Source: Microbacterium enclense
GTDB taxonomy: Bacteria > Actinomycetota > Actinomycetes > Actinomycetales > Microbacteriaceae
DNA length: 64,000 nucleotides
Direction: 5' to 3'
NCBI RefSeq assembly: GCF_004022425.1
Contig: NZ_RBZY01000003.1
Span: forward strand, 1 to 64,000
Shown here: positions 1-64,000 of the stretch, piece by piece
How positions within the stretch are numbered: the first letter of the stretch is position 1
Layout: each line of letters starts with the position of its first letter
Notes under the pieces: model-generated
Databases searched by the model: none
What the model saw: the letters and a program-made list of their open reading frames with translations, nothing else
What the model was told of the DNA's origin: nothing
Position numbers and translations under genes: made by a program

Positions 1-870
1 CCCGCCGCGCGCCGCTCCCGGCCCGCCGCCGTACGTGCCCGCGACCGGCGCCGCCGACGGCTGGTCATCGGCATCCTGGCCGCCGCCGTGGTGGGTCTGA
101 TCGTGGCCGCGGCGATTCCGCTCACGCACCTCGTGTCCGCCTGGAACGCCGAGACCCGCCGCGCGTCCATCGACCTGGCGGGCTTCGACCCCGGTTTCCT
201 CATCGACGACGCGGACTTCTACGACGGGAATGCGATGGATGCCGACGGCATCCAGGAGTTTCTCGACGACAAGGTCGGAGACTGCGCCAACGCCTCCTGC
301 CTGAACGTGCTGCGCGTCGACCTGCCCCCGCGCGACGCGATCGTGTCGCCGGACACCGGTGAGACCGTGTGCGAGGCGTACGACGGCGGGCAGCTCACCG
401 CGGCGCAGATCATCGACCGGGTGCAGCGAGCGTGCGGGATCTCGGCGAAGGTGCTGCTCGTCACGCTGCAGAAGGAGCAGAGTCTCGTCTCGGGGCGCCT
501 CGCGCGCGCACCGTCCGCCCGGGCACTGGGGGCCGCCATGGGCGCGCGGTGCCCCGACGATGCGGCGTGCGATCCGGGCCAGGCGGGCTTCGCCGCGCAG
601 GTGGCGCAGGGAGCGACCGACCTCAAGACCTACCGGGCCTCGCAGTTCATGCGGCAGCCGGGGACGCACTACATCGCGTACTCGCCCGACCCCGCGTGCG
701 GGGGCACCGACGTCGAAATCCGCAATCACGCCACCGCGGCGCTGTACAACTACACGCCGTACCAGCCGAACGGTGCGGCGATCGCCGCTCGGTGGGACGA
801 GGGCGACGCCTGCTCGACCTACGGCAACCGCAACTTCGCGCTGTACTGGAAGCTCTGGTTCGGCGCGTGA
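1..870 (+). CDS. Membrane-anchored secreted protein with lysozyme-like region (5' end outside window)
   Basis: The frame is open from base 1, so the start lies to the left. The visible part begins with an arginine-rich stretch (RARDRRRRR), then one hydrophobic segment (about residues 21-45, LVIGILAAAVVGL), then a roughly 240-residue domain with several cysteines that should lie outside the cell. The segment KVLLVTLQKEQSLV has the look of the catalytic-glutamate helix of lysozyme/transglycosylase folds. The C-terminal part (GTHYIAYSPDP, ALYNYTPYQPN, YWKLWFG) is aromatic, as in cell-wall associated domains. A role in wall turnover or surface attachment is inference. I do not recognise a named family with certainty. 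Confidence 0.6.
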   Translation, partial: PAARRSRPAAVRARDRRRRRLVIGILAAAVVGLIVAAAIPLTHLVSAWNAETRRASIDLAGFDPGFLIDDADFYDGNAMDADGIQEFLDDKVGDCANASCLNVLRVDLPPRDAIVSPDTGETVCEAYDGGQLTAAQIIDRVQRACGISAKVLLVTLQKEQSLVSGRLARAPSARALGAAMGARCPDDAACDPGQAGFAAQVAQGATDLKTYRASQFMRQPGTHYIAYSPDPACGGTDVEIRNHATAALYNYTPYQPNGAAIAARWDEGDACSTYGNRNFALYWKLWFGA

Positions 871-887
871 ACGGCGGAATCACAGTG

Positions 888-916
888 TTGTGATTTCGTT
901 ATGAACCGGCGATAAT
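888..916 (+). promoter_or_regulatory. Promoter of the DUF3145 gene, overlapping an inverted repeat
   Basis: A -35 box TTGTGA (888-893), a 17-base spacer and a -10 box GATAAT (911-916) fit a housekeeping sigma promoter for the gene starting at 992. The -35 overlaps a perfect 7-bp inverted repeat, AATCACA-GTGT-TGTGATT (878-895), which could be an operator. No experiment supports it here. Confidence 0.5.
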
Positions 917-991
917 GACCGAGACAACCGAACAGCCGCCACCGCTCTCGCGCAGGTCGTAGGGGAAGACGTACCTGACGAAGGAGAGACC

Positions 992-1495
992 ATGGCGACC
1001 ACGTCTTCGCGCGGAGTGATCCTCATCCACTCGGCGCCACGCGCGTTGTGCCCCCACCTGGAGTGGGCGGCGGGACGCGCTCTCGGCCGTGCGGTGAACT
1101 TCGACTGGTCCGACCAGCCCGTGCTGTCCGGCAGTCGGCGCGCCGAGTTCTACTGGGAGGGTCCCGTCGGCACGGGCGCGGCCCTTGCGAGCGCCATCCG
1201 CGGATGGGAGCACCTGCGTTTCGAGGTGAGCGAGGACCCCACCCCGCGCAGCGATGGCGGCCGCTGGATGCACACGCCGGGGCTCGGTATCCACTATGCC
1301 CAGACGGATGCCGCCGGCAACGTCGTCATCGGCGAAGACCGCGTGCGCTACGCCATGGAGGTCTCGGCCGGTGACGCGTTCGAACTGCAGCGCGAGCTCG
1401 ACGTCGCCCTCGGGTCCGCGTGGGACGACGAGCTCGAACCCTTCCGCCACGCCGGCGACGACCAGCACGTCGTCTGGCTGCACAAGGTCGGGTGA
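992..1495 (+). CDS. DUF3145 family protein
   Basis: A 167-residue soluble protein that matches the actinobacterial DUF3145 family, recognised from the N-terminal TSSRGVILIHSAPRALCPHLEWA and the WEG...GWEHLRFEV...RWMHTPGLG pattern. Its function is not known. ATG at 992 is preceded by a good ribosome site (GAAGGAGAGACC). It converges on the fatty-acid synthase operon, and the two are separated by a strong hairpin. It has the full family length. Confidence 0.85.
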   Translation: MATTSSRGVILIHSAPRALCPHLEWAAGRALGRAVNFDWSDQPVLSGSRRAEFYWEGPVGTGAALASAIRGWEHLRFEVSEDPTPRSDGGRWMHTPGLGIHYAQTDAAGNVVIGEDRVRYAMEVSAGDAFELQRELDVALGSAWDDELEPFRHAGDDQHVVWLHKVG

Positions 1496-1581
1496 AGATG
1501 TCGGGTGGGGGAGGCGCCACTACCGGAGGCCGGTGACCGCTTCCCGGTACCGGGACCGCGTATCCCTCACTCGATGAAACA

Positions 1582-1633
1582 CCGAACGCCCCCGTCATCC
1601 CCGCCGCAGTCGGGGGATGCCGGGGGCGTTCGG
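1582..1633. terminator. Bidirectional terminator hairpin between DUF3145 gene and fabF
   Basis: CCGAACGCCCCCG (1582-1594) pairs perfectly with CGGGGGCGTTCGG (1621-1633), and an inner arm ATCCCC/GGGGAT extends the stem. It lies between two convergent genes and only 6 bases beyond the fabF stop, so it probably ends transcription from both sides. There is no T-run, which is common in high-GC actinobacteria. Confidence 0.75.
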
Positions 1634-1639
1634 CCGTGA

Positions 1640-2878
1640 TCAGACGGAGGCGATCGCGACGACGGCGTTGTGTCCGCCGAAGCCGAAAGAGTTGCTGATG
1701 GCCAGCTGATCGCCCGAGCCGAGCTCGACGGGCGCGCCGGAGATCGCGAACGGCACCTCGGGGTCCTGCTCGGTGATGTTGATCGTGGGCGGGGCCACCC
1801 GGTTCTTCAGCGCCAGCACCGTGAAGATCGCCTCGAGGGCGCCCGTGCCACCCAGGAGGTGGCCCGTGGATGCCTTGGTCGCCGACACCGGGATCTCGTC
1901 GACGCGGTCGCCGAACACGGCGCGCAGCGCCTGGTACTCGTTCGGGTCGCCGACGGGGGTCGACGTGGCGTGGGCGTTGATGTGCGTGACGTCGTCGGGC
2001 GACGCACCCGCCATCTCCAACGCCATGCGCACGGCACGGGCGGCACCGCGGCCCTCGGGGTCGTTGGCGGTGATGTGGTACGAGTCGGCTGTGACGCCGC
2101 CGCCCACGATCGTGGCGTAGATCTTCGCCCCGCGGGTCTTCGCGTGCTCCTCGGTCTCGAGGATCAGCACACCGGCACCCTCGCCCATGACGAAGCCGTC
2201 ACGGTCGACGCTGCCGGGACGCGACGCGGTCGCGGGGGAGTCGTTGCGCTTGGACAGCGCCTGCATCGACGCGAATGAGGCGATGGTGATCGGGTGGATC
2301 GCCGACTCGGTACCGCCGGCGATCACGACGTCCGCCAGACCGTCGCGGATGTGCTGCACGGCGTTGACGATGGACTCGGTGCTGGAGGCGCACGCGGACG
2401 CCACGGTGCGAGCGAACGCGCGGGCGTTGAAGTGGAGCGAGAGGTTGCCGGCCGCGGCGTTGGGCATGAGCATCGGCACCGTCATCGGCATGACCCGGCG
2501 CGGGCCCTTCTCGCGCAGCGTGTCCCACGCGTCGAGGAGCGTCCACACGCCGCCGATGCCGGTGGCGAAGTCGACGCCGAGGCGGTCGGGGTCGATGTCA
2601 GGGGCCCCGGCGTCCTCCCACGCCTCCTTCGCCGCGACCATCGCGAGCTGCGACGAGGGGTCGAGACGCTTGGCGACGGGACGCTCGAGGACGGTCTCGG
2701 GCCGCACGAGCGCCTCGGCGGCGAAGGTGACGGGCAGCTGGTACTGCTCGACCCATTCGTGCTCGAGGGTGCGCGCGCCGGATGCACCGGACAGCAGCGC
2801 GTTCCAGCTCTCGGGTGCCGTGCCGCCGATGGGCGAGGTGGCACCGATACCGGTGACGACGATGCGGGGTGTGCTCAT
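1640..2878 (-). CDS. fabF: 3-oxoacyl-[acyl-carrier-protein] synthase II (KAS II)
   Basis: Condensing enzyme that elongates acyl-ACP with malonyl-ACP in type II fatty-acid synthesis. The KAS active-site triad is visible: the nucleophile in SACASSTES, His in NAHATSTPVGDPNE and His in NSFGFGGHNAV. I chose ATG at 2878 (protein MSTPRIVVTGIG, 412 residues), because AAGGA lies just upstream; a longer frame to 2935 adds 19 residues not typical of the family. It is the last gene of the aceE-regulator-fabD-fabH-acpP-fabF operon. Length is normal. Confidence 0.97.
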   Translation of the reverse strand: MSTPRIVVTGIGATSPIGGTAPESWNALLSGASGARTLEHEWVEQYQLPVTFAAEALVRPETVLERPVAKRLDPSSQLAMVAAKEAWEDAGAPDIDPDRLGVDFATGIGGVWTLLDAWDTLREKGPRRVMPMTVPMLMPNAAAGNLSLHFNARAFARTVASACASSTESIVNAVQHIRDGLADVVIAGGTESAIHPITIASFASMQALSKRNDSPATASRPGSVDRDGFVMGEGAGVLILETEEHAKTRGAKIYATIVGGGVTADSYHITANDPEGRGAARAVRMALEMAGASPDDVTHINAHATSTPVGDPNEYQALRAVFGDRVDEIPVSATKASTGHLLGGTGALEAIFTVLALKNRVAPPTINITEQDPEVPFAISGAPVELGSGDQLAISNSFGFGGHNAVVAIASV

Positions 2879-2943
2879 GCTGGAATCCTTGGTGCGGCCG
2901 GAAAGGTCGTGACCGGTGGGGGCCGCAGCCCCCACCGGGAGAG

Positions 2944-3192
2944 TCAGGACTGGTTCGACGAGATGTACGTGACGGCGTCACCGACGGTCTTGAGGTTCTT
3001 GACCTCGTCGTCGGGGATGGTGACGCCGAACTTCTCCTCGGCGTTGACGACGATCGTCATCATCGAGATCGAGTCGATGTCGAGGTCGTCGGTGAACGAC
3101 TTCTCGAGGGCGACCTCGTCGGCCGAGATGCCGGTCTCGTCGGTGATGAGCTCGGCAAGGCCGGCGAGAACCTCGTCGTTGGTGAATGCCAT
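2944..3192 (-). CDS. acpP: Acyl carrier protein
   Basis: An 82-residue acidic protein that carries growing acyl chains on 4'-phosphopantetheine. The attachment serine is Ser41 in DDLDIDSISMM. An AGGAG site precedes the ATG at 3192. It lies between fabH and fabF, as expected for a type II fatty-acid synthase operon. Size and motif are typical. Confidence 0.97.
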   Translation of the reverse strand: MAFTNDEVLAGLAELITDETGISADEVALEKSFTDDLDIDSISMMTIVVNAEEKFGVTIPDDEVKNLKTVGDAVTYISSNQS

Positions 3193-3268
3193 GATTTCTC
3201 CTGTTGTTGGGGGCGGGCCCGGGGAGTCGTCCCGAGCCCCGATCAGTCTAGAGTTCGACGACGCTGCG

Positions 3269-4273
3269 TCAGGGGAGGACGACGACCTGCGCGCCGAAGA
3301 CGAGACCGGCGCCGAAGCCGATCTGCAGGGCGAGGCCGCCGCTGAGCTCGGGGTGTTCCTCGAGCAGTCGGTGGGTGGCCAGCGGGATCGAGGCGGCCGA
3401 GGTGTTGCCGGTCGTCTCGATGTCGCGGCCGATGACGACGGACTCCGGCAGACCCAGCTGCTTCGCGAACTCGTCGATGATGCGCATGTTGGCCTGATGG
3501 GGCACGAACGCCGCCAGGTCGGAGGGCTGGATGCCGGCGGCCTCGATGGCCTGTCGGGCGACCTTCACCATCTCCCAGACGGCCCAGCGGAAGACGGTCG
3601 GACCCTCCTGGCGCAGGGTCGGCCACGGTGCGGAGCCGTCGCGGAACTCGGTCAGCGTCGCGTTCATGCCGACGGCGTCAGCCTTCGAACCGTCGGACCC
3701 CCAGATCGTGGGCCCGATGCCGGGGGTGTCGCTCGGGCCGACCACGACGGCCCCGGCGCCGTCGCCCAGAAGGAAGGAGATGCTCCGGTCCGTGGGGTCG
3801 ACGATATCGCTGAGCTTCTCGGCGCCGACGACGACGACGTGCGTCGCGAGACCGCCGCGGATGAGGGCGTCGGCCTGGGCGACGCCGTACGCGAAGCCAG
3901 CGCAGGCGGCATTGACGTCGTAGGCTGCGGCCGGGTTCGCGCCGATGCGGTCGGCCACGATCGCCGAGGCGGACGGCGTCTGCTTCGGGTTGCTGATGGT
4001 GGCGACGATGACGGCGTCGATCGCGCTCGGCTCCACGCCCGACTTCTCGATGGCCTCGCGGGCGGCGTCGGATGCCAGGTCGATGGCATCCGTTCCCGAG
4101 TCGGCGCGGACGCGCGTGACGATGCCGGTCCGCTGACGGATCCACTCGTCGCTGGAGTCGATCGGCCCGACGAGGTCGTCGTTCGGAACGTAGTTCTCAC
4201 CGCGGGCGGCGCCGTACGCGTAGATGCGCGTGTGGGCCGGTCCCTGCAGCTGGCGGAGGGTGGGGGTGCTCAT
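3269..4273 (-). CDS. fabH: 3-oxoacyl-ACP synthase III (initiating KAS III)
   Basis: Starts fatty-acid synthesis by condensing an acyl-CoA primer with malonyl-ACP. The Cys-His-Asn triad is visible as Cys124 (NAACAGFAYG), His259 (FVPHQANMR) and Asn290 (ETTGNTSAAS). It has 334 residues, the normal size. The ATG overlaps the fabD stop by 4 bases (ATGA), which points to translational coupling. Actinobacterial FabH often prefers branched primers, but the sequence alone does not settle that here. Confidence 0.96.
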   Translation of the reverse strand: MSTPTLRQLQGPAHTRIYAYGAARGENYVPNDDLVGPIDSSDEWIRQRTGIVTRVRADSGTDAIDLASDAAREAIEKSGVEPSAIDAVIVATISNPKQTPSASAIVADRIGANPAAAYDVNAACAGFAYGVAQADALIRGGLATHVVVVGAEKLSDIVDPTDRSISFLLGDGAGAVVVGPSDTPGIGPTIWGSDGSKADAVGMNATLTEFRDGSAPWPTLRQEGPTVFRWAVWEMVKVARQAIEAAGIQPSDLAAFVPHQANMRIIDEFAKQLGLPESVVIGRDIETTGNTSAASIPLATHRLLEEHPELSGGLALQIGFGAGLVFGAQVVVLP

Positions 4274-5190
4274 GCCTGCTCTCCCTTCAGGAGTGCGACG
4301 GCCGCGTCGAGGTCGTCCGGGGTCTTGACTGCGACGATCGGGGTTCCGCGCAGTGCGCGCTTGGCCAGGCCCGTGAGGGCACCGGCGGGCGCGAGTTCGA
4401 TGATGCCGGTCACACCGTGCTCGGCGAAGGACGACATGCTGAGGTCCCAGCGCACGGGCGAGGCGACCTGCGAGACGACGAGGTCGACGGCCCGGCGACC
4501 GTCATCGACGACGGAGCCGTCCGAGTTGGTCCACAGCGTGGTCTCGGGGGTGGATGCCGTGACATCGGCTGCCGCCACGCGCAGGGTCTCGACGGCGGGC
4601 TCCATGAAACGGGTGTGGAACGCGCCCGCGACCTGCAGCGCGATCACTCGAGAGCCGCGCGGGGCCTCGGCCGCGAGGTCGGCGAGGGCGGACAGCTCAC
4701 CGGCCGCGACGATCTGGCCGCCGCCGTTGTAGTTCGCGGGGGTCAGGCCGAGGTCGGCGAGACGGTCGAGCACGGTCTGCTCGTCGCCGCCCACGACGGC
4801 GCTCATCCCTGTCTCGACGGCTGCCGCGGCCTCGGCCATCGCGCGACCGCGGATTCCGACGAGCCGCAGGGCGTCCGCCTCGGACAGGACACCGGATGCC
4901 GCCAGCGCGGCGAACTCGCCCACGGAGTGGCCGGCGATGCCGTCGGCACCCCGGCCGGCGCGGTCGCGCAAGACGTTCCATGACAGCAGGCTCGCCGCCA
5001 CGATGAGGGGCTGCGCGACGCTGGTGTCGCGGATCCGGTCGGCATCCCATTCGGTGCCGGCGGCGAGGAGGTCGACGCCGGCGTGCTCGGACGCTTCGGC
5101 CAGACGCTCACGCGTCCCGTCCATCTCGAGCCACGGGGAGAGGAAACCGGGGGTCTGCGAACCCTGCCCGGGGAAGACGGCGATGATCAC
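4270..5190 (-). CDS. fabD: Malonyl-CoA:ACP transacylase
   Basis: Loads malonyl groups onto ACP for the neighbouring synthases. It has the N-terminal FPGQGSQ motif, the nucleophile Ser89 in GHSVGE and the catalytic His192 in AGAFHTRFM. At 306 residues it has the family's usual length. It is coupled to fabH through a 4-base overlap and follows the PucR-type regulator gene by 82 bases. Confidence 0.96.
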   Translation of the reverse strand: MIIAVFPGQGSQTPGFLSPWLEMDGTRERLAEASEHAGVDLLAAGTEWDADRIRDTSVAQPLIVAASLLSWNVLRDRAGRGADGIAGHSVGEFAALAASGVLSEADALRLVGIRGRAMAEAAAAVETGMSAVVGGDEQTVLDRLADLGLTPANYNGGGQIVAAGELSALADLAAEAPRGSRVIALQVAGAFHTRFMEPAVETLRVAAADVTASTPETTLWTNSDGSVVDDGRRAVDLVVSQVASPVRWDLSMSSFAEHGVTGIIELAPAGALTGLAKRALRGTPIVAVKTPDDLDAAVALLKGEQA

Positions 5191-5272
5191 CGTCCCATCC
5201 TGTCAAGGATCGGACCGCCTGTTCTGGAGATATCGGCACAAGAAATCGGCGTGTCTTTGTGCGCGCCGTGCA

Positions 5273-6544
5273 TCAGCGCGAGGCGGCGGACCGCCGTGGC
5301 GCCGAACCGCGGCGGCGCGTGGCCTCGGTTCCCATGGATCCGAGGATGAGCGCGGTCTGCAGGATGAGCGCCTCGCGGGGGCCCGTGGCATCCCACCCGA
5401 TGACCTCGGACACGCGCTTCAAGCGGTACCGCACCGTGTTGGGGTGGACGAACAGCTCACGCGCCGTGGCCTCGAGCGATCGGCCGTTGTCGAGGTAGCT
5501 CCACAGCGTCGCGACGAGGTCCGCGCTGTGCGCCTGAAGCGGTCGATAGACACGCTCGACGAGGGTTTGCTTCGCGACCGTGTCGCCGGCGAGAGCACGT
5601 TCGGGGAGGAGATCGTCGGCCTCGACGGGACGCGGGGCGTGTCGCCACGCGCGAGCGACGGCGAATCCGGCGAGGGCGGCGCGGGCGCTCTGTCCGGCAT
5701 CGACGAGCGCGGCGACGGCGGGGCCGAGGACGAGGTGGCCGGAACCGAAGCCCGGCTCGAGGCGCTTCGCGATCTCGGTGAACGGCAGCTCCCCGGCGTC
5801 CTCGCGTCCGCGGACCGGAAGGTCGGCACGGCCCACCACGAGCACGAGCCGCGACCCTTGCACGCCGATGAGCACGTCGACACCGAGTTTGCGCGACGTG
5901 CGCCGGACGTGGTCGACGTCGAGCTGCGGGGGAGTCGTGCCGACGAGCACCGCGACCTCGCCGTGACCGTGCCACCCGAGGGCAGCGATGCGGCTGGGGA
6001 GTTCGTCGTCGGCTTCGCCGGTGAGGATCGAGTCGACGACGAGGGCTTCGAGGCGCGCGTCCCAGAGTCCTCGGGCTTCGGCGGCGCGCGCGTAGACGTC
6101 GGCCGCAGCGAAGGCGACCTCGCGCGAGTACGACAGCATCGCCTCGCGCACGCGTTCGCTGCGACCCGCAACGCGTTCCTCCATGACCTCGACGGTGACG
6201 CGGACGAGCTGGAGGGTCTGGGTCAGGCTGACGCTCCGGAGGAGCTCGCGGGGTGCCGCGGCGAAGATGTCGGCGGCGATCGCCGGGGTCGACGCGGGCT
6301 CCTCGAACCACTGCAGGAACGAGGTGATACCCGCCTGCGCCACTAGCCCGACCGCGGAGCGGCGGGCCGGTGGCATCTCGGCGTACCAGGGCAGCGTCTC
6401 TTCGAGCCGCTGGATCGTCGCGGTCGCGAGGTCGCCCGAGATCCGGCGCAGCCACGCCAGGGTCTCGGCCTTCTCCTCGGCGGCCCGGGAGGAAGCGGTC
6501 GACCCGCTCCCTCCCGAACCGTTCGCGTCCGCGCGATCGGTCAC
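5273..6544 (-). CDS. PucR-type regulator of the fatty-acid synthase operon (MabR-like)
   Basis: A 423-residue protein. Its C-terminal helix-turn-helix (about residues 350-400, GRSLEATARELFVHPNTVRYRLKRV in the frame) is the PucR/CdaR type. The N-terminal 300 residues form a GGDEF-like/PucR sensory region. In mycobacteria the equivalent position, between aceE and fabD, is held by MabR (Rv2242), which controls the FAS-II genes, and the gene order here is the same. Control of the downstream fab genes by acyl-CoA or acyl-ACP is inference. It starts 4 bases after the aceE stop, so the two are probably co-transcribed. Confidence 0.85.
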   Translation of the reverse strand: MTDRADANGSGGSGSTASSRAAEEKAETLAWLRRISGDLATATIQRLEETLPWYAEMPPARRSAVGLVAQAGITSFLQWFEEPASTPAIAADIFAAAPRELLRSVSLTQTLQLVRVTVEVMEERVAGRSERVREAMLSYSREVAFAAADVYARAAEARGLWDARLEALVVDSILTGEADDELPSRIAALGWHGHGEVAVLVGTTPPQLDVDHVRRTSRKLGVDVLIGVQGSRLVLVVGRADLPVRGREDAGELPFTEIAKRLEPGFGSGHLVLGPAVAALVDAGQSARAALAGFAVARAWRHAPRPVEADDLLPERALAGDTVAKQTLVERVYRPLQAHSADLVATLWSYLDNGRSLEATARELFVHPNTVRYRLKRVSEVIGWDATGPREALILQTALILGSMGTEATRRRGSAPRRSAASR

Positions 6545-6548
6545 GCGA

Positions 6549-9275
<2,727 letters not shown>

Positions 9276-9292
9276 GGAAGACCTTTCGTCGT

Positions 9293-9309
9293 CTGGCAGG
9301 TCATGCCAG
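9293..9309. promoter_or_regulatory. Inverted repeat in the aceE leader
   Basis: CTGGCA-GGTCA-TGCCAG is a perfect 6-bp inverted repeat that ends 17 bases before the aceE GTG. Its position suits a repressor or activator site for the aceE-fab operon. I do not know which protein would bind it. Confidence 0.3.
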
Positions 9310-9419
9310 AGAATCGCCATACTCGTGCGGCAACCCTTGTCTGCTCCGCACAATTCACCACCGTCCAGCCTAGTCAGTCGAAGCCGCGCCGGATGCGCAC
9401 GAGGAGCCGGAACGAGAAG

Positions 9420-9443
9420 GGATGCCTCGGCGGCGAGGCATCC
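9420..9443. repeat. Perfect hairpin in the aceE / membrane-gene divergent region
   Basis: GGATGCCTCG-GCGG-CGAGGCATCC is a perfect 10-bp stem with a 4-base loop, between divergent genes. It contains two copies of the GGATGCC/GGCATCC heptamer that is frequent in this chromosome. It could be a terminator-like barrier or a protein site. Nothing else in the 222-base gap is recognisable. Confidence 0.4.
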
Positions 9444-9497
9444 GTCCGTCTCCGCGTCGCGCCCGGCTCGCGACGCGCCGAGGTCTAGCCTGAGCGC

Positions 9498-10193
9498 GTG
9501 ACCTCCAGCGAGCACGCGGCATTCCGCACCCGGCCGGAGCACCGCTGGCCGGTGTTGATCTGCCTGGGCCTGGGGACGTTGCTGTATGCGGTGCTCCCGA
9601 GCGACGTCTCGGGGGCGCTGCGGTACGTCGTCGTCGGGGCGAGCGTGTTGTGCGCGATCCCCATGCTGATCGCCCACCCCACGCGGTACGACCGGGATTC
9701 GCGCGTCGGGCGCGGGTTCGCCCTGGCCTTCGTGACCGTGCTGCTCGCCGCGAACCAGGTCGCCTTCGTGCTGCTCGTGCACCAGCTCCTCGCGGGGCAG
9801 GGGACCGGAGCCGTGACCCTGCTCGGCGCCGCGCAGGTGTGGGCGATCAACGTCATCGGCTATGGCGCGGTCTATTGGGAGATGGACCGCGGGGGGCCGG
9901 TCGCCCGACGCCGCGACCCGCGCGACCAGCTGCCACCCGCCGACTTCCAGTTCCCGCAGGATTCCGACGGGGATGCCGTGAGCGAGGTGAAGCGTCGGTC
10001 ATCGAACGCGGCGGACTGGGCGCCGGGCTACATCGACTACCTGTACTTCTCGGCATCCAACGCGATGGCCTTCAGCCCCACCGACGTGATGCCCCTGAGC
10101 GTCCGCGCGAAGCTGTTCATGATGGTGCAGGCCATCACGGGGTTCGTGCTGCTGGCGCTGGTGATCGCGCGGAGCGTGAACATTTTGAGCTGA
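9498..10193 (+). CDS. DUF1345-like integral membrane protein
   Basis: A 231-residue protein with about five membrane segments (residues 17-33, 40-57, 70-95, 105-125 and 205-228). The last third ([20 protein letters not shown] and [11 protein letters not shown]) matches the ending of DUF1345 proteins and also resembles the pore end of two-helix ion channels. The start is GTG at 9498. It is divergent from aceE and has no operon partner of known function. Channel or transporter activity is inference. Confidence 0.65.
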
Positions 10194-10323
10194 GGTTCGG
10201 GGCGGCGCGGCGGTGGGAACGTCTACCGGCACGTGCTCACGGTGCGACACCCGCGGACGAACGCGATTCGGTCGAGAGTCAAGCGGGGATGCGTTCGGTC
10301 TTCTCGCGATTACGGTTCAGCCG

Positions 10324-10626
10324 ATGAAGCTCCTTCCCTCACTACGCGCGATGGCGCTCGGGGTGGCTCTCCTGGCCGCGTCGGTAGCCGTCATCATGGT
10401 GATCGCCGGCCCCACCTCGGCTGTGGTCGTCTCGTCGTCGATCTCGGTCAGCGCGCTCGTCGCCGCGTCGGTCGTGGGTGAGGGTCGCTGGGCGCGCGCA
10501 TATCGACGGAGCGTCCGAGCCGGATTCCAGTCGCGCTGCAAGGTGTGCGGGGTGAAGGTGCCGCGCGGCGATGCCGTGTGCTCACCCGAACACCTCGAGG
10601 AGTACGAGGCCCGCACGGCCTGGTGA
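10324..10626 (+). CDS. Small membrane protein with C-terminal zinc-binding motif
   Basis: A 100-residue protein (start MKLLPSLRAM) with two adjacent membrane segments (about residues 7-27 and 31-48), then a basic stretch and a cysteine motif CKVCG...CSPEH (about residues 71-90) that looks like a treble-clef or zinc-ribbon remnant. An upstream in-frame ATG at 10213 would add an unstructured 37 residues and is less likely. Function unknown. Confidence 0.55.
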   Translation: MKLLPSLRAMALGVALLAASVAVIMVIAGPTSAVVVSSSISVSALVAASVVGEGRWARAYRRSVRAGFQSRCKVCGVKVPRGDAVCSPEHLEEYEARTAW

Positions 10627-10723
10627 GCACTGAGCTGCCGCAGCGGTATGTGCCGCGAAGGGTCGGGACACGGGCGCGGTAACCCTCCCCGATACGTCGT
10701 TCTGGCGGCGACGCGTTCGCGGG

Positions 10724-10903
10724 TCAGCGCTCGGCGTTGCGCCCCCTGCGCCAGAGCAGGACGAGCCCGATGGCAGCGATGATCACCACTCCGATCGAAC
10801 GACGGGGGAAGTCGCCCGCAATGACCTCGGAGACGGCGATCACCGATCCCCCGACGAGGGCGACCGACACGAGGATGATCCCCGCCCAGCGTCGCCCACT
10901 CAT
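10724..10903 (-). CDS. 59-residue two-segment membrane protein
   Basis: Reading leftward from ATG at 10903 gives MSGRRWAGIILVSVALVG..., two hydrophobic segments (residues 6-29 and 37-51) joined by a short charged turn, and a basic tail WRRGRNAER before TGA. Positive residues flank both segments. This is a typical small actinobacterial membrane protein, just short of 60 residues. It lies 16 bases downstream of tRNA-Val on the same strand. Function unknown. Confidence 0.5.
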   Translation of the reverse strand: MSGRRWAGIILVSVALVGGSVIAVSEVIAGDFPRRSIGVVIIAAIGLVLLWRRGRNAER

Positions 10904-10919
10904 GGTGTGAGGCCATCGG

Positions 10920-10992
10920 TGGGCCCTGCCGGGATCGAACCGACGACATCCACGGTGTAAACGTGGCGCTCTACCAGCTGAGCTAAAGGCCC
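10920..10992 (-). tRNA. tRNA-Val (anticodon UAC)
   Basis: The leftward strand folds into a full cloverleaf. The acceptor stem GGGCCTT pairs with AGGGCCC (one G-T pair), the D arm is GCTCAGCTGGTAGAGC, the anticodon arm is CCACG-TTTACAC-CGTGG with anticodon TAC, and the T arm is GTCGG-TTCGATC-CCGGC. The discriminator base is A. The genome continues CCG, so CCA is not encoded. Confidence 0.96.
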
Positions 10993-11017
10993 TGGATGCC
11001 TCGAGTCTAGCCGGGCC

Positions 11018-12256
11018 TCACGCGAACGCCTCGGCGCACAGCGCCACGACGCTGTCGAAGAACGCACGGGTCGGATCTGTACGGAGCGGGTGGATGCCAT
11101 CCTCCGGCGGCCCGACCCTCTGCCAGGTTCCATCCGTGGCAACGAGGTCGTGGAGCGAACCGCCGGGGCGCTGGACGAGCACGTCCGTCCCGCCCTCGGC
11201 GACCCGGCGGTCGATGTCATCCATGGTGGCCGACGCGTCATCCCCGAACGGCCAGAACGGCGCCAGCCCCACCCACGAACACAGGAAACGGGGGAGCTTC
11301 TCGGCATCCATCACCGCCACGAAACGGTCGGACTGGTCGACGGGAGTTCCCGCCTCCTGCTCCGCCACGGTCGGGTCGTGCACCACGACCACGCGCCCGC
11401 CCGACGCGACATATGCGACCAGAACCGCGTCACGATCGCCTCGGCGTACCCGGGCGGCGAGCACCTGGGTTGCGCGGAAGAGCGCCTGCCCGACCACCGC
11501 GCCGTCCGCGGTCAATCGGTCCCGCTCGTCGATGAGACCCGCCTCACGGAGCCGCTGGGCGACCTCCGTGCCGCGCGACGGACGGGGCAGGATGCCGTGC
11601 GACGCACCGATCCGCGCCTTGCCGACGCCACGGATCAGCGCCGTCCGCTCGTCACCGGTGAGACGCGGAGCTATGGAGACGAAGGCGGCGGACGACGGAA
11701 GGACGGGGAGCGGGAACCCGGCGCGAGTGGACAGGGCGCGTTCGATGGCGACCGCACCTTCCCCGCGCGCAGCCTCGAGGACGGCGTCGGGCGGCGCGCG
11801 AAGAACCACCTGCGCGGCGATCCAGTCGAACGTCGACCCGAGTACGTGAAGCTGCGACGGAACCGCGCGGGCGACGAGAGAGACGTGCTCGCGTCCCGTC
11901 GCCCACACGTACGTCACCGTGACGACGTCGACGGCGCCCTCTTCGGCCACCACCGTGAGGCGATGGGCGAGGGATGCGTCGGACTCGACCGAGTAGTCCC
12001 ACCCATCCGCTCCCGCCACAAGAGCGGAGGGATGCCGCTCGCTCGCGGCCCGCAAGACCCCTAACGTGGCGTCGGCCAGCGGGGCCGAGCTCGGCGTCGC
12101 GAGCAATTCCACGGTCGGCGAAAACCCGCCCGCGGCGCGGTAGGTGAGGAGGAATCCGCCCGTCGCGGTCTCGGTCGCGGCGAACGAATCCGGGTACCGG
12201 AGCTCGGCGGATGTCGACGCCGCGGACAGCACTGCGGGTGCGGAGCCGCGCGTCAT
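11018..12256 (-). CDS. Conserved protein of unknown function
   Basis: A 412-residue soluble protein with no signal peptide and no membrane segment. It has an N-terminal beta-rich region (YPDSFAATETATGGFLLTYR) and a C-terminal part with FLCSWVGLAPFWPFGDD, DDIDRRV and EGGTDVLVQRP. I do not recognise the family. ATG at 12256 overlaps the stop of the upstream membrane-protein gene by 4 bases (ATGA), so the two form a small operon and probably work together. Its stop lies 25 bases from tRNA-Val. Confidence 0.6.
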   Translation of the reverse strand: MTRGSAPAVLSAASTSAELRYPDSFAATETATGGFLLTYRAAGGFSPTVELLATPSSAPLADATLGVLRAASERHPSALVAGADGWDYSVESDASLAHRLTVVAEEGAVDVVTVTYVWATGREHVSLVARAVPSQLHVLGSTFDWIAAQVVLRAPPDAVLEAARGEGAVAIERALSTRAGFPLPVLPSSAAFVSIAPRLTGDERTALIRGVGKARIGASHGILPRPSRGTEVAQRLREAGLIDERDRLTADGAVVGQALFRATQVLAARVRRGDRDAVLVAYVASGGRVVVVHDPTVAEQEAGTPVDQSDRFVAVMDAEKLPRFLCSWVGLAPFWPFGDDASATMDDIDRRVAEGGTDVLVQRPGGSLHDLVATDGTWQRVGPPEDGIHPLRTDPTRAFFDSVVALCAEAFA

Positions 12257-12588
12257 CGCTGCGCCTGCTTCACTGCATCCGGATCTCCGCGGAGAACGCG
12301 GAACCACGAGGGAAGCAAAAACCTGGGGAGCCAGAAGAAACCGACGAGTGCCACGAGAAGCGGGATCACGGCCACGATCACGAGGGCCATCGCCGCGGGG
12401 CGCGAAATGTCGTCGATCGCCATGGCCAGCGCTGCGATCGTAAAGGCCGATCCGAGCCAGAGCCAGGCGAAGCCCATCGTGCTGCCGTAGCCCCGACGCA
12501 CGCGGATCCAGCCTTTCCACGCGCCGCTGTACGCGACGACGCCCATCACCACGAAGACCGGACCGATCAGAGCTGCGAGCGGATTCAC
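12253..12588 (-). CDS. Small integral membrane protein
   Basis: Starts at GTG 12588 (VNPLAALIGPVFVV), with GAGG upstream, giving 111 residues. It has three hydrophobic segments (about residues 4-20, 37-54 and 64-90) and a basic C-terminus (RVLRGDPDAVKQ). It overlaps the next gene by 4 bases, so it is probably the membrane partner of that unknown protein. It diverges from the zinc-ribbon gene on the other strand. Confidence 0.6.
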   Translation of the reverse strand: MNPLAALIGPVFVVMGVVAYSGAWKGWIRVRRGYGSTMGFAWLWLGSAFTIAALAMAIDDISRPAAMALVIVAVIPLLVALVGFFWLPRFLLPSWFRVLRGDPDAVKQAQR

Positions 12589-12664
12589 ACCGAGATCCTC
12601 TCCACGGGGAACCTCCACGGTATCCGGAACACCGCTGTCGCACCCCCGGGGTAGCGTGGAGTCC

Positions 12665-13393
12665 GTGAACGCCGACCCCGCCGACCAGCGCAAACTGCTC
12701 GACCTCGCCGACCTCGACGCCCGCATCCACCGCGACGAGCACGTGAAGGGCAACCCGCCGCAGGCCGCGAAGGTGCGCGAGCTCATCGCGCAGCGGTCGA
12801 CGCTCTCGCAAGAACTGGGTGATCGAGCGAACGTCCGCGACGACCTCAAGGCCGAGCTGGCCCGTGTCGAGTCCGACGTCGCGGTCGTCGACGCCCGGGT
12901 GAAGCGCGACTCCGAGCGTCTCGCCGCGTCGACCAACGGCAAGCAGGCACAGGGCTTCGAGGCCGAACTCGCCTCCCTCGCGCGCCGCAAGAGCGACCTC
13001 GAAGATGCCGAGATTGCCCTCATGGAGCAGCTCGAAGCGGCCGACGCCGCGGTCGCCGAGCAAGAGGCCCTCATCGCCGACACCAATGCCCAGGGCGCCG
13101 AGCTCAGCGCCGAGGCCAAGCGTGTCGTCGCCGAGGCCACCGATCGGCTCGACGCCGCCCGTCGTGATCGCGACGCCGTGGCCGGCGCCATCCCCGCCGA
13201 TCTGCTCGGCCTGTACGAGCGCCTGGCCGCGCGCGGCAACGGCGCCGGGCTGCTGCGCGCCGGCGCCTGCGAGGCGTGCCGCATGGTCCTCCCGCCGAGT
13301 GACCTGGCCACGGTCCGCCGCGCCCAGACCGACGAGGTCGTGTTCTGCCCCGAGTGCGGCGCGATCCTCGTCCGCACCGAAGAATCGCGGTGA
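12665..13393 (+). CDS. C4-type zinc-ribbon / coiled-coil protein (CT398-like)
   Basis: About 242 residues. Residues 1-180 form a long antiparallel coiled coil (heptads such as RSTLSQELGDRANVRDDLKA). The C-terminus is a zinc ribbon with cysteines in ACEACRM and FCPECGA. Proteins of this type are conserved in actinobacteria. The Chlamydia homologue CT398 binds other proteins through its coiled coil, but no role is established here. GTG at 12665 and at 12656 are both possible starts. The next gene follows within a few bases. Confidence 0.8.
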   Translation: MNADPADQRKLLDLADLDARIHRDEHVKGNPPQAAKVRELIAQRSTLSQELGDRANVRDDLKAELARVESDVAVVDARVKRDSERLAASTNGKQAQGFEAELASLARRKSDLEDAEIALMEQLEAADAAVAEQEALIADTNAQGAELSAEAKRVVAEATDRLDAARRDRDAVAGAIPADLLGLYERLAARGNGAGLLRAGACEACRMVLPPSDLATVRRAQTDEVVFCPECGAILVRTEESR

Positions 13394-13399
13394 CCCGCC

Positions 13400-15112
13400 C
13401 TGGCGTCCTCCTCGACTGAGGTCGTCGTCGGGCTCACGGCATCTGGAACCATCGCCCTGAGCGACCTGGATGCCGACGGCTCCGTCGTCCGCACCGTCAC
13501 GGTCGCGCGTGACGACCTGCCCGCCGCGATCCGCGACCGCGAAGGCGGGGGAGACGTCCGGTGGGTGTGGAGCGACACCCCCTCCTGGTACGGCGCGCTG
13601 CTGGCATCCGGGGTCCGGGTCGCCCGCGCGTGGGACCTGCGGCTCGTGCACGCGTTCCTCCGCGATGCCGAGGCCGTCGTCGACGACCACGGCCTGCGCG
13701 CTCATGCGGAATGGGATGCCACAGCGTCAGCGTCCGACGACACCGACACCCTCTTCTCCCTGGGCGCCGCGAGCACCGGCCCACCCGACGACTTCGACGC
13801 CGCGGCCGCCGAGTACCGCCGCCAGCGCGCCGCGATCACCTCCGCACGCACGCCCGGGGCGCTGCGTCTGCTCGCCGCGGCCGAGTCCGCCGGAGCGCTG
13901 ATCGCCGCGGAACTGCACGCGGCCGGTCTGCCGTGGAGCGTCCCCGCCCATGAGGCCCTTCTCGCGGAACAGCTCGGCACGCGCGTCGCCGGGGGACTGC
14001 CGACGCGGATCGAACAGGCCGCGGCCGCGGTGCGCGACGCGCTCGGCGACCCGTCCGTCTCGCTCGACTCCCAGCCGCGCCTGCTCCGCGCGCTGCACCG
14101 CGCGGGGCTCCTCGTCGAGTCGACGAACCGGTGGGAGCTCGCCGAGCACGACCACCCCGCCGTCGCGCCGCTCATCGCCTACAAGAAACTCATGCGGCTC
14201 TACACCGCGAACGGCTGGGCGTGGATGGCCGAGTGGATTCACGACTCCCGCTTCCGTCCGGTCTACGTCCCCGCCGGAGTCGTCACCGGGCGCTGGGCGT
14301 CGTCGGGCGGAGGAGCGCTGCAGATTCCACGGCAGCTCCGCACCGCCGTCCGCGCCGACCCAGGCTGGACCCTCGTCACCGCCGACGTCGCGCAGCTCGA
14401 ACCGCGCGTGCTCGCCGCGATGGCCCGCGACACGGCGTTGGCCGAGGCGGCGTCCGGTCGCGATCTCTACGCCGGAATCGTGGATGCCGGAGCGGTGGCG
14501 ACCCGCGCCGACGCCAAGATGGCGATGCTCGGGGCCATGTACGGCGCGACCAGCGGCGAGAGCGGGCGCCTGGTCCCGCGGCTCCGGCGCACGTTCCCCC
14601 GCGCGATGGCGCTCGTCGACGATGCCGCGCGCGTCGGCGAAGAGGGCGGCCGCGTGCAGACCTGGCTCGGCCGCACGTCACCGCCCGCCGGCGACCTGTG
14701 GCGCGCCGTGCAATCTCGGGCCAGCGACGCCGAGGCATCCGGGGTGGACGAGACCCGGGCCCGCCGCGCCGCCCGCGACCGCGGCCGCTTCACCCGCAAC
14801 TTCGTCGTGCAGGGCACCGCCGCCGAGTGGGCTCTCGCGTGGCTGGCCGACCTGCGCACGCGCCTGTCCGCCCTCGACCCTGTGGATGCCACGCGCTCCG
14901 CGCCCGCGTCGGGTCCGGCGTTCGCACGGGTTCCGCACCTGGCGTTCTTCCTGCACGACGAGATCGTCGTGCACACCCCGGTCGAACACGCAGACGCCGT
15001 CGCCGACGCGGTGCGGGAGTCCGCGGCATCCGCTGGCCGTCTGCTGTTCGGGACGTTCCCGATCGACTTCCCCCTCGACCTGCGGATCGGCGAGACGGCC
15101 GAGAAGGGCTGA
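13400..15112 (+). CDS. DNA polymerase I-like protein with 3'-5' exonuclease-like N-terminus
   Basis: A family A polymerase core is clear: motif A DVAQLEPRVLAA, motif B KMAMLGAMYGA and motif C FFLHDEIVVHT. The N-terminal half (ARAWDLRLVHAFLRDAE, YKKLMRLYTANGW) matches actinobacterial 'bifunctional exonuclease/DNA polymerase' proteins, but acidic exonuclease residues are not obvious. The first ATG/GTG in frame is at 13565, yet protein-like sequence (STEVVVGLTASGTIALSDLD) continues upstream to the previous stop. I therefore place the start near a CTG at 13400 (570 residues). The start is uncertain. A repair or accessory role is inference. Confidence 0.8.
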   Translation: MASSSTEVVVGLTASGTIALSDLDADGSVVRTVTVARDDLPAAIRDREGGGDVRWVWSDTPSWYGALLASGVRVARAWDLRLVHAFLRDAEAVVDDHGLRAHAEWDATASASDDTDTLFSLGAASTGPPDDFDAAAAEYRRQRAAITSARTPGALRLLAAAESAGALIAAELHAAGLPWSVPAHEALLAEQLGTRVAGGLPTRIEQAAAAVRDALGDPSVSLDSQPRLLRALHRAGLLVESTNRWELAEHDHPAVAPLIAYKKLMRLYTANGWAWMAEWIHDSRFRPVYVPAGVVTGRWASSGGGALQIPRQLRTAVRADPGWTLVTADVAQLEPRVLAAMARDTALAEAASGRDLYAGIVDAGAVATRADAKMAMLGAMYGATSGESGRLVPRLRRTFPRAMALVDDAARVGEEGGRVQTWLGRTSPPAGDLWRAVQSRASDAEASGVDETRARRAARDRGRFTRNFVVQGTAAEWALAWLADLRTRLSALDPVDATRSAPASGPAFARVPHLAFFLHDEIVVHTPVEHADAVADAVRESAASAGRLLFGTFPIDFPLDLRIGETAEKG

Positions 15113-15135
15113 GGGGCCCGCGTAGACTCGACGGT

Positions 15136-15505
15136 GCGAATGGGTCGGCTGGACGGTCGCGTCACGGGTTCGCCCGTGCCGAGGAACGTCCGGGCTCCAC
15201 AGGGCAGGACGGTGGGTAACGCCCACCCGGAGCAATCCGCGAGACAGTGCCACAGAGAGCAGACCGCCCGCGCTTACTGCGCGGGTAAGGGTGAAAGGGT
15301 GGTGTAAGAGACCACCGGGGTCGTGGTGACACGGCCCGCGAGGTAAACCTCGTCCGGAGCAAGGCCAGACAGGGGATGACGACGCGGCTCGCCGAGTCCC
15401 CGGGTAGGCCGCTGGAGCGGCACGGCAACGTGTCGCCGAGAGAGATGACCGTCCACGGGGCTTCGGCCCCCGGACAGAACCCGGCGTACAGGCCGGCCCA
15501 TTCGC
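15136..15505 (+). ncRNA. rnpB: RNase P RNA, bacterial type A
   Basis: The catalytic RNA that matures tRNA 5' ends. The conserved blocks are all present: GAGGAACGTCCGGGCTCC near the 5' end, AGGGTGAAAGGGTG, GAGGTAAACCTC, and the 3' block GAGAGATGACCGTC followed by GGACAGAACCCGGCGTACAG. The first stem pairs CGAATGGGTCGGC (from 15137) with GCCGGCCCATTCG (to 15504), which sets the ends within a few bases. Confidence 0.96.
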
Positions 15506-15512
15506 GCCTCGG

Positions 15513-15836
15513 TCAGGAGTCCGCATCCACCGCGTCTGCCGCCGGCGGTTGGATGAGGGCATTCATGCCGGCGATGATCGCGCCCCATCCCACACAGAAC
15601 AGCGGGAGTGATGCCGCGAACCACGCCAGAGCCGCAACCCATCCGTCCCCGACCGAAGCCCAGTCAGCGCTACCACTGAAAAGGGTGGTGAAGCTCAGGA
15701 GCCAGATGCGGCCGGCGGGACCGATCACGGCGCGCAGGCCCTCGACGAACGCCCACGCCCCGCCGAGCACCCCGATCGCGCCTCCGACGAGGGGCAGGAT
15801 GCCGGTCACCAGGCGTCGCGATCCCATGCCGGTCAT
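15513..15836 (-). CDS. Small integral membrane protein
   Basis: 107 residues with three hydrophobic segments (about 9-32, 38-54 and 67-92, for example VTGILPLVGGAIGVLGG and AALAWFAASLPLFCVGWGA) and an alanine/aspartate-rich tail. Family unknown. It is convergent with rnpB, ending a few bases beyond it. Confidence 0.6.
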   Translation of the reverse strand: MTGMGSRRLVTGILPLVGGAIGVLGGAWAFVEGLRAVIGPAGRIWLLSFTTLFSGSADWASVGDGWVAALAWFAASLPLFCVGWGAIIAGMNALIQPPAADAVDADS

Positions 15837-15932
15837 CCTAGGCGCGCCGAACGGGGTGCCTGTCTCCCGACGACGACGACGCCCCTGCCCGGCTCGAGAG
15901 AGCAGGACGGGGCCGACGCGGCATAGCGCGGG

Positions 15933-16172
15933 TCAGGCACCCGGGCCAGGGCCGTAGCCCGACGGCGGCGCGGGCGGCAGCATGCCGCCCCCTCCGTATC
16001 CGCGCCGGGCGCGCTCCTCGTCGGCGCGCAGGATCCCGTTCTTCACGGCGGTGCGCATGATGAGGTAACCGATCCAGATCGCGAGCGCCAGGATTCCGAT
16101 GTAGACGATGATGCCGATGAGCAGGACGCCGAATCCCAGTCCTGCGGCGGCACCGCTGTAGTCACCGTTCAC
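15933..16172 (-). CDS. Small single-segment membrane protein with Gly/Pro-rich tail
   Basis: 79 residues from GTG 16172, with GGGGGGAG upstream. One long hydrophobic segment (about residues 13-40, FGVLLIGIIVYIGILALAIW) is followed by a basic region and a glycine/proline-rich tail (GYGGGGMLPPAPPSGYGPG). Such proteins are common near secretion or wall genes, but nothing specific can be said. Confidence 0.6.
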   Translation of the reverse strand: MNGDYSGAAAGLGFGVLLIGIIVYIGILALAIWIGYLIMRTAVKNGILRADEERARRGYGGGGMLPPAPPSGYGPGPGA

Positions 16173-16291
16173 GATCTCCCCCCTTTTCTATCGCGTGTAT
16201 GGATGACGCCGACACTAGGGGACAGGGGTTCGACGGCGCACCCTTCAACGACCCACCGCGAGAAGGCGCAGGACGCGGGATCATGGGAGGC

Positions 16292-16642
16292 ATGACGGAG
16301 CGTCCGATCAGCATCCGCGCTCAGGTCGCACTGGCCGACCTGGCCGTCATCCTGCATGGGGGAACGCGCGACGACGTCGACCGGTGGGCGACGAAATACT
16401 CCTGGAGCGACAGCAAGCGAGACGTCGGTGTGCTCGTCGCGCTGACGGAACTGGCCGCGCGTGCCCATCCGGGCGAGAACGAAAACGAGACCGGAGGCAG
16501 TTCCCTTGCCGCCCAGCTCATCGCCGCGCAGAGGGCCGGCGACGACCCGGTCATCGACGCGCTCGTCCAGATCTGGGTGGAGAGCCCGCCGCCCACGCGG
16601 GCCGAGGTGCTGCACGAGCTGATCAGATTCCTCTCCCGCTAA
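16292..16642 (+). CDS. Hypothetical protein, 116 residues
   Basis: The start is ATG 16292 (MTERPISIRAQ), because GGGAGG lies directly upstream; an earlier in-frame ATG at 16199 would add 31 disordered residues. The protein is predicted to be mostly helical (QVALADLAVILHGG, AAQLIAAQRAGDDPVIDALVQIW). I do not recognise it. Confidence 0.5.
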   Translation: MTERPISIRAQVALADLAVILHGGTRDDVDRWATKYSWSDSKRDVGVLVALTELAARAHPGENENETGGSSLAAQLIAAQRAGDDPVIDALVQIWVESPPPTRAEVLHELIRFLSR

Positions 16643-16730
16643 GTGACGACGGACGAGGGGGCGACGGCGGTCCGGGCGAATTCCAGTGCGCCTCGGCGCG
16701 CACGGGGGTGCCCAGGAATATGGTGGAAAC

Positions 16731-17416
16731 GTGCTCGGGCTCACTGACGAATACACCGTGCCGCTGTACTCCCAGGCGGAGGCGGCGCGGATCATCGGTG
16801 AGCCTGCGAACACGGTACGCAACTGGGCTCGCGGGTATGCCTATCGAACGACCGAAGGTCCGAAGACCGCGCTGAGCCTGATCACGGTTGCCGCACAGCC
16901 TTTCAGTCAGCTGTCTGTTCCCTTTGTCGGACTCGCTGAGGCGTACGTCATCGCCGCTTTCAAGAAGGCCGGAGTGCCGATGCAACGCATCCGCCCGGCC
17001 GTCGAGGCGATCAGAACCGAGATGGCACCGCGGAAGCCCTTCTGAGCGAGCGCCTCAAGACGGACGGTTCCGAGGTTCTCTTCGACTACGTCGTCGACGA
17101 CGGGATGAGCAGTTCCGGTCTGGCGGTCGTCCGCAACAAGCAAGGCGTCATCCGCGAGGTCGTCAACGACTACCTTCAGACGATCTCGTTCGCGAACGGT
17201 CTCGTCGAGTCGTTCCGACCCATCCGGTATGGGGGAACAGTTTTTGTCGACCCTCGGATCAACTCCGGACGCCCGTCATTCGTAGAGACCGGGGTTCGAA
17301 TCATCGATGTCGAGAACCGTGTCGCCGCCGGAGAGCCGCTCGACGAGGTCGCTGATGACTACGACCTGGACCCGCGCGAAATCCGCCACGTGATCGACGC
17401 GGGCCGCGCCGCCTGA
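16731..17416 (+). pseudogene. Frameshifted VapB45-like antitoxin (MerR-like HTH + DUF433)
   Basis: Two frames together make one antitoxin. The N-terminal half (16731-17045) has a winged-helix motif, YSQAEAARIIGEPANTVRNWARGY. The C-terminal half is open in another frame to 17416 and contains LLSERLKTDGSEVLFDY then a DUF433 region (PSFVETGVRIIDVENRVAAG, DLDPREIRHVIDAG). The switch needed lies at about 17020-17036 and fits loss of one base near GAGATGGCACC. The second half could restart at ATG 17105. The 5' end has a leaderless-type layout, with TATGGT about 8 bases before the GTG. A sequencing error cannot be excluded. Confidence 0.65.
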
Positions 17417-17422
17417 GAAGCG

Positions 17423-17606
17423 ATGACGGAGCCGCGATTCTTCATCGACCGAAGCCTCGGCGGGAAGATCATTGCGCGCCTCCTCCGTGCCGACGGCTGG
17501 GACATCGTCACGATGAGGGAGTTCTACGGCCGCACCGGAGAGCGCGTCAACGACGTCGCCCGCGTTCGTCGTCTACGAACGACGGATGTCGCGAATCATC
17601 CCCTGA
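17423..17606 (+). pseudogene. VapC45-like toxin with internal deletion
   Basis: The gene starts normally after the antitoxin (MTEPRFFIDRSLGGKIIARL, the N-terminus of PIN-like VapC45 toxins). At about 17558 the frame breaks. Switching frame gives PAFVVYERRMSRIIP then a stop at 17604-17606, which looks like the C-terminal end of the same family. The middle (about 80 residues, including later acidic residues) is missing. This is a deleted, inactive toxin. The open frame to 17761 is an artefact of the deletion. Confidence 0.6.
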
Positions 17607-17702
17607 GGTCGACACCGGGTGACGGCACACATGGAGTGCGAGCCCGCAGCCGGCCACGGCCGAGGATGACGAACGCCACGTTTGCGCGGAAGCGCGGGAG
17701 CG

Positions 17703-18488
17703 TCACTTCACTGCGGGGAGCGCCTCGGGAACGGCCACGGCGAGCGACGCCGCACCGATGATGCCGGCGTTGTTGCGGTGTTTCGCCGGGACGATCGGGG
17801 CCCGGAGCTTCAGCATCGGCAGGAACTCCTCGGAGTGCTTCGACACCCCGCCACCGACGACGATCAGGTCAGGGCTGAAGAGGAACTCGACGTAGTCGTA
17901 GTACCACTGCAGACGCTTCGCCCACTTCTCCCACGAGAGCTCGTCGCGTTCCATGGCCGAGTAGGCGGCGTAGCCCTCGGCATCCTTCTTGTGTTCGGCG
18001 CGCTGAAGGTGACCCAGCTCGCTGTTCGGGATGAGGACACCGTCGTAGATCATCGCCGAGCCGATGCCCGTGCCGAGCGTCGTGAGGATCACGAGGCCGT
18101 CGACGCCCTTGGCCGCGCCGTAGCGCACCTCGGCGATGCCGGCGACGTCGGCGTCGTTGGCGAAGTGGATGTCGCGTGACAGACCGTCCTCGAAGAACTT
18201 CTCGGCCTCGAAACCGATCCACGACGACGAGACGTTCGCGGCCGACAGTGTCCGTCCACCCTTCACGATGGCCGGGAAGGCCACGCCGAGGGGCAGATCC
18301 GCCGGCGCTTCGAGGGTCTGGAGGACCTCCTTGACCGCCTCGAGGACATCGGCGGGCTCGGCGCCCTTCGGAGTGTTCACTTTGACCCGGTCGCTGAGGA
18401 GCTCACCGGCATCCAGGTCGACGATTCCTGCCTTGATACCGGTACCGCCGATGTCCACACCGACCGCACGCGACGCATTCGTTGCCAT
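17703..18488 (-). CDS. ppgK: Polyphosphate glucokinase (ROK family)
   Basis: Phosphorylates glucose with polyphosphate or ATP. The ROK phosphate-binding start GVDIGGTGIKAGIVD, a second motif TLGTGIGSAMIYDG and ELGHLQ are present. The start is ATG 18488 (MATNASRAVGVDIGG), giving 261 residues, the usual size of actinobacterial PpgK. It diverges from the short gene upstream of the glutamine synthetase gene. Confidence 0.92.
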   Translation of the reverse strand: MATNASRAVGVDIGGTGIKAGIVDLDAGELLSDRVKVNTPKGAEPADVLEAVKEVLQTLEAPADLPLGVAFPAIVKGGRTLSAANVSSSWIGFEAEKFFEDGLSRDIHFANDADVAGIAEVRYGAAKGVDGLVILTTLGTGIGSAMIYDGVLIPNSELGHLQRAEHKKDAEGYAAYSAMERDELSWEKWAKRLQWYYDYVEFLFSPDLIVVGGGVSKHSEEFLPMLKLRAPIVPAKHRNNAGIIGAASLAVAVPEALPAVK

Positions 18489-18586
18489 GCCCCCCAGCCT
18501 ATCCAGGCGACGGGTCCACATCAGTAGGATCGGGAGAGCGCCCGCCAGACGTCCGCTGCGGAGCGAGACCCATGCAAGGAGCGATC

Positions 18587-18799
18587 GTGAGCGACGAGAA
18601 GCACAAGTACTGGTACAACCTCGAGACCGGCAAGGTCGAGCAGGGATACGAGTCGCCGGCGATCGACCGCGCGGGCCCCTTCGACACGGCGGAAGAGGCA
18701 GCGCGAGCACCGCAGCTCCTCAAGGAGCGCGCGCAGAAGTGGGCCGAAGACGAGGCGCGCGAGGCCGACTGGGGCGCGGGCTCCGAGTCCGAGCGCTGA
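18587..18799 (+). CDS. Small conserved protein upstream of glnA (SPOR-like annotation in relatives)
   Basis: A 70-residue charged protein, VSDEKHKYWYNLETGKVEQG, then DRAGPFDTAEEAARAP. GTG at 18587 has AAGGAG at the right spacing, so I prefer it to the ATG at 18572. Similar short proteins sit beside glnA in many actinobacteria and are sometimes labelled SPOR-like. A wall or nitrogen role is not shown. The next gene starts 27 bases later. Confidence 0.6.
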   Translation: MSDEKHKYWYNLETGKVEQGYESPAIDRAGPFDTAEEAARAPQLLKERAQKWAEDEAREADWGAGSESER

Positions 18800-18826
18800 G
18801 TCACCCGGACCGAGACGAGGAGAACG

Positions 18827-20167
18827 ATGGACAAGCAGCGCGATTTCGTCCTGCGGACGATCGAGGAACGCGGCGTGAAGTTCGTACGCCTGTGGTTCAC
18901 CGATGTGGTCGGAACCCTGAAGTCGGTGGCGATCGCCCCGGCCGAGGTCGAGGGCGCCTTCAGCGAGGGTCTCGGCTTCGACGGCTCGGCGATCGAGGGC
19001 CTGACGCGCTCGTACGAGTCCGACCTGCTGGCGCACCCCGACCCCACGACGTTCCAGACCCTCCCCTGGCGCGGCGAGATCGACCCGACCGCCCGCATGT
19101 TCTGCGACATCACCACACCCGACGGCCAGCCCGCCGTCGCCGACCCGCGGCACGTCCTCAAGCGCACGCTGGCCAAGGCCGCCGACGCCGGGTTTACGTT
19201 CTACACGCACCCCGAGATCGAGTTCTACCTGCTCAAGTCGTCGCAGCTGGGTCCGGACGGACGCCCCGAGCCCGTCGACTCCGCCGGTTACTTCGACAAC
19301 GTCCCCGGGGGCACGGCGCACGACTTCCGTCGACGCTCCGTGCGCATGCTCGAAGACCTCGGCATCTCGGTCGAGTTCAGCCACCACGAGGGCGGTCCGG
19401 GTCAGAACGAGATCGACCTGCGCTACGCCGATGCGCTGACCACGGCCGACAACATCATGACCTTCCGCACGGTCGTGAAGGAGGTCGCGATCGAGCAGGG
19501 CGTGTACGCGACGTTCATGCCGAAACCCCTCAGCGGCCAGCCCGGCAGCGGCATGCACACGCACATGTCGCTCTTCGAGGGCGACATGAACGCCTTCTAC
19601 GAAGAGGGCGGCCAGTACCAGCTCTCCAAGGTCGGCCGTCAGTTCATCGCCGGGCTCCTCCGTCACGCCAACGAGATCTCGGCCGTGACGAACCAGTTCG
19701 TCAACTCGTACAAGCGGCTCTGGGGCGGCGATGAGGCACCGAGCTTCATCTGCTGGGGCCACAACAACCGTTCCGCGCTCGTGCGCGTGCCGCTGTACAA
19801 GCCGAACAAGGGCCAGTCGACGCGGGTCGAGTACCGCGCGCTCGATTCCGCCGCCAACCCCTACCTGTCGTACGCGCTCATGCTCGCCGCCGGTCTCAAG
19901 GGGATCGAGGAAGGCTACGAGCTGCCGCCCGAGGCGGAAGACAACGTGTGGTCGCTCACCGACGCCGAGCGTCGCGCGCTCGGCTACGCCCCGCTGCCGG
20001 CGAGCCTCGACCACGCCCTCGAGTACCTCGAGGAGTCCGAGCTGGTCGCCGAGACGCTGGGGGAGCAGGTGTTCAAGTACGTGCTCCTGAACAAGCGCCG
20101 CGAGTGGCAGCAGTACCGCGCGCAGGTCACGCCGTTCGAGCTGCAGAGCAACCTCGAGGCGCTCTGA
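18827..20167 (+). CDS. glnA2: Type I glutamine synthetase (GlnA2-like)
   Basis: Makes glutamine from glutamate, ammonia and ATP. It has the beta-Grasp start and the motif GFDGSAIEGLTRSYESD, the metal-binding helices (HPEIEFYLL, GMHTHMS) and RVEYRALDSAANPYLSY. Tyr364 in EGYELPPE aligns with the tyrosine adenylylated by GlnE in regulated enzymes, and glnE follows 7 bases later. Its length of 446 residues and the pairing with glnE match GlnA2 of Mycobacterium and Corynebacterium. Which isoform dominates here cannot be judged from this window. Confidence 0.92.
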   Translation: MDKQRDFVLRTIEERGVKFVRLWFTDVVGTLKSVAIAPAEVEGAFSEGLGFDGSAIEGLTRSYESDLLAHPDPTTFQTLPWRGEIDPTARMFCDITTPDGQPAVADPRHVLKRTLAKAADAGFTFYTHPEIEFYLLKSSQLGPDGRPEPVDSAGYFDNVPGGTAHDFRRRSVRMLEDLGISVEFSHHEGGPGQNEIDLRYADALTTADNIMTFRTVVKEVAIEQGVYATFMPKPLSGQPGSGMHTHMSLFEGDMNAFYEEGGQYQLSKVGRQFIAGLLRHANEISAVTNQFVNSYKRLWGGDEAPSFICWGHNNRSALVRVPLYKPNKGQSTRVEYRALDSAANPYLSYALMLAAGLKGIEEGYELPPEAEDNVWSLTDAERRALGYAPLPASLDHALEYLEESELVAETLGEQVFKYVLLNKRREWQQYRAQVTPFELQSNLEAL

Positions 20168-20174
20168 CCCCGCC

Positions 20175-23168
20175 GTGGTGATCTCGGGCGATCGGTCGAC
20201 GGCGCTCACCGCCCTGGCACGCATCGGCTTCTCGCGCCTCGCGGAGGCCGATGCCTGCCTCGGCGAGCTCGAAGAGCTGACGGGCGCCGGACGAGGGGAC
20301 GCCATGGCGCTCGCGCAGCGCGTGGCCGACCCCGACCGTGCGCTGTCGGCGCTCGTGCAAATCGCGCGACGCGATCCTTCTGCCATCCGGGCGGCCTCCG
20401 CCGACGCCGGCACCTGGCGTGCCCTGTGGGACATCGTCGGCGCCTCGGACGGCTTCGCGGAGTTCTACCTCCGGCATCCCGACGAGATCGTCCACCTCGC
20501 CGGCGCGGGTCTGACCGTGCCCGACGAGCAATCCATGCGCCTCGAGTTGCTGGCATCCATCGGTGACGACGACGGCTTCGCCGCCGACGCGACGGATGCC
20601 GCCTGGGTCGACCTGCGCGTGCGCTATCGGCGTCTGCTCGCCCGGATCGCCGCGTACGACCTCGGCCAGGACGATCCGGCGGCCGCGATCGACATCGTGT
20701 CCGCCGCTCTGGCCGACCTGGCCGGCGCCGCGCTCGAGGCGTCGTTGAGCGTCGCGCGGTCGCGCGTGTCCGGAACCGGTCCCGGTGCGTTCCCGCGGGA
20801 TGAGGTCGCCGCGACCCGCTTCGCGATCATCGCCATGGGTAAAACCGGTGCGCGCGAGCTGAACTATGTCAGCGACGTGGATGTCATCTTCGTCGGGGGC
20901 AGTGCGGACGAGGACGTCGTGTCCGAGGCCCGGGCGATCGACATCGGCACACGGCTCGCGGTACAGACCATGCGGGGGATCTCAGGCCCCGAGATCGAGC
21001 CGCCGCTGTGGGAGGTCGACCCGAACCTCCGACCCGAGGGCAAGCAGGGCGCGCTCGTGCGGAGCCTGGGCGCGCACCAGCAGTACTACGACCGCTGGGC
21101 CAAGAGCTGGGAGTTCCAGGCACTCTTGAAGGCCCGGGCGATCGCCGGCGACGCGGCGCTCGGCGCCGAGTACATCGCCGCCGTGCAGCCCCTCGTGTGG
21201 CTCAGCGCCGCCCGCGAGAACTTCGTCGAGGGCGTGCAGCGCATGCGTGAGCGCGTCACCGAGCACATCCCCGCGGCCGAGGTGAACCGTCAGGTCAAGC
21301 TGGGTCCGGGCGGCATCCGCGACGTCGAGTTCACCGTGCAGCTGCTGCAGCTCGTGCACGGCCTCACCGACGAGCGCATCCGGCAGCGGGGAACTCTCGA
21401 GGCGCTCGACGCACTCGTCGCCGAGGGCTACATCGGCCGCAGCGAGGCCGAGGCGTTCGGCCGCGACTACCGGTTGCTCCGGCTGCTCGAGCACCGGCTG
21501 CAGCTGCGTGGCCTTCGCCGCACCGCGCTGCTGCCCGAGAAAGAGGACGACCTCCGAGTCCTCGCGCGGGCGACGGGACTCGCCGACTCCGCGGCGGGCG
21601 TGCAGGCCGCCTGGGAGAACATCAAGCGCGAGGTGCGCGACATCCATGTCCGTCTCTTCTACCGGCCGCTGCTGTCGGCTGTCGCGGCTCTGCCCGAGGG
21701 GGAGCGCACACTTTCGACCGAGCAGGCCCGCGACCGTCTCGCCGCGATCGGTTTCCGCGACCCGGCGGGTGCGCTGCGCCACATCGCCGCCCTCACCAGC
21801 GGACTGAGCCGCAAGGCGACGATTCAGCGCCACCTCATGCCGATCATGATCCGGTGGTTCGCCGACGGGGTCGACCCGGACTACGGGCTGCTGGTCTTCC
21901 GCCGCATCAGCGAGCGACTCGGCAACACCCCGTGGTTCCTGCGGATGCTGCGCGACTCCGCGGGTGCCGCCGAGAGCCTCACCCGGGTGCTGTCGGGATC
22001 GCGGTACATCGGTGAGCTGATGGAGTGGATCCCCGAATCCGTCGCCTGGCTCGACGACGACGCGCTGCTGCGTCCCCGTTCAGGCGCGGCGCTCCAGGAG
22101 GAGGCGCGGGCCATCCAGACCCGGTGGGACGATATCGACGGCGCGATGCGCTCGGTCCGGGCACTCCGTCGCCGCGAGATGCTGCGTGTCGCGATGGCCG
22201 CCGTGCTGGAGGTCGTCTCCCTCGAAGAGCTCTCCGATGCGCTCACGACGATCACCGAGGTGACGATCCAGGCGACGCTTCGGGCGGTGCGCCGCGAGGT
22301 CGTGCCGCCCGAGGACGACGCCCTCGACTTCTCGGTCATCGCGATGGGACGCTTCGGCGGCCGCGAGATCGGATTCGGATCGGATGCCGATGTCATGTAC
22401 GTCTATCGCGCGAACGGCATCGATCCGCAGCGCGCGAGCACTCTCGCGCTGAAGCTGGTCGCGGGCCTTCGGGAACAGTCCGAAGACCACCGACTGCCCC
22501 TCGACCTCGACGCGGAGCTGCGTCCCGAAGGGCGCAGCGGCCCGCTCGCGCGTTCGCTCGACGCCTACGCCGAGTACTACCGCCGGTGGTCGCTGTCGTG
22601 GGAGGCGCAGGCGCTGCTCCGCGCCCGCGGCGTCGCGGGCAGCGTCAAGCTCATCGCCGATTTCATCGCTCTCGCCGACGACGTCCGCTACCCGGTCACG
22701 GCCGATCCGAACGGGCTGCGCGAGATCCGCCGGATCAAGGCCCGCGTCGAGAACGAACGGCTTCCGCAGGGCGCCGACCCTGCCCGGCACCTCAAGCTCG
22801 GCCCGGGTTCGATCAGCGACGTGGAATGGCTCGTGCAGATCCTGCAGCTGCAACACGCGCGCGCGATCCCGGCGATGCGCACCACCTCGACGCTCGGCTC
22901 GCTGCAGGCCGCCGTCGAGGCCGGGCTCGTCGCCCCGGACGCGGCGACGAAGCTCGCGGCATCCTGGCATCTGGCGAGCCGTCTCCGGTCGGCCAACACC
23001 CTGCTGTCGGGACAGACGAGCGACGTCCTCCCCGCCGACCGGGCACGACTCGACGGCATCGGTCGGATCCTCGAGTACCCGCCGCATTCGGCCACGCGGG
23101 TCGAGGAGGACTATCTCGGTGCCACGCGACGCGCGCGCCGGGTGTTCGAGAAGCTCTTCTACGGGTGA
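20175..23168 (+). CDS. glnE: Bifunctional glutamine synthetase adenylyltransferase/deadenylase
   Basis: Adds and removes AMP on glutamine synthetase according to nitrogen state. The two duplicated nucleotidyltransferase halves are visible: MGKTGARELNYVSDVDVIFV (about residue 220) and MGRFGGREIGFGSDADVMYV (about residue 722), each followed by PEGKQG or PEGRSG and a GlnE helical domain. It has 997 residues, full length. It is translated just after glnA2, with no room for its own promoter. Its stop overlaps that of the convergent ligase gene region by about one base. Confidence 0.96.
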   Translation: MVISGDRSTALTALARIGFSRLAEADACLGELEELTGAGRGDAMALAQRVADPDRALSALVQIARRDPSAIRAASADAGTWRALWDIVGASDGFAEFYLRHPDEIVHLAGAGLTVPDEQSMRLELLASIGDDDGFAADATDAAWVDLRVRYRRLLARIAAYDLGQDDPAAAIDIVSAALADLAGAALEASLSVARSRVSGTGPGAFPRDEVAATRFAIIAMGKTGARELNYVSDVDVIFVGGSADEDVVSEARAIDIGTRLAVQTMRGISGPEIEPPLWEVDPNLRPEGKQGALVRSLGAHQQYYDRWAKSWEFQALLKARAIAGDAALGAEYIAAVQPLVWLSAARENFVEGVQRMRERVTEHIPAAEVNRQVKLGPGGIRDVEFTVQLLQLVHGLTDERIRQRGTLEALDALVAEGYIGRSEAEAFGRDYRLLRLLEHRLQLRGLRRTALLPEKEDDLRVLARATGLADSAAGVQAAWENIKREVRDIHVRLFYRPLLSAVAALPEGERTLSTEQARDRLAAIGFRDPAGALRHIAALTSGLSRKATIQRHLMPIMIRWFADGVDPDYGLLVFRRISERLGNTPWFLRMLRDSAGAAESLTRVLSGSRYIGELMEWIPESVAWLDDDALLRPRSGAALQEEARAIQTRWDDIDGAMRSVRALRRREMLRVAMAAVLEVVSLEELSDALTTITEVTIQATLRAVRREVVPPEDDALDFSVIAMGRFGGREIGFGSDADVMYVYRANGIDPQRASTLALKLVAGLREQSEDHRLPLDLDAELRPEGRSGPLARSLDAYAEYYRRWSLSWEAQALLRARGVAGSVKLIADFIALADDVRYPVTADPNGLREIRRIKARVENERLPQGADPARHLKLGPGSISDVEWLVQILQLQHARAIPAMRTTSTLGSLQAAVEAGLVAPDAATKLAASWHLASRLRSANTLLSGQTSDVLPADRARLDGIGRILEYPPHSATRVEEDYLGATRRARRVFEKLFYG

Positions 23169-23169
23169 C

Positions 23170-24864
23170 TCACGACCCCATGAGTCGTTCGCGCACCTCG
23201 CGGCGAAGGACCTTGCCGATGAGCGAGCGCGGCAGGTCGTCGACGACGACCACACGGCGGGGCACCTTGTACGACGCGAGCCGGGACTTGCAGTAGTCGC
23301 GGACGGCCTCGGGCTCGATCTCCACGCCATCGCGCACCACGATGGCGGCCGCGACATCTTCGCCGCCGCGCGGCTTCGGGAGCGCGACGACAGCCGCCCC
23401 CTCGATATCCGGGTGCGAGACCAGGACGTCCTCGACCTCGCTCGGCGACACGTTGAAGCCACCGGTGATGATGATCTCCTTGAGCCGGTCGACGATCGTG
23501 ACGAAGCCATCGGCCGAGACCGCGGCGATGTCACCGGTGCGCAGCCATCCGCCGTCGAGCAGCGTGGCCGCCGTGTCGGACGGGCGGTTCCAGTAGCCCT
23601 CGAAGACCTGCGGTCCGCGCAGCAGCAGTTCGCCGGATTCGCCGAGCGGGAGGTCCTTCTCGGGGTCGTCGGGGTCGACGACGCGGATGTCGGTGCTGGG
23701 GAACGGGACGCCCACGGTGCCGGGACGCCGCGACGGCCCGATCGGGTTGCCGAGGGCGACCGGCGACGACTCCGTCATGCCGTATCCCTCGACGAGCAGA
23801 CCACCGGTCGCCGCCTCCCAGCGGTCGACCGTCGCGACCGGGAGGCTCATGGCGCCGGAGATCGCGAACCGCACCGTGGAGAGGTCGAGGGTCCCGCGGC
23901 TCGCGGCGCGCGCCAGCTGGTCGTAGATCGGGGGAACGGCCGGGAGGAACGTGGGCGGGCTCTTCTTCACCGCGGATGCCACCAGGTCGAGGTCGTACTT
24001 GGGGAACAGCACGAGCTTCGCGCCGATGCTCATCGCGAACGTCAGGCACAGGGTGAGTCCGTACGCGTGGAAGAGGGGGAGGACGCCGTAGAACGTCTCC
24101 TCCCCGTCGTGCAGGCCCGGAACCCAGGCCCTCCCCTGCATCGCGTTCGCGCGCAGGTTGGCGTGGGTGAGGACCGCTCCCTTGGGGCTGCCGGTCGTGC
24201 CGCTGGTGTACTGCAGCAGCGCGACGTCGTCGAGCAGCGGACCCTCGTGCTTGCGCGAGAGCCGGCCGCGCGTGAGCAGCGTCTGCCACGGGACGGGACG
24301 CTTCGACGTGGGGGCGGCCGTGAGCTGCGCCCGCGACTCACGCGCCTTCTTCACCGGGAGTTTCAGCGCAAGGCGCGTGCCGAACGGCATCGCGCGCGTG
24401 ATGTCGACGCTGATGATGTGCTCGAGCGCGAGGTCGGACGGGAAGTCGGCGACGACGTCGGCGACCTTGTCCCACACGATCGCGAACCGTGCCCCGTGGT
24501 CCTCGAACTGGTGGCGCAGTTCGCGCGCGGTGTAGATGGGGTTGTGCTCGATGACGATCGCACCCAGGCGCAGCGCCGCGTAGAACGCGATCACGTGCTG
24601 CGGACAGTTCGGCAGCACGAGGGCGACGCGGTCGCCCGCTTTCACACCCAGGCGTCGGAGCCCCTCCGCCGCGCGCGAGATCTGATCGCCGAGCTCGCGG
24701 TAGGTCGTCTGCGCGCCGAAGAACTCGAGCGCGACGCCCTTGCCGTAGCGGTGGACCGCGTCCGCGATCATCTCGGGCAGTGTCTGCGACGGCTCGTCGA
24801 TGTCATGCGGCACGCCCTCGGCGTACGAGCTCAACCACGGACGCGACGCGTAGGGGGAGGTCAT
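23170..24864 (-). CDS. Long-chain acyl-CoA synthetase (AMP-binding)
   Basis: Activates fatty acids through acyl-AMP. The adenylate-forming signature YTSGTTGSPKGAVLTH is present, as are EGYGMTESSPVALGNP, LRTGDIAAVSADGFVTIVD and KEIIITGGFNVSPSEVEDVL. From ATG 24864 it has 564 residues, typical of FadD-type ligases; ATG 24873 is an alternative start. It stands alone, convergent with glnE. Confidence 0.9.
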   Translation of the reverse strand: MTSPYASRPWLSSYAEGVPHDIDEPSQTLPEMIADAVHRYGKGVALEFFGAQTTYRELGDQISRAAEGLRRLGVKAGDRVALVLPNCPQHVIAFYAALRLGAIVIEHNPIYTARELRHQFEDHGARFAIVWDKVADVVADFPSDLALEHIISVDITRAMPFGTRLALKLPVKKARESRAQLTAAPTSKRPVPWQTLLTRGRLSRKHEGPLLDDVALLQYTSGTTGSPKGAVLTHANLRANAMQGRAWVPGLHDGEETFYGVLPLFHAYGLTLCLTFAMSIGAKLVLFPKYDLDLVASAVKKSPPTFLPAVPPIYDQLARAASRGTLDLSTVRFAISGAMSLPVATVDRWEAATGGLLVEGYGMTESSPVALGNPIGPSRRPGTVGVPFPSTDIRVVDPDDPEKDLPLGESGELLLRGPQVFEGYWNRPSDTAATLLDGGWLRTGDIAAVSADGFVTIVDRLKEIIITGGFNVSPSEVEDVLVSHPDIEGAAVVALPKPRGGEDVAAAIVVRDGVEIEPEAVRDYCKSRLASYKVPRRVVVVDDLPRSLIGKVLRREVRERLMGS

Positions 24865-24970
24865 GGCATCCATCTTTCCGGACACCGCCGACACGACGGC
24901 GACACGACGCCTGTGCGGATGCCGGGAGCTTGGGCTTCCGCACGGCAGGGCATCGGCCTAGCCTGCTGGC

Positions 24971-25285
24971 ATGTGTCGCAATATCGTGCCCCTCCACAAC
25001 TTCGAGCCGCCGGCCACGGACGACGAGTGCCACGATGCCGCGCTGCAGTTCGTTCGGAAGATCACGGGGACCACTAAGCCGTCACGAGCGAATCAGGAGG
25101 TCTTCGACCGTGCCGTCGACGAGATCGCGGCCGCCACTCGCCGCCTGCTCGACGACCTCGTCACCACCGCACCCCCGAAGACGCGCGAGGTCGAGGCCGC
25201 CAAACGCCAGGCCCGCTCAGCCGAACGCTACGAAGCGATCCGGGTGTTCCAGGAGCAGAAGCGCGCAGCGCGATCGGCATCCTGA
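24971..25285 (+). CDS. DUF2277 family protein
   Basis: A 104-residue protein with the family start MCRNIVPLHNFEPPATDDEC, then LQFVRKITGTTKPSRANQE, a long helix and a lysine/arginine-rich C-terminus. The family is widespread and uncharacterised. It is divergent from the acyl-CoA ligase gene and convergent with the lipoprotein gene. Confidence 0.85.
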   Translation: MCRNIVPLHNFEPPATDDECHDAALQFVRKITGTTKPSRANQEVFDRAVDEIAAATRRLLDDLVTTAPPKTREVEAAKRQARSAERYEAIRVFQEQKRAARSAS

Positions 25286-25291
25286 CCCCGC

Positions 25292-25942
25292 TCACCCCTC
25301 CGCGAAGCGCTCGAACAGGGGAGTGGCATCCGGGCTCTCCAGATCCGGGATGCCATCGTCGCTCGGCACCGCGGTGAGGGGGCCGCGCAACTCTTCGAGG
25401 AGCGCTGCGGCGTCGCCGGGTTCGCATGTCGAGGTCGCACGGAGTTCCAGCACATCGACCGTGCCTTCGGCGGCGACGCCGGGGATCATGTCCACATCCA
25501 GACGAGACACCTTCGCCTCCGGCTTGCCGGCCATGATCACGATGTTGTCAATGCCCTCGCCGTACGTGGGCGTCGGTGCGAGCTGCCACCCGTTGTCGCT
25601 CAGCCAGGTCCGGAGTTCGTCCATCCGCTGCGGCCCCTGACCGTCGAAGGAGAAGCCATCCGGAAGATTCCGGCGCAGGAAGAATTCGTACCCCTGATCG
25701 CAGCGCTGCGGGGTGTCACCGTACTCGGCGACGGCCCATTCTCCGTCGAGGATCTGCTTCTGCACCTCGGCCACCGTGGCTTTGAACTCGAGGTTGGCCT
25801 CGCGCGCTTGGTCGAAGCCCGCCTGGCCGGAAGGTGTTTCCTGAGGGGACATCTGCGGACCTCCACATCCTGTCAAGACGATCGCGGCGACCACAGCGCC
25901 CACGAGAAGTACGGGCGTTCGCCGCCTGCGGCGTTCGGTCAT
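25292..25942 (-). CDS. Lipoprotein of the DUF1023 operon
   Basis: 216 residues with a basic N-terminus (MTERRRRRTPVLLVG), a hydrophobic stretch and a lipobox LTGC at about residues 23-26, so it should be lipid-anchored outside the membrane. The rest is a mixed alpha/beta domain with two cysteines (QRCDQG, TSTCEPG). It is the last gene of a three-gene operon, overlapping the DUF1023 gene by one base (TGATG). Family unknown. Confidence 0.75.
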   Translation of the reverse strand: MTERRRRRTPVLLVGAVVAAIVLTGCGGPQMSPQETPSGQAGFDQAREANLEFKATVAEVQKQILDGEWAVAEYGDTPQRCDQGYEFFLRRNLPDGFSFDGQGPQRMDELRTWLSDNGWQLAPTPTYGEGIDNIVIMAGKPEAKVSRLDVDMIPGVAAEGTVDVLELRATSTCEPGDAAALLEELRGPLTAVPSDDGIPDLESPDATPLFERFAEG

Positions 25943-27903
25943 CAGTTCGCTCCTGCCGTCTCGAGTGCTTCGCGCAATCCCACCACGAACTGCTTGAACG
26001 ACTGCGCCGAGGGGTCGAGGTATCCGGTCTGTTCCACCGACTCGTACCGGGGGATGGGCGCGCCGCCGGGTCCCACGGTCCAACCGACGAGCACGTCCTT
26101 CTCGCTGTTCGCCGTGTCGTGACTGTCGGTGCCCTCGCCGAACTCGCCCTGCGCCGAGCCGAACCCGGGCACGACGCCCCCGTTCGAACTGAATGAGGAC
26201 ACGCCCGGTACCTCGCGCGGATCCTCGGGGTGTGCGCTCCCGAGCCACCCCTTGCGTCCCCACTCGGCGATCGAGTCGGCGTCGGCATGGGTCGCATTGA
26301 CCGAGGTCTGACCCGAACCGATCTGATCGGCAAGGGCGTCGCCCGTCTGCTCGGTGACACCGGCCGACCCGAAGAACCAGACGTGCGACACCAGGCCAGG
26401 GTTGTCGGCGATCGCCTGACCCGTCATCGTCGTCCCCAGCGAGTGCGCCCCCGCGTCGATCTGCGCTGAGGGGTTGACGGCCCGGATCCCCTTGAGCGTC
26501 TCCGACAGGCGCGCGGCGCCCGCATCCGGCCGGTCGATGTTCAGGACCTGGGGGACGCCACCGGAATCCCAGTCCATGACGAGAACGACCGCCGTCGTCG
26601 CGTCGCTACCGGTTCTCGTCAGCTCTGTCGTCAGAGCCGACTGGAGGTTGGCGCCCGCGTGGGACCATTCGACGACCGACCCGAGATCGGTACGGATGCC
26701 GTGCGTCAGGGTCGTCACCTGGTCCGCGGTCTCGATGTCGCCGAACGCGAGATTCGCACGCGGCGAACCATCGGAGTCCAGGAAGAAGCTGAGCAGTGCA
26801 GGGGACGATCCGTCGCGCCCGCGTCGCTCGAGCACGGCCTGGAGGTCCTCCAGGCGCGTTCGCGTCTCCTCGTCGGTGTCGCCCTGCGCGAGGGCGTTCG
26901 CGAGACCCGCGCGGTTGAACATGCCCCGCTGCGCGACGGGGATTCCGTTGAGATTCCCGACCGCGAGCGGGGCGAGCGCGAGCAATTGGCCGAGCGGACC
27001 CGTGTTCCATCCGCCGTTGGGCGCCGCGGCCGAAGACGCGGCGAGGTCGGCGAACAGATCGCCCGCGCGTTGCGGGTCCACGAAGGCGACGGATTGCACG
27101 AAATCAGGGTGCGCGTCGAGCCACTGTTGGGCATCGTCCTCACCGGCGGTGGCGAGCCAATCGATTCGCCGCTCCGCCGCGCGACCCAGGTCGTACGTCA
27201 GCTGCTCCGACAGCGAGCGCTGGACGGATGCGGCAGAGGGCGCGCCCGGGTACGCGGATTCGGAGAATCCCCAGAACAGTTGCGAGACACGGGAGGGCTC
27301 GCCCCCGGCCCCGATCACCTCGGTGCCGCCGGAGACGTTCCGCAGACGCGACGCGAGCCGGTCCTCGGCATCCTCGACGTCGCGTCGGAAACGGTCGATG
27401 TCGGCCTGCAGCGTGTCGAGGGCGCTCTCGGCGGAGTTCAGCGTCGTCGACGCGTTCAGGCGTGCCAGCGATGCGTCCGCGGCAACCGAGGCATCCACGT
27501 CGGACCCTCGCGTCGAGCGATACGTGGCGTTCGCGCGAACGGAGGCGTCGGCCGCCGCATCGTACGCGGCGACCACGGACGGAATCCGGGATGCCAGCTC
27601 CTCGCGGCGCTGCTTCAGGTCGGGGAATTCCGAAGACCCGGACTCCCACAGCGTGTTTCGCGCCTCGATGAGCGCCTCGGAGAAGCTCCGCGCGTCCGCC
27701 ACAGGTCGGTCGAGCATGCGAGGCACCGCCTCCGCACCCGTGACGTGGAAGACCTCCGTGTCGCCGAGAACCACCCAGCGGTTCTGCACGTCGGACATCG
27801 ATGTCTGCGTCCCGTTGGCGATGGCCACGAGACGCTCGCCGAGACCCGTGAGCACAGCGGGATCCACCACCTGGGGGAGATCGTCGACACTGGGGCTCCC
27901 CAT
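25942..27903 (-). CDS. DUF1023 alpha/beta hydrolase with helical N-terminal domain
   Basis: 653 residues. The first ~250 are helical and coiled-coil like, as in WXG/LXG-type secreted proteins. The C-terminal part is a DUF1023 hydrolase, with the nucleophile elbow GAHSLGT (Ser488) and VVLVMDWDSGG before it. The start is ATG 27903, which overlaps the previous stop by one base. The set of small helical protein, DUF1023 hydrolase and lipoprotein recurs in actinobacteria and suggests export, perhaps by a type VII route. The substrate is unknown. Confidence 0.8.
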   Translation of the reverse strand: MGSPSVDDLPQVVDPAVLTGLGERLVAIANGTQTSMSDVQNRWVVLGDTEVFHVTGAEAVPRMLDRPVADARSFSEALIEARNTLWESGSSEFPDLKQRREELASRIPSVVAAYDAAADASVRANATYRSTRGSDVDASVAADASLARLNASTTLNSAESALDTLQADIDRFRRDVEDAEDRLASRLRNVSGGTEVIGAGGEPSRVSQLFWGFSESAYPGAPSAASVQRSLSEQLTYDLGRAAERRIDWLATAGEDDAQQWLDAHPDFVQSVAFVDPQRAGDLFADLAASSAAAPNGGWNTGPLGQLLALAPLAVGNLNGIPVAQRGMFNRAGLANALAQGDTDEETRTRLEDLQAVLERRGRDGSSPALLSFFLDSDGSPRANLAFGDIETADQVTTLTHGIRTDLGSVVEWSHAGANLQSALTTELTRTGSDATTAVVLVMDWDSGGVPQVLNIDRPDAGAARLSETLKGIRAVNPSAQIDAGAHSLGTTMTGQAIADNPGLVSHVWFFGSAGVTEQTGDALADQIGSGQTSVNATHADADSIAEWGRKGWLGSAHPEDPREVPGVSSFSSNGGVVPGFGSAQGEFGEGTDSHDTANSEKDVLVGWTVGPGGAPIPRYESVEQTGYLDPSAQSFKQFVVGLREALETAGAN

Positions 27904-28265
27904 CAGTACCCCTGCCCGTAGGCGACGGAGGAATCGATGCCCCACTCGTCCATGGCCCGCGACTCCGCCTCCGCCGTCGTGACCGACATGTCGACGTCGC
28001 CGGTGACGACGGCCGTGGTCGCCTCGCTCACCGAGGACGCGGCAGCGGCAACGATGTGCGCCAGTTTCCCGGGCACGTACCGTCGTTCATCGAGCAGGTC
28101 GCTCCACGCACTTGCGAGAGTGCGGCGTCCGTCGGCGACGAGGCTCTGCCCTTCCAACGCCAGGGCGTCCATGTCGTCGATCGCCTGGGAAATGCCCGCC
28201 CCGGCGTCGTCCACCCCCGCCAGCACCCCGATCACACGGTCCGGATCGACTCGGTAGTCGCTCAC
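27903..28265 (-). CDS. WXG100-like small helical protein
   Basis: 120 residues from GTG 28265, which has AAAGGGG about 7 bases upstream. It is all helical (VIGVLAGVDDAGAGISQAIDDM, GKLAHIVAAAASSVSEATTAV) and lacks a classical WXG, but has SAWSDLLDERR at the turn. In size and context it resembles ESX-type partners that lead operons of DUF1023 hydrolases. It is the first gene of the operon, with translation coupled to the hydrolase. Confidence 0.65.
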   Translation of the reverse strand: MSDYRVDPDRVIGVLAGVDDAGAGISQAIDDMDALALEGQSLVADGRRTLASAWSDLLDERRYVPGKLAHIVAAAASSVSEATTAVVTGDVDMSVTTAEAESRAMDEWGIDSSVAYGQGY

Positions 28266-28370
28266 GATGGCCCCTTTCATCGTCACGATCACTCTGCCGC
28301 ACGGGCCCGGATCTCGATCGGGCCTCCCCTCCGGACGCGTCATCGTCTACAGTGCGCCGCGGAACGACGA

Positions 28371-28402
28371 AGCCCGCCCCCGCGAAACGGCGGGAGCGGG
28401 CT
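28371..28402 (-). terminator. Terminator hairpin after the interrupted gene
   Basis: AGCCCGCCCCCGC pairs with GCGGGAGCGGGCT (13 positions, one mismatch) around the loop GAAACG. It starts 20 bases beyond the TGA of the leftward 3' gene remnant (28425-28423) and precedes the WXG100-like operon, so it fits that remnant's terminator. Confidence 0.6.
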
Positions 28403-28422
28403 GGTCGTGGATGATCGGGCGA

Positions 28423-28484
28423 TCAGACCCCGAAGTACAGCTCGGCTTGAGGATCTGAGAACCGGAGGGGGTTCCGCAGGCTCA
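28423..28484 (-). pseudogene. 3' end of a gene interrupted by the element (candidate target gene remnant)
   Basis: Read leftward into the terminator, the sequence ends SLRNPLRFSDPQAELYFGV then TGA at 28425-28423. It reads like a true protein C-terminus, followed by a terminator, but has no upstream gene body because the element's excisionase and integrase genes lie there on the other strand. I infer that the element entered the 3' end of a gene, leaving this piece on the left and rebuilding the gene at the right end outside the window. I do not recognise the protein. Confidence 0.4.
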
Positions 28485-28510
28485 CACTTCCCTGCAAACA
28501 CAGGGAAGTG
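28485..28510. other. Candidate left attachment core (10-6-10 inverted repeat)
   Basis: CACTTCCCTG-CAAACA-CAGGGAAGTG is a perfect 10-bp inverted repeat with a 6-base centre. Tyrosine recombinases use paired inverted arms around a 6-8 base crossover, so it suits an attL core. It lies 123 bases before the excisionase-like gene and next to the gene remnant. A terminator is the alternative. Confidence 0.45.
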
Positions 28511-28632
28511 CAATGGTGAGCATGAGTGGGGTCGCTGCTGCGGCTGTCCGAGAACCCGTCCGTTTACTCGATACTCGGCCGTCCTACGGGGGTCGCTGGA
28601 GGTCTGCGGGTGGTGCCGCCTACCTCATTGGT

Positions 28633-28857
28633 ATGAGCGACGACCGCCCCCGCCTCTGGACTCCGCAGGAGCTTGCGGAGTACACGGGCATCCCGATCAG
28701 GACGCTCGCTGACTGGCGGACAGAGCGTGCGCGCAGCCGAGGTCTCGGGTTGCCGTTCGTCGCACTCTCGTCGCACAACGTCCGCTACCGCGATGAGGAT
28801 GTCGAGGCGTTCATCGCGCGGCGGATCGTGGCCCCGACGGATAGGGCGGGCGACTGA
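28633..28857 (+). CDS. Excisionase-like helix-turn-helix protein
   Basis: 74 residues with a winged-helix DNA-binding motif of the MerR/excisionase type (LWTPQELAEYTGIPIRTLADW, then VRYRDEDVEAFI). ATG 28633 (MSDDRPRLW) is preferred to the far upstream ATG at 28513. Its stop overlaps the integrase ATG (TGATG), so the two are coupled. It probably bends the attachment DNA and favours excision. Confidence 0.8.
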   Translation: MSDDRPRLWTPQELAEYTGIPIRTLADWRTERARSRGLGLPFVALSSHNVRYRDEDVEAFIARRIVAPTDRAGD

Positions 28858-30179
28858 TGGCGCGGCCGAAGCGCGCGCTCGGCGAACTCGGCAAAGTGAC
28901 CTACACCGTCGAGCCGAACGGCCTGGTCATCGCGCGAGCGCGAGTCTATGACGGCAACGGGCAAGAGCGTCGTCCCAGCGGCAGCGGAGCGACAGAGGCT
29001 GAGGCTCTGACCGCGTTGCAGGAAGCGGCTGATGTCGCCGTCGGTCGAGTCCTGGCGCGACGAACACAGCTCATGACCGTCGCTGAGCTGGCGATGACGT
29101 GGCTGAAGACGGCGTACCACGACGATGATCCTCGGGTGCTGCGCCAGCGCCGCGAGCAGACCGTCGATGGCTACGCCTCGGTGGTGCGCGCGCATGTCAT
29201 CCCGCGCGCTGGGGCCATCCCCATCGCCGACATCACTGCCGACCGTGCTGATGGGCTGCTTATGGACATCGCACGGGAGAAGTCGGTGACGACCGCGAAC
29301 AAGGTTCGGAACGTGATGTCGCTCATGTTCGACTGGGCGATCCAGCAGGGGCATTTCTCGGCTGCCGGGTCGATCCAGAACACACGGTACGGGGCGGTCG
29401 TCGTGGCGAACCCGATCCGCGCGACCAGGCGAGCGGACGAGCCGGACACGGTGTACTTCGAACTCGACGCGGTGCAGGTCAAGTACATCCTCCACCTCAT
29501 CCGCGAGGTGTGGCCCGAGCGGCACCGGAAGCGGTATCCAGTGGGCCGACGGCCCAACTACAAGCTGCTCGCCGACTACATCCTCATCACGCTCGGCACC
29601 TCCGAGCGGACCGCGGAACCGATTGCGATCCGGTTCCAGGACGTGCGGTTCGAGGCGGTGGAACAACCGGATGGAAGCCTCACGATGGAGGCGCTCGTCT
29701 GGGTCGGCGGGACGATGGTTCGCACCAAGTCCCGCGGCCTGTTCCGCCAGGACTCACCCAAGGCGGAGCGGCAGAAGCGTTGGGTTCGCGTGCCGAAGTT
29801 CGCGGCGAAGGTACTGAGCGAACTCGTGGCGAGCCACGTTCCCGACCCCGAACGGAATCCAGACGACGTGCTGTTCACGACCGAGCGCGGCCGTCCGCGC
29901 GATCCCAGCGCCGTCGGCGAGTTGCTCAGGATGTTCCGCCGCGAGTTCGAGCCGGAACTGCTGGCTATCGGGGTCGACGCCGAGCATCTCACCTTCCGCA
30001 GCCTCCGCAAGGCGGTCGCTGCCGCGGTATCGGACACGGCAGGCGTCGAGGTCGCACGCGACCTGCTCGGGCACAGCAGTACGGACATCACGGAAGGGCA
30101 CTACGCGAAGCGTCCCGACCTCATCGTCGAGGTTGCGGCTGACGCGCTCGACGAGGCGTTCGCGGGCATCGACGCATGA
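28857..30179 (+). CDS. int: Tyrosine recombinase (integrase)
   Basis: 440 residues: an N-terminal arm-binding part, a SAM-like core-binding domain (about residues 80-150, VAELAMTWLKTAYHDDD...), then the catalytic domain. Visible catalytic elements are the first arginine region (GTSERTAEPIAIRF), FRSLRKAVA in place of the usual HxxR, LLGHSSTDITEGHY and the nucleophile Tyr416. The His-to-Arg change in box II (RSLR) is unusual but occurs in some integrases. It lies beside the candidate attachment core and the excisionase-like gene, as in most integrative elements. Confidence 0.93.
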   Translation: MARPKRALGELGKVTYTVEPNGLVIARARVYDGNGQERRPSGSGATEAEALTALQEAADVAVGRVLARRTQLMTVAELAMTWLKTAYHDDDPRVLRQRREQTVDGYASVVRAHVIPRAGAIPIADITADRADGLLMDIAREKSVTTANKVRNVMSLMFDWAIQQGHFSAAGSIQNTRYGAVVVANPIRATRRADEPDTVYFELDAVQVKYILHLIREVWPERHRKRYPVGRRPNYKLLADYILITLGTSERTAEPIAIRFQDVRFEAVEQPDGSLTMEALVWVGGTMVRTKSRGLFRQDSPKAERQKRWVRVPKFAAKVLSELVASHVPDPERNPDDVLFTTERGRPRDPSAVGELLRMFRREFEPELLAIGVDAEHLTFRSLRKAVAAAVSDTAGVEVARDLLGHSSTDITEGHYAKRPDLIVEVAADALDEAFAGIDA

Positions 30180-30220
30180 ACTGTAAGGCTGAAGAAGGGG
30201 ATGCCGTATGAACACTTGTA

Positions 30221-30250
30221 TTGTCCAGAGTGTGCAGGCGGAGGTAGGAT
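30221..30250 (+). promoter_or_regulatory. Promoter of the HTH/PIN pair, leaderless type
   Basis: TTGTCC (30221-30226), an 18-base spacer and TAGGAT (30245-30250) stand 6 bases before the ATG at 30257, so the transcript would start at or next to the start codon. ACACT...AGTGT (30212-30216 and 30229-30233) flanks the -35 box as a short inverted repeat and could be an autoregulatory operator. Confidence 0.5.
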
Positions 30251-30256
30251 GGGGTC

Positions 30257-30613
30257 ATGACCATGACGAGCTTGACGATCAACCCGGAGGATGTGCGTTC
30301 CAGCGCCGGGGCGCGCCCGGCTTGGCTGGAGCAGGTCGCAGCGTATGTGCAGCAGGCGGCAGCCGATGGGGAGACGGTGACGCTGACGGCGAAGCGCCGC
30401 ATGATGACCCCCGAGCAGGTCGCGGACGCGATGGGCGTGTCTCGTCCCACCATCTCGCGGAAGATCAAGGCGGGGGAGATTCGCGCGGTCAAGGTCGGCA
30501 ATCGCAATCGCATCCCCTACGAGGAGTTCGAGCGGTACTGGCGCAAGACGATGGGCGACCTCGTGGAGCTGACGCGCGATGAACTCCGTGACGACCTCTT
30601 CGGCGATCAGTGA
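30257..30613 (+). CDS. Excisionase-type HTH protein, probable antitoxin
   Basis: 118 residues. The centre carries a helix-turn-helix (RMMTPEQVADAMGVSRPTISRKI) followed by GEIRAVKVGNRNRIPYEEFERY, the excisionase-fold pattern. The start of the PIN gene overlaps its end by 35 bases. DNA-binding proteins of this form next to PIN toxins act as antitoxins and autorepressors in VapBC-like pairs, so that is the likely role. It stands between the integrase gene and the giant leftward gene. Confidence 0.7.
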   Translation: MTMTSLTINPEDVRSSAGARPAWLEQVAAYVQQAAADGETVTLTAKRRMMTPEQVADAMGVSRPTISRKIKAGEIRAVKVGNRNRIPYEEFERYWRKTMGDLVELTRDELRDDLFGDQ

Positions 30614-31259
30614 GCTGACGCGCGTTCTCCTGGACGCGAACATCATCGCTAAGCCCGTCACTCGGACTCTGCTGGTCGTCGGCGGGGTGCCGAGCGGCTT
30701 CCGCGCCTTCTGGAGCCGGGCTGCCGAGCGGGAGGCTCAGGTGCACATGCGCCCGAGGGCGTTGCCGCCGTCGAGTGTCCGGGAGCGATTCGACGTCTTG
30801 CTCGGGCCGACCGGCACAGGTGCGGAACGCTTCGGAGGCACGAAGGGCGCGGATCGGCAGATACTTGCCGATGCTGCGTCCGCGGGCGCGCGGTTCCTGG
30901 TCACCGAGGATGTGGACGACTACGGGCTGGACGATCTTGCTAGCGTCGGCATCTCGGCGGTGAACCCCGATCTGTTCCTCGCCGCGCGGCTCACTCGCGA
31001 TGCCTACTCGACGGTGATCGACCTGTTCGTCGAGCGTCAGCTCAACCCGCCGACCACGCCCGCGCAATTCCACGCCGCCATCGCCAAGAACCACCCGCGC
31101 CTGTTCGCCGCACACGCGGACCTCTACGAGGTCGAGCCCGAACACGGCATCCACGGCGAACCGGAGGTGATCTTTCGCGGCGCGCGCTGCCTGCGCTGCG
31201 AGCAGATCATCGCCGACCCCGCCACGATCGTCGACGGGCTCGGCCCGGAGTGCCGCTGA
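30579..31259 (+). CDS. PIN-domain protein with C-terminal zinc-binding (DUF6011-like) tail, probable toxin
   Basis: 226 residues. The first PIN acidic residue is Asp19 in VLLDANIIAKP; later acidic positions are in KGADRQILADA and FLVTEDVDDYG. PIN domains are metal-dependent RNases. The C-terminal 40 residues (RCLRCEQIIADPATIVDGLGPECR) hold a CxxC...C motif like DUF6011, uncommon in VapC toxins. It overlaps the HTH gene in another frame, as toxin-antitoxin genes often do. It may stabilise the element in its host. Confidence 0.7.
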   Translation: MNSVTTSSAISELTRVLLDANIIAKPVTRTLLVVGGVPSGFRAFWSRAAEREAQVHMRPRALPPSSVRERFDVLLGPTGTGAERFGGTKGADRQILADAASAGARFLVTEDVDDYGLDDLASVGISAVNPDLFLAARLTRDAYSTVIDLFVERQLNPPTTPAQFHAAIAKNHPRLFAAHADLYEVEPEHGIHGEPEVIFRGARCLRCEQIIADPATIVDGLGPECR

Positions 31260-31260
31260 G

Positions 31261-34200
31261 CTACAGCCGCGGGGCGTTGCCCGGCGGCGCGGCCGGAGGC
31301 GTCGCGGGGACGAACGGGGCCGCGTGCTCACGACCCGTGCCCTCCCGCGACCCCAGGTTCGGCTCGTAGGCGCGCACAGCCTCGATGGTCAGTTCGACTC
31401 GTTCTGATTCCGGCGCGGCGGGCTCGGGGCGTGGCTCGTCCTGCATCGCGGCGAGCTGGGACTCGACGCGGGCGAGGTCTTCCTCCGCTTCGGCAAGGGT
31501 CTGAGCGTGGCGGAAGGGCTGGCCGAGGCGCTGCTGGGTGTCGGCGACGGTCTGCTCGGCTTCTTCCAGGTCTTCGCGGGCCTGGTCGAGAAGCGAGGGG
31601 ATGCCGCTGACGCGGTTCTCGATCCGCTGCACAAGCCCGAGCCCGGCGTCCAGGAACGACTCCTTCGGCAGCGTGAATCCCGAGCGGGGCACCTCGGGCA
31701 GGGAGACGGTCACATCGAGGGCGGCGAGCCCGGAGCGGGCCTCGACGTGGATGTCGAAGCCTGAGATGCGGCCGATGATTCCGAAATCCTTGTGCCCGTA
31801 CCGCGGCAGCCACTTCAGCCCGGAGTCGCCCATCCATGCGGCGAGGGCGTGGGCGGCTTCGGAGCGGGAGTCGTAGTCGCGCGTGCCGAGTGTGATGCGG
31901 AACCTGTCGCCGCTCGTGTCGATCATCCGTGGGGCAGCGGCTTCCAGCCCGCGAATGTCCGCGGCGGCGCGCTCGGCGACTGACCGGGCGCGGTTTCCGG
32001 TGTGGACGAGCATGTCCTCGTTGCGCTCGTGCGCGCGCTGGAGGCGGCGCAGCCGGTTCACCTCGTTCAGGATGACGGAGTGCTCCAGCAGGAGCGGATT
32101 GCCGGAGGCGATTGCCTTGGCCTCTGCTGCGGACAGCGCGGAGGTGTCGATCTCCTCGATCTCTCGGGCGTTGATCTTGCCGCGCAGGAGCTGCGCGAAC
32201 GACGCGGCCTTCCGCTCGACGGTCTGCCACATGTAGGAGTCGAAGGATCGCTCGGTGACATAGCGGACGATCGCCACTTCCTCGTTCTGGTTGCCCTGCC
32301 GCATGATGCGACCGTCGCGCTGGGCGATGTCGGAGGGTCGCCACGGGCAGTCCAGGTGGTGCAGTGCGATGGCGCGGGCCTGGACGTTGGTGCCGACGCC
32401 CATCTTCTCCGTCGATCCGAGGAGCACGGCGACGTGGCCGGCGCGGGCGGCGGCGAACAGGCGGGCCTTCTCCACGTCGGTCTTCGCCTCGTGCATGTAT
32501 CTGACCTGCTCGGCGGGGATGCCGCGCTGCACGAGCTGCTGCCGCAGCTCGTCGTAGGCGTTCCACCTGTCCTGGTTCGGGGTGCCGATATCGGAGAACA
32601 CGAGCTGGAGCGAGCCGCGCACCGTGGAGGGCTGCCCGGTCAGCGTGTCGAGGTATTCGTTGTCGCGAGTGCGCTCCCAGATGCGGTGGATCGCGTCGGC
32701 GGCGACGTCGACCTTGCTCGGCCCGGACGGGTCGCGGGGGATGACCATGCGGATGTCGAGCGCGGCCTTGCGCCCGTCGGTGGCGATCAGGAGCATGTTG
32801 TCCTCGTCGGGGCGCACCTGGCGGGTGGCGACCTTCTCTGCGCGCTCGGCGAGGGAGGCGACGTACTGCTCCAGCTCGACGGTCGGCTGCACCGGCACGG
32901 TGGAGGGCGCGCGGCTGCCGTCGTCGCGCTGCACGAGCGCGGGCACGGGCAGGTCCAGGTCGTCGGCGGTCTTCACGTCGGCGAACACCGACCACATCCG
33001 CAGCAGTTCCTGCCCGTTCTGGAAACGCGCGAACCGGGTCTTCATGCGGAACGTGCTGCCGGTCGGCGAGATCTCCATCTGCGTGACCAGCTCGCCGAAT
33101 GTTGCCGCCCACGCATCGAATGCGCCGACGCCCGCGGACTCCAGCACGTCGGGCCGCAGGTACCGCTGCATCACATAGGTCTCGGTGATCGAGTTCGAGA
33201 TGGGTGTCGCCGTCGCCGCGGTGACGACCCGCTCGCGCCCGGCGGAGCGGAGGTATTCGAGCTTCATGTGAAGGTCGCTCGCGCGATCCGAGCCCTCGAT
33301 GGCGGCGTCGCGGATGTTCGACTCCGTGGCGAGGTTCTTGTACATGTGCATCTCGTCGACGATGACGTAGTCGATGCCGGTGTCCTCGAAGCAGACGCCG
33401 CGGTCGCGGTCGGAGTCGAGCCGACCCTTGAGCTTGTTCTCCATCGCCAGGAGCTTGCGCTGGATGCGCTTGACGCTCATCCGCTGCTCGCCGGTCGCGT
33501 CGTCCAGCACGCGCCGCACGTCGTCCACCTGCCCGCGGATGTACTGCTGCTGTGTCTCCGCGCGCAGCGGGATCTTGGCAAACGCCCCCTGCGTGACGAT
33601 GATGGCGTCCCACTCGTTCGCTGCCGCCCGCGCGACGAACAGCCGCCGCTTGTCGGCGGTGAGGTCGAGGCTCGATGCGGCGAGCACGCGGGCACGCGGG
33701 TAGACCTGGAGCCACTCGCGGCCGAACTGCTCCAGCATGTGGTTCGGCACGACGACGACGGGCTTGCTGATGAGTCCCATGCGGCGCATCTCCATCGCGC
33801 CCATAATCATCTCCGCAGTCTTGCCTGCGCCGACCTCGTGGAACAGGCCCGCCGCAGGCTCGGACACCATGCGGGCGACGGCGGCGCGCTGGTGCGTGCG
33901 CGGCTCGAAGGTGGCCGCGAGGCCCGGCAGCGAGAGGTACGTCCCGGCGTTCGTGTAGTCGCGGAGCACGATGGAGTTGAAGCGCCGGTTGTACTCGTCC
34001 ACGAGTGCCTGCGCGCGGTCGGGGTCTTCCCACACCCACTCGCCGAACCGCTCTTGAAGCGCGTCGGCCTTCTCTTGCGCAGCGGCGGTCTCGACGGGAT
34101 TGAGGATGCGACGCACCTTGCCGTCTATGTCCTTCTCCTCGTCGTAGACGAGCATCGTGCGCTGTTCCATCACGGCCTGCGCGATGTCCGGCGCGGGACG

Positions 34201-36909
34201 CCGCGGGGTGCCCCACTCGGAGGTGGAGGGGAGGCCCTGCCGTCCGCCGCGAATCTCCCACATGCCTGGCAGCGGGTTCTCCACTCGCACGTCCTGCGCG
34301 CGCAGGATGCTGCGGAGGAACTGCTCGTGCACGTCGGCGCTGATCCAGACCGCCCCGAGCTTGGCGTGGATGTCCTGGATGCCGAGCGGCGCGGGCAGCA
34401 CCTCAGCGAGCGCATCCACGTTGAGCTGGAACGCCGGGTCTTGCTCGGCGCGTTGGCGAGCGGCTTCGAGCTTGACCCGCACATCACCTGACAAGTATTC
34501 GGGTGCGTGGACGAGCAGATCGCTCGCCGGGTCGGTGAACACGAGCGTTCCCAGCGCCTCGCGCGCGTCGTGGTCGTTCATCCCGAGCAGGTCGGCGATG
34601 AGGGGCAGGTCGATCCCGCCGGTTCGGTCGAGGCTGACGGCGATGGCGTCGGCGGGGCTGTCGACGCCCTGTACCTCGGCGCGCGGCACGACCACGCGGT
34701 GGCTCATGATCGCGGCGGGCGACGCGGACTGATCCTCGTCATCGAACTGCTCCAGCGCGAGCACGAGCGGGCCGAACGGGTCCGAGCGCAGCAGCCGGAT
34801 CGGGGTCGGTACGATGCGGGCGAAGGTCTCCTCGCCGTCTTCGTTCGCGCGCCCGGTGGGGCGGAGTGTGTAGCGGTTGAGCGCCCCGTAGGTGCCGACG
34901 TACTTCAGGTAGTCGCGCCGCAGGGTCGTGCGGATGAGCACGATGTCGGGGGTGTCGTCCATGCTCGCCGCTTCCGCGGTGAGCAGGCGGGAAGCGCTGT
35001 CGCGCAGCCGCAGCAGCGCGCGCAGCTCGCGTGCGGCGGATCTCGGGACGGCGAGGGGCTCTAGGCTGCCCGAGACCACGGTGTGGAAGTCGCCGCTCTC
35101 GCTCGCCACGATGCTGCCGTCCCACAGCTCCGGGGCCGACGGCGTGAACGCGACCCGGCGTGCCTGCTGCTCCGCGGTGCGTTCCGTTATCGTGAGGCCC
35201 GCCCGCCGCGCGGAGAACACGAGCTGGTCGACGGCGACCGCGAGTTCTGTCTCCAGTCCACCCAGGTCGGTCGTGATGGTGAGCGTGTTCGCGTCGTACA
35301 TCCCGTGCCCGACTCCAACATCCCCGAGCATCTGCTCCGGGTGCTCATCGAAGTAGCGGTTGATCCGCATCGGCACGCCGTCGATGGGCACCCGCACGAC
35401 CGTCTCCCAGGCGTCGTCCCGCATCTGCTCGCCACGCAGACGACGCCGGAACACGAGCAGGTCGGTCACGACCTCCGTGCCCGCGGCGCGACGGTGTGCG
35501 CCGGTCGGCAGGCGGATCGCGCCCACGAGGTCGGCCAGCTCGTTCATCTCGCGCCGAGCGCCGGGGTTCTGCGCGTCCATCGTGAAGTGCGAGGTCAGCA
35601 CCGCGACAAGGCCACCGGGCCGGGTCAGCCGCAGCGACTTGATGATGAAGTGGTTGTGCATCGACTGCCGGGTGGCGTTGTGCACAGGGTCGTGCAGCGT
35701 GACGCTGCTGAACGGCACGTTGCCGACGGCCGCATCGAAGTGACCTTCCGGCAGCCGGGTGTCGGCGAAGGACTCGGCGCGCACGGTGGCGTGCGGATAC
35801 ACCGCAGCGGAGATCGCCGCAGTCAGCGGGTCGAGTTCCACCCCTGTCATCTGCGCTGACTCGGGCGCGAGGCCGATGAACGTGCCTGAGCCGGAACCGG
35901 GCTCCAGCACCGCTCCACCGCGGAACCCCAGACCATCCAGCAGTCTCCACACCTGCCGCGCGATCATCGGGTCGGTGTAGTGCGCGTTGATCGTCGTGCG
36001 CTCTGCGGCCTCCCACTCGTCGTCGTCCAGCAGCTCGCGCAGTTCGGCGCGCTCGGCATCCCACTCGGGCTTCAGGTCATCGAAGACCTCGGGGATCGCG
36101 CCCCAGCTCGACCAGCGGGCGAGCACGCGCTGGCCCTCCGGGGAGGCGGGGCGACCCGTCGAGTTCAGATCGTGGACGAGCTGGATCGCCTCCACGTTCG
36201 CCCGATAGCGTGCTTTCGCGCCTGACGGCCCGAGGTCGTCCTGCGAGGCGGGGACGAAGCGAGGCGCTACCGCAGCTCGCGGAAGAAGCGGATCGTCGCC
36301 GCCTCGGCGAGCGTCGCCTGATTCGCCCGCATGTACTCTCGCGGGGGCTCCGTAGCCACGAGCTCCAGCAGGAACTCGACGCTGAGCGCCCAGTTCGTCG
36401 CCAGTTCCTCTAGTTCCACCGAGGAGGGCATCGAATCCGGGCAGTCCTGCATCCGCTCCGCCCAGAGGATCAGGTTCTCGTCGGACGGACGGGTCTGCTC
36501 CCACTCCTCCCGTGCTTGATCCAGCGGCAGGCTCGGGTCGGTGATCCACGCCAGTTGCGACATCACGACCTCCTCCGCCTGCTTCCGGGCCACCGTCAGC
36601 CGGGCGACCTTCTGCAAGAAAGTCTCCCCCCGACGGTCGCTCCCCGCCAGCATTGACGCGAGGTTCGTCACCTGCGCCTCCATCTCCAGGCCCAGCGCCT
36701 CGAAGAACGCCGCCGGATCGCTCATCTCCGCCACCCGGCTCGGGGCCGTCGCCTGCCAATGCGACAGCGCCATCTGCCCGTACTTGTTCATCGCCTGCCG
36801 TAGCCTCCCGAGCCGCGGTGAGCGCGGCGTCGGCCGCGGGCTCGTCGAGCCCCCACAGATCGAACTCCAGTTGCCCCGGCCAGGGCTTCCGGGATCGCTG
36901 CCGCGCCAT
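31261..36909 (-). CDS. DarB-like fused DNA methyltransferase-helicase (antirestriction candidate)
   Basis: Up to 1,882 residues. From about residue 215 it is well ordered: an N6-adenine methyltransferase with motif I EPGSGSGTF (336-344) and catalytic NVPF (397-400, a variant of NPPF), then an SF2 helicase with Walker A HEVGAGKTAEM (about 1025), DEMH box (about 1183) and motif VI RDGRIMRQGNQN (about 1535), and a C-terminal coiled coil. This layout matches phage P1 DarB, which protects incoming DNA from restriction. The first ~215 residues overlap another gene in a different frame and are Gly/Ala/Arg-rich, so the true start is uncertain (ATG 36909, or GTG 36504). Confidence 0.8.
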   Translation of the reverse strand: MARQRSRKPWPGQLEFDLWGLDEPAADAALTAAREATAGDEQVRADGAVALAGDGPEPGGGDERSGGVLRGAGPGDGGAGDEPRVNAGGERPSGGDFLAEGRPADGGPEAGGGGRDVATGVDHRPEPAAGSSTGGVGADPSVRREPDPLGGADAGLPGFDALLGGTRGTGDELGAQRRVPAGARGYGAPARVHAGESGDARRGGDDPLLPRAAVAPRFVPASQDDLGPSGAKARYRANVEAIQLVHDLNSTGRPASPEGQRVLARWSSWGAIPEVFDDLKPEWDAERAELRELLDDDEWEAAERTTINAHYTDPMIARQVWRLLDGLGFRGGAVLEPGSGSGTFIGLAPESAQMTGVELDPLTAAISAAVYPHATVRAESFADTRLPEGHFDAAVGNVPFSSVTLHDPVHNATRQSMHNHFIIKSLRLTRPGGLVAVLTSHFTMDAQNPGARREMNELADLVGAIRLPTGAHRRAAGTEVVTDLLVFRRRLRGEQMRDDAWETVVRVPIDGVPMRINRYFDEHPEQMLGDVGVGHGMYDANTLTITTDLGGLETELAVAVDQLVFSARRAGLTITERTAEQQARRVAFTPSAPELWDGSIVASESGDFHTVVSGSLEPLAVPRSAARELRALLRLRDSASRLLTAEAASMDDTPDIVLIRTTLRRDYLKYVGTYGALNRYTLRPTGRANEDGEETFARIVPTPIRLLRSDPFGPLVLALEQFDDEDQSASPAAIMSHRVVVPRAEVQGVDSPADAIAVSLDRTGGIDLPLIADLLGMNDHDAREALGTLVFTDPASDLLVHAPEYLSGDVRVKLEAARQRAEQDPAFQLNVDALAEVLPAPLGIQDIHAKLGAVWISADVHEQFLRSILRAQDVRVENPLPGMWEIRGGRQGLPSTSEWGTPRRPAPDIAQAVMEQRTMLVYDEEKDIDGKVRRILNPVETAAAQEKADALQERFGEWVWEDPDRAQALVDEYNRRFNSIVLRDYTNAGTYLSLPGLAATFEPRTHQRAAVARMVSEPAAGLFHEVGAGKTAEMIMGAMEMRRMGLISKPVVVVPNHMLEQFGREWLQVYPRARVLAASSLDLTADKRRLFVARAAANEWDAIIVTQGAFAKIPLRAETQQQYIRGQVDDVRRVLDDATGEQRMSVKRIQRKLLAMENKLKGRLDSDRDRGVCFEDTGIDYVIVDEMHMYKNLATESNIRDAAIEGSDRASDLHMKLEYLRSAGRERVVTAATATPISNSITETYVMQRYLRPDVLESAGVGAFDAWAATFGELVTQMEISPTGSTFRMKTRFARFQNGQELLRMWSVFADVKTADDLDLPVPALVQRDDGSRAPSTVPVQPTVELEQYVASLAERAEKVATRQVRPDEDNMLLIATDGRKAALDIRMVIPRDPSGPSKVDVAADAIHRIWERTRDNEYLDTLTGQPSTVRGSLQLVFSDIGTPNQDRWNAYDELRQQLVQRGIPAEQVRYMHEAKTDVEKARLFAAARAGHVAVLLGSTEKMGVGTNVQARAIALHHLDCPWRPSDIAQRDGRIMRQGNQNEEVAIVRYVTERSFDSYMWQTVERKAASFAQLLRGKINAREIEEIDTSALSAAEAKAIASGNPLLLEHSVILNEVNRLRRLQRAHERNEDMLVHTGNRARSVAERAAADIRGLEAAAPRMIDTSGDRFRITLGTRDYDSRSEAAHALAAWMGDSGLKWLPRYGHKDFGIIGRISGFDIHVEARSGLAALDVTVSLPEVPRSGFTLPKESFLDAGLGLVQRIENRVSGIPSLLDQAREDLEEAEQTVADTQQRLGQPFRHAQTLAEAEEDLARVESQLAAMQDEPRPEPAAPESERVELTIEAVRAYEPNLGSREGTGREHAAPFVPATPPAAPPGNAPRL
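36267..36791 (-). CDS. Helical element protein nested in the N-terminal part of the giant gene
   Basis: 174 residues (MNKYGQMALSHWQATAP...), with a balanced composition and amphipathic helices (EVEAQVTNLASM-like EMEAQVTNLASMLAGSDR, VARKQAEEVVMSQLAW) typical of a real protein, unlike the overlapping Gly/Ala-rich frame. It lies entirely inside the frame of the methyltransferase-helicase but is read one base out. Similar proteins are, from memory, common in actinobacterial ICEs; function unknown. The short upstream piece MARQRSRKPWPGQLEFDLWG (from 36909) may belong to it through a frameshift. Confidence 0.65.
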   Translation of the reverse strand: MNKYGQMALSHWQATAPSRVAEMSDPAAFFEALGLEMEAQVTNLASMLAGSDRRGETFLQKVARLTVARKQAEEVVMSQLAWITDPSLPLDQAREEWEQTRPSDENLILWAERMQDCPDSMPSSVELEELATNWALSVEFLLELVATEPPREYMRANQATLAEAATIRFFRELR

Positions 36910-36929
36910 TCGCAGTCACCGCCCGCGCC

Positions 36930-37544
36930 CTACTGCTCCGCCGCGAGGCGGGCGTAGAACTCGTCCTCGATGGCCTGCCTGCGTGCCACGTCCTCCTTGA
37001 CGAACTGCGTGAAGTCGGCGTCCCGGTTGGGAATGATCGTCTCCGTGACCGGGGGCAGGTCGTCTTCGCCCGGCCACACGGCCTGCCGTGTCGGGCGATC
37101 CGTGTTGAGCTTCGTCCCGCACGCGGTCACCGCGTCCCGGAGCTGCGGCATGAAAGCCCAGAAGTCTCGCCACCAGCCGAACGGTGCCGAGCCGTGCTGC
37201 TTCTTGTCGTAGGCATTCAGGTAGTGCTGGCGCAACGCCGACAGCGGCCACACCAGATCCGGGTGCCGGTGCCAGTACGGCGGCACGACATTCACGCTCA
37301 GCCCGAACTCGCGGCGCAGCCAGTTCACGAAGGCGTTCAGCTCCAACCACTCCACCTGCGCCTCGGCCGCGGTCAGGATGTTCCAGTTCACCGGGCGCGG
37401 CGGCTCGGGCGCATCCTCCGTCTCGGGGTCCGCCTCCTTGGCCGGCCTCGGCGAAGGAGCCACCGGCTCCGGCTCCGGTTCTTCGAGCGGCGGCACGTCG
37501 AAGTCGGGATCGTCCGGCGGGAACAGCGTCGTCTCGGTGGTCAT
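36930..37544 (-). CDS. Element protein of unknown function (Pro/Glu-rich N-terminus)
   Basis: 204 residues. Residues 1-50 are proline/glutamate-rich and probably disordered. The rest is an aromatic domain (WLELNAFVNWLRREFGL, VPPYWHRHPDLVWPLSALRQ, FGWWRDFWAFMPQLRDAV) of a kind found in actinobacterial ICE operons near SSB genes (DUF4913-like at best). It lies 9 bases after the SSB-like gene. Confidence 0.6.
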   Translation of the reverse strand: MTTETTLFPPDDPDFDVPPLEEPEPEPVAPSPRPAKEADPETEDAPEPPRPVNWNILTAAEAQVEWLELNAFVNWLRREFGLSVNVVPPYWHRHPDLVWPLSALRQHYLNAYDKKQHGSAPFGWWRDFWAFMPQLRDAVTACGTKLNTDRPTRQAVWPGEDDLPPVTETIIPNRDADFTQFVKEDVARRQAIEDEFYARLAAEQ

Positions 37545-37553
37545 GACGCGGCC

Positions 37554-37994
37554 TCACAGTGTCATCGGACGGGGCGACGGCTGCTGCGGGAGGGTCGGGT
37601 CGGGCGCTTCGATGGGCGCGCTCTCGACCTGCTGCGACCGCGACCGGCCACGGTCGATGGCGTAGCTCGTGCGGGCGGCGTCGGGGCCAATGTGCGTGGC
37701 GATGAACTCCTCGCCGCTGACTGTCTCACTATTCTTCTCATAGCTGAACTTCTGGACGTGGCCGCTGGCCACGAAGTTGTCGCCGCGCGCGAACTTCTCG
37801 TAAGCGTGCTCCGCGCTGCGCCGGAACATCTTGAACGGGTAGAACTTCGTCTCGCCCTGGGTGAACGAGCCGTCCGGGTTGCGCTCGAACTGCTCTTGAC
37901 CGATCCAGGCGAACAGCCGCGCCTCACCGTCCTCGTTGAAGGACAACTGCGGGTCGCTGGCGAAGAAGCCCCACAGGGACTCTTTGGTTCGCAT
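37554..37994 (-). CDS. ssb: Single-stranded DNA-binding protein
   Basis: 146 residues. An OB-fold N-terminus is suggested by LWGFFASDPQLSFNEDGEARLFAWIG, YPFKMFRRSAEHAYEKFARGDNFVASGHV and a proline-rich acidic tail ending PSPRPMTL. It probably protects single strands during transfer and replication of the element. Sequence similarity to host SSB is modest, as for element-borne copies. Confidence 0.7.
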   Translation of the reverse strand: MRTKESLWGFFASDPQLSFNEDGEARLFAWIGQEQFERNPDGSFTQGETKFYPFKMFRRSAEHAYEKFARGDNFVASGHVQKFSYEKNSETVSGEEFIATHIGPDAARTSYAIDRGRSRSQQVESAPIEAPDPTLPQQPSPRPMTL

Positions 37995-38085
37995 CGGGAT
38001 GCTCCTAACTTCTCCTGCCGAGAGAGGATTGCTACCCGATAGGTGCGCAGGGTCGACCGTCCGCGCCCCCGGCTACTGTGATGAC

Positions 38086-38499
38086 ATGGCTGAGAGGCGA
38101 GCGTCGCCTGGGCAGAGAACGCGAGAGGTAGGTCGTCCAGTGTCGTTCGTGAACAACTCGACCGGCGAAGAGTTCGAGGATGAAGACGAGTACCTGCGTT
38201 CGATGAAGCAGGATGACTCCTACCAGTTCTCATACGACTATGAGTACGTCGCCGACAGATTCGGTGACGGTGATGACGACGTGAAACTGGAGAACGCGAG
38301 GCTCAACGTCTCGCTGACTTGGGACGACTACTCGGCTCCGGGATACGTCGTCTCGTACACCGTCGATTCGCCGACCCCGATTCCAAACGACTGGACAGGC
38401 GACGCCGACCAGATCTTCAATGACTTGTGGCTTGCCGTTACCGCGGACCTGGACTCCCTTGGTATCGGCTCGGAACTGCACAAAGACTGGCCGATCTAG
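38086..38499 (+). CDS. Acidic hypothetical protein read against the transfer operon
   Basis: 137 residues (MAERRASPGQ...) or 119 from GTG 38140, which has AGAGGTAGG upstream. The core is very acidic (STGEEFEDEDEYLRS, YVADRFGDGDDDVKLENA), followed by a beta-rich part (LNVSLTWDDYSAPGYVVSYT). TACTGT about 8 bases before ATG 38086 could be a leaderless -10. It is the only rightward gene between 31 and 62 kb, so it has its own promoter and could be a small accessory, antidefence or immunity gene. Family unknown. Confidence 0.6.
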   Translation: MAERRASPGQRTREVGRPVSFVNNSTGEEFEDEDEYLRSMKQDDSYQFSYDYEYVADRFGDGDDDVKLENARLNVSLTWDDYSAPGYVVSYTVDSPTPIPNDWTGDADQIFNDLWLAVTADLDSLGIGSELHKDWPI

Positions 38500-38541
38500 C
38501 GTCCGCGGTGGGCGCCGATCTGGCGCTCACGCGAAGTTGAG

Positions 38542-40353
38542 TCAGTCGTCGATGACTGTTGCCTCACTTATCCGTGCGGTGCCCGGCTGCATGAGCGTCT
38601 CGACCTCGGCGCGCTGTGCGAGCAGCGTCTCGGCATCCGGCCGATGGAGCCAGTAACGCATAGTCGTGATGATCGGCGGCGCGGAGCGCAGCAACACGAG
38701 CGAGGTGCCCTGGGGCAGGGTGCGGATGTCTTCGACCTTCATGATCGGGACGCGGCGGATCGAGCGTTGATTCGAGCGCAAGCCGCGCTCCCCGATGGTC
38801 ACAGAGTCCGTCGTCTCGTCGCGTTCGCCGATCAGTGTGGAGATGTCCTGGAGGTGCCGTGTGTCCGTCCCGCCGCCGAGCACGATCTTGGTGATGCTCG
38901 CATCCCACATCGCGGTCGCGGCGTCGTCGCCCCAACGACCTCGCGCCTGGGCGAGCGACTGGAACACGGGCATCACCGTGAGCCCGGTGCCGCCGCCCTC
39001 CGCCATGAGGACCGGAAGCGAAGGCAGAGGCGCGAGGTTCCCGATCTCGTCGAGCGCGAGCAGCACAGGCGGATCGAGCCGCGCGCCCGGCGAGCGCGCG
39101 GCGATGCGCCGGGCCGTCTCTACGAGGTCTTCGATGAGCGCCGCGACGAGTGACGAGGACGCCCCCGCTCCAGCTCCTGTCGCCAGCAGGTAAAGCGTGC
39201 CGGACCCGCGCAGGAACGTCTCGGGGTCGAACTGCTCGTCCTCGCTGGGGCTGACCGCCTCCAGCACCCGTGGGTCGGCGAGCGAGGCGAGGGAGAGCGA
39301 GACGCCCTGCCAAATGGAGTCGCGGGTGCGAGGGTCGGATTGCAGCATCCCGTCGAGCGACTCGGCCCATCCGGTCGCGGCGTGGGGGTGCGACGCGAGA
39401 ATGGAGACGGCATCCGCCGCAGCCGCAGGGTCGAGCGTCCAGCGGAACAGCTCGGCGGGTTGCCGGTGATCGAGAGCCGCGGCGTGCAGAAGCGCCTGTA
39501 GCGCCGTGCGCGTCTTGCCCTCCCAGAATCCGCCGTTCTCAACGGAGGGGCCGGAGAGCCCGGTTCCCGCGGCGAGACCTGTGCCGCGGATCATCGCGGT
39601 CAGGGGCACCTCGCACCCGCGGATCGGTGACCACCGCAGACCCGCGGGCACGCCCTCGGCGAGGTGCTGGGGATCGAACACGGAGACTGGGCCGCCGTGC
39701 GACTGGCGGGCGCGGAGCGTCGCCGTGAGGTTGTCCGGCCGGGTCGAGGTCGTGATGACCGCACCGGGCGCGTCGAGGATGGTGTTGATGACGATGTTCG
39801 CGCCCTTGCCGGATCTCGGCGGGCCGATCAACAGGATCGAGTCCTCCACGGATGTCCACACGCGCTTGCCGCGCGAGGTGCCGAGGAGGTAGCCGACCTG
39901 CTCGGGTTTCGGATCGGTGAGCGAGGGGCGCAGGGTCTTCGCTCGACGCAGGAGGTCGCGTTCGGATGCGGCCCGCTGCACATCGCGCCCCTCGGCGATT
40001 CCCTCGATCCGGTTCGGGTCGGCCTTGGTCCGCTTGCCCAGCTCGCGCACCCATCGCCAGATGAACCACGTCGCGGTTCCGATGGCAGTGAGCAGGAGTG
40101 CGACGGTGATCCAGTAGGCGACCGGGCTGAGCGACGCGGAGCCGAGTGCCGAGCCGGGGTCATCGGCGTGGAAGACCACGCCGACTCCCGCTTCGAGACC
40201 TGCCGCAGGTTGGGGCGCACCCGTGACGAACGCGGCGATGCTCCCGGCCAAGCGCAGCGCACCGGCCAGCAGCATCGCACCGATGAACGCGCCGAGGGCG
40301 ACGTTGGTCAGTTCGTCGCCGAACGCCCTGGCTCGCGGTGACGAACTGGTCAT
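38542..40353 (-). CDS. TraG/VirD4-type coupling ATPase
   Basis: 603 residues from ATG 40353. Two membrane segments (about residues 16-45 and 75-95) are followed by the coupling-protein ATPase, with Walker A GPPRSGKGAN (about residue 175) and Walker B LLALDEIGNLAPLPSLP (about 400). Such proteins pass the DNA-relaxase complex to the type IV channel. Its start overlaps the upstream gene by 4 bases. The presence of this and VirB4 shows a full type IV system rather than a TraB/FtsK-type actinobacterial element. Confidence 0.92.
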   Translation of the reverse strand: MTSSSPRARAFGDELTNVALGAFIGAMLLAGALRLAGSIAAFVTGAPQPAAGLEAGVGVVFHADDPGSALGSASLSPVAYWITVALLLTAIGTATWFIWRWVRELGKRTKADPNRIEGIAEGRDVQRAASERDLLRRAKTLRPSLTDPKPEQVGYLLGTSRGKRVWTSVEDSILLIGPPRSGKGANIVINTILDAPGAVITTSTRPDNLTATLRARQSHGGPVSVFDPQHLAEGVPAGLRWSPIRGCEVPLTAMIRGTGLAAGTGLSGPSVENGGFWEGKTRTALQALLHAAALDHRQPAELFRWTLDPAAAADAVSILASHPHAATGWAESLDGMLQSDPRTRDSIWQGVSLSLASLADPRVLEAVSPSEDEQFDPETFLRGSGTLYLLATGAGAGASSSLVAALIEDLVETARRIAARSPGARLDPPVLLALDEIGNLAPLPSLPVLMAEGGGTGLTVMPVFQSLAQARGRWGDDAATAMWDASITKIVLGGGTDTRHLQDISTLIGERDETTDSVTIGERGLRSNQRSIRRVPIMKVEDIRTLPQGTSLVLLRSAPPIITTMRYWLHRPDAETLLAQRAEVETLMQPGTARISEATVIDD

Positions 40354-40940
40354 GCCGGGTGTCCGATGACGCAGGTGCCCGAGACGCGGCCGAGCAGGAT
40401 GACCTCGTGCGTGGGGCTCAGATCGAGCAGACCCGGATCGATCTGAGCCCTTGCCGCTCCGTCGCCGCTTGCCTCGGCGTGCCAGACGATGACCGCTACG
40501 GCCACATCCTCGCCCGGCACGAAGCCCTCGCCATTCTGGAGTGCGCACGGGTGCGAAGGCTCCGTCGCATCCCGCGCGGAGTCGCCATCCTCGACCGAGG
40601 CCCGCGGACCTGCGGGCGGGGACTGGTCGAGGGACACGGGGTGGAGTGGAGCGGTCATGATGTCCGTGTAGACGGTGCCATCGAGTTCGTGCACGACGAC
40701 GCGCACGGGGGAGTCGCGTTGCTCGACGACCTCGCTGATGATCTGCGCGAAGGAGTGCCGCTGCCACGGCGGGGCGAACGTCGGCGGACCGAACGGCTCC
40801 CCGTCGACCACGACGCGCAGCGTCGCGTCCGCCTGCACGGTCATCGTCACGACCGGCAGCACGGGCGGCACGTTGGCTGAGCCCCCCTGCTCGGCACTCT
40901 CTGATCGAGCGCGGCGTCGCCGCGCAAGGGTGATGGACAT
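40350..40940 (-). CDS. Transfer-operon protein of unknown function
   Basis: 196 residues from ATG 40940 (MSITLARRRRARS), with GAGGAG upstream. The N-terminus is basic, the centre beta-rich (VTMTVQADATLRVVVDGEPF, SPVRVVVHELDGTVYTDIM), and the C-terminus ends in ILLGRVSGTCVIGH. It starts 2 bases after the VirB4-like stop and overlaps the coupling-protein gene by 4 bases, so it is part of the secretion machinery or its control. No family recognised. Confidence 0.6.
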   Translation of the reverse strand: MSITLARRRRARSESAEQGGSANVPPVLPVVTMTVQADATLRVVVDGEPFGPPTFAPPWQRHSFAQIISEVVEQRDSPVRVVVHELDGTVYTDIMTAPLHPVSLDQSPPAGPRASVEDGDSARDATEPSHPCALQNGEGFVPGEDVAVAVIVWHAEASGDGAARAQIDPGLLDLSPTHEVILLGRVSGTCVIGHPA

Positions 40941-40941
40941 T

Positions 40942-42426
40942 TCACGCTCCTCTGGCCTTCTGACCTGTCTCGTACATCGCAAGTTCGGCAGGATGGAGCT
41001 GGTGCTGGACGACGAACGAGCGGTTCTTGATCCTCCAGAGCCCCTGCCCGGTGCCGAGGCCGGGCAGCAATCCCTGCTCAGTCCCGGTGAGTCCGAGGGC
41101 CTGCGCAGTCGCTCCGAGCTGATCGCTCTCCTGCCTGTAGATCACCCGTGTCTCGGCGTTGGCGAGCAGGGACGAGGCGAGTGCGCGCATCGCCGAGCCC
41201 TGGTCGCCTACGTTGTCGAGGTCGCTGAGCTTGTGGAAAATGAGCAGGTTGGCGATGCCGTAGTGCCGCGCGAGCCGCCACTGTGCATCCATCCGGCGCA
41301 GCAGCGCCGGATGCGACATGAGCCGCCACGCCTCGTCGTACACGACCCACCTCGGGCCGCCCGCCGGGTCGAGCAGTGCCGATTCCATCCACGCCGACGA
41401 ACACGTCATGAGCACGGAGATGAGCGTCGAGTTCTCCGCCACCCGCGACAGGTCTAGCGACACCATCGGCAGCGACGGGTCGAAGCGCACGGTGCTCGGG
41501 CCGTCGAACAGTCCCGCCAAGTCACCGGCCACGAGTCTCCGTAGCGCGTGTCCGACGAGTCGGCCGTCCTCGGCGAGCCGGCCGTCGTAGTTCTCAGCGT
41601 TCGGAGCGAGGATGCGGTCGACCACCATCGGAAGGATCGGCACCTCGGCCGAGCGCACCGCATCGGCGAGCGCGATGTCGACGGCTGTGTGCTCCAGTGG
41701 GGTGAGGCCGCGGTCGAGGACGGTCTCGGCGAGCGCGCCGATCAGGTCGCGTCGTCGGGAGGTGACCTGGCTCTGCCACTCGGCATCGCTGAGGCCCGAA
41801 GGCCGGTGCCCTTCATCGAGGGGATTCAGCCGCGTAGACATCCCGTGCCCCAGCATGATCGCCCGTCCGCCGACCGCTTCGGCGACGGCCGTGTGCTCGC
41901 CTTTCGGATCGCCGGGGACATATACCCGCCGACCGAATGGGATGGAGCGCGTGTAGAGGCTCTTGGCGAGCGAGGACTTGCCGGAGCCGACGATTCCCGC
42001 GAGCACGATGTTCGGTGCGGTGATGATGCCCTGCGCGTAGAGCACCCACGGGTCGTAGACGAACGACGCCCCGCTGTAGAGATCCTGGCCGACGAACACG
42101 CCAGCGGAGCCGAGCCCGCCCTCGGCGAGGAACGGATACGCCCCTGCCAACGTCGCGCTTGTGTCCTGGTGGCGCGGCAGCCGGAACCGGCCGGGCGTGC
42201 GGAGAGCTGCGGGCCTCGCCTCGCCGGACGGTGGCAGGTAGGTCGTCGCCCGCCTTGCCTCGCGTTCCGCCTCCCATGTCGCCCGCGCCCGCTCCTGCTC
42301 GGCCTTGCGGTCGGCGGTCTCGATCTTGCTCGCCGCTCGCCGTCGCGCCTTCCGCGCGGCGCGGCGCTCGCCCGCCGGGTCGAGCAGGACCGCGGTGTGC
42401 AGGCGCTCGCGGTCGCCGTGGCTCAT
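40942..42426 (-). CDS. VirB4-like transfer ATPase
   Basis: 494 residues. After a basic coiled N-terminus it has Walker A AGIVGSGKSSLAKS (about residues 143-156), DPKGEH, and Walker B WVVYDEAWRLM (about 375), then NLLIFHKLSDL and ATRVIYRQ-like ETRVIYRQESDQ, the VirB4/TraU C-terminal pattern. It powers channel assembly. It is shorter than classical VirB4 (about 800) because the N-terminal part appears to be supplied by the neighbouring SCO6880-like gene. It overlaps the previous gene by 4 bases. Confidence 0.9.
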   Translation of the reverse strand: MSHGDRERLHTAVLLDPAGERRAARKARRRAASKIETADRKAEQERARATWEAEREARRATTYLPPSGEARPAALRTPGRFRLPRHQDTSATLAGAYPFLAEGGLGSAGVFVGQDLYSGASFVYDPWVLYAQGIITAPNIVLAGIVGSGKSSLAKSLYTRSIPFGRRVYVPGDPKGEHTAVAEAVGGRAIMLGHGMSTRLNPLDEGHRPSGLSDAEWQSQVTSRRRDLIGALAETVLDRGLTPLEHTAVDIALADAVRSAEVPILPMVVDRILAPNAENYDGRLAEDGRLVGHALRRLVAGDLAGLFDGPSTVRFDPSLPMVSLDLSRVAENSTLISVLMTCSSAWMESALLDPAGGPRWVVYDEAWRLMSHPALLRRMDAQWRLARHYGIANLLIFHKLSDLDNVGDQGSAMRALASSLLANAETRVIYRQESDQLGATAQALGLTGTEQGLLPGLGTGQGLWRIKNRSFVVQHQLHPAELAMYETGQKARGA

Positions 42427-42860
42427 AGTGATAGTCCTCGCCGGGAGCTGACCGGGGGTGCCTCGAACGGGTCGCGGGAGAATGGGTCCAACTCAAGTCG
42501 ACTGGCGACAGGTGCCGGGTGCCACGCGATGTAGCTCGAATGCTGCGACGCCTGATCGACGGCGGTCTCGGCTGACTGGACGAGTTCTGCGGCCCTGCGC
42601 AGTGCGTTGGCGGCGGCCCAAGCCTCGTCAACCCCGGCCTCGTGGTCGCCGTTGTCGAGGAATGCCTTGTCTTGGTGCAGAACATGCGCCGCCGCGACCT
42701 GCTCCAGCACTTGCTCCAGGGAGCGGAGCGTCCCCAGCAGCTCGCCGACCACCTGATAGGTGTCCGCGGGATCGGCGAAGGCGCGGCTCGCATGAGCGAG
42801 CGCCCGCACCGCCTGGCGCGTCTCCGTGGCGTCCTGTACGGGGTTGCTGAAGGTTGGCAT
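42423..42860 (-). CDS. Small helical transfer-operon protein
   Basis: 145 residues, helical (TETRQAVRALAHASRAFAD, GELLGTLRSLEQVLEQVAAAH), with a proline-rich C-terminus. GGAAGGAG precedes the ATG at an ideal distance. It lies between the SCO6880-like and VirB4-like genes, a position usually filled by an uncharacterised helical protein in these elements. Function unknown. Confidence 0.65.
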   Translation of the reverse strand: MPTFSNPVQDATETRQAVRALAHASRAFADPADTYQVVGELLGTLRSLEQVLEQVAAAHVLHQDKAFLDNGDHEAGVDEAWAAANALRRAAELVQSAETAVDQASQHSSYIAWHPAPVASRLELDPFSRDPFEAPPVSSRRGLSL

Positions 42861-42893
42861 GGTTACTCCTTCCGGGGTCGAGGGCTGGGTGCG

Positions 42894-44360
42894 TTACACG
42901 TCCCGACAGAGCGGGAGCGCGGCGACGGCGAATGCGGTGGCTTGCTGGCCGACGAGTCTGCGCGTTTCGCAGGAAGCCTGGACCGCGGCTTGCTCGATGG
43001 CGGCGACGGCGGCATCCAGATCATCGACCGTGGGCGCGGAGACGGAGATGAGGCCGGTGTAGCGGAGCACGCCGTGCCCTGCGGTGAGGTCGGACTCCTG
43101 CTGCAGCACGTCCTGGTACTCGGCCGTGCGCGAGGCGTCCTCGACCTGCCCGATCTTCGCGCGTTGGGTTGCGTCGGAGAGCAGGCCGACCTTTTTCTTC
43201 CGCAGGTCGCGGGCCGCGATGTCGGCGCGAACTGGCGTGCAGATGAGCGAGAACGACCGCTGCACGCCGGAGGTGAGCAGCAGCGGGGCGAGGAATCCGG
43301 GGAACACCTGCGAGCGCGGCCACTCGGAGAGCCAAAGCACGGTGTGGTGCGCGGAGTCGGTGCGCACGCGATCCCAGCTCTCGGTCACCGCGACCGGCCC
43401 CGCGGTGGCGAGGGAACGCCCGATGTCGGCGTGCCGCTCCAGCGCGGGCGCGGCAGCCGGGTCGTAAGCGGAGCGCAGGATGACAGCGACTTCGCCGGGC
43501 GCGAGCCAGCCGGTCGTGGCGAGGTCCGCAGCTCGCAGCGCCGTGACGAGCGTGGTCATCTCCTGACGCAGCACTGCGGCAGCTCCACGGATGCCGCCGC
43601 CCGCTGAGCGGATCTGTCGTCCCGAGGCGTTCATGTCGAGCGCAATCGAGATGGTCGTCGCATGGCGCTCGCCGGTCGGCCCAGCACGCTCGATCAGCTC
43701 CCGGTAGGTGGTCGCAGGCCAGGATTCATCGTCAGTGCCGTGCCTGGCCCACCATTCGGCGAGCCCCGTGCCTGAGTCCGGCAGCGTCCGCTCGCAGACC
43801 TGGAGCCGGGCGATCCGGCCTGAGCGGCACGCAGTAGCGAGCACCCGACCCCAGCCGTTGATCCGTCGCTCCTGCTCGCCCGGATCGAGCAGCACGAACG
43901 CCGGGTGCGTCACCCCCAGCACCGCGGTCAGGGTCTGAGCGTGGGGGTCGTGCACCATCGCCGCGCCCGTCTCGGGATCGACCCATTCGCGCAGCGCGGT
44001 CGCATCGCCGGGGAGCGCGAGCGTGCCGACGGGACGCGGCTTGATGACGCGGCGGCGGAAGATCAACTGCCCAGCGGTGCTCCGCCACATCCAGCGCGAC
44101 ACGATGGGCAGCCAGTCTACGAGCTTGCGCCCGCCCACGGGGACGACCGCGAGCAGCAGACAGCTGAGCCAGATCGGGGATGTCCAGACCAGCCCCATGC
44201 CACCGCCCGTGTAGATCGTGGCGACGACCGTGACCACGCCGATGCCCAGCACGATCAACTGCGAGATTGACAGTCCGAGCAGGATGCCACGGTGCGCGAG
44301 TCGGGAGAACTGCACGGGGGAGAGCTGCTGCTCGGGAGCCGGAGGGTGCCGGGTGGCCAT
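42894..44360 (-). CDS. SCO6880 family type IV transfer protein
   Basis: 488 residues. Two membrane segments near the N-terminus (about 29-55 and 60-75, PrgI-like) are followed by a soluble domain resembling the N-terminal part of VirB4/TraC (HHTVLWLSEWPRSQVFPGFLAPLL, RAKIGQVEDASRTAEYQDVLQQE). It is a constant partner of VirB4-like ATPases in actinobacterial ICEs and probably anchors the ATPase to the membrane channel. Confidence 0.85.
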   Translation of the reverse strand: MATRHPPAPEQQLSPVQFSRLAHRGILLGLSISQLIVLGIGVVTVVATIYTGGGMGLVWTSPIWLSCLLLAVVPVGGRKLVDWLPIVSRWMWRSTAGQLIFRRRVIKPRPVGTLALPGDATALREWVDPETGAAMVHDPHAQTLTAVLGVTHPAFVLLDPGEQERRINGWGRVLATACRSGRIARLQVCERTLPDSGTGLAEWWARHGTDDESWPATTYRELIERAGPTGERHATTISIALDMNASGRQIRSAGGGIRGAAAVLRQEMTTLVTALRAADLATTGWLAPGEVAVILRSAYDPAAAPALERHADIGRSLATAGPVAVTESWDRVRTDSAHHTVLWLSEWPRSQVFPGFLAPLLLTSGVQRSFSLICTPVRADIAARDLRKKKVGLLSDATQRAKIGQVEDASRTAEYQDVLQQESDLTAGHGVLRYTGLISVSAPTVDDLDAAVAAIEQAAVQASCETRRLVGQQATAFAVAALPLCRDV

Positions 44361-44363
44361 GTT

Positions 44364-45653
44364 CTACCCCTTCCTCGGTGCCACGGGTATCGGTGGCGCT
44401 GATGTCTCTGCGTGCCCGGCTGCTGCGCCGCCGACAGCGGCACCGATTTTCGGCCCAGTCGTCGCTGCGGCTTTGACAACCTGCGCCCCCACGACGGCTG
44501 CGGCCGCAGGCCCGGCCGCTGCTGCCCCGGCACCTGCCGCGCCCCCCGAGGCCGCAGCCCCGCCACCAGAAGCGGCCGCCCCGCCACCTGCGCCCGCAGC
44601 GCCGCCTGCTGCGCCACTTGCAGCGGGAGCTGTGCTCGGCGCGGGAGGAGTCCCGCCTCGCGCGCCGCTTTGCCCTCCGAGGACGGACTTTGCCGCGTTC
44701 GGCGGAGCCTTGACCGGCAGCGGGACGGGTCGGTTGAGCGCCGACTTCGCTTCCTGCTCGCTCGACATCGCGTGGTACATGTCGAAGCCCACGAACGAGA
44801 TGAACTTGTACGTCAGGTACGGCGCGAACGCGGCGATGAACATCAGCACGACGCCCGAGATCGGGTCACTGATCGAGGCGAGGTCGAGGTCGATGGGCGC
44901 GCTGATCTGCCCAATGGCGACGAGGAACACGACGACGATGACGAGCTTCGAGAAGATGAGCGCCACGACGAACGCCGCCCAGCGTCCGAACCAACCCTTC
45001 GCGGCATCCCAGGTGAACCCGGCGAGTGCGATGGGCGCGAAGACAATGGCGACCAGCAGCAGCGCCTTACGGATGAGCAGCGTGAACCATACGATGCCCG
45101 CACCCGCGATGCCGAGCCCGGCAAGGAAGATCGTGATGATCGCACCGACGCCGGGCGAGGCGATGTTGATCGTCGTCAGCCCAGCGGCGAGCAGGGCCAT
45201 GCGGTCGCCGATGCCTTCCATCGTGTTGCCAGTCGCCTGCACGATGCCGATGGTGAGCTGATCGGTGACCTCCAACAGGGTCGCGGTGAGGGTGATGGCG
45301 ACGAACGATCCGAGCACCGACTTGGCGAGTCCCACGCCCGCGCGCGACAGTGCCATCGGATCTCGATGCACGAGCCCGGTGATGAGTTGGAGGCAGAAGA
45401 AGACGAGCATGACGAAGATCGCCACCCCGAACAGCACGTTGTAGACCGAGACGTACTGGCTTCCAGTGACGTCGACGAGCGTTGTCGAGTCGAACACCGC
45501 CCACACGCTCTCGAACAGCCAGGCGGCGGCCTGCCCCATTGCCTGTGCGAGCCAGTCGAACGGCGCGGAGATGAGCGACGCAGTTCCCTCACCCACGGCA
45601 TCGCACACCGAGGCGATGACGGGCACATCACAGATACTCATCGGCTCAGCCAT
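44364..45653 (-). CDS. VirB6/TrbL-like polytopic transfer protein
   Basis: 429 residues with about seven membrane segments between residues 30 and 300 (for example VLFGVAIFVMLVFFCLQLITG, VLGSFVAITLTATLLEV, LLLVAIVFAPIALAGF). A Gly/Ala/Pro-rich low-complexity tail (residues 330-410) follows. VirB6-type proteins form the inner-membrane channel of type IV systems. It stands 3 bases from the SCO6880-like gene. Confidence 0.85.
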   Translation of the reverse strand: MAEPMSICDVPVIASVCDAVGEGTASLISAPFDWLAQAMGQAAAWLFESVWAVFDSTTLVDVTGSQYVSVYNVLFGVAIFVMLVFFCLQLITGLVHRDPMALSRAGVGLAKSVLGSFVAITLTATLLEVTDQLTIGIVQATGNTMEGIGDRMALLAAGLTTINIASPGVGAIITIFLAGLGIAGAGIVWFTLLIRKALLLVAIVFAPIALAGFTWDAAKGWFGRWAAFVVALIFSKLVIVVVFLVAIGQISAPIDLDLASISDPISGVVLMFIAAFAPYLTYKFISFVGFDMYHAMSSEQEAKSALNRPVPLPVKAPPNAAKSVLGGQSGARGGTPPAPSTAPAASGAAGGAAGAGGGAAASGGGAAASGGAAGAGAAAAGPAAAAVVGAQVVKAAATTGPKIGAAVGGAAAGHAETSAPPIPVAPRKG

Positions 45654-45671
45654 CTCAACTCGGTCGTGGAG

Positions 45672-45941
45672 TCAGACCGACTGGCCGACGTTCCAGAAGA
45701 AGTTCACGAGCGTCACCGACGCACCGCAGATGATCGCCGCGCCGCACGAGACGAGTACGCCGACCTTGCCCCGGCTGGCGAGGTGCGGATTCGAGCTGTT
45801 CGCCCCGTAGCCCCAGACCACGGCCGAGATGATGAGGGCGAGGACAGCGAGGATGAGCCCCACCGTCATGGCCGCGCCGACGATGACGCGGAGCTGTTCG
45901 ATGCCGGGCAACCCGTCGGTATTGGGGTCGATGTCGATCAC
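45672..45941 (-). CDS. DUF6112 family two-segment membrane protein (pilin-like), copy 1
   Basis: 89 residues from GTG 45941 (AAGGAGCACACA upstream). Two hydrophobic segments (about 18-43 and 60-85) are separated by WGYGANSSNPHLASRGKVG. The layout and position match the small VirB2-like proteins (DUF6112) of actinobacterial ICEs. A second paralogue lies at 55,797-56,063 (shared RVIVGA/RAIVGA, NSSN/NGNI, SRGKVGVLVS/ARAGFLVS, VTLVNFF/VTWVNFL). Confidence 0.8.
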   Translation of the reverse strand: MIDIDPNTDGLPGIEQLRVIVGAAMTVGLILAVLALIISAVVWGYGANSSNPHLASRGKVGVLVSCGAAIICGASVTLVNFFWNVGQSV

Positions 45942-45955
45942 TGTGTGCTCCTTGG

Positions 45956-45983
45956 GACTGGCGGGAGAAGGTTCTCGCCAGTC
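45956..45983 (-). terminator. Hairpin at the downstream edge of the cargo cassette
   Basis: GACTGGCGGGAG pairs with TTCTCGCCAGTC (12 positions, two G-T pairs) around AAGG. It lies between the end of the radical-SAM gene (46,092) and the GTG of DUF6112 copy 1 (45,941). Read leftward it could end or attenuate cassette transcription. The rest of the 150-base gap shows nothing else recognisable. Confidence 0.45.
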
Positions 45984-46091
45984 AGGTGCGCACGCAGTCC
46001 CCGGCTACGCCTCCATGTCGTCGTGGATGCCGACCTGCGTCAGCTCGATCCGGTTGCCGGCCGCTCGGCATGACGAACACGGCACCGGCGC

Positions 46092-46709
46092 CTACTCGAC
46101 GGTGTGATGCGCCTTCGTGCGGCGGCGAGTGAGGGAATCAGCGGGCCAGCCGTTCACGTCCACGCGCCCGTCGTTTCGCAGGCGGACTTCGACCCGCTGC
46201 TGCCCGTCGTTGGTCTGCTCTATCGAACTGTCGTATCGGTCGGACAGGTAGTGGAACACCTGATTGCTGGAACCAGCCCAAGCCCGTCTTGTTTCCCGCA
46301 ACTCGGAGACGTATCGACCATCCACGAGAACGTCTGTGTGGCTCAGGAGTGCGTCGGTGCCGGGGAGCGGATCGGCTCGAAGCTCCGCCAGCGTGTAGCC
46401 GGTGAAGACCATCACGGACAGGCCGAGTTTGTGGGCACCGGCCGCAAGTTCAGATAAGCCTTGCGCTTGGAGCATCGGCTCGCCGCCGAGAAGCGTGAGA
46501 CCTTCGATGTCGAACTGCGCTTTGGCCGCGACGAGTCGATTCAGGAGCGACTCAGACGTCACGAGTTCTCGCGGCGTTATCCGTAGGAAGTTTGGGTTGC
46601 AGCATCCGGGGCAGAGGAACTGGCATCCCTGGACCCACAGCGCGGCTCGGAGGCCGGGGCCTTCCGCTTCGGTGGCGGGCAGCCAGGAGGCGAGGTTCAC
46701 CCAGCTCAT
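46092..46709 (-). CDS. Radical-SAM activase-like protein (cassette gene 5)
   Basis: 205 residues. The [4Fe-4S] cluster motif CX3CX2C is clear (Cys29, Cys33, Cys36 in GCQFLCPGCC) and GGEP (76-79) binds S-adenosylmethionine; GLTLLGGEPMLQ and VDVLVDGRYV resemble the NrdG/pyruvate-formate-lyase activase group. Those enzymes make a glycyl radical on a partner enzyme, but no glycyl-radical enzyme is encoded in this cassette. The start overlaps the AAA gene by 4 bases (ATGA), so it is made together with the unfoldase. A role in modifying a protein or activating a cassette partner is inference. Confidence 0.85.
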   Translation of the reverse strand: MSWVNLASWLPATEAEGPGLRAALWVQGCQFLCPGCCNPNFLRITPRELVTSESLLNRLVAAKAQFDIEGLTLLGGEPMLQAQGLSELAAGAHKLGLSVMVFTGYTLAELRADPLPGTDALLSHTDVLVDGRYVSELRETRRAWAGSSNQVFHYLSDRYDSSIEQTNDGQQRVEVRLRNDGRVDVNGWPADSLTRRRTKAHHTVE

Positions 46710-48544
46710 TGGACCAGTCGGAATCCGAACTCAGGCCCGTCGGCGAGTTGAGCGACCCGCAGAGTGCGACCATCCGCGTCGAGCGGGGAGGTCAAGTTCT
46801 CGAATAGGAAGTTGGCAAGCGGGTCGATAATCGAATCGGAGAGAGCAGCGAGCACGCCGCGACCGCCAGCCGTGCGGTCCATCGTCGACACGACCGCGCG
46901 GAGCGCCCGAACCTCGTCGTCGAACCTGATGTCGCTGATTCCCCACTTCTCCTGGAGGCGGAGGCGGAGCGGCGTGAGCTTCGAGCGAGCTATCTCGACG
47001 AGGAAGTCGTCGTTGTCGATGAAGTCGAATGGGATGATGTTGGCTTCCCCGATTCGTCCGAGCAGCTCCGGCCGGTGAAGGTGCTCCACGAAGTGATCCC
47101 GCACGCGCTCGATGAACTCGTCTCGGACGTTCGGCGAGTGACGGTCCACTTCCGCGGCCCCGATGTTCGACGTGAAGACGATGAACGTGTCGGCGAACTG
47201 CACAGTCTCACCACGGCCGTCAGTCAGTCTTCCGTCTTCGAGGATTTGCAAGAACTTGTCGAGGATTCTCCCGTGAGCCTTCTCAATCTCGTCGAATAGG
47301 AGGACGGCGAACGGCCTCTTCTTGATGGCGTTGGTGAGTTGCCCGCCTTCCTCGAACCCGACATATCCGGGCGGTGCTCCGACCAGACGCTGGTCGGCAT
47401 GCTCGTGGTTGTACTCCGACATGTCGAAGCGAATGCACGCGGCTTCATCGCCGAACAGGAACTGGGCGAGTGACTTCGCAAGCTCGGTCTTCCCGACGCC
47501 GGTAGGGCCAACGAAGAAGAGGACGCCCTTGGGCGTGCGTTGCTTCCGCGAATGCTGAAGGCCCGAGAGTCCGGTGTAGGCCCGGATCAGCACCTTGTTC
47601 ACCGCCTCGATTGCCCGATCCTGGCCCTTTACGCGCTCTCCAAGCGTTTGAGTGGTCGTTCGGAGCTTGTCTCGATTCAGTTGCTCCCACGGACTTGTGT
47701 GCTCGCCGAACTTGTAGAGGCTGACCAGTGACTCTGAACTGAGACCTCGCTCGATGTTCGAAAGGGCTGCGATGTTGTGGATGTCCTTGACCGTGAGCCC
47801 GTCAAGCGCATCGACGAGATCCGTGAGGCCGCGCGTGTTCGGGCTGATGGGTGTGCTGATCTGGAGCGCCGAGCCTAGACCCAGGATCGCTTCCTCGCGT
47901 TGCTCGCGGTTAGGCAACGGAATGGAGACGGTTGCCCAATCCGGGTTGTTCACATAGAGGGCTGGCGGGAGGACGGCGAGGCCGCTGCACACCAGCACGA
48001 TCACGGGCGGCCTCGATATCGCCGTCGTGCTTGCGAGGGGGACGTCGCGCGTCGCCTTGCCGAGCAGCGTCAGCCAATCACGCTCAGCCGCGGGCAGGCT
48101 GTTCGGGTCGCCAAACATGTACTCGGTCCAGTCGAGGACGAAGGCCGGAGGCTCCGCAGTCTCGGACTTGACCGATGCTGCGACGACGTTGAGGAATTCG
48201 ACGGGATCGGTGGCGATCCGGCCTGCCGGAGCACGTTCGGGCCGGGGTCCGGCGTCATATGCCTCCCCTTCCTGTGTGGGCTGTGACGGAGTGGCAGCAG
48301 AGACAACGTCACGCCACTGTGCGGGGGAGACGCCCTGTACACCGTTGACACGATCCCAGAGGACCACCTGCCGGTAGCCAGCGGACTTCAATACATCAAC
48401 GGTCGCGTCGAGCACGCTCACCGGACCTCGACGCCCTTGCGGGTCGCGGGTGATGTCACGCACATTCCCGAACAGGACCACTCCGCGTCGCACGCGGATC
48501 TCTCGGCTCAGTGCCGAGTGCCACGGTGTCGCCTTGATGCTCAT
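46706..48544 (-). CDS. ClpB-like AAA+ unfoldase with degenerate first ATPase domain (cassette gene 4)
   Basis: 612 residues. Residues 1-270 look like an AAA domain without a usable Walker A (start EIRVRRGVVLFGNVRDI; PAFVLDWTEYM, VIVLVCSGLAVLP). The second domain is a clear ClpA/B-type D2: Walker A GPTGVGKTELAKS (about 346), substrate loop GYVGFEEGG, Walker B LLFDEIEKAH (about 416-422), sensor IVFTSNIGA and GGRGV. No ClpP-binding loop is obvious, so it probably remodels rather than feeds a protease. It overlaps genes on both sides by 4 bases. Confidence 0.88.
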   Translation of the reverse strand: MSIKATPWHSALSREIRVRRGVVLFGNVRDITRDPQGRRGPVSVLDATVDVLKSAGYRQVVLWDRVNGVQGVSPAQWRDVVSAATPSQPTQEGEAYDAGPRPERAPAGRIATDPVEFLNVVAASVKSETAEPPAFVLDWTEYMFGDPNSLPAAERDWLTLLGKATRDVPLASTTAISRPPVIVLVCSGLAVLPPALYVNNPDWATVSIPLPNREQREEAILGLGSALQISTPISPNTRGLTDLVDALDGLTVKDIHNIAALSNIERGLSSESLVSLYKFGEHTSPWEQLNRDKLRTTTQTLGERVKGQDRAIEAVNKVLIRAYTGLSGLQHSRKQRTPKGVLFFVGPTGVGKTELAKSLAQFLFGDEAACIRFDMSEYNHEHADQRLVGAPPGYVGFEEGGQLTNAIKKRPFAVLLFDEIEKAHGRILDKFLQILEDGRLTDGRGETVQFADTFIVFTSNIGAAEVDRHSPNVRDEFIERVRDHFVEHLHRPELLGRIGEANIIPFDFIDNDDFLVEIARSKLTPLRLRLQEKWGISDIRFDDEVRALRAVVSTMDRTAGGRGVLAALSDSIIDPLANFLFENLTSPLDADGRTLRVAQLADGPEFGFRLVQ

Positions 48545-49665
48545 GCCCGATTCGTCCTTCCCGGCTGTGGCCTGGCAGTCGCATCCTGGTCGTCAGGATT
48601 GCGCCATGCGACAACTTCCTCGGTGAGCTGGATTCCGTACACCTCCTGAAGCGCAGGAACTACCGCGTCAATGTCGGCATCGCAGGAAGATCCCTTGTAA
48701 CCGGAGAAGTCATACTCAAGTTTCCCGTCAAGCGAGAGGCTGAAGGTGGCGCTTGAGCCGCTAGCCCTGGTGCCGACCACGACGACTTCATTGCTGTCCG
48801 GGGAGAGCTGGATGAGTCGAGGGTTCTCGACCCGGAAACCCGCGTCTTCGAGGGCGTTCATGACACCTCGAACTGCCTCGCGCCGCGAGTCCTCGGCATC
48901 TTCGAGTGCAGGGGAGTCGTCACCCTGCGGCGTGGCCACGTCGAGTCTCGGCTCGGGCGCCTCGGCGGAAAGCTCCTGCTGCATCTCTTCGACTTCAGCC
49001 TCACTGCGTCGAAGGGCAGCGACCTCGGACTCGGCTCTGCTACGCAGCTCCGTCAAGGCGGAAACAACGTCTGCTGACGATCTCGGGCCGGCCTCGGTGT
49101 CGAGCGACTGACGGAGCGCGGCGAGTTCGGTGTAGACGAGATCCCGAGATACGAAATCCGTCCACTGGTCGAGCGACTCTCGCCAGGCCGTCTCCGCCGC
49201 GCTCTCCGCGGGCGCAGCGGGTTCAGCTCGTGCGAAGGTGGGCGAGGGCTCGGATGTGCTTGTCGCGTCGTGGCTCCCATACGCCGCGGCACGGCTCTCG
49301 CCCCGCTTCCGGCGTGCTTCTCGAGGGAGGGGCCCGACAAGTGGGCCAATGGACTGACTCAACGATTTTGCGCGTGCGGGGTCGGTCTTGCCCAGCTCTC
49401 TGGCGCGCGCGATCATCCCCTCGATGGTCGCGAAGTCCTCGCCGACGTAGGCGTCGAGGCCCTGATCCCGGATGTCATCCAAGATGGTCTGGTAGCGGTC
49501 CAGGTGCTGCCCAGTGAATGCAGCCGAGCGCGCCGCCCACTCGGCATGTCGGCGCTCCGCCTCGGCACGCCTGACGGCTTCGCTCGCCGCACGCTGGGCT
49601 GCTCGTGCGGCGAGCGCGGCTGCGTCCAGTGCACGCGAATAGTTGAATGACGCCCGGCGGCTCAC
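48541..49665 (-). CDS. Coiled-coil protein with C-terminal alpha/beta domain (cassette gene 3)
   Basis: 374 residues from GTG 49665, preceded by AAGGAGGG at good spacing. The start overlaps the PIN gene stop by 4 bases (GTGA). Residues 1-60 are an Ala/Arg/Glu coiled coil (AALAARAAQRAASEAVRRAEAER is typical), then a helical region and a second coiled coil (about 190-245). The last 100 residues form a compact domain (VMNALEDAGFRVENPRLIQL, SSATFSLSLDGKLEYDFSGY). No known family. It could be an adaptor or sensor bridging the unfoldase and the helicase/nuclease. Confidence 0.7.
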   Translation of the reverse strand: MSRRASFNYSRALDAAALAARAAQRAASEAVRRAEAERRHAEWAARSAAFTGQHLDRYQTILDDIRDQGLDAYVGEDFATIEGMIARARELGKTDPARAKSLSQSIGPLVGPLPREARRKRGESRAAAYGSHDATSTSEPSPTFARAEPAAPAESAAETAWRESLDQWTDFVSRDLVYTELAALRQSLDTEAGPRSSADVVSALTELRSRAESEVAALRRSEAEVEEMQQELSAEAPEPRLDVATPQGDDSPALEDAEDSRREAVRGVMNALEDAGFRVENPRLIQLSPDSNEVVVVGTRASGSSATFSLSLDGKLEYDFSGYKGSSCDADIDAVVPALQEVYGIQLTEEVVAWRNPDDQDATARPQPGRTNRA

Positions 49666-51989
49666 TGGCGTTCCCTCCTTGCCTCTCGAATCTCTGGCCA
49701 TCCTTTCGCCGATACGCCGGTTGCCTGCGCTTTGGCACGCAGGTTGTTATCCCGCGTGACGAGTACGACATTCCCTCTGCTGTAGGCAATCGCGACGGAG
49801 AGGATCTGATTGTCCGGTTCGTCGATTGTTCCAAGATCGGGAGGGATCAGCGCGGGGCGACCCGACTCGAATCGAAGGGTGCTGAGCTGGCGGACATCAT
49901 CAATCGCGCGGTGAGCCGCACGAGCACGTCTGGCGGTGTCTTCATTCGCGCTCCGCTTTAGGCCGTCGAGTTCTTGGATAACACGATTCGGAATGACGCC
50001 GACTTGGCCCGCCCGGAGATCGCGGAGGCCCTCGGGCTCATCGAGGAGTGAGTTCGAGTCGAACACTAAGGCACCTTGTCCGGGCGCGAGTGCGGATGCC
50101 ATGTTCGACGTTGCCGTCTCACGCCACTTCAGCACGTCTGCACGAAGCGATACCAAGCCGTCCGGCAGTTTCCCGTCGACCAGCCGCGCCAGGTTCGGAT
50201 CTTCCACCGCATGGAGCCAGCGTTCGGCCGCGTTCAGCGCGGTTCCCACCGAGCCAGCGGCCACGCGTCCGACCGACTCTTGCGCGAACGTCGCGTTCTG
50301 GCGTCCGAGCGTGGCGTCAAGCTCGACCTGAGCGGCGGCGTAGTTGGCGATTGTCTGCAATGCAGCATGGTCTGGAACGCCGAGGTCAGTCGACGGGTCG
50401 CGCCACAGGTCAGATAGCAGAGTGGTCAGAACTTCGGTGCTGAAAAGATGCGGTGGGAGCGATCCAGCCAGACGGCTAAGCCGGAGTACCTCGCGCACCT
50501 CGATTGCGCTGCGCGGTTGCGCGAGGCGAGTCACGAGAGGCGACAACACCGCTGCGAGCGGTGCATTCGTGCCGAGCGCACCTTGGAGCGTCCGGGTCCA
50601 CTCGCTGAGAACGTCGATACTGACGGGCCGGCTTGCGGTCGCCGAGGAGATGAGCGCGGAAACGTCACCCAGGAGCGCCGCAACGCGAGACTCTACGAAC
50701 GAGGGTGCAGCTTCGTGGGCAGCAAGAACGAAGTCGCGCGAAAGATCAAGCACTTCATCAAGGGGTCGTCCCGCAACGCGCGAAGCCAATGCCTGCGCTG
50801 GGCGAGGTGAGAACCATGCCAGGGGGAGGGCAGCGATGGAGGGATCGTCGGATTGCGCAAGTTCGACTGCGAGTGCATCGCTGATGGCATCCCAGGCGGG
50901 TCCGGCGGTCTCCGCGTCGAGTTCGATCTGGACCGGCGCAAAAACTTGCTGCCCGCCCCAGGTGAGTGGAAGCTCCCCGACCTTTCGGCAAGCAACTCCG
51001 CGACCGTCTCTGACCGTCACGCTTTCAAGATCGGCGGGCCAGCCTGTGGACAGGGGAGCGCCGAGGGTGCGTTCGGAGTCGCCTTCTGAGAGCCAGGATG
51101 CGCTCGCGTGCTCAGCATCGAGCTGAATCCGAACCGTCAGATCGGGAAGTTCAACCGTCCTCGCGCCAATCCCGTGAACGGGGTCGGCGAGAACAAGGCT
51201 TGTGATGTTGTGGGAGAACTCGGAGGGGAACGCCGAGCCGCTGCGCGAAGTTCTGTTGACCACACTGTCGAGAATCGTCGTCTGCACGAGGGTTGGCTCC
51301 AGCCGAGCAAGCCAGCCGGTCGCGGCCTTGTTGCCTGCGACGTGAAGCGAGAGGTAGCCCTCGGGAGTCACGACCAGTTCGACATCGAGGATCAGCCAGT
51401 TCACCGTCTCGTCTACGTCGACCTCGACAGTCACGACGCGCGACTCTCCTCTGAGGAACCTCGGCGGCCGCTCCGCGAGAGTAGCGCGAACAAGAGAAGA
51501 GGGGTCGCGCGGAGAGAGCGTGTGAGCATCAAAAGCAAGGGCTGGTGGCGATGCAACCAGCCTGCTCGGTCGTTCACTCGACAACGAGTTCGACCAGGGC
51601 AGGTAGTAGAACTCTGCGGCATCTCTTGCCAGATTGCTCGGGAGGGTGTTGCGGTTGTAGAACTCCTGTCCTGCGGTGGAGAGGGTGAGCGTCCGAATCG
51701 GTTGGTCGAGCACCGACACGCCAGTTCCTGCCTCCGTGCTATGGATGATCCCGAGTCGCAGGAGTTCGGTGGCGCTGCTCTCAAGGAGGCGTGGAACGCC
51801 GCTCGCGCCGAGGTGCTCCTCGAACGCCGCACGCAGCGTTGCAGCACCTACTTCGGGGTTCTCGATGCCTCGGCGGCTCAGTCGCATAATCATGCGCTCG
51901 AAGGCTGTGGGCTTGCGAATGACGCTGTGCTCCACCGACGCCTGGAGCCAGAAGATCGGAACCCCGATATGGAGGGTGGTGAGCTTCAT
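49662..51989 (-). CDS. Large protein with C-terminal PIN nuclease domain (cassette gene 2)
   Basis: 775 residues. The first ~630 residues are of unknown type: an N-terminal winged-helix-like part (FERMIMRLSRRGIENPEVGA, LLRLGIIHS), a beta-rich middle and helices. The last ~135 residues are a PIN domain with four acidic positions: ALVFDSNSLLDEP (about 643), VIQELDGLKRS (about 668), EPDNQILSVA (about 726) and VLVTRDNNLRAKA (about 746). This form resembles PIN domains of PhoH-linked and eukaryotic Swt1/SMG6 RNases. RNase activity is likely from the family. It is coupled to the helicase by TGATG. Confidence 0.82.
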   Translation of the reverse strand: MKLTTLHIGVPIFWLQASVEHSVIRKPTAFERMIMRLSRRGIENPEVGAATLRAAFEEHLGASGVPRLLESSATELLRLGIIHSTEAGTGVSVLDQPIRTLTLSTAGQEFYNRNTLPSNLARDAAEFYYLPWSNSLSSERPSRLVASPPALAFDAHTLSPRDPSSLVRATLAERPPRFLRGESRVVTVEVDVDETVNWLILDVELVVTPEGYLSLHVAGNKAATGWLARLEPTLVQTTILDSVVNRTSRSGSAFPSEFSHNITSLVLADPVHGIGARTVELPDLTVRIQLDAEHASASWLSEGDSERTLGAPLSTGWPADLESVTVRDGRGVACRKVGELPLTWGGQQVFAPVQIELDAETAGPAWDAISDALAVELAQSDDPSIAALPLAWFSPRPAQALASRVAGRPLDEVLDLSRDFVLAAHEAAPSFVESRVAALLGDVSALISSATASRPVSIDVLSEWTRTLQGALGTNAPLAAVLSPLVTRLAQPRSAIEVREVLRLSRLAGSLPPHLFSTEVLTTLLSDLWRDPSTDLGVPDHAALQTIANYAAAQVELDATLGRQNATFAQESVGRVAAGSVGTALNAAERWLHAVEDPNLARLVDGKLPDGLVSLRADVLKWRETATSNMASALAPGQGALVFDSNSLLDEPEGLRDLRAGQVGVIPNRVIQELDGLKRSANEDTARRARAAHRAIDDVRQLSTLRFESGRPALIPPDLGTIDEPDNQILSVAIAYSRGNVVLVTRDNNLRAKAQATGVSAKGWPEIREARRERQ

Positions 51990-54900
51990 CAGCGTTGCCT
52001 CGTTTCGGGCGAGATCAGTTCGCCGAGCGCGCTCGCTTGCTTCATCGCACCTCTGCGTTCGACCATGTCCGTGATCTCGCGGTACACGGGAATGATGCTG
52101 GGGGTGCCGGTCGCGTCCATCGGGGGCAGCTCAACCTGATATGGAGTGAAAGTGTCGAGCGCACCGAAGACCACAAGCAGTTCCTGCGCGCGAGAGAAGG
52201 CGACATTGATGTACTCGAATCGAGCGACGTTGGCTCGGGAGCTTCGCCGACGGGCGGGTGCGCCATTCCCGAAGTTGCGCACCATGCTGACCAGGATGAT
52301 TGGCTTCTCCTTGCCCTGGTACTTCACGACGGTGTTTAGCTCGTACTTGATCGCCCTGAACGGACGATCCTTCGTCTCTCGATTGATCTCTTGACGAATG
52401 GCGCGAACTTGCGCCTGGTACATCGAGACGATTCCGACTTCCTTCCGTTCACCGGAGCGGGTCGAGGCGGAAACGAGGGCATCGTCGATGTCTCGGAGCA
52501 TCCGAACGATGAGCCGCGCTTCGAGTTCGTTCGTGCGCTCCTGCCCCGATCCCGGCCTTGGTTCGACCCAGGCGGTTCCCCGGTCATCGTCTGTGGTGTC
52601 GACCCAGACCATGTGCTGCTCAGGGCTTATCACGGGGAGATCACCGCGTCCACGGATAGTGAGCCCGTGTGCACGCGCCGTGTCGGGGTCGGCGATCCCT
52701 GAGGTGAGTTGGCCCTCGTAGAAGCGATTGACCGAATCCATGATGTCGGGGTGCATCCGGTGCTGTACGGTCAGGCGCTGCTTGATCGACTCGTCGGCAC
52801 GTTCGAAGTGAGTGCGGAACAGCGATGCCGTGACGAACTTCTCGTACTTCTTGAGGTTGTCAGGTGTCAGCGCGACTTCGGCAGGAACGTCGTCGTCCGA
52901 TTCTTCCGGCAGTCCTTCGGCGTCCTGGCCCTCCCGAAACATGGGAGGTAGCTGGCGATGGTCGCCGACCAGCGCAGACCGTCGGGCTCGCATCAGAGGA
53001 AGGAGTAGTTCGAGCGGGGTTGCCTTGCTCACCTCGTCAACTACTGCGAGATCGAAGCTCGTCAGGCCCGGATCGTCTAGCGTGGCCGGGTTCTCGTTGC
53101 AGGTAACCCCAACGACGTTGCACTCTGCGAGCCACACGTCGCCGATGGCTTCCCAATCTCGGCTGGCGACGGTCTCGTCAGACAGATCAGCAATCCACTC
53201 GTCCTGGATGTCACCCCACGCCTCGCTCTCGGCAGACAAGCGGGTCGCCCGCTCGATCTTGCCGGATAGTCGTGACTCGCCTTCTTGTCGCGCCTGGTCG
53301 AGCGCGGCTGCTGTCCTCGGCAACTTGTCGACGACGATCCCGAGCGACTGAGCGAACGGGGACGTGAGCAGCGACTCGGCTTCCGAAAGCGCCAGCTCGC
53401 GCCGACGCTGGGCGTCGACGCTTGCTGAGTGCGCCTGCTCCCGAGCAGTGCGGGACTCGTCAATCGGGGGGATCGAAGCGGCAAGAGACGACGTGGATTC
53501 GAGCAGATCTCGGGCGGCGCTCATCCGTGCAGACCTCTTGAATCGCGCCAGCAGACCCTTCGGCGGCTCATCAAAGACTGAGGTAGCACCAGGGAAGAAC
53601 CGAGCCAGGGTCCGCACATCGGGGGCGTTGGTGGATGTATCGGAGGTGAGGCCCTCCAGCTCGGCCTGGAGGCGCTGATAGTCCTCCACGGCCGCGCTGT
53701 CGACCTTCATCTTCTCCAGGACGTCTGCGAGCTGCGCTTCGAGCTCCCGTCGGCGCTCGGACTTGGGAGTGGCGCTAGGTGCTGGCTTGTCCTCAACCAC
53801 AGAGCGTGCATACTCCCGCGCAACTGGGACCGCAGTGCGCAGACGACCGAGCCACTGATCGAGTTCTTCGAGTTGCAGGCGATCAAGCGCGGCCTCGCCG
53901 AGCGATGGAACCGGGACTCCGGTCGCTCCGAGTGCTCGGACTTGATCGGCATAGGTCACGACAAGCGCGTCGTAGCCTTCCACCGCTGCCGAGTGAGATG
54001 CCTCGGCAGCCGTGAGCGATTCGAGCAGCTGCGTGGACTTCGCACGAAAGCTTGTGAGCTGCGCTACGAACTGCTGCTCGTGGGCGGCGTCATCGCGGCG
54101 CTGCTGGATTTCCGCGCTCAGGGCACGGTAGTAGCGTCCCAGCGCCTTCTCATTCAGAAACTCTTGGCCTTCATCGCTGAGTCGGTCTTCGTTTCTCGTC
54201 AGGCGAACGGCGCGAATAGAGGGATGCAAGGGGAGCCGACTCAATGCGTTGTCGACGGCCGTGTGGGTTTGCGACGCGACGAGAACGGTCTCATCGCGCG
54301 CAACGACTTGAGCGATCGCTTCTGCGATGACGGTGGTCTTGCCGGTGCCCGGTGGACCTTGGATCAGGCAGAGATCCGGCGCCGAAAGCACCTTCTGGAC
54401 TGCGAGCTTCTGTGCGTCATTCAGGGTCTGGTTGTGCCATCGCTCGACATCGGCGAGCGAAGCCGGTCGGCGCGCTTCAGCTGCGTCGAACATGTATCGA
54501 GCCAGGTACGGCGAGAAGCCGCCCTGGTCGCTGAGGTCTCGGAGTGCTCGGTCTTGACGGTTGACCTGCGACATGTCCTGTACGGCGCTCTGAACGATGA
54601 AGCCCGCCTCCGGGATGCGATCAAGCGCCTTGCGCGCCGCGGCCTCCGGGTCATCGCTTCGCTCGATTCTGGCAAGCGCATCGTCAGAGAACGCGAACGT
54701 GAAGTCTGTGGTTACTGCGCTGTCCCAGGGGGTGTCTAGGACCGCCGAGTCGGCGGCGGTGATCCTCGGGCGCACTCGCCTTGCACTGCCGAGTTCGCTT
54801 CCGCGAGGCTCCCGACCTTCGCTCGGGAGCTGAAACTGCCACTCGTCCTCACTGACGGAAACATCGAAGGCAGCTAGAGCATCGCTCTGCGAGAGCCGCC

Positions 54901-55702
54901 GGATTGCCTGGCTGAGTGCCTCCTCATTGTCACCGATGATTCGGAAGGTGACAGAGCGGTGATCCTCGCCTGCGTGACGCGACTCGTACCGAACTGCGGT
55001 GCGGTTCGCTTGGATGAGTCGACGCTTCCACTCCAAGAACGCGCTCCAGTCCTGCAACCGCACGGCAGTCTCGGACGAGATCGCTGGGAGTGCTGCGGCG
55101 AGGTCTTCCGTGAGGACGTTGCGCTCCTTTCTGACTCCCGCCACCATTCGGGCCACCTGACGGCAGGTGACGTCGAGCGCGACCTCGAAGTCGCGCGCTT
55201 CGCCCGCAGGCCCGTCGTGGAAGCTGAACACGGTCAGCGTCGGATTCCTATTTCCGTAGGAACGCTGCGTCTCCCGGTCTGTGCCCGATAGGTTCCAGCT
55301 CGCTTTGGCGACGAGCGAGATACCCTTCGGCAGCGGCCAGTTGGGGCGTGCATCGCCAGATAGACGGATCGACACGTTGATGCTCACTGAGCGGCTCCCG
55401 CTCGGGAACGTGAGCTTGGCAAGCGCGAGATGAGCTGGGAGCAGATCCGCGAACATTGCGTCCATCAGGAACTGCTCGACACTCTTGCTTTCGGTTCGCG
55501 CGGCGTCGGCGAGGGATGGATACCGCCGAACGAGACCGTCACAGGAGTTGCGGAGTTGCCGACGGGCCCAATCCCATCGGTCACCCGGAAGCTCGACGTA
55601 GAGGTTACCGCTCCGCACGCGTTGCTCTGACGGGTGAATCGCGGATGGTTGGCCCGCAGGAGGTGTGTCAGTTTCGGTTCCAGGCAGGACGTCGCTGCTC
55701 AT
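51989..55702 (-). CDS. UPF1/DNA2-like SF1 helicase with coiled-coil insertion (cassette gene 1)
   Basis: 1,237 residues from ATG 55702, with AGGAAGG six bases upstream; ATG 55708 is too close to that site. Residues 1-420 are of unknown fold. The SF1B core begins with Walker A QGPPGTGKTTVIAEAI (about 449-456) and is split by a long coiled coil (about 530-830). Then come motif II VVDEVSKATPLELLLPL (about 887), motif III LVGDHRQLPPM and motif VI NVAFSRAQELLVVFG (about 1170). Such helicases act on RNA or DNA. It is first in the cassette, and the order suggests helicase and nuclease are made in step. Confidence 0.9.
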   Translation of the reverse strand: MSSDVLPGTETDTPPAGQPSAIHPSEQRVRSGNLYVELPGDRWDWARRQLRNSCDGLVRRYPSLADAARTESKSVEQFLMDAMFADLLPAHLALAKLTFPSGSRSVSINVSIRLSGDARPNWPLPKGISLVAKASWNLSGTDRETQRSYGNRNPTLTVFSFHDGPAGEARDFEVALDVTCRQVARMVAGVRKERNVLTEDLAAALPAISSETAVRLQDWSAFLEWKRRLIQANRTAVRYESRHAGEDHRSVTFRIIGDNEEALSQAIRRLSQSDALAAFDVSVSEDEWQFQLPSEGREPRGSELGSARRVRPRITAADSAVLDTPWDSAVTTDFTFAFSDDALARIERSDDPEAAARKALDRIPEAGFIVQSAVQDMSQVNRQDRALRDLSDQGGFSPYLARYMFDAAEARRPASLADVERWHNQTLNDAQKLAVQKVLSAPDLCLIQGPPGTGKTTVIAEAIAQVVARDETVLVASQTHTAVDNALSRLPLHPSIRAVRLTRNEDRLSDEGQEFLNEKALGRYYRALSAEIQQRRDDAAHEQQFVAQLTSFRAKSTQLLESLTAAEASHSAAVEGYDALVVTYADQVRALGATGVPVPSLGEAALDRLQLEELDQWLGRLRTAVPVAREYARSVVEDKPAPSATPKSERRRELEAQLADVLEKMKVDSAAVEDYQRLQAELEGLTSDTSTNAPDVRTLARFFPGATSVFDEPPKGLLARFKRSARMSAARDLLESTSSLAASIPPIDESRTAREQAHSASVDAQRRRELALSEAESLLTSPFAQSLGIVVDKLPRTAAALDQARQEGESRLSGKIERATRLSAESEAWGDIQDEWIADLSDETVASRDWEAIGDVWLAECNVVGVTCNENPATLDDPGLTSFDLAVVDEVSKATPLELLLPLMRARRSALVGDHRQLPPMFREGQDAEGLPEESDDDVPAEVALTPDNLKKYEKFVTASLFRTHFERADESIKQRLTVQHRMHPDIMDSVNRFYEGQLTSGIADPDTARAHGLTIRGRGDLPVISPEQHMVWVDTTDDDRGTAWVEPRPGSGQERTNELEARLIVRMLRDIDDALVSASTRSGERKEVGIVSMYQAQVRAIRQEINRETKDRPFRAIKYELNTVVKYQGKEKPIILVSMVRNFGNGAPARRRSSRANVARFEYINVAFSRAQELLVVFGALDTFTPYQVELPPMDATGTPSIIPVYREITDMVERRGAMKQASALGELISPETRQR

Positions 55703-55746
55703 CGCCATCCTTCCTGTTGTGCGCAATCCACTGTATCGACGGCCAG

Positions 55747-55771
55747 GGACAGCGCGGCTCGGACGCTGTCC
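55747..55771. repeat. Hairpin at the upstream edge of the cargo cassette
   Basis: GGACAGCG (55747-55754) pairs perfectly with CGCTGTCC (55764-55771). It lies in the 94-base gap between DUF6112 copy 2 and the helicase gene. It could end transfer-operon transcription or be a regulatory site. A leftward TACAGT about 20 bases before the ribosome site is a weak -10 candidate for a cassette promoter. Confidence 0.35.
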
Positions 55772-55796
55772 TCGCCCCCCGAATTGCGACGATGGC

Positions 55797-56063
55797 TCAG
55801 ATGCTCGCGCCGACGCCGAGCAGGAAGTTGACCCAGGTGACGCCGAGGCCGGCGAGTGCTGCGGCTCCGACGGAGACGAGGAATCCGGCGCGCGCGCGGG
55901 CACTTGAAGTGATGTTGCCGTTCGCCGAGGAGATCGCCCACACCGCGGCGCAGATAACGAGCATGAGCACGGCGAAGATGAGCACGACGGTCAGCAGCGC
56001 GCCGACGATGGCACGCAGCTCAGCCTGTCCGCCGACGGCTCCGAAGTCGGGGAATACGTCCAT
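55797..56063 (-). CDS. DUF6112 family two-segment membrane protein (pilin-like), copy 2
   Basis: 88 residues (MDVFPDFGAVGGQAELRAIV) with two hydrophobic segments (about 18-43 and 58-85). It is a paralogue of the protein at 45,672-45,941 and shares its spacing of segments. It follows the M23 peptidase gene by one base. In related elements DUF6112 genes stand next to the VirB6-like gene; here the cargo cassette separates them. Confidence 0.8.
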   Translation of the reverse strand: MDVFPDFGAVGGQAELRAIVGALLTVVLIFAVLMLVICAAVWAISSANGNITSSARARAGFLVSVGAAALAGLGVTWVNFLLGVGASI

Positions 56064-56064
56064 G

Positions 56065-57249
56065 TCACGCAGTTCCTTCCGCCGAGCACAGTGCCGCGGT
56101 GCTCGCGGCGTCGAGGTTCTGCACGCCGCGCGCCTCAAGCCAGGGCTCGGCGTCGACGGCCGCCGCGTTCGTGCCGCCGGGCCGGATCTCGAAATGGAGG
56201 TGCGCTCCTGTGGACCGGCCCGACGAGCCGACGTTGCCGATGTGCTGGCCCGCGACGACGCGATCCCCGACGCTGACGAGGATGCCGCTGTCCCACATGT
56301 GGGCGTAGGCGGAGGCGATACGCTCGCCCCCGATGGTGTGCTCGATGATGATGAGCCCGCCGTAGCCGGAGGAGAAGCCCGCGTGGCTGACCACGCCGTC
56401 GGCGAGGGCGAGGATCGGCGTGCCGTCGGCTGCGGCCCAATCGGTGCCGGAGTGGAAGGCGCGCTCTCCGGTGAAGGGGTCAGTGCGCCAGCCGAAGTCG
56501 CTCGTGTTCACCCACGTCCCATTCGGCAGCGGGAACACCAGGGAGGTCGTCTCGGGCACGTCGCCGAGCGGCGTGCCGCCAGGCGTCGTCTCGGCGCGCC
56601 GGGTGAGCGCCGTCAGGATCGCTTCGGCGACCGGCTGGTAGTTCTGATAGCGGTCGGGGTACGCGGAGACCTCGACCGCTTGTGCGGCCTCGCCAGGGTC
56701 GAGGGTCTGCCAGCCGGGGATGTCGAGCAGGCCGCGCGGCGACGGGTAGTTCGGCCCGCTCGCCCCGCCGTAGAACGCCCGCGCCTGATAGTCGGCATCC
56801 ATCAGCTCGGCGACGGTGCCCCAGCCCCCGCTTGGGCGCATCTGGAACAGTCCGAGCGAGTCGTGGTCGCTGCCCGCGCCGTCGTTCGGGTAGTCAGTCG
56901 ACTCGGGTACGGCGCTCAAGTTGGCGAGCATCCGCAGCCGCGATTCGGTGAGCGCCGCCATCAGCGCGACGAGGACGCCTGCGCGCCCTACGCCCTGGGT
57001 CTGCGCGCCCACGGTGATGATCGTCGCGGCGTGCGTGAGTTGCTGGCGGTCGAGCGTCACGGTCGCGCCCGAGCGGGTGGTCGACGTGAGCGAATCGGGG
57101 ATCGGGCCGACGACGAGCGAGGTCGACGACAAGCACGCGGCGAAGGCTGCGGGCGACATGAGCAGGCCGACGCCGAGCAGGCTCATCGGAAGCATGGCTG
57201 CGAGCGCGGCGGCTGCCATGACGAGCTTCTTCATGCGGGTGCCGATCAC
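56065..57249 (-). CDS. Secreted M23 peptidase with lysozyme-like region
   Basis: 394 residues. A signal-like N-terminus (MKKLVMAAAALAAMLPM, second start at 57234) leads into a transglycosylase-like helical domain (VALMAALTESRLRMLAN, SLGLFQMRPSGGWG; Glu in TESRL and the QMRP motif are typical). The C-terminal half is an M23 metallopeptidase with HSGTDWAAADGTPI and HLHFEIRPGG. It probably opens the cell wall for the transfer channel, as VirB1-type proteins do. GTG 57249 overlaps the previous stop. Confidence 0.9.
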   Translation of the reverse strand: MIGTRMKKLVMAAAALAAMLPMSLLGVGLLMSPAAFAACLSSTSLVVGPIPDSLTSTTRSGATVTLDRQQLTHAATIITVGAQTQGVGRAGVLVALMAALTESRLRMLANLSAVPESTDYPNDGAGSDHDSLGLFQMRPSGGWGTVAELMDADYQARAFYGGASGPNYPSPRGLLDIPGWQTLDPGEAAQAVEVSAYPDRYQNYQPVAEAILTALTRRAETTPGGTPLGDVPETTSLVFPLPNGTWVNTSDFGWRTDPFTGERAFHSGTDWAAADGTPILALADGVVSHAGFSSGYGGLIIIEHTIGGERIASAYAHMWDSGILVSVGDRVVAGQHIGNVGSSGRSTGAHLHFEIRPGGTNAAAVDAEPWLEARGVQNLDAASTAALCSAEGTA

Positions 57250-57917
57250 CGCAGGGGGTTGTCGAGCTGGGAGAGGCGCAGCGCCCGGCAGGTGTCGAAG
57301 GTCGGCTCGCAGGTGATGAAGACGGTGAACGCGACCTCGTGGGAGCTGGTCACGGGCTCGGTGCCGTGGATGCCCTCACGTTGTCGTATGCCGGTGATCG
57401 TGTAGGCGACGGTGCCCGGAAGGATCTGTCCCTCGGCTGCCTGCTCCAGCGCCGTCGCCCACTCGTCCGGCACGAACACGTCGTTGATGTCGAGCCATTG
57501 GCGGGTCTGCATCGTGCGGAGCTGCGCCCAGGCGTCCGCGGTCGGGAGATAGGTGCGCACGTCAGAGGCGAGCCCGGCGGTCTCATTGCCGGAGGGGTCG
57601 CCCACATCCACGATGACCTGCGCGTAGTCGGTCGGCCCGAACTCAGTCGCGGTGTCCCATGTGAACAGCGCGATGGCGAGGGCTCGCGCGAACGTCTCGG
57701 GGTCGTCGGACTCACGGACGACGGGCGGCGTGCTCGATGTCGGCGACGGCGTGCTGGTCGACGCGCCGGGAGGATCGCCCGCGGTGTTTCCGGGCGAGGG
57801 GTCGGAGCGAGGCGCGAGCAACAGCCCGTAGAGCCCGACTCCGACGAGGACGGCGAGCACGGCGGCACCGACGATCAGGAGGATCATGAGGCGACGGGGG
57901 AAGCGAGTCTGCGGCAT
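57246..57917 (-). CDS. Membrane-anchored transfer protein, VirB8/TcpC-like
   Basis: 223 residues: one membrane segment near the N-terminus (about residues 9-32, RLMILLIVGAAVLAVLVGVG), a Pro/Ser/Thr-rich linker, then an external domain (ETFARALAIALFTWDTATEF) like the NTF2-type domain of conjugation proteins TcpC/VirB8. It overlaps the peptidase gene by 4 bases and the ParB-like gene by one (TGATG). It probably joins channel and wall. Confidence 0.7.
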   Translation of the reverse strand: MPQTRFPRRLMILLIVGAAVLAVLVGVGLYGLLLAPRSDPSPGNTAGDPPGASTSTPSPTSSTPPVVRESDDPETFARALAIALFTWDTATEFGPTDYAQVIVDVGDPSGNETAGLASDVRTYLPTADAWAQLRTMQTRQWLDINDVFVPDEWATALEQAAEGQILPGTVAYTITGIRQREGIHGTEPVTSSHEVAFTVFITCEPTFDTCRALRLSQLDNPLR

Positions 57918-58906
57918 CAGGCACTCTCCTTGGCGAGACGTTGGCGGGCGGCGCGGGCGGCTCGGGCCGCGTCGAAGAAGCGGACGGTGGCGTCGAGGAT
58001 CGTCTCGACGTGCTCCCACTGTTCGTCGCTCAGTGCGGTGCCGACCTCGGCGGGGTCGTAGTGCGACCACCACTGATCGAGGTCGTTCCAGGTGAGCGTG
58101 AACGCCCGCACCGGGTAGCGAACCGGCACGGGGCTTGTCACTGGCGCGGGAGCCGGGCCGCGCTTGCGTCCTTGCTTCGCGCGCTCCAGCGCCTCTTGAG
58201 CGAGCAGCTCCAGCTCGCCGGGCGGCTCGGGCTCATCCTGCGGGATCGCGAGCATGGCGATGGTGCGGGCGTGCGCCGTGGTGATGGACGAGCCGCGGTC
58301 GATGGCGTCGAGTTCGGAGAGGGCGAAGCCGCGCACATCTTCCGGCTGTCGGGGGTCGTTGGCGATCCGCTGGAGGTCGTTGATCTGCTCCAGGCTCGTG
58401 TACGACTTGCGCCCAGTGACCATGAGCGCAGCCTGCGCGCGGGATTTGCCCGGCGCACCGATCAGCGGTGGTGCCGTCACGGCACCACCGCTCGTTCCGG
58501 TGATTTTCCCGCCAGCACCGAACTGCGTCGCCGCCTGACGACGAGCGGCGTCCTCAGCCATGAGCGTCTTCAGCTCGCGGTACAGCGCCGCGGCCTCGGT
58601 CTGCGTGAATGGCTTGTGCAGCACGTTGTCGGCCTGTTCGGCCATGAGCCTCTGGAGTCGGTCGCTGATCCCGGAGCGCACAAAGACGTTGACCTTCTTG
58701 TGGCCGAGTTTGCGCAGCGCCGCGATGCGTCGAGCGCCGCACACGAGCACGCCGTCCGGTGTCACGGTCGGGGGCTGGAGCAGTCCGTCACGTTCGATGG
58801 ATGCTGCGAGTGCGTCGATGTCGCCCAGTTCCACGCGATGACGGCTGCCGACGACGATGGAGTCGATGGTGCGCTCCAGCTCGATGTGCCCGGTGCTCGC
58901 CGCCAT
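57917..58906 (-). CDS. ParB N-terminal domain protein
   Basis: 329 residues. The ParB/Sulfiredoxin fold is seen in residues 9-75 (LAASIERDGLLQPPTV, VLVCGARRIAALRKLG, with the GARR box), followed by a helical DNA-binding region (KPFTQTEAAALYRELK, KSRAQAALMVTG). Such proteins act in partition or as CTP-dependent clamps; in ICEs they may help maintenance or transfer. There is no ParA next to it. The C-terminal part (ALTLTWNDLDQWW-like FTLTWNDLDQWW) is specific to the element family. Confidence 0.85.
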   Translation of the reverse strand: MAASTGHIELERTIDSIVVGSRHRVELGDIDALAASIERDGLLQPPTVTPDGVLVCGARRIAALRKLGHKKVNVFVRSGISDRLQRLMAEQADNVLHKPFTQTEAAALYRELKTLMAEDAARRQAATQFGAGGKITGTSGGAVTAPPLIGAPGKSRAQAALMVTGRKSYTSLEQINDLQRIANDPRQPEDVRGFALSELDAIDRGSSITTAHARTIAMLAIPQDEPEPPGELELLAQEALERAKQGRKRGPAPAPVTSPVPVRYPVRAFTLTWNDLDQWWSHYDPAEVGTALSDEQWEHVETILDATVRFFDAARAARAARQRLAKESA

Positions 58907-58910
58907 GCGC

Positions 58911-59741
58911 TCACCTCGCCCCAGCCAGAGTGGGCGCGTTCAGGCCGAGCAGCAGCACGAGGTCGTCATCGGTGAGCAGCGCGCGCAGGGGTTCGCCGAC
59001 AAGAAGGCGGTACAGCACGCCGCGGCCGACGGCGGTGCGGGCCTGATCGGGATCGGGGTTGCCGAGGATCGCACGGAGCAGCGCGTTCCAGCTCGTCGAC
59101 GACAGATCGAGCACGGCCCGAGCGTGTGGGTCTCGCCGAAGCGACTCCGCTGCGCTCGCCCGCGACGGCGCTTCGCCGAGTCGAGTGCAGATGTGTTCGA
59201 TGGCCGCGCGCGCCGTCTGCTCCGGCCAGTCGAGCAGCGTCAGTAGCTTGATCGCGTCCTCGACTGCACGGACGACGCCAGATGCCTCGTCGTCCGATTC
59301 GTGCTCGTCCTCACCCGCGGGCGCAATCTGCAACGCTTCGTGGTAGTCGGTGAGCGGGTTCTCCCGGTCGCTGAACCGCTCCGGGTCGTGGAAGCCGCTG
59401 TACTGCGGCCTGCGCGCCTGATGCGTCGAGCACAGCAAGCCGTTGCCCCGCTCCTCGGCGATCAGTGTGACCTGCACGGCGCGGGTGACGACTGCCCACG
59501 GATCATCGGCGTTGCGCACGGCCGGGGTACGCATCGCGTCGAACGCGGCACTCGCCGCCTCCCACGGGTCGAGGCCGTGCTTTCGCGCGAGGCTCGCGTA
59601 CCGACCCGCCGTGTACTCCATGAGCGCCGCGACATCCATGTCGCGCTGCCACGCGCCTTCCCCATCGTCGTGCAGACGTTCCAGGAGCGCGCGCAGTCCC
59701 TCCGGAGTGCGGAACGACGTGGGAGCGGCCTGGGCAGACAT
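58911..59741 (-). CDS. Conserved element protein of unknown function
   Basis: 276 residues from ATG 59741 (MSAQAAPTSFRT). Helical, with PWEAASAAFDAMRTPAVR, VVTRAVQVTLIAEERGNGLL and a C-terminal HALLRAILGNPD-like NALLRAILGNPDPDQARTAV. It sits 4 bases from the ParB-like gene. Proteins of this type are, from memory, regularly found between ParB-like and DUF2637 genes in actinobacterial ICEs. No function known. Confidence 0.65.
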   Translation of the reverse strand: MSAQAAPTSFRTPEGLRALLERLHDDGEGAWQRDMDVAALMEYTAGRYASLARKHGLDPWEAASAAFDAMRTPAVRNADDPWAVVTRAVQVTLIAEERGNGLLCSTHQARRPQYSGFHDPERFSDRENPLTDYHEALQIAPAGEDEHESDDEASGVVRAVEDAIKLLTLLDWPEQTARAAIEHICTRLGEAPSRASAAESLRRDPHARAVLDLSSTSWNALLRAILGNPDPDQARTAVGRGVLYRLLVGEPLRALLTDDDLVLLLGLNAPTLAGAR

Positions 59742-59748
59742 GGCGCGC

Positions 59749-60189
59749 TCACAGGCGGCGGAGCGGGTCGCGGCTGACAGAAGACTGGTGTGCGGACGAC
59801 TGCCCGAACGCGGAGAGCGGCGCGATGCCCTGGGCACGCGCCCGGATGCCTGGCCGGGTCACCGGAGTTGCCTGCGGCGAGGTCTGCCGACGTTCCTCGA
59901 CGCGGCGCGCCAGCTCGGTGCGCAGGTCGATGCCGCGCCCGATCATGCGGGCCGAAGCGGACGGGAGTAGCTCGGTCGGGCGCACCCACACCACCTGGCT
60001 GCGGTCGTGCTCTGCGCTCAGGCGCTCCAGGAGTGGGTGGCCGCCGCGCCACGTCTGCGCGGCGAGCCACGGGTCGGTGTGGCGCGCCAGCTCGGAGATC
60101 TCAGCAGCCTCGCTGGGAGTCGGCTTCAGTGTGTGGAGGACATCGGCAAGCCGACGGGCATGCTCGTCTTCTGGCAGCTCGTCGTTCAC
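59749..60189 (-). CDS. Small element protein of unknown function
   Basis: 146 residues from GTG 60189, which overlaps the DUF2637 stop by 4 bases (GTGA). Helical N-terminus (DEHARRLADVLHTLKPTPSEA), then HPLLERLSAEHDRSQVVWVRP and a basic tail with RGIDLRTELARRVEERR. It may be a DNA- or partner-binding accessory of the replication module. No family recognised. Confidence 0.6.
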   Translation of the reverse strand: MNDELPEDEHARRLADVLHTLKPTPSEAAEISELARHTDPWLAAQTWRGGHPLLERLSAEHDRSQVVWVRPTELLPSASARMIGRGIDLRTELARRVEERRQTSPQATPVTRPGIRARAQGIAPLSAFGQSSAHQSSVSRDPLRRL

Positions 60190-60827
60190 AGCGCGCCTCC
60201 TTCCGATGCGGCGGCGAGCGCGGGCGTCGCCAGCCAACGACCGACCGTGGACGGATGCACCCCGGTTGCACGAGCGATGGCGGTGTTCGTCATGCCGTCC
60301 TCCTTCATCCGCAGAGCGAGTTCTCTAGGAGCAAGGTGCGCAGGCGCTTCCGGCGACAGGTGCTCGACCGCGCTCGGCACCAACTCGGCTGTCTGCGTCG
60401 ACGGCTCCGCACGGAACCGTCGAGTGAGCACCACCGTCAGGTGCGTGATCGCCAGCAGCACGAGCGGCGGAACTGCGGCGACGGATCCCGCGAGCGCAGA
60501 AGGAACGTCGGCGTCAGCGGCGACGACCGCGTGAATCGCGTTGGCTGCGACCGACACCGCGGCACCGGCCATGAGCAGCAGCCACGGATACCAGGCGGCA
60601 CGCTGCCCCGCGAGCGCGACGACGGACACCGTGGCGACGACGATGATGCCGTCCACGATGAGTGGCCACGCCCACGCCTGGCTCTCATCGACGCCGGAGC
60701 GTCGCGCGAGGTCGGCGAGCGCCGTGAACGACAGCCAGAAGGCGGCTGCCGCGATGAATACGGTCCCAGCTACCGCGGTCCACACAGCGATCCGCCCGCG
60801 CGGCTGTTGCGTGCTGCCGGGGATCAC
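60186..60827 (-). CDS. DUF2637 membrane protein with C-terminal helix-turn-helix
   Basis: 213 residues from GTG 60827, overlapping the primase stop by 4 bases. Four membrane segments (about residues 12-38, 52-70, 76-96 and 106-126) are the DUF2637 pattern, known from spread (Spd) proteins and membrane partners of actinobacterial elements. The C-terminus (about 175-205, NTAIARATGVHPSTVGRWL) is a helix-turn-helix. It may link the element to the membrane or tune transfer. Confidence 0.8.
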   Translation of the reverse strand: MIPGSTQQPRGRIAVWTAVAGTVFIAAAAFWLSFTALADLARRSGVDESQAWAWPLIVDGIIVVATVSVVALAGQRAAWYPWLLLMAGAAVSVAANAIHAVVAADADVPSALAGSVAAVPPLVLLAITHLTVVLTRRFRAEPSTQTAELVPSAVEHLSPEAPAHLAPRELALRMKEDGMTNTAIARATGVHPSTVGRWLATPALAAASEGGAL

Positions 60828-61759
60828 GAGAGCACCTGACCCGATGAAGGCTGAGCTGCATGGCTGGGCACGGAACTGGCGGCAGGCGCGGGCGGTGCAC
60901 CCCTCGCTACGCGGTGCGCCGAGCGGATCGTCGTCTCGATCTCCGGCGCGGGCAAGCCTGCGCGCTCGGCAGCCGGCCCCAGCGCGGCACGCACGCAGTC
61001 GAGCGGGATGCCCGCCTCGATGAGTCGACACGAGGCCCAGAACAGGCCGCGGTTGCGCTCGCCCTCGCCGCGCATTTCGACCCAGCGGGCGATCCGCTCC
61101 ACGTCAACGCCGTCCGTTCGCTCGACAGGGATGACGGTCATCGGGCGCGCCGGTCGCGGATCGAGGAACTGCCGCAGCGCGCGGGCATCGACGGGAACCG
61201 CATCGCCTCGCCCGGAGCCGATGAGGGCATACGCACTCGGCCCCGCATCGGTGGCGATGATCGAGGGCGGCACGATGACGTAGCCGCCCGATCCCCGGAA
61301 GTCGATGCCAGCACGCGCCACCTGCCAGGACGGCTGCACCAGCTCGGGATCGGCCGGGTAGTAGGCATGGACTCCGCCCGAGGGCGTGCGAATGAACGCG
61401 GCCCAGCGATCCGTCAGCCCCTCGCGCCGGGCCAGCTCGAACGCTGCGAAGCCGCGGATCGCCCCGTGCACGTCGACATCCACGACCTCCAGCCCGGAGA
61501 TCTGGCCCGTCGGCATCCCGATGTTGGCGAGCGGCCACCGCGCCCACCAGCGAGCGACCTGGCGCGGTTCGGTGCTCGCCTCGTGGAATCCCCGCTTGCT
61601 CAGCGGGCGCTTGCCTCCTGTGACGCAGGGAAAGACCGGGATGCCTGCCTCGGCGTAGCGACACGCTGCGGCGCTCGGCGACAGCCCGGTGAGCGAGGCG
61701 AGAAGGGCGGCGGCATCCATCGTCTGGCGCTCTCCGCGCGAGGCTTCCGGCATCGTCAT
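60824..61759 (-). CDS. Bifunctional DNA primase/polymerase
   Basis: 311 residues from ATG 61759, which has GAGGAGG at 8 bases. The Prim-Pol fold shows GIPVFPCVTGGKRPL, the metal site VVDVDVHG (acidic pair) and TPSGGVHAYYP. It probably starts replication of the excised circle. A C-terminal helical region (VERIARWVEMRGEGERN, TTIRSAHRVA) resembles PriCT-type domains. It is the first gene of the long leftward transfer run and lies directly downstream of the operator cluster. Confidence 0.88.
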   Translation of the reverse strand: MTMPEASRGERQTMDAAALLASLTGLSPSAAACRYAEAGIPVFPCVTGGKRPLSKRGFHEASTEPRQVARWWARWPLANIGMPTGQISGLEVVDVDVHGAIRGFAAFELARREGLTDRWAAFIRTPSGGVHAYYPADPELVQPSWQVARAGIDFRGSGGYVIVPPSIIATDAGPSAYALIGSGRGDAVPVDARALRQFLDPRPARPMTVIPVERTDGVDVERIARWVEMRGEGERNRGLFWASCRLIEAGIPLDCVRAALGPAAERAGLPAPEIETTIRSAHRVARGAPPAPAASSVPSHAAQPSSGQVLS

Positions 61760-61920
61760 CTCGGCACCTCCTCTGGCCTGGTCGTGAGCCGTGGGGCTCT
61801 TGTCGATCAGGTGCGCCGGGGTTCCCAAGAGACGGTCGCCGTCCGACGGGCAACGCAGTCAGGCTGCGGGGTCGCGCTGTGCTCATGGAATCGTCTCCTC
61901 CCGCTCACCGGGAAGCCGTG

Positions 61921-62025
61921 TTGAGCATGCTCAAAACTCTCCCGAGATTCCGTTCTAACACCGCACGTTGAGCATGCGCAACGGTTGATTTGTGCATGCT
62001 CAACGGGTAGATTGAGCATGCACAA
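61921..62025. promoter_or_regulatory. Cluster of four palindromic operators, TTGNGCATGCNCAA
   Basis: Four 14-bp sites: 61921-61934 TTGAGCATGCTCAA (perfect palindrome), 61968-61981 TTGAGCATGCGCAA, 61990-62003 TTGTGCATGCTCAA and 62012-62025 TTGAGCATGCACAA. The last three start exactly 22 bp apart, two helical turns, so bound dimers would lie on one face. The gap (61,760-62,089) holds no gene. It separates the primase/transfer genes from the divergent repressor gene, so the repressor at 62,090 is the likely binder. Confidence 0.8.
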
Positions 62026-62089
62026 CTACCCTTGGGCCTGGGCTACGTCGACGCCTTGGCCCTCCCGAAGGGAAGGGGGGTCAGCGACG

Positions 62090-62521
62090 ATGACTGAAGA
62101 CGAAAGTCAGGCTGCGGCTGACGACCTCGCCAAACGCCTGCGACTTCTGATGGATGTCGCTGTCGCCGAGTCCGGTTCCGAACCGACCTACTCGCAGATC
62201 GCGGAGTATCTGAGACAACGTGGCATCAGCTTGTCTCGATCACGATGGACGTACATGGTCAACGGCCACCGATACGTTCAAGACACCGCAATCTTCGAGG
62301 GACTCGCGGACTTCTTCGACGTTGATGCTGCCTTTCTTGCGGGGGAGAGCGGCGTGGCAACCCCGGAGAAGGTCTCCGCCCAGCTCGACCTCGTGCGTTC
62401 GATGCGTGCAGCGAAGGTGAAGTCCTACGCTGCACGCACACTCGGCGATATCTCGCCGAAGGCGCTCCAAGCCATCAGCAAGTTCCTGGACGAGGAAATG
62501 ATGCGAACACCCGAGCACTGA
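62090..62521 (+). CDS. XRE-type transcriptional regulator (probable element repressor)
   Basis: 143 residues from ATG 62090 (a longer frame begins at 61985 inside the operators). The N-terminal half has a helix-turn-helix (TYSQIAEYLRQRGISLSRSRW, then YMVNGHRYVQDTAIFEGLADFF), and the rest is helical (KALQAISKFLDEEM). It is followed by an ImmA-type peptidase gene. By analogy with ImmR/ImmA of ICEBs1, it would silence the element by binding the TTGNGCATGCNCAA sites. It probably also controls itself. Confidence 0.8.
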   Translation: MTEDESQAAADDLAKRLRLLMDVAVAESGSEPTYSQIAEYLRQRGISLSRSRWTYMVNGHRYVQDTAIFEGLADFFDVDAAFLAGESGVATPEKVSAQLDLVRSMRAAKVKSYAARTLGDISPKALQAISKFLDEEMMRTPEH

Positions 62522-62579
62522 CGGGTGTCGCGCACCACGGAGCCGAGGCCAGTAGTTGCTCGGGCGAGAGGGGGTAAAC

Positions 62580-63044
62580 GTGAACACCGAAGAGACCGTA
62601 ACGGCCGCCGTCTCCGATCTGCGGCTCGGCAGCAGCTTCACGCTTGCGCACCTTCTCCAGGCCATACAGGAACGGCGCCATCGTAGGCTCCGCGTCGTCG
62701 AACTCGCCGACCTCGACACCCGCGACGGCATCTGTGCGCTCTGGCTGGTCACCGACACCGAGGACTTCGTGCTCCACGCACGCAGCGACTCTGCACTGCA
62801 TCGCCAGCAGTTCGTCCTTCACGAGTTGGCCCACATGATCCTCGGTCACACGGAGGGCGACGATTGCACAGCCGGGGACGTCTTGCTGCCCAACATCCCT
62901 CCTCACACGCGCGGACGCCTGCTCAAGCGACAGGACATTGACAGTGAGACGGAGATCGCCGCCGAGTCGCTCGCAGATCGGCTGGCCGCGGGCATCCGAG
63001 GATCGGTGTTCGCCGAGTCCCGCTATTCGGAGATTTTCGGGTGA
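62580..63044 (+). CDS. ImmA/IrrE-type metallopeptidase
   Basis: 154 residues from GTG 62580 (GAGAGGGGG upstream). The zinc motif HELAHMILGH (HExxH) is preceded by RQQFVLHELAH, and the usual downstream acidic residue lies in EIAAESLADRLA. ImmA-type proteases cleave repressors of mobile elements after DNA damage or cell signals; here the neighbouring XRE protein is the likely target. It overlaps the following gene by 4 bases (GTGA). Confidence 0.88.
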   Translation: MNTEETVTAAVSDLRLGSSFTLAHLLQAIQERRHRRLRVVELADLDTRDGICALWLVTDTEDFVLHARSDSALHRQQFVLHELAHMILGHTEGDDCTAGDVLLPNIPPHTRGRLLKRQDIDSETEIAAESLADRLAAGIRGSVFAESRYSEIFG

Positions 63045-64000
63045 TCCAGGCGCTCGTCGCGACGCTCATGTGGGCGCTCGTGGCGAGCCTGCTCATCTTC
63101 CGCCGCAAACGGGCGGATCGAAGCATCACCTACGCTTCCTTCACGATTGCGGTCGCGATGACCCTGAACGTCGACGCCATCTACCTCGCCACCGATCCGC
63201 TTCTTGGCGGGACGAATGTCACGACCCTCGTTTCGGATGGGCTGCTGATGACCGGGATCTTCTTTCTCGGTCGAGGCGTCATGAAGGCCGACGAGTACCG
63301 CCCCAGGCTCGTGCGGGTCGCCGTGGGCATCCCCGTGCTCCTCACCTCGCTTCTTGCGATCACCACGACGTTCGTGTTCATCGACCGAGGCACAACCACG
63401 ACTCGGTTCATGATCGATCTCGGCGCGCAACCCGCAGCGGCGGCCTACTCGATCATCAACTTCAGCTACTTCTTCCTCGTCATCACGACGATGATGATCC
63501 TCGCCGCGCGGCAATATCTGCGCAGCTCCGGCATCCAGCGTCTCCCCGCGGCTCTGCTGAGCCTGGGATCGGCGTTCGGCGGCGCACTGTGCCTGGCCGT
63601 GCTCATCATGGACGTCGCACACGTCACAGGACATCTCGATCTCATGCGCGCCGTCCAACCCGCCTACGAACCGCTCTCTCTACTCGCGTTCCTTTTCCTA
63701 TGCGCGGGCTTCGCCGCGCAGCCTGCGGTCCGCCGCGCACAGCACGACATGCGCCGCAAGCGCACCGTCGGCCTCACGACACAGTTGGAGCCTCTCTGGA
63801 AGCGGGCGTCCCTCGTGCGGCCTGGGCTGAGCCAAGCAGACCCGCTCGCTGCGAGGGCGGATGACTTGGAGAGCCGTCTACACCGAGAGATCGTTGAGAT
63901 CCGCGACGCGATGATCGACCCGCGCGTCACCTTCGACATCAGCGCAGCCGAGCGCGCCCTGCTGAATCGCGCCGAGAGCCACCTCCTCGGACTCGACACG
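63041..64000 (+). CDS. MAB_1171c-like polytopic membrane protein (3' end outside window)
   Basis: Open from GTG 63041 to the window edge (320 codons). Seven hydrophobic segments lie in the first ~230 residues (VATLMWALVASLLIF, ASFTIAVAMTLNVDAIYLA, IPVLLTSLLAITTTFVFI, INFSYFFLVITTMMILAA and others), then a soluble part (LEPLWKRASLVRPGL). This matches the MAB_1171c/DUF6545 group, which recurs next to XRE and ImmA-type genes in actinobacteria. A role in sensing neighbours or the cell state is inference. Confidence 0.75.
   Translation, partial: MIQALVATLMWALVASLLIFRRKRADRSITYASFTIAVAMTLNVDAIYLATDPLLGGTNVTTLVSDGLLMTGIFFLGRGVMKADEYRPRLVRVAVGIPVLLTSLLAITTTFVFIDRGTTTTRFMIDLGAQPAAAAYSIINFSYFFLVITTMMILAARQYLRSSGIQRLPAALLSLGSAFGGALCLAVLIMDVAHVTGHLDLMRAVQPAYEPLSLLAFLFLCAGFAAQPAVRRAQHDMRRKRTVGLTTQLEPLWKRASLVRPGLSQADPLAARADDLESRLHREIVEIRDAMIDPRVTFDISAAERALLNRAESHLLGLDT

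What the first reader, a model, noticed from the sequence alone, without database searches (positions are those of the whole stretch)
46092..55702. Five-gene cassette: SF1 helicase, PIN nuclease, coiled-coil protein, ClpB-like AAA+, radical-SAM protein
Seen: five leftward genes joined by overlaps of 1-4 bases (51,989 TGATG; 49,665 GTGA; 48,544 ATGA; 46,709 ATGA), so they form one translation unit of about 9.6 kb with clear motifs in four of them. Known: helicase-nuclease and unfoldase parts are common in conflict systems, and radical-SAM proteins are rare in them (viperins aside). I know of no named defence system with this set. Inference: a cargo defence or stress module in which the helicase and PIN RNase detect and cut RNA, while the unfoldase and radical-SAM protein control or reset the effector.
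Basis: partly seen in the sequence, partly recalled or inferred. Interest (0 to 1): 0.9.

Follow-up and report, generated by a model that had tools for sequence, protein, structure and literature searches.

The report
Probable five-gene helicase-nuclease defence cassette
Five bacterial genes that travel together on mobile DNA, a helicase, a PIN-type nuclease, a coiled-coil protein, a protein-remodelling motor and a radical-chemistry enzyme, look like an unnamed anti-invader system that recurs in many bacterial groups.

Summary
In detail: five leftward genes overlap by 1-4 bases, with intact helicase, PIN, AAA+ and radical-SAM motifs. The same five genes in the same order were complete in 29 other loci (5 plasmids, 24 genome contigs), mainly Proteobacteria, also Actinomycetota and Bacillota. 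Distances of all ten gene pairs correlate (r 0.90-0.98): one inherited unit. In the window it is cargo: a 95%-identical region in another genome of the genus has two DUF6112-type genes 70 bp apart where the window has 9.86 kb. Flanks elsewhere match more defence families (BREX, Juk) than imperfectly matched controls. The helicase is UPF1/SMUBP2-like; the PIN domain is closest to human SMG6. In one homologue Ppx/GppA replaces PIN; in another the last three genes sit beside vWA, phosphatase and kinase genes. The coiled-coil protein ends in a possibly DUF2997-like domain with an invariant Y-x-x-x-x-C. The host shows no glycyl-radical enzyme or NrdD, so the NrdG-like enzyme probably acts on a cassette protein. 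I infer an anti-invader helicase-RNase controlled by an AAA+/radical-SAM/coiled-coil triad; defence, RNA as target and the modification are unproven. Nine searches of a partial library found no publication of the set.

The parts
51989..55702 (-). Gene 1: UPF1/SMUBP2-like SF1 helicase, 1237 aa (longest frame to 55903)
   Evidence: Pfam AAA_11/AAA_12; PADLOC MkoA 2.7e-104, best stretch 429-1098 of 1112; PDB profile best hits SMUBP-2, DNA2, UPF1; motif patterns I, II and VI each in 33 of 34 homologues, III in 34 of 34
49662..51989 (-). Gene 2: about 630 aa N-terminal part plus C-terminal PIN nuclease closest to SMG6 (residues 641-762)
   Evidence: PIN_4 9.6e-21; D644, E673, D747 invariant and D726 nearly so in 27 sequences, window included; model pLDDT 85.7, SMG6 PIN Z 16.0 over 128 residues, 30% identity
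48541..49665 (-). Gene 3: helical/coiled-coil protein with a C-terminal, possibly DUF2997-like domain, 374 aa (alternative in-frame ATG at 49701)
   Evidence: 13 invariant columns in 40 sequences (window included), among them Y323, C328, D331, Y343, W354, N356, P357, D358; model helical plus C-terminal helix, four strands, helix; motif resembles a DUF2997 protein by eye
46706..48544 (-). Gene 4: AAA+ of ClpB D2 type with about 285 aa N-terminal region lacking a Walker A, 612 aa
   Evidence: AAA_2 1.6e-49; Walker A, pore loop G[YF]VG and Arg-finger patterns in 39 of 39 homologues, no Walker A in the first 280 aa and no IG[FL] after TSN in 39 of 39
46092..46709 (-). Gene 5: NrdG/PflA-like radical SAM enzyme, 205 aa
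   Evidence: Fer4_12 3.4e-33; CxxxCxxC and GGE in 39 of 39 homologues; nearest solved relative the pyruvate formate-lyase activase, 3.9e-12
45672..45941 (-). Left flank: small membrane-protein gene, copy A of a DUF6112-type pair in a putative conjugative element
   Evidence: 70 bp from copy B in the empty site L179; matching gene annotated DUF6112 in plasmid L188
55797..56138 (-). Right flank: copy B of the DUF6112-type pair
45942..55796 (.). DNA (9,855 bp) in the place of the 70-bp intergenic gap of the empty site

Best explanation
A mobile anti-invader system of five proteins. The UPF1-like helicase and the PIN-bearing gene-2 protein form a sensor-effector pair that moves along and cuts foreign RNA. 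The other three are a control triad: the coiled-coil protein holds or adapts the effector, the ClpB-type AAA+ ring remodels that complex without degrading it, and the NrdG-like radical-SAM enzyme modifies the coiled-coil protein at its Y-x-G-x-x-C site, which sets whether the AAA+ ring releases or resets the nuclease. Shown: gene set, order, conserved catalytic motifs, co-inheritance, cargo status in the window, defence-rich flanks at some loci, an effector swap, no glycyl-radical partner detected in the host. Inferred: RNA as target, defence as role, the identity of the radical-SAM substrate, and the direction of the switch. Rough odds: anti-invader conflict system about 0.7; RNA cleavage given that about 0.65; radical-SAM acting on the coiled-coil protein about 0.4.
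For: Same five genes in the same order on the opened plasmids of Moellerella, Polaromonas, Acinetobacter, Photobacterium and Leisingera and complete in 24 of the 80 loci kept by the genome scan. CC-AAA-rSAM in the same order and strand in 39 of 39 loci that have all three. Distance correlations 0.90-0.98 for all ten gene pairs; 0 of 2000 Mantel permutations reach the observed HEL-rSAM value. Gene 2 diverges most (mean identity 27%), AAA+ and rSAM least (58%, 55%). Effector swap: PIN_4 in 32 of 36 gene-2 proteins, Ppx/GppA in L140. L118 places CC-AAA-rSAM beside vWA, PP2C, kinase and a divergent SF1 helicase. Empty site and mosaic flank. Flank proteins matched 89 PADLOC families (124 proteins, 13 loci) against 15 (107 proteins, 13 control windows). 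BrxL is in 3 of 14 cassette genomes, in 2 of them within about 11 kb of the cassette; JukA likewise 3 of 14, the same 2 within about 8 kb. PIN nearest SMG6 and then Upf1-bound Nmd4; helicase nearest SMUBP-2, DNA2, UPF1. Own genome: no Gly_radical and no NRDD hit at 1e-5; neither in 8 of 15 cassette genomes. DUF2997 lies next to an AAA+ gene in L216 and in a cluster with DUF1257 and ferredoxin fed7 in cyanobacteria (PMC4284462, one passage).
Against: No phage or RNA data. The genome loci were found with a radical-SAM query, so its presence there is by construction; the plasmid searches with PIN and coiled-coil queries (7 and 10 records) are free of that bias, but only five distinct plasmids of those records were opened (the other five are Moellerella plasmids with PIN, coiled-coil and AAA+ hits side by side). 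PADLOC numbers count families, not genes, with redundant BREX models, only 25 of the 89 names shown, and hand-picked flank proteins; the controls too had a DpdF (2.3e-94), a BrxHI-type (1.2e-24) and a BrxL (1.2e-17) match. UPF1-like helicases also act on DNA. The DUF2997 link is sub-threshold (3 of 40 members, best E 0.014). 7 of 15 cassette hosts do have NrdD or another glycyl-radical protein, so the missing-partner argument does not hold everywhere, and completeness of the other genomes was not told. Some loci are MAGs; L111, labelled Lentisphaerae, shares a 97% identical flank protein with L100 (Acidovorax) and may be a binning error.
Confidence: 0.5

Rival explanations
1. Same cassette, but the target is DNA: a helicase-nuclease that degrades damaged or incoming DNA, in the manner of Hachiman, with the triad as safety control.
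For: UPF1-like helicases act on RNA and ssDNA (PMC11090510, passage); DNA2 is among the best profile hits; Hachiman is a sensor helicase with an effector nuclease (PMC12278908, start of abstract).
Against: The PIN domain is closest to SMG6 and Nmd4, both of RNA decay; no other nuclease domain is listed for the five proteins (two lists capped at 25).
Confidence: 0.2
2. An RNA-surveillance or stress module that serves the element or host (toxic RNA, stalled ribosomes, conjugation) and is not primarily anti-phage.
For: Resembles eukaryotic UPF1-SMG6 decay in parts; here it sits inside a putative conjugative gene cluster.
Against: Sporadic, effector swapped in L140, defence-rich flanks at some loci, absent from two related copies of the element.
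Confidence: 0.15
3. The radical-SAM enzyme makes a small antiviral nucleotide, as viperins do, and the other genes act with that product.
For: Weak PADLOC pVip hits, 4e-6 and 6.5e-6.
Against: Viperin model 24.8 bits against a cut-off of 180; NrdG scores far better at 94.3 bits; nearest solved relative is a protein-radical activase.
Confidence: 0.05
4. Ordinary glycyl-radical activase plus chaperone genes that happen to sit together.
For: NrdG-like and ClpB-like families; 7 of 15 cassette hosts have NrdD or another glycyl-radical protein.
Against: None detected in the window's genome, both curated cut-offs are missed, and the five genes are co-inherited.
Confidence: 0.03

Closest known systems
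Mokosh (MkoA/MkoB; MkoC)
   Same: Helicase core matches MkoA at 2.7e-104; Mokosh is described as degrading viral transcripts (PMC11291487, passage).
   Different: No kinase and no phospholipase-D domain among the listed families; has PIN, ClpB-type AAA+, coiled-coil and radical-SAM partners. The kinase and PLD definitions of Mokosh are recalled.
CoCoNuT type II/III restriction systems
   Same: UPF1-like helicase, varied nuclease effectors, coiled coils, a P-loop motor and, in some types, TerY-P; predicted to target RNA (PMC11090510, title and passages).
   Different: Its motor is an McrB-type GTPase; the cassette has a ClpB-type AAA+, a radical-SAM enzyme and a PIN effector.
MoxR-vWA ternary conflict systems (incl. 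FtsH type)
   Same: SF1 helicase modules accompany PIN effectors there; the FtsH type has an AAA+ protein with inactive and active halves and, in one subtype, a radical-SAM gene thought to modify a peptide effector (PMC7159879, passages and section 21).
   Different: No vWA or MoxR gene in the cassette; only variant L118 has a vWA gene beside the triad. Whether the N-terminal half of the cassette AAA+ is an AAA fold was not tested.
UPF1-SMG6 of nonsense-mediated decay
   Same: UPF1-like helicase plus SMG6-like PIN nuclease.
   Different: A resemblance of parts; no evidence of a shared pathway or direct descent.
DUF2997 clusters
   Same: GYKGxxC-type motif beside an AAA+ gene (L216) or in a cluster with DUF1257 and ferredoxin (PMC4284462, passage).
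   Different: DUF2997 there is a short standalone protein (62 aa in L216); no helicase or nuclease was seen in the 3.1-kb locus or the passage.

Membership tests
Mokosh | MkoA-type helicase | tested here: inconclusive
   MkoA models 2.7e-104 and 4.4e-89; best stretch 429-1098 of 1112 in the first
Mokosh | MkoB serine/threonine kinase (type I; recalled) | tested here: not met
   No kinase listed for any of the five proteins in Pfam, PADLOC or NCBIfam at E up to 1 (some lists capped at 25)
Mokosh | PLD nuclease fused to helicase (type II; recalled) | tested here: not met
   No PLD domain among the 25 of 28 families shown for the helicase
CoCoNuT | UPF1-like SF1 helicase (types II/III) | tested here: met
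   PDB profile hits SMUBP-2, DNA2, UPF1
CoCoNuT | McrB-type GTPase | tested here: not met
   AAA+ is ClpB D2 type, 1.6e-49; McrB model only 0.0049
MoxR-vWA ternary / TerY-P | vWA protein | tested here: not met
   None listed for the five cassette proteins; one in variant L118
NrdG glycyl-radical activase | Curated model cut-off (TIGR02491, 126.1 bits) | tested here: not met
   94.3 bits
NrdG glycyl-radical activase | NrdD or other glycyl-radical partner in the genome | tested here: not met
   No PF01228 or PF13597 hit at 1e-5 in G000
Viperin | NF038283 cut-off (180 bits) | tested here: not met
   24.8 bits
ClpB chaperone | Two active AAA+ rings (TIGR03346 cut-off 1232.1) | tested here: not met
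   260.2 bits, C-terminal part only; no Walker A in the first 280 aa of 39 homologues
PIN_4 nuclease | PIN fold with acidic catalytic residues | tested here: met
   9.6e-21; D644, E673, D747 invariant in 27 sequences; SMG6 Z 16.0
DUF2997 | Pfam PF11211 match | tested here: inconclusive
   3 of 40 members at E up to 1, best 0.014; motif agreement with L216 by eye only
Defence system | Protects cells from phage or plasmids | not testable with these tools
   Only genomic context is available

The most novel reading that the evidence does not exclude
A bacterial immune system in which a radical-SAM enzyme writes a radical-derived mark on a partner protein (the Y-x-G-x-x-C site of the coiled-coil protein), and an AAA+ ring reads that mark to release a UPF1-SMG6-like helicase-RNase; the same writer-reader triad is reused with other effectors (Ppx/GppA; kinase-phosphatase-vWA sets).
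Probability: 0.25. Interest if true: 0.92.

Novelty: new variant of a known kind. Interest (0 to 1): 0.73.

Why it matters
If right, this is an unnamed and widely scattered immune system that joins a UPF1-SMG6-like helicase-RNase with radical-SAM chemistry and an AAA+ remodeller. Radical-SAM enzymes in immunity are otherwise mainly known as makers of nucleotides (viperin; recalled); a protein-modifying role would be new there. It would also give a testable function for DUF2997-type domains, and a bacterial counterpart in parts to eukaryotic RNA surveillance.

Tried and rejected
E. coli: a helicase DNA query from Tenebrionibacter found no match in 5,426 genomes (blastn, so only DNA down to about 65-70% identity). 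The coiled-coil profile gave only weak hits among solved structures, best E 0.015. Fold search of its model: best Foldseek E 1.6e-3 and VIA Z 10.9 over 102 residues to the N-terminal domain of spermine synthase, with KA1, AdoMet decarboxylase and RnlA at Z 7-8; since Z 7-8 is common among unrelated models I draw no function from it. The gene-2 fold search is filled by PIN domains, so the fold of its N-terminal 630 residues is open. Viperin, NrdG, Mokosh, CoCoNuT and vWA ternary membership fail defining features (membership table). 44 of the 80 genome-scan loci (L128-L175 without L139, L140, L144, L149; mostly Myxococcota and Planctomycetota by title) have the radical-SAM relative without the coiled-coil gene and are not counted as cassettes; L130 among them has a divergent helicase. 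L098 is cut by its contig. L124 (Helicobacter cynogastricus) looks decayed: helicase in two frames, and of the AAA+ gene only a tail at the end of the coiled-coil frame.

Rows dropped before counts: the 29-locus set needs all five genes at 80% coverage and over 100 bits; L098, L108, L113-L116, L118, L121, L124, L139, L140 and L144 are outside it. A9 omits the plasmid-collection loci, L124 and L125. A10 omits the plasmid loci, the partial L108 and L113-L115, and L121, L124, L140 and L144, so its invariant PIN residues describe PIN-bearing members. In the wider alignment L126 has G for the third acidic residue, L121 and L144 have gaps at the last two, L124 and L140 differ. A11 and A12 hold 143 of the 219 flank ORFs, chosen by hand. 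A14 holds 58 of the 86 upstream ORFs (none of the 12 from L191, nor the one from L200) and 66 downstream ORFs. The 13 control windows come from 7 of the cassette genomes and I chose their positions by hand. Only one of nine other loci (L179) reaches the insertion site; the rest end before it.


Full report
What is there. Five minus-strand genes fill window 46092-55702 and overlap by 1-4 bases as described. In order of transcription they are an SF1 helicase, a PIN protein, a coiled-coil protein, a ClpB-type AAA+ and a radical-SAM protein. G+C of the stretch is 63.4%, against 68.3% for the window.

It is a real unit. A plasmid search with the PIN protein gave 7 records and with the coiled-coil protein 10. 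In the five distinct plasmids opened (Moellerella, Polaromonas, Acinetobacter, Photobacterium, Leisingera) the same five genes lie in the same order. Of 90 loci examined (80 genome, 2 viral, 8 plasmid) 39 carry coiled-coil, AAA+ and radical-SAM genes, 39 of 39 in that order and strand, 34 of them with the helicase above 400 bits; of the other five, four are cut by the contig end (L108, L113-L115) and L118 is a variant. Twenty-nine are complete by a strict rule (all five at 80% coverage and over 100 bits), and across these plus the window all ten pairs of genes have distance correlations of 0.90-0.98. Record titles of complete loci include Microbacterium, Comamonas, Diaphorobacter, Zoogloea, Lautropia, Halopseudomonas, Colwellia, Tropicibacter, Tabrizicola, Acinetobacter and Paenibacillus, with MAGs beyond these. 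The set is rare: by the coiled-coil profile 1 of 396 genomes in the window's phylum and 1 of 369 in the class of Comamonas, in each case the centre genome itself. The PIN protein matched in 5 of 299 genomes of the family: its own at full length, four by the PIN part only.

It is cargo. The element around it has what I read as conjugation genes (a VirB4-type ATPase and membrane proteins; recalled, not searched). A region 95% identical in another genome of the genus (L179) has the two DUF6112-type genes 70 bp apart, and a 465-kb Microbacterium plasmid has two DUF6112 genes 125 bp apart; in the window 9,855 bp lie between them. Microbacterium sp. BR1 (L096) carries the cassette at the same place. 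Its identity to the window is 84.7% over 38583-42860, 96.6% over 42896-46059, and 77% over 46106-50559 and 51277-56695: a sharp drop at the left edge of the cassette, none at the right edge, in a region that varies anyway.

Neighbourhood. 124 flank proteins of 13 other cassette loci matched 89 PADLOC families at 1e-15 or better; 107 proteins from 13 control windows of 7 of the same genomes matched 15. These are family counts with redundant BREX models, only 25 of the 89 are named in the answer, flank proteins were picked by hand, and the controls are not fully matched and have defence-family matches of their own (DpdF 2.3e-94, BrxHI-type 1.2e-24, BrxL 1.2e-17). More specific: BrxL (1e-50) occurs in 3 of 14 cassette genomes, in two of them close to the helicase gene, about 2 kb in Comamonas (G805) and 10 kb in Halopseudomonas (G809); in the third it is on another contig. 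JukA (1e-20) occurs in 3 of 14, in the same two genomes about 6 and 7 kb from the cassette. One PglZ and one BrxHI match are also in the flank set. The other 11 or more loci have no such neighbour by these two tests. This is what a defence system may show; it is not proof.

Parts and mechanism. The helicase keeps the SF1 motifs (33 or 34 of 34 homologues) and its nearest solved relatives are SMUBP-2, DNA2 and UPF1. The PIN domain has its acidic residues and is closest to human SMG6 (Z 16.0, 128 residues, 30% identity), then to yeast Nmd4 bound to Upf1 (Z 14.7). Gene 2 looks like a carrier with an exchangeable end: PIN_4 in 32 of 36, Ppx/GppA in L140, no Pfam family in L121 and L124, and gaps at two acidic positions in L121 and L144. 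The AAA+ protein has an active ClpB-type ring with pore loop and arginine finger (39 of 39), an N-terminal region without Walker A, and no IG[FL] loop of the kind that binds ClpP (0 of 39; the loop's role is recalled), so remodelling rather than degradation is expected. The radical-SAM enzyme keeps CxxxCxxC and GGE in 39 of 39 and resembles NrdG and the PFL activase. The window's genome shows no NrdD and no glycyl-radical protein, and 8 of 15 cassette genomes show neither; 7 of 15 do have one or both. In the 8 at least, its target is likely to be elsewhere, and most simply in the cassette. The best candidate is the coiled-coil protein: among 40 sequences only 13 columns are invariant, and they include Y323, C328 and D331 in a C-terminal domain; 33 of 34 have G325. 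That domain may be DUF2997-like: weak by Pfam (3 of 40, best 0.014), but similar in motif by eye to the DUF2997 protein of L216, which lies beside an AAA+ gene. In cyanobacteria DUF2997 is listed in a cluster with DUF1257 and ferredoxin fed7 (PMC4284462, one passage read). So a GYKGxxC-type motif recurs beside AAA+ and iron-sulphur proteins.

I therefore propose: helicase plus gene-2 protein find and cut foreign RNA; the coiled-coil protein couples them to the AAA+ ring; the radical-SAM enzyme modifies the coiled-coil protein and so sets the ring's action. That the triad is a separate module is supported by L118, where coiled-coil, AAA+ and radical-SAM genes are followed by vWA, PP2C, kinase and divergent SF1 helicase genes, and by AAA+/radical-SAM pairs in Rhizobium (L092; a short, weak radical-SAM match) and, with kinase, phosphatase and FHA genes, Aristaeella (L093). 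The direction of the switch, the chemistry and the target are inference.

Known systems. Mokosh shares the helicase core only. CoCoNuT type II/III systems share the UPF1-like helicase, varied nucleases, coiled coils and sometimes TerY-P, and are predicted to target RNA, but use an McrB GTPase (PMC11090510, passages). vWA ternary systems can carry an SF1 helicase module with PIN, and a subtype of the FtsH class a radical-SAM gene proposed to modify a peptide effector (PMC7159879, passages and section 21). In what I read none has this set. I found no paper describing it in nine searches of the held library (one search asked about DUF2997); most subscription papers and preprints are not in it, so 'unpublished' is not shown. 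Papers seen only as passages: PMC10853773, PMC11291487, PMC12278908 (plus the start of its abstract).

Verdict. A genuine, mobile, co-inherited five-gene system, most likely anti-invader, of a known general kind (helicase-nuclease conflict systems with a P-loop motor) but with an unusual radical-SAM/coiled-coil control arm.

Noticed in passing
L105:10685-13829, L115:4388-7892, L117:10731-14363, L122:10718-14350: A second operon with a radical-SAM gene (SPASM in L105) recurs next to the cassette in Diaphorobacter, Shewanella, Colwellia and Pseudoalteromonas, with a partner related to the JmjC/cupin-like protein of L105. A different radical-SAM gene lies beside L100, L103 and L113.
   Followed up: partly
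L140:3945-7037: Gene 2 of this Planctomycetota MAG ends in a Ppx/GppA phosphatase domain instead of PIN.
   Followed up: partly
L118:6795-17552: CC-AAA-rSAM triad beside vWA, PP2C, kinase and a divergent SF1 helicase; L130 looks like a reduced relative by its helicase and radical-SAM genes.
   Followed up: partly
L124:1914-10579: Helicobacter cynogastricus carries what looks like a decayed copy: helicase in two frames, AAA+ gene lost except a tail on the coiled-coil frame.
   Followed up: no
L007:215-2596 and L149:15407-17741: A DUF6270, SIS-domain and histidine-phosphatase gene trio lies near the cassette in both Moellerella and a Ruminococcus MAG.
   Followed up: no
L089:12709-14691: Downstream of the Acinetobacter plasmid copy: thymidylate-kinase-like, radical-SAM and unknown genes.
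   Followed up: no
L216:1459-3055: DUF2997, an unknown protein (perhaps DUF1257-like, by eye) and an AAA+ ATPase in one cluster in a 1.4-Mb genome.
   Followed up: partly
window 45672-45941 and 55797-56138: The tandem DUF6112-type pair of this element is a cargo site here; other copies of the element may carry other inserts there.
   Followed up: partly
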